From an uncultured Coriobacteriaceae bacterium (GTDB lineage: Bacteria > Actinomycetota > Coriobacteriia > Coriobacteriales > Atopobiaceae): DNA of 42,684 nucleotides. Below are positions 1 to 42,684 of the stretch, one piece after another. Every line of letters starts with the position of its first letter. The stretch's first letter is position 1. Made by a program: the position numbers and the translations under genes. The notes under the pieces were generated by a model that saw only the letters and a list, made by a program, of their open reading frames with translations, had not been told where the DNA came from and did no database searches. Where the stretch lies: assembly GCA_902791035.1 (NCBI GenBank), contig CADAUA010000016.1:1-42684 (forward strand), given 5' to 3'.

Positions 1-73
1 CCTCTGTGAACTTCCCGTCCCTCACGCTCTCTCCCTTCTCCGGGAGGAACGACCGCTCTCATGCGGGGGTTGA

Positions 74-484
74 GTGTCTACTTTCTTGGGTCCACATCAG
101 GAGGGAACCGAGAGGCGCAGGCTCATCCGGGACCTGCTGGCGGGGGCGCAGCATCCCGTGACGGGATTGGCGCTCGCGCACGAGTGCGGCGTGAGCCGAC
201 AGGTGATCGTGCAGGACGTGGCGCTTCTGCGCGAGGCGGGCGTGGACGTGCGGTCCACCAACCGCGGCTACGTGATTGCCCGCGACGAGCGGCCGCGCCG
301 GCTCTTCAAGGTGTGCCACCGCGACGACGAGGTGATCGACGAGCTGACCATGATCGTGGACCTAGGTGGCACGGTAGAGGACACCATGGTCAACCACCGC
401 ACCTACGGGGTGATAAGTGCGCACCTGGGCAACAGGGGCTGGCTGGTGGAGCTGAGTCCCTACGAGCGCGAGGCCCTCAGCTAG
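74..484 (+). pseudogene. niaR: NiaR-type (HTH + 3H) niacin repressor, 3' end lost
   Basis: The 136-residue product has an N-terminal winged helix (roughly residues 13-65, with VSRQVIVQDVALLR as recognition region) followed by the start of a 3H domain. FKVCH and VNHRTYG carry the first two conserved histidines. Full-length NiaR regulators are about 170 residues and end with a third histidine in a GxHLHTI-like motif, which is absent here. The frame runs into non-homologous residues and stops at 484, ten bases before a short tandem repeat. NiaR represses niacin uptake or NAD genes in other bacteria; this copy probably cannot bind its ligand normally. GTG at 74 follows an in-frame TGA directly, so the start cannot lie further upstream. 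Family assignment is good. Whether it is a dead gene or merely short is inference. Confidence 0.7.
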
Positions 485-493
485 CCTTGGGTC

Positions 494-542
494 GTGACGC
501 GGGGTCGGAGTTCTTGTCACGCGGGGTCGGAGTTCTTGTCAC
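494..542. repeat. Short tandem repeat with GTGAC/GTCAC ends, two copies
   Basis: Two overlapping 27-base units (494-520 and 516-542) share the core GCGGGGTCGGAGTTCTT and are bounded by GTGAC or GTCAC. They sit just after the truncated niaR frame. The layout resembles the GTGTCAGGGGGACGG repeats at 35304 and 36416, and they may belong to one dispersed family. Confidence 0.6.
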
Positions 543-603
543 GCTCCGCTGGCGGGCCGCGCCGATGCGCCCACACGCCACTTTGTGTGCGGGCGCCTTA
601 CTT

Positions 604-630
604 TGTGTAAGCTCTTGTCTGTACACAGAC
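604..630. promoter_or_regulatory. Candidate operator: interrupted and nested palindromes
   Basis: TGTGTAA at 604-610 and TACACA at 622-627 form an interrupted palindrome. GTCTGT-AC-ACAGAC at 617-630 forms a second one overlapping it. The pair lies 42 bases upstream of the activase remnant start. No clear -35/-10 is visible, so a role as operator is only a guess from symmetry. Confidence 0.25.
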
Positions 631-671
631 GGACCGGGCCAGGCGGCCGCGCAGACGACGGGAGAGGCCCC

Positions 672-970
672 ATGCGAGGCATCGGCATAGACATTGGCTC
701 CACAGCCACCAAGGTGGCCGTCCTCGAGGACGACACCCTTGCGCTCACCCTGCTCGCGCCCACGGGCTTCTCGTCTGTGGAGGCGGCCGAGCAGGCCCGC
801 CAGGCCCTTGCCGCCCACGGGATCAACGCCACCCGGGAGCGCGTGGTGGCCACCGGCTACGGCCGCATCGCCGTCCCCTACGCCAGCCGCGCCGTGACTG
901 AGATAACCTGCCACGCCAAGGGGGCCTGGTGGCTCTTCCACGAGGACGGCGTGGTCATCGACATGGCCGG
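672..970 (+). pseudogene. Acyl-CoA dehydratase activase (HgdC/BadF ATPase) N-terminal remnant
   Basis: ATG at 672 starts a frame reading MRGIGIDIGSTATKVAVLED, the phosphate-1 motif of ASKHA ATPases in the activase of 2-hydroxyacyl-CoA dehydratases. It continues with ATGYGR and a VIDMAG stretch that matches the IDIGGQD region of the family. After about residue 100 similarity stops. The frame then runs on through non-homologous sequence that overlaps the nitroreductase gene on the other strand. The [4Fe-4S] ligand cysteines and the rest of the roughly 260-residue protein are missing. This is a 5' fragment of an iron-sulfur ATPase gene and almost certainly non-functional. The breakpoint near 970 is approximate. 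Confidence 0.7.
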
Positions 971-1027
971 CCCGGAGGTCCCGGACCGGCCGCGCCTGTC
1001 ACCTGCCTACTTGCCACTCTCCCCGGC

Positions 1028-1600
1028 TCAGCGGGCGACCACCACGCGGTCGTCCACGTTCTCGCCGGTCTTCTCGCCTGCGGGCGCCACGATGCCGCCG
1101 AAGGGCATCTGCGCCACCAGGCCCCAGCTGGCCGGCAGGCCGAAGAGATCGCGCACCGCATCGTCGATCACGGGGTTGTAGTGCTGGACGTTGGCACCGA
1201 TGCCCAAGTCGCGCAGGCCGGACCACACGGCAATCTGTAGCATGCCGTTGGACTGGGCCGCCCAGTAGGGGAAGTTCTCGGCGTAGCGGGGAAACTGCTC
1301 CTGCAGCCCGTGGACAACGTCGTCGTCGGTAAAGTAGAGCACGGTGCCGGCCGCAGCCTTGAAGCCGTCGAGCTTCTCGCGCGCGACCTTGCCGCCAAAG
1401 GCGTCGAAGACCGCGTCCCAGAGCTGGTCCTGCTTTTCGCCCAGCGCCACGACCACGCGCTGGCTGTGCATGTTGAAGGCGTCGGGCACGAGCTCGGTGA
1501 TGCGCTTGATGTCCTCTACGACCTTGCTCTCGGAGACGGGGAGGTCCTTGTTCAGGGCGTAGACGCTGCGACGGGCGGCCAGGGAGTCGATCATGGTCAT
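1028..1600 (-). CDS. Nitroreductase family protein
   Basis: The 190-residue product belongs to the FMN-dependent nitroreductase family, closest in style to the HBN1/Frm2-like oxidoreductases. LAARRSVYAL near residues 8-17 is the conserved Arg/Ser FMN-phosphate region, and PASWGLVAQMPFGG near the C-terminus is the usual family ending. These cytosolic flavoenzymes use NAD(P)H to reduce nitro compounds, quinones or other acceptors; the substrate cannot be read from sequence. Length fits the family. ATG at 1600 is preceded by AGAAGGGA at good spacing, and a second in-frame ATG follows two codons later. A palindromic repeat element (1698-1828) lies in its upstream region. Confidence 0.9.
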   Translation of the reverse strand: MTMIDSLAARRSVYALNKDLPVSESKVVEDIKRITELVPDAFNMHSQRVVVALGEKQDQLWDAVFDAFGGKVAREKLDGFKAAAGTVLYFTDDDVVHGLQEQFPRYAENFPYWAAQSNGMLQIAVWSGLRDLGIGANVQHYNPVIDDAVRDLFGLPASWGLVAQMPFGGIVAPAGEKTGENVDDRVVVAR

Positions 1601-1697
1601 GGCGGGTCCCTTCTGTACGGGGCTGTGTCTGTCTGGCCCTTACCTACCCAAATGCTATCGGCCATATACCATTCGCGCGCCACTCGCCAAGAAGCGG

Positions 1698-1828
1698 ACC
1701 TGCAGGTGACATGTCATTTGCAGGTGCATCCGCCCCCGCGGCGACAAGGTCGACAACCTATCTACCTGCGCTTTTGCAAACTGTGCCCTTTGCGCGTGGC
1801 ATCTGCAAGTGACATGTCACCTGCAGGT
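1698..1828. repeat. Palindrome-core-palindrome element, copy 1
   Basis: Two 28-base palindromes centred on ACATGT occupy 1698-1725 (arms ACCTGCAGGTG and CATTTGCAGGT) and 1801-1828 (ATCTGCAAGTG and CACCTGCAGGT). Their centres are exactly 103 bases apart. The 75-base core holds GCGACAAGG, CTACCTGCG and CAAAC. All these parts recur, ungapped and at identical spacing, at 6721-6854. The element lies between the nitroreductase start and the phosphatase stop. Confidence 0.85.
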
Positions 1829-1853
1829 GGGTCCCGCAAGGCGCCAGCGCGAC

Positions 1854-1890
1854 GACAAGCACCCCAGACAAGCACCCCAGACAAGCACCC
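1854..1890. repeat. 13-base tandem repeat, about three units
   Basis: GACAAGCACCCCA is repeated almost three times, ending at the stop codon of the minus-strand phosphatase gene. It is probably replication slippage; no function is visible. Confidence 0.7.
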
Positions 1891-2759
1891 TACTCCGTGA
1901 AGCGGTCGCGCAAGGCCGCGATCCGCGCGGCATCGAGGCCGTACTCCACCTCGAAGTAGGTCTCGTAGCAGCCGTAACGCGCGAGGATCGCACCAAGGAC
2001 GGCCCGGCCCATCCGCTCGCTCACACCGGCGCGCATGAGGATCTCCTCGGGCAACTCGGGCACGTCGCCCACGTCGTCACCCAGCTCCTGCCGCGCGAAC
2101 TCGAGAATCTTCTCGACCCGGTAGGCATTGGTGAGCAGATACTCGTACAGGGCGTCCTCCTCGCTGACGCCCAACGCCAGCAGCACCAGCATCGCTGCCA
2201 CGCCCGTGCGGTCCTTACCAGCGGTGCAGTGGAAGAGAATCGGCACGTCCCCCGCCTCCAGGTGGGCAAAGAGCGCCCGGTAGGCCGCGCTGCCAAATGC
2301 CATGCCCACATAGAGCTCGTTCATCACCTGCTGCGCCTGGGGTGAGTCCATACTGACTTCCCCGGAGCCTGCCATGGGCACGGCGGCCCCTCCCCGCGCC
2401 TCCTGCTGCGCCTCCAGGATGCGCGCGATGCCCTCGGGCGAGAAGTTCACCTCGTCGTTGCGCGCATCGAGCATGGCGCAGACACGTTCGTAGGCCACGC
2501 CAGGCAGCTGCGGATCGGGGAGCTCCTCCACCTCGACGCCACTGCGCAGGTCAAGGTCGAACCGTAAGCCCAGCCGCACCAGACCCTCCCGCTCCGCCGG
2601 CGACAGCCACGCCAAGGCGGCGGAACGCCAGATGAGCCCGTGCCTCACCGTGCGGCCACCGACCGTCTGGTAACCGCCCAGCTCGCGGACGTTGTTCGTC
2701 TTTTGGAACGTCGGGTCCTCACCCGGCCCGAAGGGACCGTACTTCTGCTCTGGGGTCAT
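1890..2759 (-). CDS. Tyrosine-protein phosphatase (Y_phosphatase3 type)
   Basis: The 289-residue product carries the cysteine phosphatase loop HCTAGKDRTG, with the nucleophile Cys at residue 178 and Arg at 184. The N-terminal NNVRELGGY and HGLIWRSAAL motifs are typical of the bacterial Y_phosphatase3 family (related to MptpB/LipA phosphatases). The AGKDR loop is the form linked to dual protein or phosphoinositide phosphatase activity in this family; the real substrate is unknown. The general acid Asp would lie in the FDLDLRSGVEVEELPDP region. No signal peptide is seen. ATG at 2759 is preceded by GAGAGGC. The gene stands alone, with a divergent non-coding stretch upstream. Confidence 0.92.
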   Translation of the reverse strand: MTPEQKYGPFGPGEDPTFQKTNNVRELGGYQTVGGRTVRHGLIWRSAALAWLSPAEREGLVRLGLRFDLDLRSGVEVEELPDPQLPGVAYERVCAMLDARNDEVNFSPEGIARILEAQQEARGGAAVPMAGSGEVSMDSPQAQQVMNELYVGMAFGSAAYRALFAHLEAGDVPILFHCTAGKDRTGVAAMLVLLALGVSEEDALYEYLLTNAYRVEKILEFARQELGDDVGDVPELPEEILMRAGVSERMGRAVLGAILARYGCYETYFEVEYGLDAARIAALRDRFTE

Positions 2760-2938
2760 GCCATGCCTCTCGAATCGCCTCGTATGCCCTCAGCCTACAG
2801 GGTCGTGCGGCAGATCAGCACCAAGACGGGACGTTCCACAGGAGAAACCCGCCATTACGGCGCCGTTCCGCAGCAAAAGGCGCCCCGCCTCGACCAGTCC
2901 AGTCCGATCAGCACGCTCCTATGCATAGGTTTGCGCTC

Positions 2939-3046
2939 CATACTCGGGGGTGGCGGAATAAAGTCAGCGTTCAGAGGGGTTACAAACAGGAAAAGTGGAG
3001 TCCGAAGCATTTGAACGCTGACTTTATTCCGCCACCCCCGAGTATG
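2939..3046. repeat. Perfect 35-bp inverted repeat with 38-nt loop (fold-back element)
   Basis: Bases 2939-2973 and 3012-3046 are exact reverse complements: the left arm begins CATACTCGGGGGTGGCGG and ends AAAGTCAGCGTTCA. The 38-base loop has no recognisable gene. The stem is far longer than a terminator and has no T-run. No clear target-site duplication was found. It could be a solo MITE, a pair of insertion-sequence ends, or a structured RNA. The rest of the 2760-3414 gap shows no supported gene. Confidence 0.85.
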
Positions 3047-3414
3047 CATCGCGATCATCCGCACTCAAAGGGGCAAACTGACCTTGGCAACGCGACATGA
3101 GGCACCCCTCTCGCCGCCTCGTAGTCGTCCGTCCCAACCAACCCCAGCTCATGCGAGCAACCCAGCTACAAGGACTCCGACATGCATGGAGACAGGACAA
3201 CCAGCGAAGCCACACCTCCGACGGCCCGTACAGCGCCGTCAGGCCTGCATAGGCCTCACGTCGTAATGTGTCGCCTACGTTCACGCACCGATAACATCGC
3301 GTCACTCTGTCACCTTCCACCGAATGCACGGGCCCGTCTGTGTCTCGCTGGATGACAATTGCCTCGCGCGGCATGCAATTGGCACGTCCGACGGGCCGAC
3401 TTAAGGAGAGGGCT

Positions 3415-5184
3415 ATGGACACTCGGCTTCTGGAAGTGGCGGCAGGCAAGGCACCGGCTGACCTCGTGATCAAGAACGGCAAGGTGGTCAACGTCTACAC
3501 GGCGGAGATCCTGGACGGCGGCGTTGCCGTTTGCGGCCAGACCATCGCGGCAGTGGGCGACGTGGACTACTGCATAGGACCCGACACCAAGGTGGTCGAC
3601 GCGGGCGGCGCCTACATCACGCCCGGCTTCATAGACGGCCACATCCACCCGGAGAGCTCCGACCTCTCCATCCGCCCCTTCGCCGAGGCGGTCCTCAAGC
3701 ACGGCACCACCTCCATCATGACCGACCTGCACGAGATCGGCGTGGTCTCAGGCCTCGAGGGCATCGAGGCCATCATCGAGGAGAACGAGGCCACCGACCT
3801 CAACCTCTACTTCGTGGTGCCCAGCCACGTGCCCTTCTCGCCCGCACTGGAGACCAGCGGCGGCGCCTTCAACGCGGAGATTATCGCCGAGGCCCTCAAG
3901 CGCCCCGACGCCGTTGGCATCTCCGAGTGCGTGGGCCACTACATCCTGGCCGGCTTCCCCGACCTCATGAAGTCGCTCGATGCCGTCAAGGCGCCCGGCC
4001 TCTCCGCACAGGGCCACCTGCCCGACATGACTGGCCCCAACCTCAACGCCTGCCTGGCGGCCGGCGCCTCCACGGACCACGAGGCCCTGGACGGCCCGCA
4101 GATCGTGGAGCGCCTGCGCGGCGGCTGCCACGCCATGCTGCGCGAGTCCTCGGCGGCGCGCACCCTGGCCGATCAGACCAAGTTCCTGGTGGAGTCCGGC
4201 GTGGACACCACCTACGCCTCCATCGTGACGGACGACCTCCACTGCTGCGACCTGGCGGAGACCGGCCACCTGGACCACCACATCCGCGTGGCGCTGGGCG
4301 CGGGCCTGCCCTTCGTAAAGGCCATCCAGATGGTCACCGTCAACGCGGCGCGCGGCTTCGACCTGGACCGCACCATCGGCGGCCTGGCACCCGGCAAGCG
4401 GGCGGACATCAACCTCGTGACGGGCGACACGGCAGACACCTTCTCCGTAAGGAGCGTGTGGTCCGCGGGCAAGCAGGTGGTCGAGGACGGCCAGCTGCTG
4501 GTGCACTACCCGGTGGCCGACCACAAGCCCTGCGTGCTCAACACCTGCACGCTCCTGCACCCCATCACGGCGGACAGCTTCAAGATGGCCGCGCCCGAGG
4601 GTGCCAAGCGCGTGAAGGTCAAGGTCATGGACACCCTGCCCTGGATCCCCATCACGCAGCCGCGCGAGGTTGAGCTTGACTGCTCGGACGGCTACGTGCA
4701 CTGCGACGTGAGCCAGGACGTGCTCTACATAGCCCAGGTGGAGCGCTACGGCAAGAACGGCAACGTGGGCAAGGCCTTCATGGGCGGCTTCCACCTGCAG
4801 AGCGGCGCCGTCGCCTCCTCCGTGGGTCACGACAACCACAACATCATCGTCATGGGCACCAACTTCGAGGACATGGCCCTGGCCGTGAACCACCTAGTGC
4901 AGATCGGTGGCGGCCAGTGCTACTGCGAGGATGGCGTGGTGGTAAAGGACATCGCCTACCCGGTGTGTGGCCTTCTCTCCGACCTCTCGTGCGACGAGCT
5001 TGCCGCCGAGAAGAACGCCCTCAACGAGGAGCTGGCCAAGCGCGGCTGCATCATCCGCTACACCTGCATGTTCCTCTCGTTCATCTGCCTGGCGGCCCTG
5101 CCCACGCTGGCCGTGACCGACCATGGGTTCATCAACGTCCTTACCATGCAGATAGAGGACCCCATCCTGGGCGTGGTGGCATAG
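3415..5184 (+). CDS. ade: Adenine deaminase
   Basis: The 589-residue product is a bacterial adenine deaminase (amidohydrolase superfamily) converting adenine to hypoxanthine and ammonia in purine salvage. Metal ligands are visible in GHIHPESS (His76, His78). GHLPDMTG near 200, DHEAL near 221 and TDDLHC (272-277) hold further catalytic-site residues of the Ade family. ARGFDLDRTIGGLAPGKRADI is the usual strand before the C-terminal Ade-specific domain, and HDNHNIIVMG lies in that domain. Length is normal (about 570-600). ATG at 3415 sits six bases after AAGGAGAGG, so the longer upstream frame is not used. A guanine deaminase gene follows 106 bases later on the same strand, making a purine-salvage unit. 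The last residues (LGVVA) are complete. Confidence 0.96.
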   Translation: MDTRLLEVAAGKAPADLVIKNGKVVNVYTAEILDGGVAVCGQTIAAVGDVDYCIGPDTKVVDAGGAYITPGFIDGHIHPESSDLSIRPFAEAVLKHGTTSIMTDLHEIGVVSGLEGIEAIIEENEATDLNLYFVVPSHVPFSPALETSGGAFNAEIIAEALKRPDAVGISECVGHYILAGFPDLMKSLDAVKAPGLSAQGHLPDMTGPNLNACLAAGASTDHEALDGPQIVERLRGGCHAMLRESSAARTLADQTKFLVESGVDTTYASIVTDDLHCCDLAETGHLDHHIRVALGAGLPFVKAIQMVTVNAARGFDLDRTIGGLAPGKRADINLVTGDTADTFSVRSVWSAGKQVVEDGQLLVHYPVADHKPCVLNTCTLLHPITADSFKMAAPEGAKRVKVKVMDTLPWIPITQPREVELDCSDGYVHCDVSQDVLYIAQVERYGKNGNVGKAFMGGFHLQSGAVASSVGHDNHNIIVMGTNFEDMALAVNHLVQIGGGQCYCEDGVVVKDIAYPVCGLLSDLSCDELAAEKNALNEELAKRGCIIRYTCMFLSFICLAALPTLAVTDHGFINVLTMQIEDPILGVVA

Positions 5185-5193
5185 GACCTGGCA

Positions 5194-5220
5194 GGCCAAG
5201 GGTGTCTGTCGCCCTTGGCC
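5194..5220 (+). terminator. Hairpin between adenine and guanine deaminase genes
   Basis: GGCCAAGGG and CCCTTGGCC form a perfect 9-bp stem with a 9-nt loop, 10 bases after the adenine deaminase stop. The following bases CGTTGCATTTGT are only weakly T-rich. It may be a leaky terminator or an attenuator letting some read-through into the guanine deaminase gene. Confidence 0.55.
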
Positions 5221-5290
5221 CGTTGCATTTGTGATACTGGATGGGACCCGGTGCCGCGTGCGCCGGGCCCCTTGGGCTTGGAGGAATGCA

Positions 5291-6667
5291 ATGGCGCAGG
5301 GTGTTTCGGGCGCGTACCTGGGGACCTTCTTCCACACGCCGGTCTACGGCCAGATGGAGTACCTCAAGGACGCCCTCATAGAGGTGGACAAGGACGGCGT
5401 GATCACGCGGGTGGCCCTGCCGGCGGACGCGGACTACGCGCAGCTGGTGGCCGGCTACCGCCAGGCGGGCACGCTCACCGAGCTGCCGGCAGGCTGCGTG
5501 GGCCTTCCCGGTTTCGTGGACATCCACGTGCACTCGTGCCAGTGGCCCCAGTCGGCCCTGGCGCTCGACGAGCCCCTCTACCTGTGGCTCCAGGAGAAGA
5601 CCTTCCCGCTGGAGTCGAAGTTCGCAGACCTGGACTTCGCCCGCACGGTCTATGCGGACCTCGTGGACCAGCTCTTTGCCCGCGGCGCCACCACCGTGGT
5701 CTACCTGGGCAGCGCCCATCTGGAGGCCACGGTGGAGTTGGCGCGCATCTGCGTAGACAAGGGCCAGCGCGCCCTGGTGGGCAAGACCGTGATGGACGAC
5801 CCCGAGGCCAACCCAAGCTACTATCGCGACGCCTCCGCCGCCAGTGCCGTGGCGGACACCGAGACCCTTATCCACGAGGTGGAGGGCATGCAGCACGACT
5901 GCCCGCAGGGCGTCTGGCCGGTCATCACGCCGCGCTTCATCCCCAGCTGCACCGACGAGGTGCTCAAAGGCCTGGGCGACCTGGCCGCCCGCTACGACTG
6001 CTATGTGCAGACCCACTGCAACGAGGGCCAGTGGGAGCACGACACGGTGCTCGCACGCTTTGGCAAGGAGGACCCCTACGCGCTGCAGGACTTCGGGCTC
6101 CTGCGCGACCACTCGATCATGGCCCACGGCTGCTTCCTCACGCCGGAAGAGGGCGAGCTCTTCGAGCGGCTTGGCGTGGCCGTGGCCCACTGCCCCATGT
6201 CCAACCCCTACTTCGGCAGCAGCGTGGCGCCGGTGCGGCGGCTGCGCGAGCAGGGCGTGCGCATGGGTCTGGGCACCGACATCTCCGGCGGCTACAGCCC
6301 CAACCTCTACGAGAGCATCCGACAGGCGGTCATGAGCTCCCGGCAGCTTGAGACCGGCGTCAACGCGCTGGTACCGGAGGCCGAGCGCGGCGGCGTGCCC
6401 GACTCGCGCATCTCCGTCGTGCAGGCCTTCTGGCTTGCCACCAAGGGAGGCGGCGAGGCGCTGGGCCTTCCCGTGGGGGACTTCGAGCCCGGCATGGCCT
6501 TCGACCTGCAGGTCATAGACACCAAGCGGCGGTGGTCCGATCTCACGGGCTTTGGCGTGTTCGACGAGCCCCAGGACCAGCTGGCGCGCATCCTCTACCT
6601 CTCCAACCCAGAGAACATCCGGCAGGTCTACGCTCAGGGTAGGCTGGTCTGCAACAAGGACGCGTAG
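5291..6667 (+). CDS. guaD: Guanine deaminase (amidohydrolase)
   Basis: The 458-residue product matches guanine deaminases of the TrzN/ATZ-like amidohydrolase family, which convert guanine to xanthine and ammonia. Zinc ligands and active-site residues are in HVHSCQWPQ (His79, His81), QTHCNEGQWE, MAHGCFL and LGTDISGG. VAHCPMSNPYFGS is the conserved substrate-binding strand. Length fits the family. ATG at 5291 lies five bases after GGAGGA at 5280-5285, so the earlier in-frame ATG at 5231 inside the intergenic hairpin region is unlikely. It probably works with the upstream adenine deaminase to feed hypoxanthine and xanthine into salvage or nitrogen use. A palindromic repeat element follows 54 bases after the stop. 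Confidence 0.93.
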   Translation: MAQGVSGAYLGTFFHTPVYGQMEYLKDALIEVDKDGVITRVALPADADYAQLVAGYRQAGTLTELPAGCVGLPGFVDIHVHSCQWPQSALALDEPLYLWLQEKTFPLESKFADLDFARTVYADLVDQLFARGATTVVYLGSAHLEATVELARICVDKGQRALVGKTVMDDPEANPSYYRDASAASAVADTETLIHEVEGMQHDCPQGVWPVITPRFIPSCTDEVLKGLGDLAARYDCYVQTHCNEGQWEHDTVLARFGKEDPYALQDFGLLRDHSIMAHGCFLTPEEGELFERLGVAVAHCPMSNPYFGSSVAPVRRLREQGVRMGLGTDISGGYSPNLYESIRQAVMSSRQLETGVNALVPEAERGGVPDSRISVVQAFWLATKGGGEALGLPVGDFEPGMAFDLQVIDTKRRWSDLTGFGVFDEPQDQLARILYLSNPENIRQVYAQGRLVCNKDA

Positions 6668-6720
6668 ACGCGACGGCGGCGGGAGCGGCGGGAGCGGCTG
6701 AGACGGTTTGAGCGGCTGTG

Positions 6721-6854
6721 GGCACCTGCAAGTGACATGTCACTTGCAGGTGCCTCCCGCCTTCGAGCGACAAGGACAACAAGCCCGCTACCTGCGGAAA
6801 CACAAACAGCGCACCAAGCCCCGCCCACCTGCAACTGACATGTCACTTGCAGGT
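6721..6854. repeat. Palindrome-core-palindrome element, copy 2
   Basis: A perfect 34-base palindrome (6721-6754, arms GGCACCTGCAAGTG around ACATGT) and a near-perfect one (6827-6854) have centres 103 bases apart, exactly as in copy 1 at 1698-1828. The core shares GCGACAAGG, CTACCTGCG and CAAAC with copy 1 at the same offsets. The element lies between a plus-strand gene end and a minus-strand gene end. Confidence 0.88.
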
Positions 6855-6911
6855 GCCCCCACCGCTTGGACCCCGGGTACCGCGGCAGGGCGCCTGGCTA
6901 TCAGTCCTCTA

Positions 6912-7049
6912 TCAAGCTGCCTCGAAGCACTGCTCGAAGAAGGACACGTAGCCAGCCTTCTCCACGTCACGATATAGACCGGGGTCCGACTCCAGCTCGC
7001 GCAGGTGAGCCAGCGTCTTGTGGAATGTCTCAAGCTTGCGCGACGTCAT
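6912..7049 (-). pseudogene. HEPN-type (HI0074-like) antitoxin/toxin partner, N-terminal remnant
   Basis: This short frame encodes 45 residues beginning MTSRKLETFHKTLAHLRELE and ending YVSFFEQCFEAA before a TGA. The pattern of FFEQCFE matches the first helix pair of HI0074-family nucleotidyltransferase substrate-binding proteins (HEPN fold), which are normally about 130 residues. The remaining helices and the RxxxxxH HEPN motif are missing. ATG at 7049 overlaps the end of the upstream nucleotidyltransferase gene by 20 bases, the normal layout of MNT/HEPN modules. The break lies about 60 bases from the palindromic element at 6721-6854. Confidence 0.6.
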
Positions 7050-7356
7050 AGACGGTCACCTGATTCCGTTCGATGTCGGCTCGAAGCTCCGCATTGGCGA
7101 GCGACCCCAAGTCCACCACATCAAACTTCAAAATGGTAGGCGATTCCTCATCCACATCAAAGATGAAGTTGAGCACGTCGCCACCATCGGCCGCGAGGTC
7201 GATGTCGCTCCGGTCGCGCTGGGTCCCGCGGGCACGCGAGCCGTACAGCACGACACGCTTTATGCCACGCGCACGGGCAAGGTCCTGGATGGAGACAAGC
7301 ACATCGGGCTTGATGCCCGTGCGCTGGCTGAGCGCGTTCACATCCGGCTGGCACAC
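7030..7356 (-). CDS. MNT-type minimal nucleotidyltransferase (HI0073-like)
   Basis: The 108-residue product has the nucleotidyltransferase signature GSRARG followed by DIDLA (Gly39-Ser40, Asp51 and Asp53), with a third acidic residue in FDVVDLG. This is the minimal nucleotidyltransferase (MNT/HI0073) family, whose members pair with HEPN proteins as toxin-antitoxin modules; in studied pairs MNT AMPylates the HEPN toxin. The partner downstream (6912-7049) is truncated, so this MNT is an orphan. GTG at 7356 follows a GGGG stretch at a usable distance; a GTG sixteen residues in would also still leave the domain complete. Confidence 0.8.
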   Translation of the reverse strand: MCQPDVNALSQRTGIKPDVLVSIQDLARARGIKRVVLYGSRARGTQRDRSDIDLAADGGDVLNFIFDVDEESPTILKFDVVDLGSLANAELRADIERNQVTVYDVAQA

Positions 7357-7396
7357 GTCGCATCACCCCGCCTAGGCTCGTCTCCCATGCTATGGC

Positions 7397-7889
7397 TCAA
7401 CTATACGACCAGCGATTTCTCTTTGCCAGCGCGGCTACTGGCGGCAAGATGCCATTCTCCTCCAGTTCAAGGTCACAATCTTCTGCATCCGTGACGTAGT
7501 CCAAATCCGTCTCAACAAGCTCCATCAGCAAGCAGCCGCCATCCGGCAAAGGGAAGAGGATGTCGCCAGGATCCGCCAGCCTCTCGCCGCAGCGCGCCTC
7601 GGCCGCCACCAGCTTAGCCTCGGTCGGCCGGTCCCCAACCCAAGGAATCCGCTCCGCATCCAGATGCTCGAGATACGCGCGCCACTCGGACCGGCCCTCC
7701 GGCACGATCACCGTGCGATCCCAGCCCCCATCCTTGGTCACGGCGATGGGGCCCAAGCCCCACCCGCGGATCCCAATCCTCCGGCATCCATTCAAAGATC
7801 CAAAGCTCCTCGGTCTCCCAGGCACTCGTAATGTGATGGTGAGGACAGAGCTTCCGCACACGAGCCAGTGCGTCATCAAGGCTGAGCAT
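7397..7889 (-). pseudogene. Frameshifted paralogue of the 8990-10201 protein N-terminal region
   Basis: ATG at 7889, after GGGAGGAAACGC, opens a frame MLSLDDALARVRKL... WIFEWMPEDWDPR that closely matches the start of the 8990-10201 product (SFDDALDRARELYPDYHIV, WVFGWAPADW). Near 7762-7780 the similarity moves to another frame (GWGLGPIAVTKDGG, then PWVGDRPTEAKLVAAE), matching GCGPITVSKDGG and PWVGDQPTEAELAAAE of the same paralogue. A small indel therefore breaks the gene. The second half ends at 7397 with no counterpart to the paralogue's C-terminal domain. The N-terminal region slightly resembles Imm35/YrhB-like immunity domains, but this is a weak impression. Confidence 0.75.
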
Positions 7890-7961
7890 GCGTTTCCTCC
7901 CGTGGGTAGTAATGCGGGGATGGTACTTGGAATCCCAGCCCAACGGACCACGGTGTGGGTC

Positions 7962-8035
7962 TTACGGCAGCTTGCGACGAACCTGCTTGAGATAGTTGCG
8001 CTTGAAGTCGCCGCGGGTGCCAGACTTGCTGACCC
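7962..8035 (-). pseudogene. DUF3800 C-terminal remnant
   Basis: The minus-strand frame ending at 7962 finishes SGTRGDFKRNYLKQVRRKLP, very like the C-terminus of the intact DUF3800 protein at 24807-25511 (FFGSERNVRRNYLKVARRKR). Upstream residues in the frame show no further similarity. This is a gene tail left after deletion or recombination. A GGGGG/CCCCC hairpin lies near 8095-8115. The boundary on the upstream side is approximate. Confidence 0.5.
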
Positions 8036-8237
8036 GCCTCGCCGATGAGCACAGCAAGCACCTTGCCAAACCGCGCCCTATAGACAAGAAATGCCGGGGG
8101 ATAACCCCCGGCTCTTGGAGCCTCTGCTTTCGCTTCGGCACTTTACTGTATACCCCATTTTGGGATGACCCGCCAGTCTCCAGAAGGAAGGACTTGTACC
8201 AAACGGAGGCAGATTCGGTGGTTGGTTGAGCCATCCC

Positions 8238-8528
8238 CTACAGCTCGCCGTCGAGCGCGGCACGCAGGAGCTCGCGCAGGCGACGAGTCTCCTCGCGATC
8301 GTCGGCGGGCGTGTACTGCTTGGGGCTCGCGTTGATCACAGCCTCGTAGAGCTCGTAGCCGCTACCGTCCCGGGCGTCGCGCGCCAGCACGCGGTAGATG
8401 AGAAAGCCCGTCCAGCTGCGGTAGAAGCAGAAGGCCTCCCCGTCGAAGTAGGCGAACCAGCGGTGTTCCATGTCCTCGGGCACGACGCCCCAGGCGAGAG
8501 GCTCGGACTCGCCCTGCGTGAGGGCCAT
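8238..8528 (-). pseudogene. Duplicate of the C-terminal domain of the 8990-10201 protein
   Basis: This 96-residue frame (MALTQGESEPLAWGVVPEDMEHRWFAYFDGEAFCFYRSWTG..., shortened here) is almost identical to the last hundred or so residues of the 8990-10201 product, including the HRSWTG-like motif (YRSWTG here) and the DDREE..LRELL tail. DNA identity stops abruptly just upstream of the MALTQ codon, so the copy lacks the rest of the gene. It could be a free-standing small protein, but no good ribosome site precedes ATG 8528. I recall similar HRSWTG domains attached to ADP-ribosylglycohydrolases, but that is memory only. The neighbouring stretch 8529-8989 shows no gene I can support. Confidence 0.65.
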
Positions 8529-8989
8529 ATCCAACGGCGGGCAGCTCAAGCCAGAGCTCCCACGCGTCACGGGCCGCCTCTCTCGTTGTTTCTGCGCCAG
8601 CAACCGAGTACAATAAGCTCAACGCCACCCCCGAGGGGGATACGGAAGTCGGAGCCGGGATACCCGTGACTATCATGGGACCCGGCTTCGGCGCCATCTA
8701 TAGCCAGATTTCACTTGTGCTGACGCTTGGGCTCAAGCGGTTCCACGGCTCTCGCAGGACATCTGACGCCATGCCACAGCGCATGTCGCCATAGACGCCA
8801 AGCACTTGGTCGGGCACCCACAGGCGACTATCCCGATAGCCCTCCTCGTGCAGCCGCCTCCAAGCGCGGGAGCAGAACTTCGAGGTACTTCCTACGTGCG
8901 CGTACCTGCTTGTTCTTGGCCATCCGACGGAAGACATGAGCTGACCTAATTGGCAGGGACTCATTCAGTGGCCGGTTGAGGCACTCCCC

Positions 8990-10201
8990 CTACAGCTCGC
9001 CGTCGAGCGCGGCGTGCAGGAGCTCGCGCAGGCGGCGGACCTCCTCGCGGTCGTCGGCGGGCGTGTACTGCTTGGGGCTCGCGTTTACCACTGCCTCGTA
9101 GAGCTCATAGCCGCTACCGTCCCGGGCGTCGCGCACTAGCACGCGGTAGATGAGAAAGCCTGTCCAGCTGCGGTGGAAGCAGAAGGCCTCCCCGTCGAAG
9201 TAGACGAACCAGCGGTGGTCCATGTCCTCGGGCACAACGCCCCAGGCGAGGCGCTCGAACTCGCCCTGCGTAAGGGTCATGTCCAGCGGGATGGTCTTGT
9301 GCGTACGCGGCATGCGGTGGGTCTTCCAGGAGGACCTGATGGCCCGGCGGCGGGGCAGGTCCGGTGCGGGCTCCTCGTAGCGCAGGCAGCCGTCGCCAAA
9401 GAGCATGGGAAGACCAGCAGTGGCGAGCGCGCGGCACATGAAGTCCAACTCCCAGGGCCACACAGCGTTGCCGCTGGCAAAGCCGTGCTGGCGGTCGTCG
9501 GTGTAGTCCAGGTCCCAGTAGCCACCGTCGCAGATTATCGTGCACGGATTCTTGGGATAGCTGCCGTGGAGCTGGCCCACGCCAGAGGCCACAAGGCCAT
9601 CAACCAGCCGCTTGGAGCGCTCGGGCGTTAGGCGATACTCGGTCGAGCCGCCGATGCCCGGCTCCAGGAGAAGCACCACGACGCCGTCATCACGCGTGAT
9701 GGTAAGCGAGAAGCTCGCAGCAGCGACCTGCCACATGGCCGACAAGCGCAGCCAGGTGAAGCCTGCCAGGACCTGTGGCGTATCCGCATGCCGGGCTGCT
9801 TGGATTAGCGTGGCCTGGGCGTAGGGGTCGTCGGCATCGTAGCCGTCAGCAAGAGCCAGCTCGTAATGGCCATCCGGCATATGGAGAAGCCCCTTCTCGG
9901 GATCCTCCAGTGCCTTCCCGTATCGCTCCTCCGCCGCCGCTAACTCCGCTTCGGTCGGCTGGTCCCCAACCCACGGGACCTCCGTCACGGGCTCACTGTT
10001 CTGGACCGGCCACAGTGAGCCTTGCATACGGGTCTCCCCGCCATCCTTGGACACGGTGATGGGTCCACAGCCAATCTCCTCGGCCCAGTCCGCTGGCGCC
10101 CAGCCAAAGACCCAAAGGGTCGGCGTCTCCGAGGCGCTCACGATGTGATAGTCGGGATAGAGCTCCCTCGCACGATCCAGTGCGTCATCAAAGCTGAGCA
10201 C
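8990..10201 (-). CDS. Two-domain protein of unknown function, possible immunity-like
   Basis: The product is about 403 residues. The N-terminal part (1-110) has SFDDALDRARELYPDYHIV, WVFGWAPADW and GPITVSKDGG, which slightly recall Imm35/YrhB-like domains. The middle (120-270) is unrecognised. The C-terminal 120 residues hold a compact domain with HRWFVYFDGEAFCFHRSWTG. No membrane segment or signal peptide is seen. GTG at 10201 is chosen because GGAGG lies five bases upstream and the start then matches the paralogue at 7889; ATGs at 10213 and 10222 also exist. It lies 48 bases downstream of mcrC on the same strand and could be co-transcribed with the defence operon. Two degraded relatives lie just downstream. 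Function is unknown. Confidence 0.75.
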   Translation of the reverse strand: MLSFDDALDRARELYPDYHIVSASETPTLWVFGWAPADWAEEIGCGPITVSKDGGETRMQGSLWPVQNSEPVTEVPWVGDQPTEAELAAAEERYGKALEDPEKGLLHMPDGHYELALADGYDADDPYAQATLIQAARHADTPQVLAGFTWLRLSAMWQVAAASFSLTITRDDGVVVLLLEPGIGGSTEYRLTPERSKRLVDGLVASGVGQLHGSYPKNPCTIICDGGYWDLDYTDDRQHGFASGNAVWPWELDFMCRALATAGLPMLFGDGCLRYEEPAPDLPRRRAIRSSWKTHRMPRTHKTIPLDMTLTQGEFERLAWGVVPEDMDHRWFVYFDGEAFCFHRSWTGFLIYRVLVRDARDGSGYELYEAVVNASPKQYTPADDREEVRRLRELLHAALDGEL

Positions 10202-10249
10202 TGCAACCTCCATAGTCCGCATTCTTAATCGTCCCCGACAAGAGCCTCA

Positions 10250-11314
10250 TCAAGTCTTAGAGATATCCCCAAACGCATCGCAAACAATAGCATCAAGCTT
10301 TGACGAGATGTCATCGAAGGGAAGGCCGAGGTCAAGTACGCGGCAACCCAATCGATAGCCCTGATCTATCCAATCTGCGTCACTAACCGGCTCCCCGGTA
10401 CCGGCGTACACAAGCACCGCGGAAACATCCTCCGCAGAGCCAGCATGCGTCGCATAGTAGTAAATCTGGCGAACGTGATCGGCCGAGAGAATACCCCGTC
10501 CATAGTGCATGGAGAGGATCTTCCCATAGCACTTGGCGTCCAAGATCAATGTCTTACCAGCGTAAGACAAGGTCACATCCGTTAGCATGACAGGCACAAA
10601 GGCCGGAGCCAAGGCGCTTGGTTTGACGCTTTCGGCATGGGCGCCCAGCTGGGGAAAGTGGCGCCGGTAGTACTCAAGCAGAAAATGCTCATAGAGCGTG
10701 CTGAACCACTGGCTGTCGTCAAAGGACGCGAGGCGCAACGGCCCAGCTTCCTGCGTCAGAATCAAACTGTTTACAACCAGATAGCACACATTCATCAGCA
10801 GTTGGTAGCTTCTGTTGTTGCGGTGGTAGCGCAGCCTACCCCATGGTATGCGCCTGGGATCGTCAACCTCGCCTACATCGCATAACCACCCAAGAGCTGT
10901 CCCAATCCGGTTACGCCTCCCCGCCGAGACCATGGTGCTACGCAGCAAGGCTCCAAGACAGGTCTTCATGATGCGGTTGAGCAGCGTATTTTCGTCGTAC
11001 TCGTCGTAGTCGTAGTGCGCGCCCAGCTCTCCCGACAATTCCAACCCAGCGGTCTTCCTCAAGTCAACATGCCCGCGGATCCGCCAGCCGTCCTCTTCAA
11101 CTAGACGATATCCTCGGTCGAACCCACGACGCCGTTGCGCCTCCACCCCCAAGAGCAGAATGGCTGCCAGCAGGTCCTCCATCCCCCGAAAGTCCTCCGC
11201 GCCAATCTGCGCATAATCCCGCAGGTCAACAGCCCTAAAGGCATAGGCCATGAGCCAATAGACGTTGCGTACGAGGACCGTCTCGGGCTTTGTTTCCAGA
11301 GAGGCCGCGCCCAC
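10250..11314 (-). CDS. mcrC: McrC-family restriction endonuclease subunit
   Basis: The 354-residue product is a McrC-like PD-(D/E)XK nuclease, the partner that cuts DNA when driven by a McrB NTPase. The N-terminal NVYWLMAYAFR region and the LLNRIMKTCLGALLR helix are typical of this McrC branch. Active-site residues are visible as Glu209 in the YEHFLLEYY helix, Asp246 in LTDVTL, and Asp259-Ala-Lys261 in LILDAKCYG. GTG at 11314 abuts the TAG stop of the mcrB-like gene with no gap, so translation is probably coupled. In family members the complex cleaves DNA bearing modified cytosines; the specificity here depends on the divergent McrB partner. Confidence 0.9.
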   Translation of the reverse strand: MGAASLETKPETVLVRNVYWLMAYAFRAVDLRDYAQIGAEDFRGMEDLLAAILLLGVEAQRRRGFDRGYRLVEEDGWRIRGHVDLRKTAGLELSGELGAHYDYDEYDENTLLNRIMKTCLGALLRSTMVSAGRRNRIGTALGWLCDVGEVDDPRRIPWGRLRYHRNNRSYQLLMNVCYLVVNSLILTQEAGPLRLASFDDSQWFSTLYEHFLLEYYRRHFPQLGAHAESVKPSALAPAFVPVMLTDVTLSYAGKTLILDAKCYGKILSMHYGRGILSADHVRQIYYYATHAGSAEDVSAVLVYAGTGEPVSDADWIDQGYRLGCRVLDLGLPFDDISSKLDAIVCDAFGDISKT

Positions 11315-14254
11315 CTAGACCACTGCCTCGAGCTTGCCAATCTCGGCGTCCGCACGAGCCGCATCGTCAAACCAGTACTCACGAAGCTGAGGTGCCAACT
11401 CGTATTCGACTACATCGCGCACATCGTCATCGCTCACTGGCGGCTGGAGGCAGAAGTAGCTATGGCCAATGCAGAAACCCGGACCAAAGGCTGGGTCGGC
11501 TGCAATGTCATCATTGAGTCTGCTCACGCGTTGTGCAAGCGCGACGAGCTTATCGTTGTGTGCGGCGGCCAAGTCCTTAATGAACTCCTCGTTCGCAAAG
11601 GCCGGCTTCATCTCAAAGAAGGCAAACCTCCTGCGCAGCGCATAGTCTATGAGTGCCAAGCCGCGGTCGGCGGTATTCATCATGCCGATGATGTAGAGGT
11701 TATCGGGTACGCTCACCGACCTCTGCAGTATGGGCAGACGCACGCTCTCGCCTCGATGGTCCTTCTCGATGAGCATAAGCATCTCGCCGAAGACCTTGGA
11801 GATGTTGGCTCGGTTGATTTCGTCGATGATAAAGAACCACTTGTGCGACGGGTCCTTTGCAGCTCGGTCGCAGAATCTGAGGAAGGTACCCTCAACGGGC
11901 TCGTATCCCCCGCCATCCGCTGGCCGGTACCCAGCCATCATGTCGTCATAGGCCGTGTTCTGGTGAAACTGCACGAACTCGATGCGAGAATTGTCCCGCT
12001 CCCCCATCATTGCCCATGCCAGCCGTTTGGCGCAAAAGGTCTTGCCGGTACCGGGGGCACCCTGCAAGATGAGGTTGCGCTTGCGCTCAAGCAGGCGCTT
12101 CATTGTTGCGAGCTCGTCCTCGGAGATGTAGATCTTGCCCTTTGTGGCACTGTGAAGAAAGTCATCGTCACTGTATGGCTCGGCATCCGAAGCCGGTTTG
12201 ATTGGCTCGTCGTCCCCAGCAAGCTCCAACACACGCTCAAACTGCTCCTTTGTGAGCGCGAAGAGACTGCCGTTTAGCTGCTTCATGAACTGCGAGTCTG
12301 CAAGTATCTGATCCTGCTTCATCTCGCCATAAGGCACAGGCTCCGCAAAGTCGCGCACCTTTTCAAAATATATATTCTGTCCATCGTTGTCGCGAGACAC
12401 CGTGCAGAGACACACTGCCTTCTTTACAGGAGTAGCCTCGTAGCCAACAGCCAGATCACCCATCTTAACTGCTAGGAAGTTCTCGTGGATCCGCCTCGGA
12501 TGACCGGTATCCGTGTAGACGGTATAGCTCTGCTCCTCGCCCACATTGATGTCCGAGAAGGACCAGATCTTCGGGCTTGCGTTAATCCACCAGTACGCTG
12601 TATCACGCCCTGAGTCTGCATCATGCCCCTCAACACCTTGCTGGCCTACCGCCCCACTGCTGGCTGTGCTTTGATCCAGTGCCCCGTCCATCAAATCAGT
12701 CAGCTCGCTCACCTTTACCGAAGTACTCTCATTAAGCTGCGAGAGGGTGATACGCGGGAACTGGCCCTTCACCTCGAAAGGCTCGACCGGGCTCCAGTCC
12801 ACGTCACGAACGGACTTGTAGCCGTCTCGGCTATCGTCGTAGCGATAGTCGGACTTCACAACTCCCCTCCCAATCACCCGCCGGAGTCCCTCACGTGCAT
12901 ACACAACATCGCCGGGCTTCAGCTCATCTGCGAACGACCAGATGATTGCTGCGGCCACTGCAGGGCTCTCCTGCTCGTATGTTTCCGCGATCTTGGCCTT
13001 CAGCTCCTTCTTGCTCGAAAAAGCCGAGCAATCCCCCAGCTTGTTCCAGCCAATGGCCATGATTCCGGCATCACGGAAATCGTCCCAATACTTTGCGTTC
13101 TCCCCGGGGGCGTACACCCATGTACGTGCTATTCCCCAGCTCGCAAAGTACACAATGTCCTGCGCCAACAGGTGATGCGCGGGGTCAGCACCCGCCAAAT
13201 CGCCTAATAGCTCATCGCTGCGCTCAATCACCTCGGGTCGACATGCCTTGATGTAGGTCAGCAGCCGGTCACACATCTGCTCATATGCAGCCACCTTTTC
13301 TATCTTGTCATGTGGAACGTCGGCCCCAACCAGCGCTGCGAATGATTCATAGGAGGTGTTTTTATAGATGTAGTGGCGCTCTGGCTGCAGGAAGTACAGG
13401 TAGACACTTATGGCGTGTGCATCCTGGAAGTCATGCTTGGCCAGCTTTTCTCCCCGTTCAGCACGAGCAGCGTTTTCATGATGAAGTTCATCTTCTGCTG
13501 CGCTCATGAAGTTGCGGACACGCTGAGTCAGCTCTTGATCATCCTGGAGGAGTGCCTTGAAGCCCTCGCGCACCTTCTCTGGGCTATTGCGAGCAAAGAC
13601 CTCAACCATGCCGCGCGGAAAGTAGTTGAATCCGGTCAGGAGGTTCTCTGTCTTCTGGAGAGAGACCTCTAGCATCTGGGCAAAGTCAGGGGCGTCAACA
13701 TCCCAGTGCTCCTTGAACCAGCCAGCTGCCTCCCACTTGTAGCGCTCGTTGTCTTGTGCGTCGGTTCGGAGCTGGGGAAGCCGCTCGTAGTACTGGTCAA
13801 GGATACCGACAAGGACGCTTACAGCCATACCGTCCAAATCTGGCACGGTCGCCAGCTTGGACCAGTGGTAGCCCTTGCCCATCTTGCAGTATTCGAGCAG
13901 GGTTGACCAATCCGCTTGGGCCTTGCAGGCAGCTTGTTCCGCGAGAAGAGCTTCGTCATCCGGACGCGTGTCGTTGGGATGCAGCTTCCGCCAGTAAAAG
14001 ATGAAGCCTTCGCCCGGCACACCCGATTTGTTTGTCACCAGCGCAGTCAGACAAGGGACCCCACTCTCCACGCAAGCATCCTGTATGCGCCCCAGCACCA
14101 CGTTGAATCCCCTATGTGGATTGATGTGTCGGCCCGTATGGGACTCAATCAATGCCGAGAGATCGCCATATGTGATGGGGACCTCATCAAGATCAAGGGC
14201 CAGCAGCAGCCCGGCGATGACCTCTCGATCGATGCACTGGATTTCGTCTGCCAA
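11315..14254 (-). CDS. mcrB: McrB-like AAA+ NTPase with two PUA/EVE-like regions
   Basis: This roughly 980-residue protein ends in a McrB AAA+ module: Walker A GAPGTGKT (about 732-739), Walker B FFIIDEINRANISKVFGE (about 808-825) and MMNTADRGLALID (about 858-870), the McrB signature. Two upstream regions look PUA/EVE-like: about 377-495 (WVYAPGENAKYWDDF, GIMAIGWNKLGD, WSFADELKPGDVVYA) and about 553-640 (WWINASPKIWSF, FLAVKMGDLAVGY). Such domains bind modified bases in related restriction proteins. The first 350 residues are helical and unrecognised. TTG at 14254 is preferred because GAGG lies seven bases upstream; TTG at 14269 has no ribosome site. A strong hairpin separates it from the DUF499 gene. 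Confidence 0.88.
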   Translation of the reverse strand: MADEIQCIDREVIAGLLLALDLDEVPITYGDLSALIESHTGRHINPHRGFNVVLGRIQDACVESGVPCLTALVTNKSGVPGEGFIFYWRKLHPNDTRPDDEALLAEQAACKAQADWSTLLEYCKMGKGYHWSKLATVPDLDGMAVSVLVGILDQYYERLPQLRTDAQDNERYKWEAAGWFKEHWDVDAPDFAQMLEVSLQKTENLLTGFNYFPRGMVEVFARNSPEKVREGFKALLQDDQELTQRVRNFMSAAEDELHHENAARAERGEKLAKHDFQDAHAISVYLYFLQPERHYIYKNTSYESFAALVGADVPHDKIEKVAAYEQMCDRLLTYIKACRPEVIERSDELLGDLAGADPAHHLLAQDIVYFASWGIARTWVYAPGENAKYWDDFRDAGIMAIGWNKLGDCSAFSSKKELKAKIAETYEQESPAVAAAIIWSFADELKPGDVVYAREGLRRVIGRGVVKSDYRYDDSRDGYKSVRDVDWSPVEPFEVKGQFPRITLSQLNESTSVKVSELTDLMDGALDQSTASSGAVGQQGVEGHDADSGRDTAYWWINASPKIWSFSDINVGEEQSYTVYTDTGHPRRIHENFLAVKMGDLAVGYEATPVKKAVCLCTVSRDNDGQNIYFEKVRDFAEPVPYGEMKQDQILADSQFMKQLNGSLFALTKEQFERVLELAGDDEPIKPASDAEPYSDDDFLHSATKGKIYISEDELATMKRLLERKRNLILQGAPGTGKTFCAKRLAWAMMGERDNSRIEFVQFHQNTAYDDMMAGYRPADGGGYEPVEGTFLRFCDRAAKDPSHKWFFIIDEINRANISKVFGEMLMLIEKDHRGESVRLPILQRSVSVPDNLYIIGMMNTADRGLALIDYALRRRFAFFEMKPAFANEEFIKDLAAAHNDKLVALAQRVSRLNDDIAADPAFGPGFCIGHSYFCLQPPVSDDDVRDVVEYELAPQLREYWFDDAARADAEIGKLEAVV

Positions 14255-14278
14255 AACAAGGCCTCGCAATCTATAAGT

Positions 14279-14307
14279 GGGCGGGGCATGCTAACCATGC
14301 CCCGCCC
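14279..14307 (-). terminator. 12-bp stem hairpin inside the defence operon
   Basis: GGGCGGGGCATG and CATGCCCCGCCC pair perfectly around a 5-nt loop in the gap between the DUF499 gene and the mcrB-like gene. On the minus strand it is followed by CACTTATAGATT, which is not a good U-run. It may slow transcription, protect the RNA 3' end of the upstream genes, or lower McrBC expression relative to the other three proteins. Confidence 0.6.
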
Positions 14308-14315
14308 GCAGTCCC

Positions 14316-17300
14316 CTATCCGTCAAACCGATAGTCCTTGATGTGAAGCGTGTTGCAGTTCTCAGAGACTGCGCGGGTCACGGGCACGGAGATGCCGTCC
14401 TTCACCTTGGCACGTACCTCCAGCGTGAGCTCTACCTCGGCACCGTCCACTTGCGAGATCTGGTTCACGATCTCCTCCATGATGGTGCGCACGTCGCGGT
14501 TCACGCGCGTGTTGTCCAGCTTGGCGCTCATATAGAAGGACGTGGGCAGCGAAGGCTTGGGCGGCGGCACAGGACCCGGCTTGGGCTGCGGCGGAAACTC
14601 TCCCCCACCTTCGGACACCGGTACCGGCACTACTGGACCAGGTCCCAGCCCCACAGGCGGCTTGTCCTCGCGCTCCCGGTCGATCTGCTCCGCCGCCACG
14701 GCCGGCCGCACCAGGAAGTCGCTCGTGTTAACGAAGGTCCTCGGCTGCCCCAACGTGAGGTTGAGGTACCGGTCGTCGCCCACGCCGTCTGCGATGCCAA
14801 AGAACTCCTCGGAACCCAGGCCGCGCAAAATCGCGTCCTCCAGCACGCCGTAGTTGGCAAGCCTGGGCAGGTAGCAGTAGGTGCACAGGTACTCCCAGAG
14901 CTGCTTTACCTGGATGTGGCGCTTCTCCTTCCAAAGCACGCGATCGAGCTCCATCCGCAGCAGGGCCGGCGCCCACTTGCTGATGGCGGCCTCGTCGCCC
15001 ACCAGCTTGCGCGTCGCCTTCTGCACCGCGTCCTCACTACCACCCGCGATGTGGTCGACGTCCCACCGGATGTCCATGCTGCCGGATGCCAGGTCTACGC
15101 TCGGCGCCAAGAGCCAGGCATATGCCTCCTGGATGCGCGTCTTCAGCATGGCATCAGCGCGCGCCATGCCCTGCTCGGTCTCGCGCTGCTGTGCCATGTC
15201 CAGGTTCAGCTGCTCGCGGTCGTTGGAGATGCTCTTCCAAGCAAGGTAGTCCCGCGCCGCCTTCTCCAGCGAGGCCACCTGCCCGCCATCGCAGGCAATG
15301 AAGACCAGCATGTTCTTGTATCGCCTGGGGGCGGAGCCGCGCAAGGCCAGGATCTCCCCCGCCAGCCGGAGCGCCTCAGAGTCCTCAGAGCCCTTCCTGT
15401 GCGCCGCCGTGGGAGGCAGCACCACCATGCGGAGCGACTTCTCGTCCGGCACGTCCAGCGTGCTTGCCGGGCACACGTGCAGCCCCTCGATGGGAGCCAC
15501 CCTGCGGAACTTCTTGAGCCGCTGCTCCACCTCGTACATGGCGTCCGTCTTGCTCAGTTGCTGCGCGCGGTCCTCCATGACCTTGCGCAACGTGGGCCGC
15601 GTGTCGTACCAGTAGCGGTTGTCGCTTCCATCGCTGTAGAGGAAGGACGACTTGCTCTTGAGCATGCGCAAGGCGTCGTTGAAGGTATAGACGTTCTCCC
15701 CGGGCTGCACCACGCCCAGTCGGATGTGCGCCTGCTCGATACCTCGCGTGTTCTGCCCACCCACATCGGGCGCACTGCCCAGCATGATTGTGCGGGCCAC
15801 GCGCCGCGAGGCAAGCACGCGCCCATAGCGCGGGTTCTCCTGGTCGTTCCTGTAGGGCACGGAGTTCTTGCCGTCAATCTCAGAGTCCACCACGCCGTTC
15901 CAGTTCTCGTCCAGGTAGCGGGTGAGCTCGTCACGAACGTTGGGCACGTCCAGCGGCAGGGAGCCCGGCATGATCATGGGGCTCTGGTCCTGGTTCATCC
16001 ACAGCTCGTGGATCACGGCCGCCATCAGCCGCAGCACGCCACGGGTGCGCTGGAAGGTCTCCAGCGTGGCCCAGTCCTCGTACAGCCGGTCAAAGACCTC
16101 GGGGTGTATGGGGTAGCAGCTGATCATGCGGTCGCGGTAGTCCAGCTCCCGTGCGTCCACGGGGAAGTCCGCCGCGTTCTGCGTGTACATCCTAGAGAAG
16201 GCGTTGCACACCTCGTCGCGCTTGGCAGGGTCCTTGCAGTCCAGGAAGAGGCGCCTGCGCACCACCTCAAAGCCCTCGCTTGCGCTTACGGGCTTCCAGA
16301 TGGACTCCATGCGGCCAAAGGTGTGCTCTATGGCCTCGAGCGCCCGCTGGCCACTCTCGCCACCAATCTCGCGGTCGCTCTCCGGGATGGAGGCCACTAC
16401 CAGGCTGGACTTGCTCGCGCGTGCGGCCTCGGTAAGCTCCTGCACAAAGGTGATGAAGTTGTCGAAGGTTCCCGCAGGCAGCTTCTCGGCCCCGTACAGC
16501 TTCTTTGCATAGGCCACCAGCTCGTCCACCAGTACGAGGGCACACCCGCAGGAGTCAAACAGCTCCGTCATGGCCTGCGAGCCCGGCGAGACGCCCTTGC
16601 GGTCCGCCTCGCGCACGTACTCGTAAAGCTCCGGTCTGCCTGCGGAATCCGCCAGCTGAAAGGCCATCTCGCCCCACAGGGTGTTCACGGTGATGCCCGG
16701 CATAGTCTGCGGCCGCCTGGCCTTTGCCGGGTTGAGCGCCGTACCCACGAGCACCGCTACGTGCACCTCGGGAATCTGGCTCACGCCAGCCGCATCCAGC
16801 ACCGGCCTCACGTTGGCCAGCTGGGTCACGTTGCCACGGTTGCGCATGAGGTGGTAGAGGGCCAGCATGCTGTGCGTCTTGCCGCCACCAAAGGCAGTCT
16901 TCAGCTGGATCACGGGCTCGCCGCCCAGCCCCGCCACCCGGCGGAGCGACTGGACCAGAAGCCCCTTCATGCCCTCGGTCACGTAGGTGCGGCCAAAGAA
17001 CTCCACCGGGTCGCGGTACTCCAGGGCGCCGCTCCCCCGCGCCACCTGTGCCAGGTCCGCCGCGAACTCCGCCTTTATGTAGCGGCCCTCGGCCACGTCC
17101 GGGTGGGGCTCCATGACGTCGCGCCAGCTGGGCAGGTTTTCCGCGGGCACGGTCTCCGCCACCTGCTTGGCACCCGTGCCCTCCTGCGCATGGGCGTTGC
17201 TCGTGGTGGCCACGGACCCCTGCGCACTGCCGTAGCGAGCCTCGCGCAGGAGGGCGTTGAGCTCCACCGCGCCATCGGGATCAATCTGCTCGCACAGGCG

Positions 17301-17672
17301 GCTCATAGTGTCCAGGGCACGCCAGGTGTCGTTCTCCGGAAAGTCCTGTACCCCATGGTGTGCCCACTTCACACGCGTACCCTTGAGCTCGATGGCCCAG
17401 GTGCGGCAGTCTCGGGGCAGCTTCTTGCGAAACACCTTGTTCCACTGGAAGTCCAGCACCCGCAGGCAGGCCAGTATGTCCAGCGAGTCCATGAGCTGGT
17501 TGCCCGTACCCGTGGCAGGCAGGTCGCGGCGCTGCTCCGGTGTGAGGTCGGCCAGCACGCCCTGGCTCCACCAGTCCTCGCCGTACTCGCGGATGAGCTC
17601 GCGCGTGATGTAGGGCACCATGGAGTTGAGAAGGACGTCGAAGCCCTTGGAGACCATCAGGTAGTTTTCCAT
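14316..17672 (-). CDS. Swt1-type HEPN + DUF499 AAA-like ATPase
   Basis: The 1118-residue product starts with a Swt1-like HEPN domain (residues 1-130; GFDVLLNSMVPYI, LDSLDILACLRVL-like helices and R100-VKWA-H105, an Rx4H HEPN motif). DUF499 follows, with Walker A AFGGGKTH (260-267) and Walker B ALVLVDE (378-384). A proline-rich linker near 1020-1060 precedes a small C-terminal beta domain. DUF499 ATPases recur in defence islands beside DUF1156 methylases and helicases. HEPN domains are often RNases or their inactive relatives, so this protein may be an ATP-driven sensor or effector. ATG at 17672 follows GGGGGA at six bases; the earlier TTG at 17678 overlaps that site. It starts 11 bases after the methylase stop. 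Confidence 0.88.
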   Translation of the reverse strand: MENYLMVSKGFDVLLNSMVPYITRELIREYGEDWWSQGVLADLTPEQRRDLPATGTGNQLMDSLDILACLRVLDFQWNKVFRKKLPRDCRTWAIELKGTRVKWAHHGVQDFPENDTWRALDTMSRLCEQIDPDGAVELNALLREARYGSAQGSVATTSNAHAQEGTGAKQVAETVPAENLPSWRDVMEPHPDVAEGRYIKAEFAADLAQVARGSGALEYRDPVEFFGRTYVTEGMKGLLVQSLRRVAGLGGEPVIQLKTAFGGGKTHSMLALYHLMRNRGNVTQLANVRPVLDAAGVSQIPEVHVAVLVGTALNPAKARRPQTMPGITVNTLWGEMAFQLADSAGRPELYEYVREADRKGVSPGSQAMTELFDSCGCALVLVDELVAYAKKLYGAEKLPAGTFDNFITFVQELTEAARASKSSLVVASIPESDREIGGESGQRALEAIEHTFGRMESIWKPVSASEGFEVVRRRLFLDCKDPAKRDEVCNAFSRMYTQNAADFPVDARELDYRDRMISCYPIHPEVFDRLYEDWATLETFQRTRGVLRLMAAVIHELWMNQDQSPMIMPGSLPLDVPNVRDELTRYLDENWNGVVDSEIDGKNSVPYRNDQENPRYGRVLASRRVARTIMLGSAPDVGGQNTRGIEQAHIRLGVVQPGENVYTFNDALRMLKSKSSFLYSDGSDNRYWYDTRPTLRKVMEDRAQQLSKTDAMYEVEQRLKKFRRVAPIEGLHVCPASTLDVPDEKSLRMVVLPPTAAHRKGSEDSEALRLAGEILALRGSAPRRYKNMLVFIACDGGQVASLEKAARDYLAWKSISNDREQLNLDMAQQRETEQGMARADAMLKTRIQEAYAWLLAPSVDLASGSMDIRWDVDHIAGGSEDAVQKATRKLVGDEAAISKWAPALLRMELDRVLWKEKRHIQVKQLWEYLCTYCYLPRLANYGVLEDAILRGLGSEEFFGIADGVGDDRYLNLTLGQPRTFVNTSDFLVRPAVAAEQIDREREDKPPVGLGPGPVVPVPVSEGGGEFPPQPKPGPVPPPKPSLPTSFYMSAKLDNTRVNRDVRTIMEEIVNQISQVDGAEVELTLEVRAKVKDGISVPVTRAVSENCNTLHIKDYRFDG

Positions 17673-17683
17673 GCTCAATCCCC

Positions 17684-20464
17684 CTAGAGGTCGCTGCCAA
17701 AGTCGAGCGTGCCCTGCACCGGAGTCTGCGCCTGCAGCTGCGCCGCGCGGGACTGGATCTCCGGCCAGGCCGTAACCAGCGAGTTGTACGCAAAGGCCTC
17801 CTGGTTCCAGCCCTTCTTGTCCGCGATGGTAAAGAGGCGGTATGCCAGGGCCTTGGCGTTCTCTGCTGAGCTGTCCAGCACGTCCTTAACCAGAGCGGCG
17901 CAGGCGTCCACGCCACCCGCCTCCATGGCGCGGGCCAGCTGCTGGGTGAAGAGCCAGGTGAAGGTGGTGTCCACGTGCGGGCCCAGCTCCTCGCGCGTGA
18001 GCAGGCGCACGATGCCCTTGCTGGCGTGGAGGGCGCCCCTGTCCGCCAAGCCCTCGATGGAGGTGTTCTTGGCGCGGGCCAGCACATCCGCCTCGCCAAA
18101 CCTGATCTCGTTGAAGGCGCACTGGGTGTAGAGCTCCACGCAGAAGCGGCTCTCGCGGTCCAGGTCGCCGTCCTGGTCGGAGAAGTAGAGGTCAAGCTCC
18201 TGGTTTATGACCTGCAGGGCCGAGCGCACCGTCATCTCTGAGCCGTCGGCCTCGAGGACCTTGGAGTAGCGGGAGTAGACCCCCATGCCGGGGCCGATGG
18301 CGGACTGCGCCAGGTCCACGGGTGCGATGTTGGAGGTGCGGAGCTTGTCCAGGGCGGGCCGGAGCTCCCGCTTGAGGGCGGCCACAAACTCTCGGCGCGT
18401 GGCCGCGGGGGCGTCCGCAGGCCGCTTGCGGCACACGAGGACGATAGACGACGCAAGGGCGTTGGTGCCATTGCCAATGGTTCGCCCGGGCTTTTCCGTA
18501 CGCACTGGCCAGGTTCCCGTAATCGAGAAGCCCGCCCTGATGATGGCGCCAAGCATGGTCTCCCAGCCCGACGACGCGACCTTGGCATCGCCCTCGGACT
18601 CGTCCGCCTCGCCCTGCTTGTAGGCATAGTAGATGGTGACGGGCACGTCCTCGCGGGCATACTCATGTACCTGCCTAAAGGTCTGGAGCATGCCATCCTC
18701 AAAGAACTCCTTCGCGCGCTCCTTAGAGCCGTCAAAGCGGTAGGGCGTGGCCACGAGCTCCTCAGCCTTCGGCACGAGCATCGTGGAGAAGAGCTTGGGA
18801 TAGGTCCGACGCAACGACTGGCGGAGCCACACATAGAAGTAGTCCGACAGGTCGGCATAGCCTATGTTGTCGTAGTAGGGCGGATCCGTGGACACCATGA
18901 TGCTGCGCATGCCGTTGTCGCTCTGGGCGTCGAATTGGCGAGCAGACCCTTCCTTGCATCCGGCTGGTGCAAGGTTAGGAAAAGCCTGAAGTGCAAGCAT
19001 AAACAGATTATTGAAGCAGCCAGATGAATTACTAAAAGGGTTACTCTCTGCATAATCCCAAGTCATCGGGATTGCCTGCCTTGCAAACACGGTTCTCATC
19101 TGCGTATTTGGAGCATTCCATCCGCAGATAGACGAACATTGATTTGTTAGCTGATCAACCACAAAGGCCAGGTAGACCCCTATTGCCTCGCCGTAGGCGC
19201 GGGCGCCGGTGCCGCCCGCGTCCAGGCCTACGCCATCATCGGGCATGCCGGCGGCGATGGCATCCTGAGTGGCCCTCTCCTGCGCCTCGCCCACCAGCTC
19301 CGAGAACGTGGTCAGGGCTGTCAGCTGTCGGTTGGTAAACAAGTCTTTATGTTTTGTCAAACCATATGCTTGAACACGAAACCCCAGTGCCTGAGGAGGC
19401 AGCTTGGTTTGAGGACAGCTCTCTGGTTCCGGTACATCAGCGGCTATAGCCTGTTCCTGAGAAGCGTTTGCGTAAATTCGCCCTTTAGGTCCCTCACCAA
19501 CAACAGCCATTAGCTGTGCGCTCATGCGACCTGCGCAGCTCTCACCGCGTATGTATTCAAACTCGATAGGCATCCGGCAATGAGGGCATGTGGCACCTCT
19601 CATACGTTGAACTGTCCCCTCCCGCGTGGCCTTGCCCTTCTCCACCGCAAACTCGACCTCGCCGCCATGGCAGCGCAGGTCCACGTGCCACTCCTTGCCC
19701 TTCTTCTTGGAGAGGTCGAAGGAGCGCACCAAGGGCACGGTGCCGCCGCAGGCCGGGTTGGGGCACTTGACCGTGCGGGCCCAGAGCCAGGCGATGATGG
19801 TAGCCTCTCCTCCGCCCTGGTCGGTGGGGACCTTTACCTTGGGGTAGAGGTGGCCGATGCGCCTCTCCGCCTCGTTCCGCATCCACTGGCCGTAGTACTC
19901 CACGTCCGCGGCAAGACCCGCGTTGCCCTCCCAGTTGTCGCGCACCAGCTCGGCGCGGTCCTGGGGGTTGACGGGGCTCTGGCCCGCGAACCTGGGCGGG
20001 ATCTCGATCATGGCCTTGTTTACGGTCACGGCCACGGGGTTGAGGTCCTGGGCGTAGGCTTTGAGGCCCAGGCGCTGGGCCTCAAGCGGTATGGCCCCTC
20101 CGCCCGCGAACGGGTCCAGCAGGGCCGGCACGTCCCCGTGGCAGGACTTCTGGATCTCCGCCTTGGCCGCGGCAAGCACGTCCTGGTTGTTGGAGTTCTC
20201 CCACACCACGAGCTGGCGCAGGATGTTGAAGAGGCGCTCACGCTCCCGGCGCTGGGCCTCCTCCGTGGGGAACTCCTCGGGATGGCTGGACGGGTCGTCC
20301 ACCAGAGAGGACCAGATGACGGCGCGGGCCGTGGCCAGGGGCCGGCGGGCCCACCACAGGTGGAGCGTGGAGGGGTGGCCGTGGCGGATGGACTTCTCGC
20401 GCGCCGAGGCCGCGTTTATGTCGTCGAGGGGCAGCGCCACCTCTATGAGCTTCTTCGTGGTCAT
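17684..20464 (-). CDS. DUF1156 adenine/cytosine-N4 DNA methyltransferase with zinc ribbon
   Basis: The 926-residue protein begins with the DUF1156 signature (IEVALPLDDINAASAREKSI, then LHLWWARRPLATAR). DPFAGGG (117-123) is the SAM-binding motif and DPPYYDNI (527-534) the amino-methyltransferase catalytic motif. A zinc ribbon is formed by CPNPAC (234-239) and CPHC (293-296). It would methylate the exocyclic amino group of adenine or cytosine in host DNA, protecting it from the operon's effector. ATG at 20464 has GAGGA five bases upstream, so the 81-residue upstream extension of the open frame is not used. The gene lies 55 bases after the helicase. The target sequence cannot be inferred. Confidence 0.92.
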   Translation of the reverse strand: MTTKKLIEVALPLDDINAASAREKSIRHGHPSTLHLWWARRPLATARAVIWSSLVDDPSSHPEEFPTEEAQRRERERLFNILRQLVVWENSNNQDVLAAAKAEIQKSCHGDVPALLDPFAGGGAIPLEAQRLGLKAYAQDLNPVAVTVNKAMIEIPPRFAGQSPVNPQDRAELVRDNWEGNAGLAADVEYYGQWMRNEAERRIGHLYPKVKVPTDQGGGEATIIAWLWARTVKCPNPACGGTVPLVRSFDLSKKKGKEWHVDLRCHGGEVEFAVEKGKATREGTVQRMRGATCPHCRMPIEFEYIRGESCAGRMSAQLMAVVGEGPKGRIYANASQEQAIAADVPEPESCPQTKLPPQALGFRVQAYGLTKHKDLFTNRQLTALTTFSELVGEAQERATQDAIAAGMPDDGVGLDAGGTGARAYGEAIGVYLAFVVDQLTNQCSSICGWNAPNTQMRTVFARQAIPMTWDYAESNPFSNSSGCFNNLFMLALQAFPNLAPAGCKEGSARQFDAQSDNGMRSIMVSTDPPYYDNIGYADLSDYFYVWLRQSLRRTYPKLFSTMLVPKAEELVATPYRFDGSKERAKEFFEDGMLQTFRQVHEYAREDVPVTIYYAYKQGEADESEGDAKVASSGWETMLGAIIRAGFSITGTWPVRTEKPGRTIGNGTNALASSIVLVCRKRPADAPAATRREFVAALKRELRPALDKLRTSNIAPVDLAQSAIGPGMGVYSRYSKVLEADGSEMTVRSALQVINQELDLYFSDQDGDLDRESRFCVELYTQCAFNEIRFGEADVLARAKNTSIEGLADRGALHASKGIVRLLTREELGPHVDTTFTWLFTQQLARAMEAGGVDACAALVKDVLDSSAENAKALAYRLFTIADKKGWNQEAFAYNSLVTAWPEIQSRAAQLQAQTPVQGTLDFGSDL

Positions 20465-20519
20465 GCTTCCTCGCTTTCGGTAGCGGCACTTCGGCCGCTT
20501 GCGATGACGCTGGTCTCTC

Positions 20520-23500
20520 CTACCATGAGACCGTCCTCTCCAGCACCACCTGGGCCGACTTGCGCAGGCGACCAAGGTCGTAGTTGGTGCAGTTCTCGGT
20601 AAAGACCGGAGCCCGCAGGACAGGCCGCTTGAGGTAGGTGACGTGCATGGCCCTGCCGTCCACCTCCGCGACGGCCAGGTACCAGCCGTCGGGGTTGTTG
20701 AGGGCACAGAGGATCTCGTTCTTGGAGAGGGTCACGTTGTCGGACCCTTCCGCCCGGCCCTTGACCTCGATCATGCGGAGGATGGGCTCGCCTGCCGTGC
20801 GCAGGGCCGGGGGCACCTCGGACTCGATGTCGTAGCCAATCTTGCGCTGGTCGCTCACGTCGTGGGGTTGGTAGCCAAGCTCGCGCTCGATGGCCATGAC
20901 AGCGTCCATGGCATGAAGCTCCACGTCCCGCTTGGCCTCAGCGTCCGTGCTGTTTTCCTGCGCGTCCTGCCCTCTGCCGCGCAGCTTGGATGCCGGCAGC
21001 ACCAAGGCGCCGCCGATGACACGCGGGGGCAGGGCATTGAGCTGGCCTTGGAGGTCCAGCAGCTTGTTGCGCCTCTCCAGGCGCTCGGCGAGCTCGTCCG
21101 CGCGCTTCTGTGCCTGGGCGGAGTTCTGTTTGGCGTTCCTCTTGCCGGCGTCCTCCCGGTCCTTGAGCTCCCAGGCGCGCGAGTCCCAGTACTGAATCTC
21201 GTCCTTGAGGCGCTTGTTCACGGCCTTTCTCACCTTGGACACGTGAGCCTGCGCGCGTGAGCGCACCTCGCCCAGATGGTCGGGCACGATGTGCTGGATG
21301 GCATAGTCGGTGGCAATCTCCTCGGGCTTGCCCTGGAGCCAGGAGAGCTCGTCGGCAAGCCCGCCTATGTGAGCCAGCTCCTCCTGCGTGGGGGCACGGT
21401 AGTCCAGGTAAGGGGCGTAGCCGGCATCCGTGGCGTTGCCGTCGTAGTCGGTCTCCACAAAGCGGACCGCGCGGCTCACCACCCTGCGCTCGCCCGACTT
21501 GGTGAGGGTGCCATCCTGGACGGAGCTCTCCACGTAGAAGAGGAGGCGTGGCACGTCGCAGGCGGGGTCGTCGTCTACCAAGATGCTGCCGCGACGCATG
21601 ATGCTGCGGCCCTGCTCCAGCACCACGGCCACCGTGGCGTCCAGCAAGGGATGTCCCGGGCACACGAGCTCCGCCGGCACGCCGTCTATGCGGGCACAGC
21701 GCTTCTTCTCGAAGCAGATGCGCTCGTAGCTGCGCAGCACGGGGTCCGCCACGCCGATGTACATGTCGTGCGAGCGCACGGGGAAGGGGACCTCCAGCAC
21801 CTCGTAGCGGCCCTCCTCGCGCTTCTTCACGCGACCGCCCAGCTTGCGCATGGCCTCGAGGAAGAACGACTCGATGAAGTGGGGCTCCAGCTTGCGGGCC
21901 TCCATGCGCTCCATGTCCTCCCGGATGCTCGCCACCTGGCTGGCATCCATCACGTCCGCCGTGAGGGCGTACTCGTCCAAGAGCTTCTGGAAGGCCTCGT
22001 GGTCGAGCGAGCTGTCCACCACCTGGTTGAGGCGGTCGCGCACGTCGGGCCTATCGCCGTAGCGGATTGCCTCCACCAGGAGCTCGCGCAGGGGCTTCTC
22101 CTCAAAGGAGATGCTTCCCAGCACGTCGAAGACCTGGCCTCCCAGGGCCTGGCGCTCCTCCTCCAGCTTCTTGAAGAGTCGGTTGAACACCTGGCCCTCG
22201 CGGGTCTCCGCCGCCACGAGGTTCCACAGGAAGCAGACCTCGGTCTGGCCTATGCGGTGGATGCGGCCAAAGCGCTGCTCTATGCGGTTGGGGTTCCAAG
22301 GGAGGTCGTAGTTGACCATGAGGTGGGCGCGCTGGAGGTTGATGCCCTCGCCCGCGGCGTCCGTGGCCACCAGCACGCGCACCGCGGAGTCCTGCTTGAA
22401 GGTCTCCTCCGCACGGCGGCGCTCGTCGCGCCCCATGCCGCCCTTGATGGTGAGCACGGCGTCGTGGCTACCCAGGAGCTGGCGGATCTTTGTGGCCAGG
22501 TAGTCCAGGGTGTCCTTGTGCTCCGTGAAGATGATGAGCTTCTCACGCCTACCGTCTGGGGAGAACATGTTCGCGTTGTCCTGCAGCAAATGGGAGAGCT
22601 CGTCCCACTTGCGGTCCAGGCCGCTCATGCGCACGTCGTTGGCCTGGCGCTCCAGCTGCCTGAGGGTGGCAATCTCGGCCTTGAGCTCCTCCTCCGTGGC
22701 CGCCGCGGTGGCCGAGTCCATGAAGGCATCCTCCAGGCCCTCGAGCTCCTCGGGCGTGAAGTCGTCCTCGTCGAAGGGCTCGTCATCATCGCCAAAGATG
22801 CTGGAATATGAGCCGGTCTTGCGGGACTTGTCGGCCACCTCGGTAAGCCGGGCCTCCAAGCGCTCGCGGCGACGGCGGAGCGACTGGTAGATGGCCTCGG
22901 GCGAGGAGGCTAGGCGGCGCTGCAAGATGGTGAGGGCAAAGCCCACGCTGTTGCGGCGCTTGCCGTCCAGCTGGTCAGCGCGGTTGAACTCCGTGGTCAC
23001 GTAGGCCGTGACGGCCTCGTAAAGGTCGTGTTCCGCCGGGGAGAGCGAGTAGCTCACGGTGTAGGCGCGGCGCTCCGGGAAGAGGGGTTTGCCGTCAAAG
23101 CGCACGAGCTGCTCCTTGACCAAGCGGCGCATGACGTCGGACACGTCCAGCTTGGCGGGATTGCTGCCACTGCCAGCGCCAGGGGGCAGGGACTTCTCCA
23201 TTACGAAGAGCGGGTCCTGTGGTGACGTGGTCTTGGGGGCCCTGCGATGGCGCGCGCCAGCAAAGCGGTCCGGGTCCACCAGCGCCATGAAGAGCTGGAA
23301 GTCCTCCGGCTTGCCGTTGTGGGGCGTGGCCGTGAGCAGGAGGAGGTTCTCCGTGATGGAGCCCAAGAGCTGACCCAGGGTGTAGCGCTTAGTGTACTTG
23401 ACCTCGCCGCCAAAGATGGTGGCACTCATCTTGTGAGCCTCGTCCACCACCACGAGGTCCCACGTGGACTCCTTGAGGCGGCCGCGAACCTCGTCGTTGC

Positions 23501-24128
23501 GGGAGAGCTTGTCCAGCCGGGCGATGCAGAGGTCGTTCTCCTGGAAGGCGTTGCGTGTGACGGCGGCCTCCAGGATGTCGTTGGTAAGGATGGTGAAGGA
23601 GAGGCCGAACTTGCGGTAGAGCTCGTCCTGCCACTGCTCCACCAGGTTACCGGGGCTCACGATGAGACAGCGCTTGAGGTCGCCGCGGGCCAGCATCTCC
23701 TTGATGAGGAGGCCCGTCATGATGGTCTTGCCCGCGCCCGGGTCGTCCGCGAGGACGAAGCGCAGGGGCATCTTGGGCAGCATGTCGCGGTAGACGGCGG
23801 ATATCTGGTGCGGCAGCGGGTCGATGGCCGAGGTGCGCACGGCCAGGTAGGGGTCAAAGAGGTGGGCCAGGTGGATGCGGTAGGCCTCGGAGGCCAGCTT
23901 GAGGCCGTTGGGATCGGCGTCGAAGGTCCACTGGGTGGCGCCAGCGAGGGACAGATGGCCCTCGTCCATGCGGGAGAGGATGGTCTCGCCGAGGATGCCC
24001 TTCTCGGTGCGGTAGGTGAGGGTGAGCGACATGTTGCCATGCCATTCCACGGCCACCACGGTTACCGGCTCGTCGCCGATAACGCCGCGCACCACGCTCT
24101 TGGGTTGTAGGTCCTCGAGCCTTGCCAT
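20520..24128 (-). CDS. SNF2-type helicase with C-terminal DUF3883 domain
   Basis: The 1202-residue protein is a large SF2/SNF2-family DNA translocase. Motifs are DDPGAGKT (128-135), DEAH (229-232), LTATPHNG (265-272) and, in the second RecA lobe, GRIHRIGQ. An acidic, coiled middle region follows. The C-terminal part (about 1070-1175) matches DUF3883, with GYDIES and RMIEVKG laid out like a PD-(D/E)XK core, so it may be a nuclease or DNA-end binder. Similar helicases stand first in DISARM-like and helicase-methylase-ATPase defence operons. ATG at 24128 is preceded by AGGAAC and GGAG. It is the first gene of the minus-strand operon, with a hairpin in its leader. Confidence 0.92.
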   Translation of the reverse strand: MARLEDLQPKSVVRGVIGDEPVTVVAVEWHGNMSLTLTYRTEKGILGETILSRMDEGHLSLAGATQWTFDADPNGLKLASEAYRIHLAHLFDPYLAVRTSAIDPLPHQISAVYRDMLPKMPLRFVLADDPGAGKTIMTGLLIKEMLARGDLKRCLIVSPGNLVEQWQDELYRKFGLSFTILTNDILEAAVTRNAFQENDLCIARLDKLSRNDEVRGRLKESTWDLVVVDEAHKMSATIFGGEVKYTKRYTLGQLLGSITENLLLLTATPHNGKPEDFQLFMALVDPDRFAGARHRRAPKTTSPQDPLFVMEKSLPPGAGSGSNPAKLDVSDVMRRLVKEQLVRFDGKPLFPERRAYTVSYSLSPAEHDLYEAVTAYVTTEFNRADQLDGKRRNSVGFALTILQRRLASSPEAIYQSLRRRRERLEARLTEVADKSRKTGSYSSIFGDDDEPFDEDDFTPEELEGLEDAFMDSATAAATEEELKAEIATLRQLERQANDVRMSGLDRKWDELSHLLQDNANMFSPDGRREKLIIFTEHKDTLDYLATKIRQLLGSHDAVLTIKGGMGRDERRRAEETFKQDSAVRVLVATDAAGEGINLQRAHLMVNYDLPWNPNRIEQRFGRIHRIGQTEVCFLWNLVAAETREGQVFNRLFKKLEEERQALGGQVFDVLGSISFEEKPLRELLVEAIRYGDRPDVRDRLNQVVDSSLDHEAFQKLLDEYALTADVMDASQVASIREDMERMEARKLEPHFIESFFLEAMRKLGGRVKKREEGRYEVLEVPFPVRSHDMYIGVADPVLRSYERICFEKKRCARIDGVPAELVCPGHPLLDATVAVVLEQGRSIMRRGSILVDDDPACDVPRLLFYVESSVQDGTLTKSGERRVVSRAVRFVETDYDGNATDAGYAPYLDYRAPTQEELAHIGGLADELSWLQGKPEEIATDYAIQHIVPDHLGEVRSRAQAHVSKVRKAVNKRLKDEIQYWDSRAWELKDREDAGKRNAKQNSAQAQKRADELAERLERRNKLLDLQGQLNALPPRVIGGALVLPASKLRGRGQDAQENSTDAEAKRDVELHAMDAVMAIERELGYQPHDVSDQRKIGYDIESEVPPALRTAGEPILRMIEVKGRAEGSDNVTLSKNEILCALNNPDGWYLAVAEVDGRAMHVTYLKRPVLRAPVFTENCTNYDLGRLRKSAQVVLERTVSW

Positions 24129-24155
24129 GTTCCTGCTCCATTGGTTGCTTGGGCC

Positions 24156-24181
24156 GGCTCCCGCACCATGACGCGGGAGCC
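24156..24181 (-). promoter_or_regulatory. Leader hairpin upstream of the defence operon
   Basis: GGCTCCCGC and GCGGGAGCC form a 9-bp stem with an 8-nt loop, 28 bases before the helicase start codon. Further upstream (about 24193-24204) GTAG and CTAC flank TATC in a small palindrome within the most AT-rich part of the region. No convincing -35/-10 pair was found. The hairpin could affect translation or mark a regulator site. Confidence 0.4.
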
Positions 24182-24289
24182 CTCAGAGTACGTAGTATCC
24201 TACAACGGAGCTGAAAGGGGCAGAGCGCGTCCGGGGAGCGGTCAAGCTCGGCTGTCAGAACCTTCTAGCAATAACACCCTCACATAAGA

Positions 24290-24311
24290 AAGGCCCGACG
24301 CATCGGGCCTT
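24290..24311 (-). terminator. Rho-independent terminator upstream of the defence operon
   Basis: AAGGCCCGA and TCGGGCCTT form a 9-bp stem with a 4-nt loop. On the minus strand the stem is followed by TCTTATG after a run of T, giving a usable tail. It would stop minus-strand transcription coming from the DUF3800 gene side, so the helicase operon needs its own promoter between 24130 and 24290. Confidence 0.7.
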
Positions 24312-24351
24312 CCCAGGTGTCGACCGAAGTCTTCCACCGCGATTGATGTAA

Positions 24352-24774
24352 TTCTACCACGAGCACAATAACGACCCCGCACTCTTCTCCGCCGGCATCA
24401 AGGTGCCCGACCTCGTAGCCACCGTAGGCGACGTGCACCACATCTTCCCCAAGGCCTACCTGCAGCAGGAGCTGGGCGCGAGCAAGGGGCTCTACAACCA
24501 GGTGGCCAACTACGCCTTCCTGGAGAAGCGCATGAACATCGCCATCGGCAAGCGGGCGCCCAGGGACTACTTCGGCGAGGCTCGCGACGCGTGCGCGGCG
24601 GGCGCGAGCTACTTTGGCGACGCGGAGACGCCCGCCCAGCTCGCGGCGTGCATGGAGGCAAACTGCATCCCGGCAGGCGTGTTCACCATGACGGCGAGCG
24701 ACTACGAGCGCTTCCTTGTGGAGCGCCGGCAGCTCATCGCCCGCAAGGTCCGGGCCTACTTCGAGGGGCTGTAG
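24352..24774 (+). pseudogene. DUF262/DUF1524 (GmrSD-like) C-terminal remnant, copy A
   Basis: The open frame begins directly after a TAA at 24349 and reads FYHEHNNDPALFS... VGDVHHIFPKAYL to the stop at 24774. VHHIFPKAYL is the HNH motif of the DUF1524 nuclease domain that forms the C-terminal half of DUF262-DUF1524 type IV restriction proteins (about 550-600 residues). The entire DUF262 NTPase and the first part of DUF1524 are missing and no ribosome site precedes any start. ATG near 24400 would give about 123 residues. Most of it is repeated nearly identically at 25913-26245. Confidence 0.8.
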
Positions 24775-24806
24775 GGGGCGGCGGATCTTAACGCCAGAGG
24801 GGTCTC

Positions 24807-25511
24807 CTATCCTGCGTCTTCAAGCCGCTTCCTACGCGCAACCTTTAGGTAGTTCCTTCTAACGTTGCGCTCCGAGCCAAAGAACTTTTGATCAGTATTG
24901 GTCGCCTCACCGTTCTCGTACTTGAGCGCTGTCAGCTCGATGGTGCACAGAAGGTCTGCCGCCTGGGCCAGCACAAAGTCCGGAGCATGCATTCTGCGGT
25001 ACATCAAGCCGTTCTTGGAGAGGGCATACTCGACCGCAGCATGGACTGCGTGCGCTACGTCCTCCTGTCCATCGTCGTAGTAGACCTTCACGCTATCGAA
25101 GGACTGGAAGAAAACCAGATGGTCAAAGATCAGGTTGACGATGTCTCGACGCATACGCGTAACGATGGCCTCTCGACCGGCAAACTCGCTACGCCGGTAG
25201 AGGAAGGTCGTGTATGTTATGGGGAGGTGCTGCAGATCCATGAATGCAATCGAGAGGTAAGCCTTGCGTATCTTGAGGCTCATGCCCTCATAGTCATCAT
25301 GCCCTGTCAAGAGAGGACCAGCATGCAAGGGGACATCGGCCAGCCCTCGAACCTGCAGAGCAAGCCTGTGCTGGTCCAGGCGCTCAGCAATGTCATCTGA
25401 CTGATCGTGAAATACGAGGGTGATGCCATAATACTTTGAATGGCCTCCCTGACCTCCAGACTCATCCACGAAGATGCTTAGATCGCTCAACGCCGCACCC
25501 TCCCCCGCCAT
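24807..25511 (-). CDS. DUF3800 domain protein
   Basis: The 234-residue product has the DUF3800 signature IFVDESG (Asp16, Glu17) and, further on, YYDDGQ and FVLAQAADLLCTIE, with a conserved basic C-terminus RRNYLKVARRKR. DUF3800 is predicted to have an RNase H-like fold with acidic active-site residues; its function is not established, although it is common in phage and defence-linked regions. ATG at 25511 has AGAGGGG nearby; the TTG at residue 8 could be an alternative start. Two nearly identical DUF1524 tails flank the gene as direct repeats. Fragments of related DUF3800 genes occur at 7962 and 27702. Confidence 0.85.
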   Translation of the reverse strand: MAGEGAALSDLSIFVDESGGQGGHSKYYGITLVFHDQSDDIAERLDQHRLALQVRGLADVPLHAGPLLTGHDDYEGMSLKIRKAYLSIAFMDLQHLPITYTTFLYRRSEFAGREAIVTRMRRDIVNLIFDHLVFFQSFDSVKVYYDDGQEDVAHAVHAAVEYALSKNGLMYRRMHAPDFVLAQAADLLCTIELTALKYENGEATNTDQKFFGSERNVRRNYLKVARRKRLEDAG

Positions 25512-25529
25512 TCATCCCCTCTGATAAGC

Positions 25530-25591
25530 GAGGCGCGGAAGGATGCCCCTCCGCGCCTCTAGAAAGCAAAAGCGGAGGGACGCCCCTCCGC
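25530..25591 (-). terminator. Two tandem hairpins upstream of the DUF3800 gene
   Basis: GAGGCGCGGA (25530-25539) pairs with TCCGCGCCTC (25550-25559), and GCGGAGGG (25572-25579) pairs with CCCTCCGC (25584-25591). On the minus strand the second hairpin is followed by TTTTGCTTTCT, a good terminator tail. They would stop transcription arriving from the ATPase gene at 26294-27589. Confidence 0.65.
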
Positions 25592-25912
25592 AACTTGGAA
25601 GACCCGCCTTTCGGCGACTCTGAGAGAATCATACCACACGAGCGCGCACTCTATTCATGCTGCATCCGGTAGTTGGCACAGGGCATCCGAAGCTGTTCCA
25701 TCATGGCGTGTTCTGCTTGCTGCCTCTTGTGCATGCCTCTACTATGACGGCCGGCCCCATGGGAGTCTCGCATATGCCCCATGCAGCGTGGTCACACCGT
25801 TCGAACAGGCAGCTGGCGCATTCGGCCTTCCCTTTACGCGTTCGCCGCACCTGTCACCCGACACATTTTGTCTGCGGCCCACGCCCCTTCCACCGCGTGC
25901 GGTTTGTTCCAC

Positions 25913-26245
25913 ATCTTCCCCAAGGCCTACCTGCAGCAGGAGCTGGGCGCGAGCAAGGGGCTCTACAACCAGGTGGCAAACTACGCCTTCCTGGAGAAGC
26001 GCATGAACATCGCCATCGGCAAGCGGGCGCCCAGGGACTACTTCGGCGAGGCTCGCGACGCGTGCGCGGCGGGCACGGGCTACTTTGGCGACGCGGAGAC
26101 GCCCGCCCAGCTCGCGGCGTGCATGGAGGCCAACTGCGTCCCGGCGGGCGTGTTCGACATGGATGCGGGCGACTACGAGCACTTCCTCACGGAGCACCGC
26201 CAGCTCATCGCCCACAAGGTCCGGGCCTACTTCGAGGGACTGTAG
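25913..26245 (+). pseudogene. DUF262/DUF1524 (GmrSD-like) C-terminal remnant, copy B
   Basis: From HIFPKAYL to the stop the encoded residues are nearly the same as copy A at 24352-24774, with only scattered changes (for example TGYF for ASYF, and FDMDAGDYEH for FTMTASDYER). The match starts inside the HNH motif, so the first catalytic His of VHHIFP is lost and replaced by GLF. The upstream open frame carries unrelated sequence. It is a second, shorter tail of the same kind of restriction gene, possibly from a segmental duplication. Confidence 0.8.
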
Positions 26246-26293
26246 GGACAAGCTAGCCAAGAGACTGCACCTCCTCAGTCGCCCTCCATAGGC

Positions 26294-27589
26294 TCACGCC
26301 ACAAACGCCCCAACCGCCCACAGGGGCACGTTGGTCATCCAGTCCTGCTCGCGCCAGCCCGACATGGACGTTCGATAACCATGCAGCCCATAGGTGGAGC
26401 AGAACAGGCGAAGGCTCTTTGCCTGGAGGTTCTCTTCCGCCTTGACCTCGAGCGGGATGATCGCGCCGTCCTTTGAGAACAGGAAGTCCAGCTCCGCCGT
26501 GCCTCCCGAGCTCGCCGTCCAGTAATAGGGGGAGATGCCAGCGGCCACGAGCTCCTGGCACACGTACTGCTCCGTCATCGCGCCTTTGTATTCCTCCAAG
26601 GCCTTGTTCGAGAGCAGCACGTCACGCGCGTCCACCTCCATGGCCGCACCGAGAAGCCCCACGTCGTGAAGATAGAGCTTGAAGGCCGAGGGGTCGCGAT
26701 AGAACTTGAGGGGTTCTCCCGGTTTGTCGGCACGATACACGCGATGTGCAAGGCCCGAGTCCACAATCCACTGGATGGACGTCTCGTAGTCGCGGGCACG
26801 CGCACCCCGGGCAATGTGTCCAAACACGAACTTGTGGTTCTCGCGGCCAAGATGGGCTGGGATGGACGCAAAGGCTAGGCGCGTGCGCTCAAGCTCCCGC
26901 TCGTCCGAGATATGCTTTGAGAAGTCATGGTCGTAGGCAAGCAGGAGCCCGTTCTGGACCCTACGCGCCGCCGTGTAGTCAGAGTTGCCGCCCACAAAGC
27001 TCGCGACCGCCTCGGGCATGCCGCCAACGTAGTAGTACTGCCTAAGAAGGCGCTCCAGGCGATCGGAGAAGAGGGAGCACCTCTCGAAGTCACGGGTGTC
27101 CAGAAGGTCAGCAAGCTGCTCCTCCCCCATCGCCCAGAGGAACTCGCGAAAGCTCATGGGATACATGTCCACGAGCTCCACCTTGCCGACGGGAAACGAC
27201 TTCCCAGCATGGAGCGAGACGCCCAGGTAAGAACCGGCGGCAACGATGTCCTGCTCGGGCGTTTGTTCGGCAAAGGCCTTCATGAGCGAAAGCGCCTCGG
27301 GGACTTCCTGGATCTCGTCGATGATGACGAGCGTGGAGCCCTTCTCCACGCGCACGCCGCAGTAGATCGAGATGTTCTCGAGAGAACGGGCCGCGTCGTA
27401 GCCGCCCCCAAAGACGCGCTTGGCCTCGTCAGACATGAGGTCTATGTAGGCCACCTGCGCATAGTTGGCTGTGCCGAACTCCTTGAGCGCGTAGGTCTTG
27501 CCGACCTGCCTTGCCCCACAGAGCACCAGGGGGTGTCTGCCTGGCCTGCTCTTCCATTCCAACAGGGTGTCCGAGATGGCTCGCCTCAT
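26294..27589 (-). CDS. DUF4143-type ATP-binding protein 1
   Basis: The 431-residue product is an AAA-like ATPase with Walker A GARQVGKT (25-32), Walker B LVIIDEIQ near 90-97 and a C-terminal DUF4143 region. That region ends in a PD-(D/E)XK-like core (TAELDFLFSKDGAIIPLEVKA; Asp, Glu and Lys visible). Such proteins are very common in gut actinobacteria and anaerobes and are often found in many copies; their role is unknown. ATG at 27589 is preferred because GGGGG lies five bases upstream; TTG at 27601 overlaps that site. Two 17-base direct repeats lie in the promoter region. Its last 30 codons have a frameshifted duplicate at 30617. Confidence 0.88.
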   Translation of the reverse strand: MRRAISDTLLEWKSRPGRHPLVLCGARQVGKTYALKEFGTANYAQVAYIDLMSDEAKRVFGGGYDAARSLENISIYCGVRVEKGSTLVIIDEIQEVPEALSLMKAFAEQTPEQDIVAAGSYLGVSLHAGKSFPVGKVELVDMYPMSFREFLWAMGEEQLADLLDTRDFERCSLFSDRLERLLRQYYYVGGMPEAVASFVGGNSDYTAARRVQNGLLLAYDHDFSKHISDERELERTRLAFASIPAHLGRENHKFVFGHIARGARARDYETSIQWIVDSGLAHRVYRADKPGEPLKFYRDPSAFKLYLHDVGLLGAAMEVDARDVLLSNKALEEYKGAMTEQYVCQELVAAGISPYYWTASSGGTAELDFLFSKDGAIIPLEVKAEENLQAKSLRLFCSTYGLHGYRTSMSGWREQDWMTNVPLWAVGAFVA

Positions 27590-27619
27590 GGCCGCCCCCA
27601 ATGCAATAGTTCGACGTGT

Positions 27620-27668
27620 GGCAGTTATTCTAATGACTTTTTTGCGCTTATGCCAGATTTTCTAATGA
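27620..27668 (-). promoter_or_regulatory. Paired direct repeats in promoter of ATPase 1
   Basis: Two 17-base units with plus-strand consensus GNCAGNTNTTCTAATGA occur at 27620-27636 and 27652-27668, a period of 32 bases. On the minus strand the nearer copy contains TAGAAT, a good -10 hexamer, about 38 bases before the ATG. The arrangement suggests binding of a dimeric or multimeric regulator, possibly the gene's own product. Confidence 0.5.
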
Positions 27669-27701
27669 GTTACCGCGCATATTGTCACTTTCCATGGGGG
27701 T

Positions 27702-27805
27702 GTAGACCTTCACAGTACTGAAGGACTGGAAGAATGCCAGATGGTCAAAGATCAGGTTCACGACATCGCGGCGCATACGGGCAGCAAGGGCATCTCGACC
27801 CGCGG
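27702..27805 (-). pseudogene. Internal DUF3800 gene fragment
   Basis: About 100 bases match the 25080-25183 part of the intact DUF3800 gene: TGTAGACCTTCAC, AAGGACTGGAAGAA and CAGATGGTCAAAGATCAGGT are shared, with scattered changes after that. No flanking DUF3800 sequence is present. The rest of the gap between 27805 and 28014 shows no supported gene. Confidence 0.65.
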
Positions 27806-28014
27806 CAGGTGCGGGTGGGCGCCATCTACGCCACGCGGTGGTAGGAGGTCACGCCGAGGCCGTACCCGCTGCCAGGCGTGGGCCCTCCCTGGGGGTGCAG
27901 CCGCAGCGGCGGGTACGCCCCGCCTCCAGCTGCACGCTTTTCTCCTTGCGTATGCGCAGGCAGAAGGCCTAATACCTCATGGTCCACGCTTCGCATCCCT
28001 GCTTCGAGGCACTA

Positions 28015-28097
28015 ATGGATTGCGTATAGTGTATCCAATCGACTCAAATGGATTACGCCTCGTGTAAAATAGCGTCATTGATGGATTGCGCATCGTG
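28015..28097 (+). promoter_or_regulatory. Three 17-base iterons with 33-base period, plus promoter
   Basis: ATGGATTGCGTATAGTG (28015), ATGGATTACGCCTCGTG (28048) and ATGGATTGCGCATCGTG (28081) are spaced exactly 33 bases apart, close to three helical turns. TG-TAAAAT at 28063-28070 gives an extended -10 element directly after the second copy, 43 bases before the ATPase 2 start codon. The copies would place a regulator on one face of the DNA across the promoter and ribosome site. Confidence 0.65.
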
Positions 28098-28112
28098 ATT
28101 TCGGAGGTTTCC

Positions 28113-29474
28113 ATGCTCAGGCGCAAGGCGTATGACCAGCTTGTCGAGTGGAAGATGCGCTCTCAGGGCACGAGCGCCCTTCTCGTGGAGGGCGCCCGCC
28201 GCGTGGGAAAGAGCACTCTCGTCACGAACTTTGGTGCCCGTGAGTACCGCTCCTGCCTGGTAGTCGACTTCTTTCAAGCCTCAGCCGAAGTCAAGCAGTA
28301 CTTCGAGGACAATCGCAACGACTTCGACACCCTCTTCCTGCTCCTCTCCGCCTACTATCGCGTTCCCCTCTACCGGCGGGAGACGCTCGTGGTCTTTGAC
28401 GAGATCCAGTCCTTTCCCCTCGCCCGCGGGCTCATCAAGTACCTGGTGGCTGACGGCCGCTACGACTACATCGAGACGGGGAGTCTCCTCTCCATCAAGC
28501 AGAACGTGCAAGGCATCGTCCTCCCCTCAGAGGAGGAGGTCCTGCGCCTGGAGCCCCTCGACTTCGAGGAGTTCTGCTGGGGCATGGGCGAAGAACAGCT
28601 GGCCACCCTTATTCGCACATGCTTCGAGGCTCGTCGCCCCCTCCCCGACAACCTGCATCGCCGCGCCATGCGCCTGCTGCGGGAATACATGCTGGTAGGA
28701 GGTATGCCAAAGCCTGTGAGCGTCTACGTGGAGCAGCGCACGTTCGAGCCAGTCGACCTTGAGAAGCGCAGGATACTGGAGCTCTACCGCAACGACGTGG
28801 CACGCTTCGCCCACGGCTATGAGTTCAAGGTCACGTCCGTACTCGACGGCATTCCCGGGCAGCTTTCCAAGCATGAGAAGAAGTTCACCCTCGCATCACT
28901 TGACAAGAACGCTCGCATGCGGGAGTACGAGGAGGCCTTCTTCTGGCTGGGGGACGCACGAATCGCGAACATCTGCTACGCCGCAGCAGACCCCAGCGTG
29001 GGTCTCGCTCTCAACATGGAGCAGACGTCCCTCAAATGCTACATGGCCGACACTGGCCTGCTGGTTACGCTGGCCTTCTCGGACAACCACCAGACCAGCG
29101 AGGAGGTGTACCGAGCGATACTCCTAGATGACATCGGCATCAATGAGGGCATGCTCGTGGAGAACGTGGCCGCGCAGATGCTGGTGGCCTCAGGACACAG
29201 ACTCTTCTTCTACAGTCAGTCAGGCAAGAGGGAGGGCGAGGAGCGCATGGAGATAGACTTCCTCGTGGTGCGGCCGTACGCGGACGCCGCGGGCAAGCCA
29301 CGCGTGAGCCCCATAGAGGTCAAGTCCCCCAAGCAGTACGGGACCACGTCGCTCGACCGGTTTCGCAACCAGTTTGGCAAGAGAGTGGGCACGCAGTACG
29401 TGCTGCACCCCAAACAGCTGCGCGTCGAAGACGGTCGGGAGTACCTGCCGCTGTACATGGGGTTCTGCTTGTAG
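28113..29474 (+). CDS. DUF4143-type ATP-binding protein 2
   Basis: The 453-residue product carries Walker A GARRVGKS (27-34), Walker B TLVVFDEIQSF and a DUF4143 C-terminal part with MEIDFLVVRP and SPIEVKSPKQYG, the Asp and Glu-x-Lys of a PD-(D/E)XK-like core. VGGMPKPV is a conserved family motif (VGGMPEAV in ATPase 1). The protein is soluble. ATG at 28113 lies six bases after GGAGG. It is transcribed divergently from ATPase 1 and has its own iteron-bearing promoter. A short tail copy of its 3' end is present at 32011. The biochemical role is unknown; a nuclease or toxin-like role is only a guess. Confidence 0.9.
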   Translation: MLRRKAYDQLVEWKMRSQGTSALLVEGARRVGKSTLVTNFGAREYRSCLVVDFFQASAEVKQYFEDNRNDFDTLFLLLSAYYRVPLYRRETLVVFDEIQSFPLARGLIKYLVADGRYDYIETGSLLSIKQNVQGIVLPSEEEVLRLEPLDFEEFCWGMGEEQLATLIRTCFEARRPLPDNLHRRAMRLLREYMLVGGMPKPVSVYVEQRTFEPVDLEKRRILELYRNDVARFAHGYEFKVTSVLDGIPGQLSKHEKKFTLASLDKNARMREYEEAFFWLGDARIANICYAAADPSVGLALNMEQTSLKCYMADTGLLVTLAFSDNHQTSEEVYRAILLDDIGINEGMLVENVAAQMLVASGHRLFFYSQSGKREGEERMEIDFLVVRPYADAAGKPRVSPIEVKSPKQYGTTSLDRFRNQFGKRVGTQYVLHPKQLRVEDGREYLPLYMGFCL

Positions 29475-29653
29475 AGCGGGCTGGCAACTTGTCAGACGCC
29501 TGCGGCCACTCCCCAAACGCAGACACTATCGTTAGCACAGGTACCAAGCAGCGGCATCACCGCCACCGATTGATGAGACATCCCACCTTCTGCGCCATAA
29601 ACGACCCGACCGCCCCAATTCGCAAGATCGCGTACGCGCCTGGCGGAGCTCAC

Positions 29654-29679
29654 GCGTCAGGAGAACCGCCCCCTGACAC
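29654..29679 (-). repeat. Diverged GTGTCAGGGGG repeat
   Basis: The reverse complement reads GTGTCAGGGGGCGGTTCTCC and resembles the array at 35304-35413. It lies in the largely gene-free stretch 29475-29867, where no supported gene was seen. Confidence 0.5.
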
Positions 29680-29845
29680 AACGTGCAGCACCGGCGACCC
29701 AACCGGCAAGAATCGCGCTCCCCAGCCGCGTAATCGCACGGTTGGGTCACCGCCTGGTGGCATTTACGCAGGTAAGAGAACAGGGTCAATGACCCTATCG
29801 ACACGGAACGTCCTCCCGGCGGGGCTCCGCCTTCGGTTGGATCGA

Positions 29846-29876
29846 GTGCACCAAGGGGATACTCCCCTACGCGCAC
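29846..29876. repeat. GGGGAGTAYCC repeat, third copy
   Basis: The imperfect palindrome GTGCACCAAGGGGATACTCC... GCGCAC matches the inverted pair at 37430-37493. It overlaps the point where similarity of the adjacent DUF4143 remnant to its family ends. Confidence 0.5.
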
Positions 29877-30046
29877 GCGCGTCCTGGGATTGCGTTGGAG
29901 CTTGTCTCTCAGCGGAACGAGGCTGTCCACGCCCTCGCCGACCTTATCCTCGCTCACCTTGACCTCAATGCCCGCCCATCAGCAGTCAGCAAGCTCGCTG
30001 ATGACGTCCGCCTCAAGCCCCTCGTCATCGCGGTAAAATCCGGCAT
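29868..30046 (-). pseudogene. DUF4143 ATPase C-terminal remnant with in-frame stop
   Basis: The minus-strand frame reads AGFYRDDEGLEADVISELADC, then TGA, then WAGIEVKVSEDKVGEGVDSL and LRDKLQRNPRTR. This is the PD-(D/E)XK-like end of a DUF4143 ATPase of a different subtype from the three intact ones. The stop replaces the family's usual GR before WAGIEVK. The Walker region is missing, and the normal C-terminus is cut at the repeat at 29846-29876. It is a dead gene fragment. Confidence 0.7.
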
Positions 30047-30198
30047 CTGCATTCGGTAAATTCCGGCAATCACGTTCGGTGTTTTCCAGTCGCTTGAACC
30101 GGATTCCTCTATGAGACCCGTGCGACAGAGACCACAGGCGCGCTTGGCCCTTCTCGCACGAGTCTCTGGAACGCTTGCCCCGTGCACTGCTCATCAAT

Positions 30199-30227
30199 GA
30201 ATTGTCCAAACGGTGATTGGACAATTC
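30199..30227. promoter_or_regulatory. 11-bp inverted repeat, likely old operator
   Basis: GAATTGTCCAA and TTGGACAATTC are perfect inverted repeats with a 7-base spacer, AT-rich against the GC-rich surroundings. The element lies upstream, on the minus strand, of the DUF4143 remnant and may be the operator of the lost gene. Confidence 0.5.
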
Positions 30228-30338
30228 CCTTGTTAGGTTTTATAGGCAGCTGCGCGCAAGTGAGCGGTTAGCTCGACACACCCCGGCCACCGAGCCCTGA
30301 TTCGCAAGAAGGCCACAGGGAACATTCCCCCAGTGCCC

Positions 30339-30545
30339 TCACGCCTCCGCGGCGGCGCCCGCCAGCTGCAGCTCTTCCGCGTGTGCCTGCATACCCTGAA
30401 TCACAATCTCCGCCACGTCGCGGATGTCCATGCCCAACATCTCGCAGCCATTGAGGATGAGCGGGCGGTTGCACCTGGCGGCAAACTTCTTGTCCTTCCA
30501 CTTCTTCATGAAGCTCTTGTCCATCCTGGAGGACGAGTGGTGCCA
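30339..30545 (-). pseudogene. C-terminal remnant of a possible HD-type hydrolase, copy A
   Basis: The frame WHHSSSRMDKSFMKKWKDKK through GCEMLGMDIRDVAEIVIQGM to the stop resembles the C-terminal helices of bacterial HD-domain hydrolases as I remember them. An ATG at 30524 gives 61 residues, but no ribosome site is convincing. The last 38 or so residues recur at 40660-40776. Family naming is tentative; the relation between the two copies is clear. Confidence 0.5.
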
Positions 30546-30616
30546 GCTTGCGGGAGGGCGCTCAAACGACGACTAGACTATCCCCTCCCGCTCGCGGAGG
30601 CTCCCGTCGCATCCCT

Positions 30617-30715
30617 ACGCCACAAACGCCCCAACCGCCCAAAGGGGCACGTAGCTTGCCCAGTCCTGCTCGCGCCCCAGCCCGACATGGAAGCCCGGTG
30701 GCCATGCAGTCCTAT
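30617..30715 (-). pseudogene. Tail of a DUF4143 ATPase 1-like gene
   Basis: This stretch matches the last hundred bases of the ATPase 1 gene (26294-26395): CGCCACAAACGCCCCAACCG and CCAGTCCTGCTCGCGCC are shared. Relative to ATPase 1 there are two extra bases in the CGCGCC-CC-AGCCCGAC region, which shift the frame. It lies directly upstream of ATPase 3. Confidence 0.7.
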
Positions 30716-30760
30716 TAGCGTCGGGCCCGTACGACTACTGAGGGCCAGATCTGTGCTACG

Positions 30761-30795
30761 CTTTCAAAACTTGCAAAGTTTACCGTTTTTGAAAG
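30761..30795 (+). promoter_or_regulatory. Inverted repeat in promoter of ATPase 3
   Basis: CTTTCAAAA (30761-30769) and TTTTGAAAG (30787-30795) are perfect inverted repeats. Between them AACTT-GCA-AAGTT forms a smaller palindrome. The block ends eight bases before the ATPase 3 start codon and is much richer in AT than its flanks, which fits an operator over the promoter or leader. Confidence 0.55.
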
Positions 30796-30803
30796 TGTCT
30801 GCC

Positions 30804-31991
30804 ATGAAGCTCATACCACGCCTAGACCTTTTACAGCAGCTCCATTCCCTCAGGGGAACTCCGGACATCAAAGTCATCACTGGTGTCCGACGCTCCGGCA
30901 AGTCCGAGCTCATGCGTTCGTTCCTCTCCTCGATTGAGAAGGAGCCAGACGCCAACATCGTCTACATCGACCTCACAGATCTGGGAAACGAGCCGCTCAA
31001 GGAGTACCACGCGCTGCACAAGTACGTGCAGGAGAGGCTCAAACCTGACCTCGTCAACGTGCTCTGCATTGACGAGGTCCAGCTCTGCGACAACTTCGAA
31101 CTCGCCATAAACAGCATCCACTCGAAGGGCCAGTGGGACATCTATCTAACAGGTTCCAATGCCTTCATGCTCTCGTCCGACCTAGCCACGCTGTTCACCG
31201 GCCGCTATGTTGAGGTGCACGTGTACCCCTTCAGCTTCAAGGAGTTCCGTCAGTACTTCGACGAGGGCGACGTGAACGCGCAGTTCGATGAATACGTTAC
31301 GACCGGAGGTATGGCCGGGTCTTATCTCTATGACACCAACCAGGGACGATCCAGCTACGTAAGGGCGGTCTACAATACGATAGTCAACCGCGACATTGTG
31401 CAAGAGCGCTCCATCACCAACGTTGCCGGGTTCAACGCGCTTGCCGAGTTCCTTATGGACAACATAGGCAACCTGACCAGCGCGAACAGCATTTCCGGTG
31501 CGTTGACGGGCGGCGGCAAGCCTTCCTCCCATGTAACGGTGGGCAGCCACATCGGCTACCTGTGTGAGTCCTTCCTCTTCTATAAGGTCAAGCGCTACGA
31601 CATACGGGGAAAGCGCTATCTGGAAACCGAGGACAAGTACTATCTTGCCGACCAGGGCTTTAGGTGGGCAGTGCTGGGCACCCGCAACATGGACTATGGC
31701 CATGTATACGAGAACATCGTGGCGATAGAACTCATGCGCAGGGGCTACGACGTGTACGTCGGCAAGCTCTACAAGAAGGAGATTGACTTCGTAGCCATGA
31801 GGGCCTCGGAGAAGCTCTACATACAGGTGAGTGACGACATCAGCAGCCCCGGGACGCTCGAACGCGAGACAGATCCCCTCCTCAGGATACGCGACGCCTA
31901 CCCAAAGATCCTCCTAGCCAACACCAAGCATGATGAGTACGACGTCGAGGGCATCAGGGTGGTCGACATGGCACGGTGGCTCGCAGGATAG
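30804..31991 (+). CDS. DUF4143-type ATP-binding protein 3
   Basis: The 395-residue product starts MKLIPRLDLLQQL and carries Walker A GVRRSGKS (27-34), Walker B NVLCIDEVQ, the sensor-like YLTGSNAF and the DUF4143 region. KEIDFVAMRASEKLYIQVS is a diverged nuclease-like core (Asp; Gln-x-Ser replaces Glu-x-Lys), a form common in this subgroup. The protein begins at ATG 30804, not at the far-upstream start of the open frame, because the sequence before it is the ATPase tail and the AT-rich operator. Its function is unknown. It is more distant from ATPases 1 and 2 than they are from each other. Confidence 0.9.
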   Translation: MKLIPRLDLLQQLHSLRGTPDIKVITGVRRSGKSELMRSFLSSIEKEPDANIVYIDLTDLGNEPLKEYHALHKYVQERLKPDLVNVLCIDEVQLCDNFELAINSIHSKGQWDIYLTGSNAFMLSSDLATLFTGRYVEVHVYPFSFKEFRQYFDEGDVNAQFDEYVTTGGMAGSYLYDTNQGRSSYVRAVYNTIVNRDIVQERSITNVAGFNALAEFLMDNIGNLTSANSISGALTGGGKPSSHVTVGSHIGYLCESFLFYKVKRYDIRGKRYLETEDKYYLADQGFRWAVLGTRNMDYGHVYENIVAIELMRRGYDVYVGKLYKKEIDFVAMRASEKLYIQVSDDISSPGTLERETDPLLRIRDAYPKILLANTKHDEYDVEGIRVVDMARWLAG

Positions 31992-32010
31992 CAGGCAGAC
32001 ATGCTCCCAT

Positions 32011-32054
32011 CAGTACGGGACCGCGTCACTTGACAGGTTCCGTGACCAGTTTGC
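32011..32054 (+). pseudogene. Short tail fragment of an ATPase 2-like gene
   Basis: AGTACGGGACCGCGTCACTT and TGACCAGTTTGCC match the QYGTTSLDRFRNQFG codons of ATPase 2 (29334-29377). Only about 45 bases are preserved, directly after the ATPase 3 stop. Confidence 0.55.
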
Positions 32055-32110
32055 CTTGCATCAAAGGCGGGTACGCGCCGACAAGAGCAAACAGCCCAGC
32101 GCCGTCCCCC

Positions 32111-33115
32111 CTACAGATACCGCCCGAAGAAGCCCTCGATCTTCTCCCAAGGGATGAAGTTCCCCTCGCCACCGTCGTAGAGGTCGCAGTGGGTGGCACC
32201 AGGGACGATGTAGAGCTCCTTGTTCTCCGGCTGCGGGTTGCCGTCCATCATGTGCGCGAAGGCGTCCTCGCCCATGTAGCGGGAGTGGGCCTTCTCGCCG
32301 TGGATCACGAGCACCGCGTTCTCGATCTCGTTGGTGTAATGCAGGAAGCGGGCGTTGGCGTAGGCCAGGGTGCCGGTGACGTTCCAGCCCTCGTTGGAGT
32401 TGAGCGAGCGGGCGTGATATCCGCGGGGCGTCTTGTAGTAGGCGGAGTACTGCTGCACGAAGAGGGGCGTGTCGGTCGGCGCGGGGTAATCCAGGCACCC
32501 GCCGGCGCGGCGGTGCTGGCCGGAGGCGTACTCCTCCGTGCGCACGGCCGCCATCGCGCGGCGTGCGGCGTTGCGCTTGTCGGCCGAGTCGTCGGCGTCG
32601 AAGTAGCCGTTTCCGCTGATGCGCGTCATGTCGTACATGGTGGAGACCAGCGTGACCTTGATGCGGGGGTCGGCCGCTGCGGCGTTGAGGGCGATGCCGC
32701 CCCAGCCGCAGATGCCCACGATGCCCACGCGCTCGGGGTCCACGTCGGGGCGGTTGGAGAGGTAGTCCACCGCGGCCATGAAGTCCTCGGTGTTGAGGTC
32801 CGGACTTGCGTTGAAGCGGGCCGCACCGCCGGACTCGCCCGTAAAGCTGGGGTCGAAGGCGATGGTCAGGTAGCCCGCCTCGGCCAGATGCTGGGCGTAG
32901 AGACCGCTGGCCTGCTCCTTCACCGCGCCAAAGGGCCCACACACGGCGATGGCCGCCAGGCGCGCATCGGGGGCGGCGGCCCTGGGCCGGTAGAGGTCGG
33001 CGGCCAGGGTGATGCCGTAGAGGTTTGTGAAGGTGACCTTCTCGTGGCTCACGGCGTCGGACTGGGGGAAGGTCTTGTCCCACTCCTGCGTGAGGGAAAG
33101 CTGCTCGTTCTGCAT
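32111..33115 (-). CDS. Alpha/beta hydrolase, YcjY/dienelactone hydrolase-like
   Basis: The 334-residue product is a cytosolic alpha/beta hydrolase. The nucleophile elbow reads GICGWGG, with Cys where most family members have Ser, as in dienelactone-hydrolase-like enzymes. AFDPSFTGESGG, VLVIHGEKAHS and the C-terminal GATHCDLYD (catalytic His) complete the expected layout. HGITLAADLY-type N-terminal strands (here NLYGITLAADLYRP) are typical of YcjY-like proteins. The substrate is unknown. ATG at 33115 follows AGGAGC at good spacing. It is a single gene between the ATPase region and hicAB on the same strand. Confidence 0.88.
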   Translation of the reverse strand: MQNEQLSLTQEWDKTFPQSDAVSHEKVTFTNLYGITLAADLYRPRAAAPDARLAAIAVCGPFGAVKEQASGLYAQHLAEAGYLTIAFDPSFTGESGGAARFNASPDLNTEDFMAAVDYLSNRPDVDPERVGIVGICGWGGIALNAAAADPRIKVTLVSTMYDMTRISGNGYFDADDSADKRNAARRAMAAVRTEEYASGQHRRAGGCLDYPAPTDTPLFVQQYSAYYKTPRGYHARSLNSNEGWNVTGTLAYANARFLHYTNEIENAVLVIHGEKAHSRYMGEDAFAHMMDGNPQPENKELYIVPGATHCDLYDGGEGNFIPWEKIEGFFGRYL

Positions 33116-33234
33116 GGCGTGCTCCTGTTCTGGCTATTCTCGTGATGCGCCAATGGTGACGCATGCACGCGCACGTTTCAAATGCCCGTACGGATGGGCC
33201 ACCCATGCGCGCGGGGCATGGGTCACAGCGGTTC

Positions 33235-33576
33235 CTATGCCTGCGCGAGCTTCTCCTCCAGCGCCTCATTGACCAAGCTGTTGAGGGACTCGCCATGATT
33301 GAAGGCGTAGATAGCCGCCTTCCGGTGCGTCTCCGGACTGGTGCGCACGTTGAAGCTGCCCTTGTAGGCCACCTCTGGCGCCACGCCCCGCTCATCGCAG
33401 CCGCGCAGGTAGTCGTCCACGGCACCGTGGAAGTCCGCGAGGAGCTCCGCGCCGTCGCGGCCCTCGTACGACAAGAGAGACCGGATGCCCTGGACCTTTC
33501 CGAAGAAGACACAGTCCTCCTCGGAGAACTCGACGCTGCCCACATAGCCCTTGTACATCATGGTGTTCTGCATCAT
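33235..33576 (-). CDS. hicB: HicB-family antitoxin
   Basis: The 113-residue product has an N-terminal HicB fold (YKGYVGSVEFSEEDCVFFGKV, then GRDGAELLADFHGAVDDYL) and a C-terminal ribbon-helix-helix-like part (FNVRTSPETHRKAAIYA, then SLNSLVNEAL). HicB neutralises HicA and represses the operon through its DNA-binding end. ATG at 33576 overlaps the hicA stop as ATGA and has GGAGG upstream, so translation is coupled. A second ATG follows at once (33573). The order toxin then antitoxin is usual for hicAB. Confidence 0.92.
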   Translation of the reverse strand: MMQNTMMYKGYVGSVEFSEEDCVFFGKVQGIRSLLSYEGRDGAELLADFHGAVDDYLRGCDERGVAPEVAYKGSFNVRTSPETHRKAAIYAFNHGESLNSLVNEALEEKLAQA

Positions 33577-33830
33577 ATGAGGTTCTCCCCCTCCAATGCC
33601 TCGAGCAGCTGTTTGACCTGGTAGGCCAGCAGCTCCTTGCGCGGGTGCGGCTTGTGGAGCAAGATCTGCGTGCCGAGCTCTGGGTTGAAGAACACGACAC
33701 GCGACCCGCAGGTCTTCCCTTTGTTGTCGCGCACGTAGCCTAGGCAGCCCAAGAGCGTCTCTGCCTCCTCGAAGGTGAAGTCCCGTGGGTGCGACCTGAG
33801 CCGCTCGATGAGTTTCTCCTTCTTGCCCAC
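33573..33830 (-). CDS. hicA: HicA-family mRNA interferase toxin
   Basis: The 85-residue product (GTG start, GKKEKLIERLRSHPRDFTFEE..., shortened here) belongs to the longer HicA subgroup with the double-stranded-RNA-binding-like fold. GSRVVFF stands where classical short HicA proteins have the active GSHH motif; this is normal for the subgroup as I remember it, so activity cannot be judged from it. KPHPRKELLAYQVKQLLEAL is the conserved C-terminal helix region. GTG at 33830 sits five bases after AAGGAGAG; the 87-codon upstream extension of the open frame crosses the promoter and is not used. HicA cleaves mRNA when freed from HicB. Confidence 0.88.
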   Translation of the reverse strand: MGKKEKLIERLRSHPRDFTFEEAETLLGCLGYVRDNKGKTCGSRVVFFNPELGTQILLHKPHPRKELLAYQVKQLLEALEGENLI

Positions 33831-33847
33831 AAGCTCTCCTTCCCGGT

Positions 33848-33890
33848 ACTTTACATTGTGAATGAGCCATTTGCAACTATATTCAGTTGC
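33848..33890 (-). promoter_or_regulatory. hicAB promoter with overlapping palindromic operator
   Basis: On the minus strand TTGCAA (33876-33871), a 17-base spacer and TAAAGT (33853-33848) form a good sigma-70 type promoter about 18 bases upstream of the hicA start codon. GCAACT-ATATTC-AGTTGC (33873-33890) is a palindrome overlapping the -35 hexamer, as expected for HicB autorepression. Confidence 0.7.
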
Positions 33891-34055
33891 GTAATCGCCC
33901 AGCTCTCTTGCTGCCGGCTCCTGCCGATACGACTCCGCACGCAGGCTATTGCATGGACCGGACACTATTTCCACCGGGGACAACCATCGCACCCCTGCCG
34001 CGTGCAGCGGTAAAGTGGCCATACGGCAACGCGGCGCGGCTGGAGGTGACAACCC

Positions 34056-34985
34056 ATGCACGACATCTGGAACCCATGGCATGGCTGCCACAAGATAAGC
34101 AAGGGCTGCGAGCCCTGCTACGTCCGCTACCAGGACGGCCAGCGGGGCGGCAACGCCAGCCGCATCTTTCGCACCAAGGCCGGCCTCGACTACCCCCTGC
34201 AGCGCCGCCGCGACGGGTCCTACTGCATACAGGCGGCCGAGCTCATCCGCGTGTGCATGACCAGCGACTTCTTCCTAGAGGAGGCGGACGCCTAGCGGCC
34301 GGAGGCCTGGGACGTCATGCGCCAGCGGCCGGACGTGAAGTACTTCCTGCTCACCAAGCGTGCGAGCCGCATCGAGCAGTGCCTGACGGGCGACTGGGGA
34401 GACGGCTGACCCAACGTGATGCTCAACGCGACGGCCGAGGACCAGCGCCGCGCCGACGCACGCGTGCCCATCCTCATGCGCTTCCCCGCCAGGCACAAGG
34501 GCGTTATGTGCGCCCCCTTCGTGGGGCCGGTGAGCCTGGCGCGGTGGCTGGTCGAGGGGCAGATAGGGCAGGTGGCCTGCGGTGGCGAGAACTACGACGG
34601 CGCGCGGGTGTGCCGCTACGAGTGGGTGCGCGGCCTCTACGAGGAGTGCGTGGCAGCAGGCGTGAGGTTCGCCTTCCTGGAGACGGGCAACGCCTTCGAG
34701 AAGGACGGCCGCACCTACCACTTTGCTAGCAAGCAGGAGCAGCGTAGGCAGGCCTGGCGGAGCGGACTGCGCCACGAGGGGAAGCCCATCGTGTGGGACT
34801 TGCGCTATCCCATCGGCGTGCCCGTACCGCCAGAGGAGCTATACGTGCCGCGCTACCGCTGCGACCGGCGCGCAGAGTGCGAGAGCCGCATAATCTGCAA
34901 CGGCTGCGGCAGCTGCGGCGGGGATGCAGAGCGCCTGGTGGCCGAGTTCGAGCAGGGTTTGGGGCGCGAGGGCGCGGAACCGTAG
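34056..34985 (+). pseudogene. DUF5131 (phage Gp37/Gp68-like) gene with two nonsense codons
   Basis: One reading frame covers a complete DUF5131 protein: WNPWHGCHKISKGCEPCYVRY at the start (clustered Cys), YFLLTKRASRI in the middle, then NVMLNATAEDQRRAD, HKGVMCAPFVGPVSL and a Cys-rich end (CDRRAECESRIICNGCGSCGG). It is interrupted by TAG at 34293-34295 and TGA at 34407-34409, both in frame, with no frameshift. Family context suggests Trp stood at both sites (A-W-RPEAWDVM and GDG-W-PNVML), so each stop is one G-to-A change from TGG. DUF5131 has radical-SAM-like cysteine spacing and unknown function. ATG at 34056 has GGAGG upstream. Confidence 0.8.
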
Positions 34986-35060
34986 GGCGTGTGGCCGTTT
35001 TATGCATTTATGGCCAATTTCTACTCATCCGATGGGAGGCGATCCTGCCTGGCTACTCAT

Positions 35061-35182
35061 GGTACCCGAAAACAATCACGCACTTGGAATCGCTATGCCG
35101 ACCATAGCAATTCTCTGACCTGCGTATATATGACTTACAACCACATGCTGAGGCGTCAAGTGTATGATTGCCCTTGGGCACC
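35061..35182. repeat. 122-bp inverted-repeat module, copy 1
   Basis: The left end GGTACCCGAAAACAATCACG and the right end (finishing GCCCTTGGGCACC) are imperfect 27-base inverted repeats. The same 122-base unit is at 41039-41160. TTGCCC at 35169-35174, a 17-base spacer and TACGTT suggest a rightward promoter leaving the module. No gene follows. The stretch 34986-35303 otherwise holds no supported gene. Confidence 0.75.
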
Positions 35183-35303
35183 GCAGGTGTTACGTTCTGA
35201 CGCCATGCATTCCGCTGGCAACCACATTGCAGAAGCAGCCACAATAGGCATCTGTTGCTGGTAACTGGGATACGTCGCGGCTACCCCGCAGACCGAGAGA
35301 CAC

Positions 35304-35413
35304 GTGTCAGGGGGACGGTTCTCTCGACACGCAAGCTCGGCGTGTCAGGGGGACGGTTCTCTCGTCAGGACGTGTCAGGGGGAGACGTGTCAGGGGGACG
35401 GTTCTCTCGACAC
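35304..35413. repeat. Array of GTGTCAGGGGGACGG repeats, four units
   Basis: Units start at 35304, 35342, 35372 and 35387. The complete form is 27 bases, from GTGTCAGGGGGACGG to TCTCTCGACAC; the third is cut short. Units one and four are both followed by GCAAGCTCGGC. An inverted copy lies at 36416-36442, on the other side of the esterase gene. Confidence 0.85.
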
Positions 35414-35499
35414 GCAAGCTCGGCACCCGATATTCCGTCTCCTCGGGCAAGCGGCTACCCTTGAGACGTCCCCGCAGGCCGCAACCAGAAGGGCGCCAC

Positions 35500-36384
35500 G
35501 TGTTCTCGCTACGCAAGCCACCAGGCGTCACGCAGGAATGGCACGCCGTAAGCTCGAATGAACAGCGCGTCCGCGCGCTGGTGGTACGGCGAGAGGAGCT
35601 ACCCGGCAGCGCTTCTCGCGCCAATCGGCCCGCACCTGGCATCCTCTGGATCCACGGCGGCGGCTACGCTCTGGGCATGCCCCGCATGGTCTACATGAGC
35701 CCTGCCATCAACCTGGTCAGCCAGGCGGGCGCTGTCCTTGTCTCCCCCGCCTACGCGCTCTCGCCGCGCGCCCCCTACCCTGCGGCGCTGGAGGACTGCG
35801 TGGCCACCCTGGCTTGGATGCGGGACCACGCGACAGAGCTGGGCATCCGTCCGGACCAGCTGGTGGTGGGCGGCGAGAGCGCCGGTGGCGGGCTTGCCGT
35901 GGCCACCTGCCTCTGGGCGCGCGACCATGGCACGGCAAACGTGGCCTTCCAGATGCCCATCTACCCCATGCTGGACTGCGAGGACACGCCTTCTTCGGCC
36001 CACAACCGCGCACCCGTGTGGAACACGCGGCGCAACCACCTGGGATGGTGTCTCTATCTGCGGGGGCTGGACCGCAACATGCCCGTGCCGCCCTACGCCT
36101 CCCCCGCGAGGGCCTACATGCCGCCCGCCGACCCAAGCGGCCTCGCGGGCATGCCGCCCTGCTACACCTACGTGGGCGACGCCGAGCCCTTCCTAGACGA
36201 GACGCTGGCCTACGTGCGGGCCCTCCGCGCGGCCGGCGTCCCCGCCGTCTGCGACATCTACCCCGGTTGGTACCACGCCTATGACATGATGCACCCCGAG
36301 AACCCGCACTCGCGCCAGGCGGCGGCGCGGCTGGTGGCCGCCTTCAGGGCAGCGCGCAATGGATGCTTTGTCTCGCGCGGCTAG
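35500..36384 (+). CDS. Alpha/beta hydrolase, HSL-type esterase/lipase
   Basis: The product (about 294 residues) belongs to the hormone-sensitive-lipase-like carboxylesterases. WIHGGGYALG holds the HGGG oxyanion motif, GGESAGGG the nucleophile Ser, YVGDAEPFLDE the acid, and GWYHAYD the catalytic His. It would hydrolyse short-chain acyl esters in the cytosol; the real substrate is unknown. GTG at 35500 is preferred for its AAGGG six bases upstream. TTG at 35461 would add 13 residues but has no ribosome site. The gene lies between oppositely oriented copies of a short repeat (35304-35413 and 36416-36442), so it may have arrived as a unit. Confidence 0.85.
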   Translation: MFSLRKPPGVTQEWHAVSSNEQRVRALVVRREELPGSASRANRPAPGILWIHGGGYALGMPRMVYMSPAINLVSQAGAVLVSPAYALSPRAPYPAALEDCVATLAWMRDHATELGIRPDQLVVGGESAGGGLAVATCLWARDHGTANVAFQMPIYPMLDCEDTPSSAHNRAPVWNTRRNHLGWCLYLRGLDRNMPVPPYASPARAYMPPADPSGLAGMPPCYTYVGDAEPFLDETLAYVRALRAAGVPAVCDIYPGWYHAYDMMHPENPHSRQAAARLVAAFRAARNGCFVSRG

Positions 36385-36415
36385 TTCTTTAGCGACAGCG
36401 TGAGTCCGCCACTCC

Positions 36416-36442
36416 GTGTCGAGAGAACCGTCCCCTTGTCAC
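36416..36442 (-). repeat. Inverted copy of the GTGTCAGGGGGACGG repeat
   Basis: Reads GTGTCGAGAGAACCGTCCCC followed by TTGTCAC, the reverse complement of the 35304-35413 unit with few changes. It follows the esterase stop by 31 bases. Confidence 0.8.
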
Positions 36443-36560
36443 GCTGTCCCCTGCCCGCGGCCCTGCGACTGTGCGCGATGGTGTAAGGTTCCACGTGAGG
36501 TCTGGCTTGGACGCCGGTTGGGTGCCGAGCGGACGCCGCCCACCAGAGAGGACACGGACC

Positions 36561-36995
36561 TTGCGCGTGCGGATCACGGTCATACCAGGCAGCGAGGAAG
36601 AGGCCGCGAACCTGCGGGTCCACGACATCACGCGGGAGGTCGAGCTGGCGGCGAGCCTCCTGCAGGGCCACCGCGGCATGCTGGTGGGCAGCCGCGACGG
36701 CCAGCAGTTCCTGCTCAGCCCCTCAGACGTCTACTACTTCGAGACCGTGGACGACCGCACCTTTGCCTACACCAAGGCCCAGACCTACGAGCTGGGCATG
36801 CGCCTGTACGAGCTGGAGGCCATGCTGGACAAGCGCTTCTTCCGGTCGTCCAAGTCGCAGATAGTCAACGTCCTTATGATCGAGTCCGTGCGAAGCGAGA
36901 TGAACGGCCGCATGCTGGCCACCCTGTTGAGCGGCGACAAGCTCATCGTGTCGCGCGGGTACGTCAAGGAGCTCAAGAGGAGGCTGGGACTGTGA
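36561..36995 (+). CDS. LytTR-type transcriptional regulator
   Basis: The 144-residue product has an N-terminal segment (RITVIPGSEEEAANLRVHDI) followed by a LytTR DNA-binding domain (residues 45-144; SPSDVYYFETVDDRTFAYT, RFFRSSKSQIVNV, SRGYVKELKRRLGL). No receiver domain is present, so it is the short stand-alone type that controls adjacent membrane proteins or exporters. TTG at 36561 has AGAGGA eight bases upstream; the open frame extends further upstream but lacks a good start. The next gene overlaps by four bases (GTGA). It probably regulates its own operon and perhaps the ABC exporter downstream. Confidence 0.9.
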   Translation: MRVRITVIPGSEEEAANLRVHDITREVELAASLLQGHRGMLVGSRDGQQFLLSPSDVYYFETVDDRTFAYTKAQTYELGMRLYELEAMLDKRFFRSSKSQIVNVLMIESVRSEMNGRMLATLLSGDKLIVSRGYVKELKRRLGL

Positions 36996-37423
36996 GCGAG
37001 AGGCTGCGATACACGCTCCTGCAGGTGCTGCTGGTGGCGTTCTGCGAGCTGGTCCTCGTTGCCGTCATCGGCGTTGTGGGCTGGGCTGCGAACCCGGCAG
37101 CGTCGGTGGCCTTTCCCTGGTACCTGCCGCTCTCGCTGGTGCTCATAGCCGTCCTCACGGCCCTGCCCGGTCTTCTGCTCTTTGACCTGGAGTCCGCCCC
37201 CCACTGGCGCCTTCGCATCTTCCTGCACTGGGTGCTGCTTGGGGGCATCGTCATGCTGGCAGGCAAGCTCTTCCATTGGTACGACACCCCGTTGGGAGGC
37301 GCCGTCATCTTCGGGGCCTTCTGTGCCATATACGTGCTGGTGTGGGCCGTGATTCGCCGCAGCTACCAGCGCGACGACGAGAGGATCAACGAGCGGCTGG
37401 CCCAGCGTCGCAGCGGGCGCTAG
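36992..37423 (+). CDS. DUF3021 membrane protein
   Basis: The 143-residue product has four hydrophobic segments (LLQVLLVAFCELVLVAVIGVV; LPLSLVLIAVLTALPGLLLF; IFLHWVLLGGIVMLAG; AVIFGAFCAIYVLVWAVI; some shown in part) and a basic C-terminal tail. DUF3021 proteins nearly always accompany a short LytTR regulator, and the pair is thought to act as a membrane-linked regulatory unit. GTG at 36992 overlaps the LytTR stop and has AGGAGG eight bases upstream, so translation is coupled. Confidence 0.88.
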   Translation: MSERLRYTLLQVLLVAFCELVLVAVIGVVGWAANPAASVAFPWYLPLSLVLIAVLTALPGLLLFDLESAPHWRLRIFLHWVLLGGIVMLAGKLFHWYDTPLGGAVIFGAFCAIYVLVWAVIRRSYQRDDERINERLAQRRSGR

Positions 37424-37429
37424 GGGTGT

Positions 37430-37493
37430 GGGCACCAGGGAGTACTCCCCTAGTGCCCGAAAGTGGGCGCTAGGGGAGTACCCTTTGGTGCCC
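37430..37493. repeat. Pair of inverted 29-bp palindromic repeats
   Basis: Two 29-base units, 37430-37458 and 37465-37493, are inverted copies of each other (about 26 of 29 bases) and each is itself nearly palindromic around GAGTAC. They could form large alternative hairpins after the DUF3021 gene. A third copy is at 29846-29876. Two GTGCATCTTGCC direct repeats follow. Confidence 0.7.
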
Positions 37494-37608
37494 GGTGCAT
37501 CTTGCCCGCCCCAGAGTGCATCTTGCCGCCAACGAGCCCCTCCCCTCCCACCGCCCCCGGTAGAGTGCGGTCTGGAGATGAGGCCGCAAGCAAGACCAAG
37601 GAGGGGCC

Positions 37609-38373
37609 ATGGCTGCCATCGAGGTACGAGACCTCGTAAAGACGTACGGCCAGCACCAGGCCGTCAAGGGCATCAGCTTTGATGTGGACGAGGGCGAGTT
37701 CTTCGCCTTCCTGGGCGAGAACGGCGCCGGCAAGTCCACCACCATAAACATCCTCTGCACCATCCTGCAGAAGACCTCCGGCAGCGTGAGCATCCTGGGG
37801 CACGACATAGACGCAGAGGCCGACGCCATCCGCCGCAGCATCGGCATCGTGTTCCAGAACTCCGTCCTGGACGACCGGCTGACCGTGGCCCAGAACCTCT
37901 ACACGCGCGGCAGCTACTACGGCCTCTCCCGCAAGGAGACCGCAGCCCGCGTCGAGCCCTTCCGCGGGCCCTTTGACCTGGACGACATCCTGGGCCAGGA
38001 CTACGGCACCCTCTCTGGCGGCCAGCGGCGCCGGGTGGACATCGTGCGGGCCCTCCTGCACCAGCCCCGCATCCTCTTCCTGGACGAGCCCACCACCGGC
38101 CTCGACCCGCGCAGCCGTCGCAACCTCTGGGACTACCTGACCAAGCTGCGTCGCAGCCAGAACATGACGCTCTTCCTCACCACCCACTACATGGAGGAGG
38201 CCGACGGCGCGGACCACGTGGTGATCATGGACAAGGGCAGCGTGATCGAGGACGACACGCCCGCCAACCTCAAGGCCAAGTACACCAGGCCCCGCCAGGT
38301 GTGGGTGGGCGGCAACATGGACGACGTCTTCCTGGCGCTTACCGGAAAGGAGTTCGAGCATGAGGGCATTTAG
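37609..38373 (+). CDS. ABC transporter ATP-binding protein (ABC-2 exporter type)
   Basis: The 254-residue product has Walker A GENGAGKST (36-44), the signature LSGGQRRRVD, Walker B ILFLDEPTTGLDP and a switch His in TTHYMEEADG. This is the multidrug/polyketide-exporter (DrrA-like) class. The protein is shorter than the usual 300 residues because the C-terminal extension is trimmed. ATG at 37609 follows AAGGAGGGG. The permease start overlaps its end by 14 bases. It couples ATP hydrolysis to export by the permease; the substrate is unknown. LytTR-DUF3021 upstream is a common regulatory neighbour of such exporters. Confidence 0.94.
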   Translation: MAAIEVRDLVKTYGQHQAVKGISFDVDEGEFFAFLGENGAGKSTTINILCTILQKTSGSVSILGHDIDAEADAIRRSIGIVFQNSVLDDRLTVAQNLYTRGSYYGLSRKETAARVEPFRGPFDLDDILGQDYGTLSGGQRRRVDIVRALLHQPRILFLDEPTTGLDPRSRRNLWDYLTKLRRSQNMTLFLTTHYMEEADGADHVVIMDKGSVIEDDTPANLKAKYTRPRQVWVGGNMDDVFLALTGKEFEHEGI

Positions 38374-39271
38374 GGGCTTCGCTACGCGCAACGTTCTGGT
38401 CTTCTTCCGCAACAGGCAGACGGTCTTCTTCTCCATGCTGGCCCCGCTGATCGTCTTCGCGCTCTACGTCATGTTCCTGCGGGGCAACTACGTAGACAGC
38501 ATCACGGCCAGCATGGGTGCCCTGGCGCCGCTCATCCAGGCAGACGACGTGGACAGCCTGGTCAACGGCCTGCTGCTCTCCGGCATCCTGGGGTCCTCCG
38601 TCATCACGGTGCCCTTTGGCACCCTGCAGGTGGTCGTCCAAGACCGGGAGGAGCTCAAGGACCGCGACATCCTGGCCACGCCCGCCAGCCGCTGGCAGGT
38701 CATCCTGGGCTACTTCGTGGGAGCCGCCGTCTGCGCGCTCAGCGTCACGCTCGTCCTTCTCACCATGGGGCTGCTGGCCTTGATCGGCATGGGGAGCATG
38801 CACTGGACCGCGACCGACGTCGCGGCGCTCTATGGGCTCACGGCCCTGGGCACCCTCTCCTCCACCGCGGTCTCCATGGCGCTCATGCTCCTCTTCAAGT
38901 CCACCTCCGCATGCGGCGCCTTCCTGGGCATCCTCTCCGCGGCGGCCGGCTTCGTGATAGGCGCCTACATACCGGTCGCGCAGTTCTCCACGCCCGTGCA
39001 GACCTTCTGCAACCTCTGGCCCACGAGCGGTATCTGCTGCCTCATGCGCCAGTCGCTCATGGGAGGGCTGCTGGACCACATCGATGCGGGAATCGGCGGG
39101 CTTGACCAGGGGCAGTTCGTAGCATCGATCCGCGACGTCTTTGGCTTCGAGGCCATGGTGGGTGGCAACGCCATGGGTGCCGAGACCATCCTCCTCTACG
39201 TGGTGCTGATAAGCGCCGCCTGCCTGGTCGTGGACGCGGCCGTGTACTCGAAGGTCTACGCAAGGCGGTAA
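38360..39271 (+). CDS. ABC-2 type transporter permease
   Basis: The 303-residue product is an integral membrane protein with about six hydrophobic spans. The first is near residues 20-40 (VFFSMLAPLIVFALYVMF), and others lie near 70-90, 110-165, 180-205 and 265-285. RNVLVFFRNRQTVFFS at the N-terminus is the usual amphipathic start of ABC-2 permeases. It forms the channel with the preceding ATPase. ATG at 38360 lies within the 3' end of the ATPase gene after GGAAAGGAG, giving coupled translation. Confidence 0.92.
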   Translation: MRAFRGFATRNVLVFFRNRQTVFFSMLAPLIVFALYVMFLRGNYVDSITASMGALAPLIQADDVDSLVNGLLLSGILGSSVITVPFGTLQVVVQDREELKDRDILATPASRWQVILGYFVGAAVCALSVTLVLLTMGLLALIGMGSMHWTATDVAALYGLTALGTLSSTAVSMALMLLFKSTSACGAFLGILSAAAGFVIGAYIPVAQFSTPVQTFCNLWPTSGICCLMRQSLMGGLLDHIDAGIGGLDQGQFVASIRDVFGFEAMVGGNAMGAETILLYVVLISAACLVVDAAVYSKVYARR

Positions 39272-39328
39272 GCCGGCAGGCCCGGCGCCAGGCCCTTTGG
39301 CACACCCGTCTGTGTTTGATTTTCTCGT

Positions 39329-39443
39329 CGAACATTCGTTTCTCATATGCTAAAATGGGTTTGCTGCAAGGGGAAGGGCCACCAGATCGAAGGGGTGCAA
39401 AGAAGGCCGCCGGAACCGGGTCCCGACACTTTGGCGCGAGAGC
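39329..39443 (+). ncRNA. Duplicated promoter-leader region of the Rpn gene, copy 1
   Basis: These 115 bases match 42570-42684 at 112 positions; after the GGG following the -10 box the copies are identical for 84 bases. TGC-TAAAAT (39348-39356) is an extended -10 element. The transcribed part is rich in GGGG, GCC and GGC runs, including CCGGAACCGG and CGGGTCCCG, and can fold. I recognise no known riboswitch family. Identity beyond the promoter suggests a structured leader or mobile-element end. Confidence 0.5.
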
Positions 39444-39480
39444 CTGCTGGCTTCTGGATCGTTTTGTGAGAGGAGGACTC

Positions 39481-39507
39481 ATGAGGCATTTCTCGCCCGA
39501 TCCGTAA
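39481..39507 (+). other. Mini-ORF upstream of the Rpn gene
   Basis: ATG-AGG-CAT... encodes MRHFSPDP and is preceded by AGAGGAGG at good spacing. Its TAA overlaps an ATG (TAATG at 39505) that is in frame with the Rpn gene, so it could couple translation to a longer Rpn start at 39507. Translation is not proven. Confidence 0.35.
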
Positions 39508-39557
39508 TGACACACGTCGTTGAGTTCCACCACGTCACCTACGGAAGAGGAGCAAGC

Positions 39558-40559
39558 ATGAACCAGACCACGCACGTCAACCACATGCCCGACAGCAATC
39601 GCGAGGCCATCGAGGGCCTGTGGCCCAGCCTCGACTTTACCGACGACTACATGTTTGGGGCGGTACTCAGGTCCAACCCCGATCTCTGCAGGCGCCTGCT
39701 CGAGTCCATCCTGGACATCCCCATCGAACGAGTGGAGATCATCACGCCCCAGCGCGAGTCCCGACCGTCGGACCGCGGCAAGTCGGTGCGGCTGGACGCC
39801 TACGTGCAAGACGGCAACGGCAGGGTGTTTGACATAGAGATGCAGCAGTACCGCGCACGCCAGCTCGTCAAGCGCGCAAGGTACTACCAGGCCGTGCTGG
39901 ACACGGAGCAGCTCGACAAGGGCACCAGCTACCAAGAGCTTCCCGACACCTTCGTCATCTTCTTCTGCACCTTCGACCCCTTTGGACGAGGACTCAGGAG
40001 GTACACGTACTGTCAGGCCTGCAGGGAAGACGGCTCCTTCGCGCCCTGGGATGGCAGCGCGCGGGTGTACCTCAACGCCAAGGGCACCCTGGGTGCCATA
40101 AGCGATGACCTGCAGGGCGTCCTGGACTACATGACGGGGCATAATGTGCCTGAGCGTGGGCTTGCGAAGGACATCGAGCGCGCCGTTACCGACGTGCTCT
40201 CTTCTGAGGATCGGAGGCGAGAATACGTGGACATGCAGCTGAGGATGCAAGACGAGCATGATCGCGGACGCGAGGAGGGCTTTGCGGAAGGCCACGCCGA
40301 GGGCCTCGAGCAGGGGCGCCAGCAGGGTCTCGAGCAGGGGCGCCAGCAGGGCCTCGAGCAGGGTCTCGAGCAGGGGCGCCAGCAGGGTCGCGCACAGGGG
40401 CTTCAGCAGGGAATCGAGCAAGGGCAGGAGAAGGCCCTGCAACTCCTAGCTCGCCTCTCGTCGTTGCTCAAAGAGGCCGGGCGCTCCGATGAGCTTGCAC
40501 AGGCAATCTCAGATTCCCAGAAGTTCGAGGCCCTCTGCAAGGAGTTCGACCTCAAGTAG
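39558..40559 (+). CDS. Rpn-family recombination-promoting nuclease (PDDEXK_2)
   Basis: The 333-residue product has the Rpn/PD-(D/E)XK transposase-like nuclease domain: DDYMFGAVL near residue 29, RLDAYV (Asp80) and FDIEMQQ (Glu94, Gln96). TFVIFFCTFDPFG and the NAKGTLGAIS region follow. Residues about 240-295 are a low-complexity EQGRQQGLEQG repeat coded by tandem DNA repeats (40302-40400), a common feature of these proteins. Rpn proteins are linked to RecA-independent recombination and, in recent work, to phage defence. ATG at 39558 has GAGGAG five bases upstream; ATG at 39507 is an alternative via the mini-ORF. The preceding leader has a second copy at the window's right end, which suggests another Rpn gene there. 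Confidence 0.9.
   Translation: MNQTTHVNHMPDSNREAIEGLWPSLDFTDDYMFGAVLRSNPDLCRRLLESILDIPIERVEIITPQRESRPSDRGKSVRLDAYVQDGNGRVFDIEMQQYRARQLVKRARYYQAVLDTEQLDKGTSYQELPDTFVIFFCTFDPFGRGLRRYTYCQACREDGSFAPWDGSARVYLNAKGTLGAISDDLQGVLDYMTGHNVPERGLAKDIERAVTDVLSSEDRRREYVDMQLRMQDEHDRGREEGFAEGHAEGLEQGRQQGLEQGRQQGLEQGLEQGRQQGRAQGLQQGIEQGQEKALQLLARLSSLLKEAGRSDELAQAISDSQKFEALCKEFDLK
40302..40400. repeat. Tandem repeat coding the Gln-rich part of the Rpn protein
   Basis: Units of CTCGAGCAGGG with GCGCCAGCAGGG alternate four to five times in frame, giving LEQGRQQG. Such tracts expand and contract easily by slippage without breaking the frame when the unit is a multiple of three. Confidence 0.75.
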
Positions 40560-40583
40560 CGTCTTGCCCTCGTGTTCGTCGGA

Positions 40584-40623
40584 CTGGGCTGAGCGCGGAC
40601 AGCGCACCCCGCGCTCAGCCCAG
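40584..40623 (+). terminator. 15-bp stem hairpin after the Rpn gene
   Basis: CTGGGCTGAGCGCGG (40584-40598) and CCGCGCTCAGCCCAG (40609-40623) pair perfectly around a 10-nt loop, 25 bases past the Rpn stop. The trailing CACTTCTCGCTCC is only weakly T-rich. It is probably the gene's terminator. Confidence 0.65.
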
Positions 40624-40659
40624 CACTTCTCGCTCCAGCAGTCTTCCTCGCCCCCGCGC

Positions 40660-40776
40660 TTACGCCTCCCCAGCGTCCCCCGCCAGCTGCAGCTCCGCCG
40701 CGTGCGCTCTCATGCCCTCGATCACAATCTCCGCTACGTCGCGGATGTCCATGCCCAGCATCTCGCAGCCCCGCAT
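40660..40776 (-). pseudogene. C-terminal remnant of a possible HD-type hydrolase, copy B
   Basis: A 38-residue frame (GCEMLGMDIRDVAEIVIEGM to the stop) is nearly identical to the end of the 30339-30545 remnant. Only the last two helices remain. The rest of 40777-41038 shows no supported gene. Confidence 0.5.
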
Positions 40777-41038
40777 GCTCCAGCAAGTAGCGTTTCCGCA
40801 GGTCAACGGCTTGCGTTCCTACAAACCGAACGACAGCCCTCGATTCTTTGAATGGCCATGCGCCACTGCTAATCCCTCGCGAGCCAGAAGGTCAGCTAGG
40901 CCTGGCCAAGCATCTGGTGGCTGGATTAGAGCGGGATTTGCGGTAAGACGCCGAGGTCTTGCGACTCCACGGCTCATTTATGCAATTTCGTAGTCATCTT
41001 ATGCATACTTCTTTGGGTCGCATTCCCCAGATACCTGC

Positions 41039-41160
41039 GGTGCCCGGAAACAATCACGCACTTGGAATTGCTATGCTAACCATCGTAATTCGTTTACCTG
41101 CACATATATATCTCGCAACTACCATGTATGATGCCAAGTGTACGATTGCCTTTGGGCACC
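41039..41160. repeat. 122-bp inverted-repeat module, copy 2
   Basis: Same length and order as 35061-35182: left end GGTGCCCGGAAACAATCACG, right end ATTGCCTTTGGGCACC, as imperfect 27-base inverted repeats. TTGCCT at 41147-41152, a 17-base spacer and TATGAT form a good rightward promoter, and similarity to copy 1 continues about 30 bases past the module. The following stretch to 41504 shows no supported gene. Confidence 0.78.
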
Positions 41161-41504
41161 ACACGTGTTATGATTCAGCAGTATGCACTCTGTCCACCTA
41201 CATACAGGTACGATGCGGCAAATGGCACGGTACCAGCGCAAACAAGGCACCCGCTGACGCTTTGCGCGTCTAGGTGTTAGAGGGTGCACGGATGACCGGG
41301 GCAAGGTGAGTTGGTCGAGCGCCCCTTTCGTCTTACTCTCTCGTAGAGCAGCTTTGACGCGGGCGTCTACCCTCCCAGCCTCACCTTCGTCCAGATGCAC
41401 CAGGGAACGCAGCGCTCGCGTGTATCCGTAACGGCATAGATGCCCGTATCCGGCACATTACCGAGGATGACGCCTTAGGGCATTGCGAGAGCAAGGAGGC
41501 TCAT

Positions 41505-42359
41505 GTGTCTTGGACAGAACGGGAGGAGAGGCGCGCACGCCTAGTGGAGATCTTCGCGGACACGGAGCGGAGGTGCGCGTCGGACCCCGCGCTCGTTGAG
41601 GCGATAGGGGCGAGCGTCCACGAGACGCGGTTCTTTGGCGCTAGCCAGTGGCCCAACCCGCTGGCGGGCGCGAGGGCCAGGCGCGATGGCGAGGTCCGCG
41701 TCGTGGAGGGCACGACGTTTGGGATCCTCCCAGCGCTCGAGCGGCGCCACCCAGGCGCTCGGATTTGCGTCCTCAACTTCGCATCGCCTGTCCAGCCCGG
41801 CGGCGGTGTGCGCAACGGCAGCACCGCCCAGGAGGAGTGTCTCTGCCGATGCTCCACACTCTACCCCATGCTCGACCAGCCGCAGCTGTGGGATGCCTAC
41901 TACCAGCCCAACCGCGATGCGGGCAACCCCTTGGCCACGGACGCCCTTATCTATACGCCGGGCATCGTAGTCTTCAAGTCGGACGTGCGCTACCCCGCGC
42001 CCATGCCGCGCGAGAACTGGCGCACGGTGGACGTTATCACCTGCGCCGCGCCCAACCTGCGCGAGCACCCGGGCAACAGGCACAACCCCCAGGCGGGCAA
42101 GGCGGTGCGGATAAGCGCAGACCAGCTCCGGGACCTACACGTGAGCCGCGCGCGACACATCCTGGCCGTGGCTGCCGCGGAGGGGGTGGACGTCATGGTG
42201 CTGGGGGCCTTTGGGTGCGGGGCCTTCCAGAACGACCCGTGGGTGGTGGCAGGCGCCTTGAGGCAGGTCGCCGATGAGTACAGGGAGGGTTTCGACGCCA
42301 TCGACTTCGTGGTGCCTGCAGGCAGGAACCTCGAGGTCTTCCAGCGGGTGTTTGGCTGA
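41505..42359 (+). CDS. TIGR02452 (microbial PARG-like, DUF2263) protein
   Basis: The 284-residue product has the macrodomain PARG signature: NFASPVQPGGG (GGG at 99-101) followed by QEE (109-111), which in related enzymes is the catalytic loop that removes ADP-ribose. ITCAAPNLR and LGAFGCGAFQNDP are the other macrodomain ADP-ribose-binding strands. It could reverse protein ADP-ribosylation, or act against ADP-ribosylating toxins; the true target is unknown. GTG at 41505 is four bases after AAGGAGGC; an ATG two bases earlier is out of frame. The protein is complete. Confidence 0.92.
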   Translation: MSWTEREERRARLVEIFADTERRCASDPALVEAIGASVHETRFFGASQWPNPLAGARARRDGEVRVVEGTTFGILPALERRHPGARICVLNFASPVQPGGGVRNGSTAQEECLCRCSTLYPMLDQPQLWDAYYQPNRDAGNPLATDALIYTPGIVVFKSDVRYPAPMPRENWRTVDVITCAAPNLREHPGNRHNPQAGKAVRISADQLRDLHVSRARHILAVAAAEGVDVMVLGAFGCGAFQNDPWVVAGALRQVADEYREGFDAIDFVVPAGRNLEVFQRVFG

Positions 42360-42569
42360 TGCGCACGGTTGGTGCGCTTGCCAAAGGTCACATGCTCCAG
42401 AGCTAGCTGCGGGAAGACGGGAAAACCGCTGCGGGGCCGCCGGGTGATGCCGACGGCCCCTTTGTGATGTGCCTCAGCACGCCGAGACAACATAACGTGA
42501 CAGAGGGTCAGACCCCAGGGCTTCCTGGACCCCAGGGCTTCCTGCATTCAAAAAAGAACAAATTTTCCC

Positions 42570-42684
42570 CGAACAATCGTTTCTAATATGCTAGAATGGG
42601 TTTGCTGCAAGGGGAAGGGCCACCAGATCGAAGGGGTGCAAAGAAGGCCGCCGGAACCGGGTCCCGACACTTTGGCGCGAGAGC
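42570..42684 (+). ncRNA. Duplicated promoter-leader region, copy 2 (runs off window)
   Basis: Almost identical to 39329-39443, including the extended -10 element (TGC-TAGAAT at 42589-42597) and the 84 invariant bases after it. By analogy another Rpn-family gene should start roughly 115 bases beyond the right end. The region between 42360 and 42569 shows only CCCAGGGCTTCCTG repeats. Confidence 0.5.

Follow-up and report, generated by a model that had tools for sequence, protein, structure and literature searches.

Paired palindromes in the window and across the genome

The window analysed here, a stretch of 42,684 nucleotides, is contig C16 of a 2.69 Mb genome and carries two copies of an element in which ACATGT-centred palindromes enclose a directional core, together with a second pair of elements that differ in their arms (Table 1). 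Genes flanking the elements in the window encode a nitroreductase, a tyrosine phosphatase, two amidohydrolases, and a nucleotidyltransferase. A protein encoded next to copy 2 has named relatives in Olsenella, Tractidigestivibacter, Slackia, Ellagibacter, and Collinsella, which identifies the organism as a coriobacterium. The four ACATGT-centred palindromes have 22-base centres at 1701-1722, 1804-1825, 6727-6748, and 6830-6851, from which the arms run on for approximately four bases or more each way, and both palindromes of copy 1 are imperfect. Counted on both strands, the palindrome pattern matches the window eight times as compared with 0.01 matches in shuffled sequence, which confirms the two palindrome-core-palindrome copies recognised in a preliminary description of this DNA. 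The ungapped, partly conserved core that the same description attributed to both copies was likewise borne out, CTACCTGCG representing the conserved core CGCAGGTAG read on the opposite strand.

Table 1. Positions of the element parts within the window.
Feature	Position	Strand	Remarks
Copy 1, palindrome	1697..1726		imperfect, CACCTGCAAGTGACATGTCACTTGCAGGTG type; right end of unit in core direction
Copy 1, directional core	1741..1796	-	core model R2, E 1.5e-6; minus strand reads CGCAGGTAGA; CTACCTGC at 1762-1769, plus strand
Copy 1, second palindrome	1800..1829		centre 103 bp from first copy 1 palindrome
Copy 2, palindrome	6723..6752		palindrome pattern; perfect over 30 bases
Copy 2, directional core	6767..6828	-	core model R2, E 2e-5; CTACCTGC at 6788-6795, plus strand
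Copy 2, second palindrome	6826..6855		centre 103 bp from first copy 2 palindrome
Element of arm family f7	35061..35192	-	arms AATCACGCACTTG / CAAGTGTATGATT; core at 35102-35151, core model
Element of arm family f7	41039..41170	-	same arms as 35061-35192; core at 41082-41121, core model

Across the genome, the palindrome pattern yields 49 forward matches, as compared with none for a reversed control, and a model built for the 102-bp unit from sequence alone identifies 34 units bearing these arms (arm family f1). The spacing of 103 bases, originally described as invariant, is exact in both window copies and does not hold genome-wide: centres lie 102, 103 or 104 bp apart in f1 units, and 113-114 bp apart in two copies where one side carries a 10-11 bp insertion. 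Most f1 units possess a full palindrome at each end, approximately ten have the inner half only at one or both ends, and three solitary palindromes each lack a core. The f1 arms are near-identical and dispersed over unrelated loci; each palindrome continues weakly into its own flanks (p 0.010), while the unique flanks display no complementarity over the whole element (p 0.34). Rather than two isolated copies or a random spacing, the genome thus contains dozens of copies of a doublet with constrained spacing and a conserved core, in keeping with the REP-like unit that had been suggested from the window and with a BIME-like one. The exact palindrome has no match in IMG/VR or in the GTDB genome collection, and its pattern finds weak, chance-like matches only across 60 relatives.

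Several further repeats are present in the window and in the genome. Two other REP families (GTGTCAGGGGGACGGTTCTC, GTCACGCGGGGTCGGAGTTC), found at 35304-35424, 36423, and 494-537 of the window as well as at loci L056 and L057, occur beside RAYT genes in other parts of the genome. A hairpin family of the GGGCACCAGGGGGTACTCCCCTGGTGCCC type occurs at 37430-37493 of the window and at loci L060 and L053, flanking one RAYT gene at L060 and nesting around f1 elements at L053. Between a phosphatase gene and an adenine deaminase gene lies a long inverted repeat (window 2922-3063) with 52 bp arms that are 87% complementary and 38 bp apart. In addition, a 122 bp direct repeat (95%) is located at 39322-39443 and 42563-42684, and an open frame contains ten 12-base in-frame repeats in a run at 40266-40433.

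A conserved core between varied arms

Once aligned in one orientation, the f1 units have a directional core in common, and its motif TTGGTTGCAnTTCATATAAcCGCAGGTAGAnGnnTTG also sits between quite different inverted repeats elsewhere in the genome, twice within the window itself. These other repeats include arms of the types GAACTTCAGGTTAGTAGAG (f2), GAAATAACGGACAG (f3), and GACGTCAAATCGGAGTTTTTCGGTG (f4), REP-like hairpins (f6), and the f7 pair of the window. The sequence logo of the core, an AT-rich block followed by CGCAGGTAGA and then TTG, is identical in f1, in the other arm families, and in relatives. A model of the core gives approximately 60 to 80 matches across the genome, of which the weakest are uncertain, and the model of the 102-bp unit also matched places that hold a core only. 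The widely conserved part is the core and not the palindrome, a fact that the window alone could not reveal. The core model matches 78 of 100 relatives at E-values of at most 0.05, these values being rough, while only two genomes from beyond the order match it among 119 sampled across the phylum Actinomycetota, both marginally and at approximately chance level; the core is restricted to the order Coriobacteriales. Literature searches, conducted with most subscription papers out of reach, found no published description of the element.

Since the core model contains no information about the arms, the arms provide an independent check. In relatives, a strong inverted repeat (score of at least 24) encloses 50 of 94 core matches, as compared with none of 121 control positions at the same loci. 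The other 44 matches have no strong inverted repeat nearby, and some of these may be chance matches or decayed copies. Clustering by 12-mers places 97 elements in 30 arm families, some with palindromic arms and others with plain inverted repeats, and the arms differ from genome to genome while the core stays constant; one Collinsella tanakaei locus (L183) belongs to the same arm family as locus L157. Arms of the f4 family, which like f1 is multicopy, occur at 12 places and mostly surround a different core, indicating that arms and cores are exchangeable. At loci L237-L243 of the genome under study, f4 arms surround this second core, of the CATAACCCGGGTTGTGGGGCG type, and a GAAGTAGA / TCTACTTC pair lies approximately 20 bp outside them. 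At another locus (L106 of genome G064, near position 1514), two cores overlap head to head (CTACCTGCGGATATATCATATTTCCGCAGGTAG), and the core may, in places such as this, constitute half of a dimer site.

The combination of a directional core, a TATAAT-like block within it, and inverted repeats on either side is what would be expected of an invertible promoter (inverton), in which recombination between the arms would flip a promoter located in the core. Such a role is highly improbable: in many cores GCATAA, GCAAAA or GTGTTT takes the place of the TATAAT-like block and CGCAGGTAG is retained, convergent genes flank many copies, and no recombinase site is common to the arms. A promoter reading of the core was rejected in its own right, as the -10-like block is not the conserved part.

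Among mapped cores, 53 of 59 lie outside predicted genes, and the other six fall within low-scoring predicted frames. Neighbouring genes are convergent at 19 cores, co-directional at 20, and divergent at 11, and there is no bias of the core towards the coding strand or with respect to GC skew. An orthologous site between genes named thrB and livF from sequence context permits a view of turnover within one related genus: a clear element is present in two of the 20 genomes checked (G077 and G223), and the remaining genomes carry other sequences, some with inverted repeats of their own, or little at all. Comparison of the arms of the two elements by eye shows that one stem position has altered on both sides, from A-T to G-C. 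Element turnover at this site is fast.

Fast turnover, the dispersal of near-identical arms over unrelated loci, the multicopy f1 and f4 families, and the differences in arm families between genomes would all be in line with selfish spread. They raise the possibility, which we regard as a secondary one that falls well short of even odds, that the elements are non-autonomous and mobile (a MITE or REPIN-like unit), with arms that would serve as transposase sites and a core that would supply a host-factor site for the transposition complex. In form the element resembles a MITE, having terminal inverted repeats, no coding capacity, a length below 200 bp, and multiple copies. A MITE in the strict sense, one of the identities proposed in the preliminary description, was nevertheless not upheld. 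By eye, the outer flanks of at least 30 elements displayed no target-site duplication outside the arms, although very short ones could escape such an inspection, and no transposase was found with f1 arms among the Y1 transposases searched. The genome contains five Y1 transposase genes; the flanks of four could be read and all carry other REP families, while the fifth yielded no flanking repeat, so that a link to RAYT genes likewise found no support. Furthermore, the usual MITE pattern is the opposite of what is seen here, where unrelated arms surround a conserved core.

Helical phasing and a proposed role in DNA folding

The centre (dyad) of the inverted repeat is quantised relative to the core. 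Measured as the difference of the right and left gaps, its offset from the core takes values of -13, -2.5, +8, and +18 bp in nearly all of the 97 elements, which span 30 families. The best period is 10.25-10.5 bp, with a p-value of approximately 6e-10 (calculated from 29 families, each contributing a single value; none of 20,000 uniform nulls reaches it) that serves as a guide only, since arm families may have common ancestry. Within families, arm-to-arm spans step by approximately 10.5, 21 or 32 bp: spans are 102-104 and 113-114 bp in f1; 91-93, 103, 113, and 124 bp in f3; and 141-142, 152, and 163 bp in f4. Together, the quantised dyads and the stepped spans indicate that the rotational relation of each arm to the core, and of one arm to the other, is constant, which points to a protein complex on duplex DNA, of which such a relation is expected, and not to an RNA loop.

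The phasing weighs against a small structured RNA, the second identity put forward in the preliminary description. In an RNA of this kind, the arms would form a long terminal stem and the core a conserved loop acting in transcripts. Some data are in line with such an RNA: single strands fold far better than shuffles, the core opposes its co-directional neighbour genes in this genome (17 opposed, 3 along), and arm mismatches on the core strand are more often A-C than G-T (72 to 44, counts that are not independent), the skew anticipated for an RNA with G-U pairs on the opposite strand. The mismatch bias could, however, reflect strand-specific mutation, and relatives do not show the orientation bias (4 to 5). 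Moreover, the window has no Rfam match, the core has no consensus RNA base pair, and an RNA loop would not need a spacing quantised by helical turns. An RNA is therefore an improbable identity for the element.

The third identity proposed, a paired protein-binding site, is the best reading of the doublet, the sites being candidate sites on DNA. The copies are short, non-coding, intergenic elements, composed of an arm, a core, and an inverted arm, that with a probability of roughly 0.5 act as double-stranded DNA folded by a protein bound to the core. A protein conserved within the order would bind the directional core and bend it, so that both arms would come to lie alongside each other with the same rotational register; the complex would then be closed by a second, arm-bridging protein or by the matched arm sequences themselves. 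The sequence of the arms would be free to vary, provided that one arm is the inverted copy of the other and that they are spaced by whole helical turns. Complexes of this kind might influence nucleoid structure or transcript ends, and a mobile origin would be compatible with them, the helical phasing in that case serving a transposition complex. Standing against the folding proposal is the 17-to-3 bias in core orientation, since a purely structural DNA element leaves it unaccounted for; the bias is, however, absent in relatives. Also weighing against the proposal are the 44 core matches in relatives that have no strong inverted repeat nearby and the failure of PF00216 (HU/IHF) to match in this genome.

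The IHF consensus is WATCAA-N4-TTR, and the GGTAGA-N4-TTG layout of the core recalls it. IHF or HU as the core binder was rejected, as a search for HU/IHF-type genes (PF00216), which does not extend to the actinobacterial-type IHF, found no match in this genome.

A bolder and rather doubtful extension of the folding proposal is that the complex needs arms that are identical to each other and not any particular arm sequence, with the bending protein at the core setting a register-matched pairing of duplexes. If true, the element would represent an order-wide genomic clamp, the arms of which drift freely provided that both drift together. Many arm families around one core, with spacing that changes only in helical-turn steps, amount to a natural mutagenesis experiment with which to address what palindrome doublets around a bending site do in bacteria. 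A role in DNA folding is thereby made directly testable, and the core provides a specific bait for its binding protein.

Comparison with known systems

Three known systems invite comparison. REPINs, or RAYT-associated REP doublets (PMC2817692), resemble the present elements in having an inverted palindrome doublet and a spacer, and RAYT genes are present in this genome; they differ in that here the core within the spacer is conserved while the arms vary, and in that the readable RAYT flanks carry other REPs. In addition, known RAYT-linked REPs have a GTAG head, which the f1 arms lack, the f1 unit having its single GTAG within the core, at a distance from the palindromes. The 155 bp Correia element (NEMIS) of Neisseria, which binds IHF (PMC2229807), is similarly short and non-coding, with terminal inverted repeats and an internal site for a bending protein, a site that is putative in the present case. 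Correia elements, however, have one family of terminal inverted repeats, TA ends, and target duplications, none of which were seen here.

The closest known kind, and the model for the proposed mode of action, is the BIME-1/RIB (RIP) element of E. coli, in which two inverted REPs surround an IHF site (PMC2817692; Boccard and Prentki, 1993, as cited there). Both these and the present elements are intergenic, approximately 100-130 bp in length, and present in many copies, and the families with palindromic arms also have the layout of two inverted palindromic units about a conserved internal site for a protein, a site that is putative here. The core consensus of the Coriobacteria element differs, however, and the lack of a PF00216 match in the genome leaves an internal IHF site unsupported. 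Because no HU/IHF-type gene matched, the arms are not the REPs found beside RAYT genes, and no target duplication was seen, the element is not classed as BIME-1/RIB or as Correia. What sets it apart from BIME-1/RIB, in addition, is the presence of one core with some 30 arm families across an entire order, the arms being placed in helical-turn steps.

Follow-up and report, generated by a model that had tools for sequence, protein, structure and literature searches.

The five genes at positions 10250-24128 of the window (the whole stretch of 42,684 nucleotides analysed here, from contig CADAUA010000016.1 of assembly GCA_902791035.1, an uncultured Coriobacteriaceae bacterium) make up a locus that is real, intact and composite, with the three genes of an Hma core followed by a predicted mcrB-mcrC pair. 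We read it as a complete HEPN-type Hma operon joined by a separately acquired and intact EVE-McrBC, the two forming a two-layer defence in which McrBC occupies a cargo position at the 3' end of hmaC, and we give this reading as a whole a probability of about one half. A defined five-gene system is not supported by the results; the arrangement appears to be one instance of a more general tendency to add type IV enzymes to such operons.

The genome that holds the locus is 2.69 Mb in size and is assembled in 37 contigs, with the locus on contig 16. An ORF scan identifies hmaA, hmaB, hmaC, mcrB and mcrC, in this order, as intact genes on the minus strand, all five free of interrupting stops and with catalytic motifs found in each. 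Starts were placed where relatives begin to align, giving an ATG at 20464 for HmaB (residue 82 of its ORF), an ATG at 17672 for HmaC (residue 3) and a TTG at 14254 for McrB, which aligns with the ATG of McrB from another genome of the family (G034). With the starts guided in this way, the intergenic gaps are 55 bases (hmaA-hmaB), 11 bases (hmaB-hmaC), 61 bases (hmaC-mcrB) and 0 bases (mcrB-mcrC), exactly reproducing the five minus-strand genes and the spacing reported in a preliminary description of this DNA. The label 'operon' for all five genes derives from spacing alone. A sixth ORF on the same strand (8990-10222) begins 27 bases past mcrC.

The first three genes had been taken for Hma and this holds: HmaA, HmaB and HmaC match PADLOC models PDLC00659 (1522 bits), PDLC00660 (1157 bits) and PDLC00662 (1063 bits), each above 1000 bits. 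HmaA (20520-24128, minus strand, 1202 aa) comprises a SWI2/SNF2 helicase and a C-terminal NOV_C/DUF3883 PD-(D/E)XK nuclease, with matches to Helicase_C, SNF2-rel_dom and NOV_C (58.6 bits). Alignment with relatives shows the Walker A, DEAH and motif VI elements of the helicase to be intact, and the D...ExK motifs of the nuclease as well, with GYDIES and IEVKGR aligning; judged on these motifs, HmaA is predicted to carry a C-terminal nuclease of its own. HmaB (17684-20464, minus strand, 926 aa) matches DUF1156 and possesses a motif I (DPFAGGG) and a motif IV (DPPYYDN) of DNA methyltransferases. The DPPY motif is typical of amino-methyltransferases, which modify N6-adenine or N4-cytosine, and not of 5-methylcytosine enzymes, and its presence suggests that HmaB is an N6-adenine or N4-cytosine methyltransferase. 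In the literature, methyltransferases of the HmaB type are called N6 enzymes in PMC12839542 and HmaB is called an m5C enzyme in the PADLOC paper (PMC8565338). The type of mark matters here, as an McrBC that reads 5mC could attack a host whose own DNA carried 5mC.

HmaC (14316-17672, minus strand, 1118 aa) is a Swt1-type HEPN domain (HEPN_Swt1, 100.6 bits) fused to a DUF499 AAA+ ATPase (108 bits) with a Walker A motif of GGGKTH, placing it in the HEPN variant. Its HEPN motif, RVKWAH, keeps the R and the H, with V substituting for the usual N. Among 71 aligned rows, 58 are not all-gap in the three columns checked, and R, N and H are found together in 50 of the 58 and N in 52, with the combination R, V and H present in HmaC of the window alone. 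The NCBIfam 'antiphage' equivalogs fall below their cut-offs (177 of 1200 bits for DUF499, 114 of 1000 bits for DUF1156), and the best named match of HmaC in a scan of genome contigs is to an Eggerthellales MAG (L002; 72% in the best segment). The helicase, DUF1156 methylase and DUF499 ATPase genes of Hma are present together, and such cores are already in print (PMC3710099, PMC7641849, PMC8565338, PMC12839542), as Hma in PADLOC (PMC8565338) and as the Type-1 BREX-related (BR) system, here its HEPN-fused variant, in PMC12839542, which gives the HEPN fusion in 1370 of 2446 Type-1 BR taxa. The locus shares with these systems all three core genes, the HEPN-DUF499 fusion, the DUF1156 methylase and the SNF2 helicase with its C-terminal nuclease, but differs from them in having McrBC behind hmaC and V for the usual N in the HEPN motif.

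The remaining two genes are predicted from sequence to encode a K-12-like McrBC with an EVE domain on McrB. McrB (11315-14254, minus strand, 979 aa, TTG start) has an AAA+ motor (AAA_5, 84.8 bits) in which Walker A, Walker B and an NTAD motif of the NxxD type are all present, and ORF residues 689-973 match the structure of E. coli McrB (6ut6). The EVE domain (28.5 bits, cut-off 23; ORF residues 558-683) is, by domain match, a candidate reader of modified bases, and its residues also show a weak match to the solved protein 2gbs (E 0.0047). McrB has further N-terminal domains; residues 383-511 resemble part of the PADLOC candidate family PDC-S02, and for the N-terminus (approximately residues 1-383) no credible match was obtained, either in Pfam at E values up to 1 or with a six-row profile against solved structures. 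McrC (10250-11314, minus strand, 354 aa, with a GTG start abutting mcrB) is a McrC-type PD-(D/E)XK nuclease subunit that matches PF10117 (55.8 bits, cut-off 23.9) and aligns with E. coli McrC (6hz4) through a TD...DAK stretch that includes the PD-(D/E)XK residues; no PADLOC match was found for it. The NCBIfam equivalogs again fall below cut-off (McrB 243 of 637 bits; McrC 239 of 338 bits, NF007277).

McrBC arrived separately from Hma, as composition and relatives both indicate. GC3 is 0.673 in mcrBC (1335 codons) versus 0.867 in hmaABC, where the lowest equally long stretch reaches 0.821. The closest McrBC found among genomes of the family is that of G034 (McrB 69-70% over nearly its full length, McrC 77%), and there is no Hma gene in the 19 kb fetched around G034 mcrBC and no HmaC match in the G034 genome. 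The scanned neighbours of that pair encode GGDEF/EAL, DUF4143, beta-helix, weak DnaJ and Fic matches and one protein without a family. Viral contigs searched with peptide patterns yielded no relative of either HmaC or McrB. The distinct GC3 and the separate location of the closest relative also favour the principal competing explanation, namely that an autonomous McrBC landed behind hmaC under its own control, as a plain neighbour in a defence island with no functional or selective link to Hma. This we consider a real, if tentative, possibility, and the evidence below bears on it from both sides.

Whether Hma and McrBC recur together was examined in several samples. Of 140 family genomes 14 bear HmaC, as do 38 of 396 genomes in the phylum sample, 54 of the 297 from the phylum of G528 and 24 of 396 class-sample genomes; HmaC matches with low scores probably represent other DUF499 subtypes. 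McrC (PF10117) was searched for in the 140 family genomes, in 34 of the 37 other phylum positives together with the genomes of L002-L005, and in 52 of the 54 G528-phylum positives, with G317, G386 and G419 (fragments or weak HmaC matches) and also G579 and G679 dropped beforehand. It is present in 40 of the 140 family genomes, in six of the 38 phylum positives and L002-L005 genomes and in two of the 52 G528-phylum positives. Among 103 distinct HmaC-bearing genomes, 11 have McrC, and in one of the 103, that of the window, McrC lies within 7 kb of hmaC; this distance count took in 13 McrC rows, leaving out the McrC of G526 (HmaC on a 3.9-kb contig, McrC on another) and the HmaC of G743 (McrC approximately 519 kb away on the same contig). 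The next nearest McrC is that of G782, which was rejected as a second candidate for the pairing, its McrC lying 12.6 kb from a divergent DUF499 gene with other genes between.

Further loci gave the same picture. At least 3 kb of sequence behind hmaC was available in 47 of the 72 genome loci fetched. The class sample contributed 13 newly found HmaC genomes, the loci of 11 of which were fetched (G990 and G899 left out), and home-made profiles found neither McrBC nor GmrSD in the fetched stretches, five of the 11 having 3 kb behind hmaC; these profiles also missed the partial GmrSD of G334 and G327. HmaC matches occur in 141 plasmid records, 12 of which were inspected; in approximately 8 kb behind hmaC McrBC was found neither by annotation nor by profile and no GmrSD was seen. 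The five genes in the same collinear order are not a recurrent unit in this sample: a count of such collinear neighbours, proposed in the preliminary description, comes to one in 103 HmaC-bearing genomes and none of the 12 inspected plasmid records, and the McrBC pair stands beside the core in this strain alone, the very outcome that had been named there as telling against a joint system. Since the adjacent pair was seen once, the pairing of Hma with McrBC may be accidental. The single case in 103 and the 23 further Hma loci (12 plasmid, 11 class) with no type IV gene both support the view that McrBC is here by chance of neighbourhood.

A perfect 12-bp hairpin with a loop of five (14279-14307, no strand assigned) lies between the hmaC stop and mcrB. 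The window contains four perfect stems of 10 bp or more, of which this is one; it has a z score of -4.2 versus shuffles and lacks a T tail, and eight stem variants are listed in the real sequence versus 0-4 in 20 block shuffles. That it might be a genome-wide repeat was rejected, a single genomic copy being found at up to three mismatches. By eye, hairpins are also seen 3' of hmaC in G012 and G017, and none is seen in G137 and G068, where GmrSD comes at once. A terminator scan of 8500-26000 gave 17 sites versus 8.7 in shuffles, the hairpin at 14279-14307, without its T tail, being unlisted; a promoter scan of the same interval on both strands gave no sites versus a shuffle mean of 2.8, and no Rfam family reached its gathering score in 8500-26500. 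The hairpin is a possible terminator or attenuator, and Hma and McrBC may or may not share one transcript across it. Its position separating hmaC from mcrB is a further point for an independently controlled McrBC, against which stand the shared strand of mcrBC and its 61-base spacing from hmaC.

A second type IV family, GmrSD, points to the neighbourhood of hmaC as a recurrent position. GmrSD_N is present in 36 of the 72 HmaC-bearing genomes searched (72 of the 103), and in 12 of the 72 a same-strand copy lies no more than 7 kb from hmaC, nine times 3' and three times 5', a raw count taken beside hmaC only. On the opposite strand there is none within 7 kb and two at 9-11 kb. The count used 61 of 63 GmrSD rows, with two of the three G375 pieces left out; among the 12 cases, G327 and G334 are partial matches, G375 is in pieces that are all under cut-off and G338 and G549 have divergent DUF499 genes, and PF03235 is a broad family whose members need not all be modification-dependent. 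Two genomes of the same family as the window have GmrSD directly 3' of hmaC (G137, with an 8-base overlap, and G068, at 9 bases), and in a third, G066, it follows hmaC after an intervening 534-aa gene and an ORF in the opposite direction. A NADAR gene comes next after GmrSD in G137 and G066. In G268 and G300, which belong to one genus, GmrSD sits between hmaB and hmaA. GmrSD recurs beside HmaC in two phylum-level samples, and this recurrence, with 12 same-strand cases against none on the opposite strand within 7 kb, argues against unlinked neighbours.

In a tree of HmaC proteins, built by a quick method with SH-aLRT support only and with long branches flagged, the window falls in an eight-row clade (SH-aLRT 99) with the GmrSD carriers G137 and G066, and GmrSD carriers are scattered over several separate places of the tree. 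Within this clade no GmrSD was found in the fetched stretches of G088, G955, G1022 and G1030, and a second G066 locus is cut off by the end of its contig. Hma operons also have other cargo behind or within them, including Fic, resolvase, Schlafen-type, ABC-type, TIR and UvrD helicase genes and unknown genes. Because GmrSD is recurrent but other cargo is also found there, the 3' position of hmaC is a variable cargo site at which type IV enzymes are recurrent and not exclusive. In this sample, Hma is newly seen to carry McrBC and repeatedly carries GmrSD.

McrBC pairs related to that of the window also adjoin other restriction-modification (RM) genes, which likewise weighs against an association without meaning. 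Five of 36 other McrC-bearing family genomes (G018, G036, G060, G072 and G090, the matches in G036 being weak) have a same-strand N6_Mtase match no more than 5 kb from mcrC. The 36 were drawn from 39 such genomes (G030, G038 and G039 left out), and distances were taken for 51 of 56 McrC rows and 60 of 98 N6_Mtase rows; by eye, no left-out row of either kind gives a pair within 12 kb. In G090 the order is hsdR-hsdM-hsdS-mcrB-mcrC, with mcrBC 61 bp behind hsdRMS and GC3 values of 0.92 (hsdR), 0.93 (hsdM), 0.50 (hsdS) and 0.66-0.69 (mcrBC). This agrees with PMC11090510, which describes McrBC of the K-12 branch as a frequent companion of type I RM, perhaps within a shared operon. The locus resembles that arrangement in its NxxD-type McrB (NTAD), its McrC nuclease and the same direction behind an RM-type operon; it differs in that the partner is Hma and not HsdRMS and that the NCBIfam cut-offs are missed. 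A DISARM-like system is another frequent McrBC partner (PMC11090510), followed up in PMC12458937 and now called ARMADA. There, too, a type IV enzyme stands beside a SWI2/SNF2 helicase and a methylase, but the core here is HmaABC and none of the five genes matches DUF1998, found in YprA-type helicases, so that the locus is not of this kind.

A further parallel is provided by BREX, where an RM-like core is accompanied by the GmrSD enzyme BrxU and the two give complementary protection (PMC8565348). The core and the type IV family are others in our locus, and the complementary protection demonstrated for BREX and BrxU is here a prediction. PMC12839542 names GmrSD among the auxiliary nucleases of BREX and related systems; 'Mcr' is absent from its main text, although its supplements may list McrBC cases. 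Hma and DUF499 are absent from the main texts of PMC11090510 and PMC12458937, and the passages checked in PMC8713573, PMC12278908 and a Campylobacter paper hold no link between Hma and McrBC. Our literature search found no paper joining the two, in keeping with the earlier statement that the combination is not a known defined system.

From gene content and motifs we infer the activities, the recognition of a modified base, the complementarity and any co-transcription of the reading that we prefer, a two-layer defence. HmaB would mark host DNA, and HmaC, as ATPase, together with HmaA, as helicase-nuclease, would restrict DNA without the HmaB mark, with the HEPN domain of HmaC as a possible back-up RNase. 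McrB would use its EVE domain to recognise a modified base and would recruit McrC, which would cut DNA escaping the Hma core through phage modification. The 3' end of hmaC would serve as a variable cargo position for type IV enzymes, occupied by GmrSD in some relatives and by McrBC here. That type IV enzymes ride on RM-type operons finds its support in gene order, their function being predicted. The idea that two restriction activities had been combined thus survives in altered form, as one case of this riding. A bolder version, which we consider unlikely, would make Hma a platform that has a place built in for interchangeable modification-dependent nucleases, a single transcript then providing a two-sided check, with the core directed against unmarked DNA and the rider (GmrSD, here McrBC) against foreign-marked DNA; McrBC may then be tuned not to see the HmaB mark, or may even be triggered by a block of the core.

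Very improbable, in our view, is that the five genes are a single RM system resembling LlaJI, with McrBC cutting unmodified sites and the HmaB mark protecting the host. A methylase does lie in the same gene run, and LlaJI provides an example of such an McrBC-related enzyme (PMC12707154). However, no B3 site-recognition domain was found in McrB, which has an EVE domain instead, and its 70% identical relative is encoded in a genome without an HmaC match. The proposal that the methylase protects while McrBC kills sits badly with type IV enzymes, which cut modified DNA, LlaJI-like McrBC-related enzymes being the exceptions (PMC12707154). Least credible of all is the original form of the idea, in which McrBC serves the Hma core as its nuclease arm: adjacency speaks for it, but McrBC need not play this part because HmaA is itself equipped with a nuclease domain whose motifs are intact. 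The helicase C-terminal nuclease is treated as the primary effector of the core in PMC12839542, and in none of the other HmaC genomes examined does McrC lie as near as 7 kb.

Hma/BR cores are found widely (PMC8565338, PMC12839542), and their accessory genes have received little study. Repeated loading of type IV enzymes next to one and the same core, if it takes place, would parallel the complementarity of BREX and BrxU and would predict which phages are stopped by which layer. An apparent five-gene system is in this way explained as modular assembly, and the locus counsels caution against naming systems from one locus.

McrBC also occurs behind an operon of another kind. In one relative (genome G090, locus L073), the genes hsdR, hsdM, hsdS, mcrB and mcrC all run in one direction with a junction of 61 bp, an arrangement that forms the type I counterpart to the Hma–McrBC order of the window.

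In the window's HmaC protein (14316-17672), the RNxxxH motif of the HEPN domain reads RVKWAH (ORF residues 102-107). The asparagine replaced here by valine is mostly kept elsewhere, being present in 52 of 58 rows of the HmaC alignment (rows consisting entirely of gaps at this site excluded), and to judge from this substitution the RNase activity of the window's HmaC may be weakened.

Located 27 bases behind mcrC and on the same strand is an ORF of 410 amino acids (8990-10222) that matched no family but to which two further stretches, at 8307-8537 and 7538-7889, are related. The window also encodes a cluster of three AAA_14/DUF4143 ATPases (26294-31991).

Hma loci in relatives carry cargo of several types. 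The type IV restriction gene GmrSD is followed directly by a gene for a NADAR-DUF6508 protein in L024 (5384-8377) and L025 (4422-7400), possibly forming a two-gene type IV module. Immediately 3' of hmaC in L025 (8511-10115) and L026 (7279-7950) are genes whose products belong to no Pfam family; by eye, the two appear to have a C-terminal domain in common, in which a CPKCRKYF-like motif stands. Schlafen-AlbA and ABC-type genes lie between hmaA and hmaB (L041 4208-5848; L048 10628-12403; L053 1193-4384), indicating a second cargo position in the operon.

In genome G287 (L057 2728-7087), hmaB is present as two pieces flanking a transposase-like (rve) gene. Elsewhere (L024, L025, L027 and L089), GC3 is 0.43-0.53 in hmaB versus 0.58-0.92 in the adjoining hmaA and hmaC, as if, on this compositional measure, the methylase gene had been swapped within the operon. 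If so, sequence specificity was possibly altered in these four loci.
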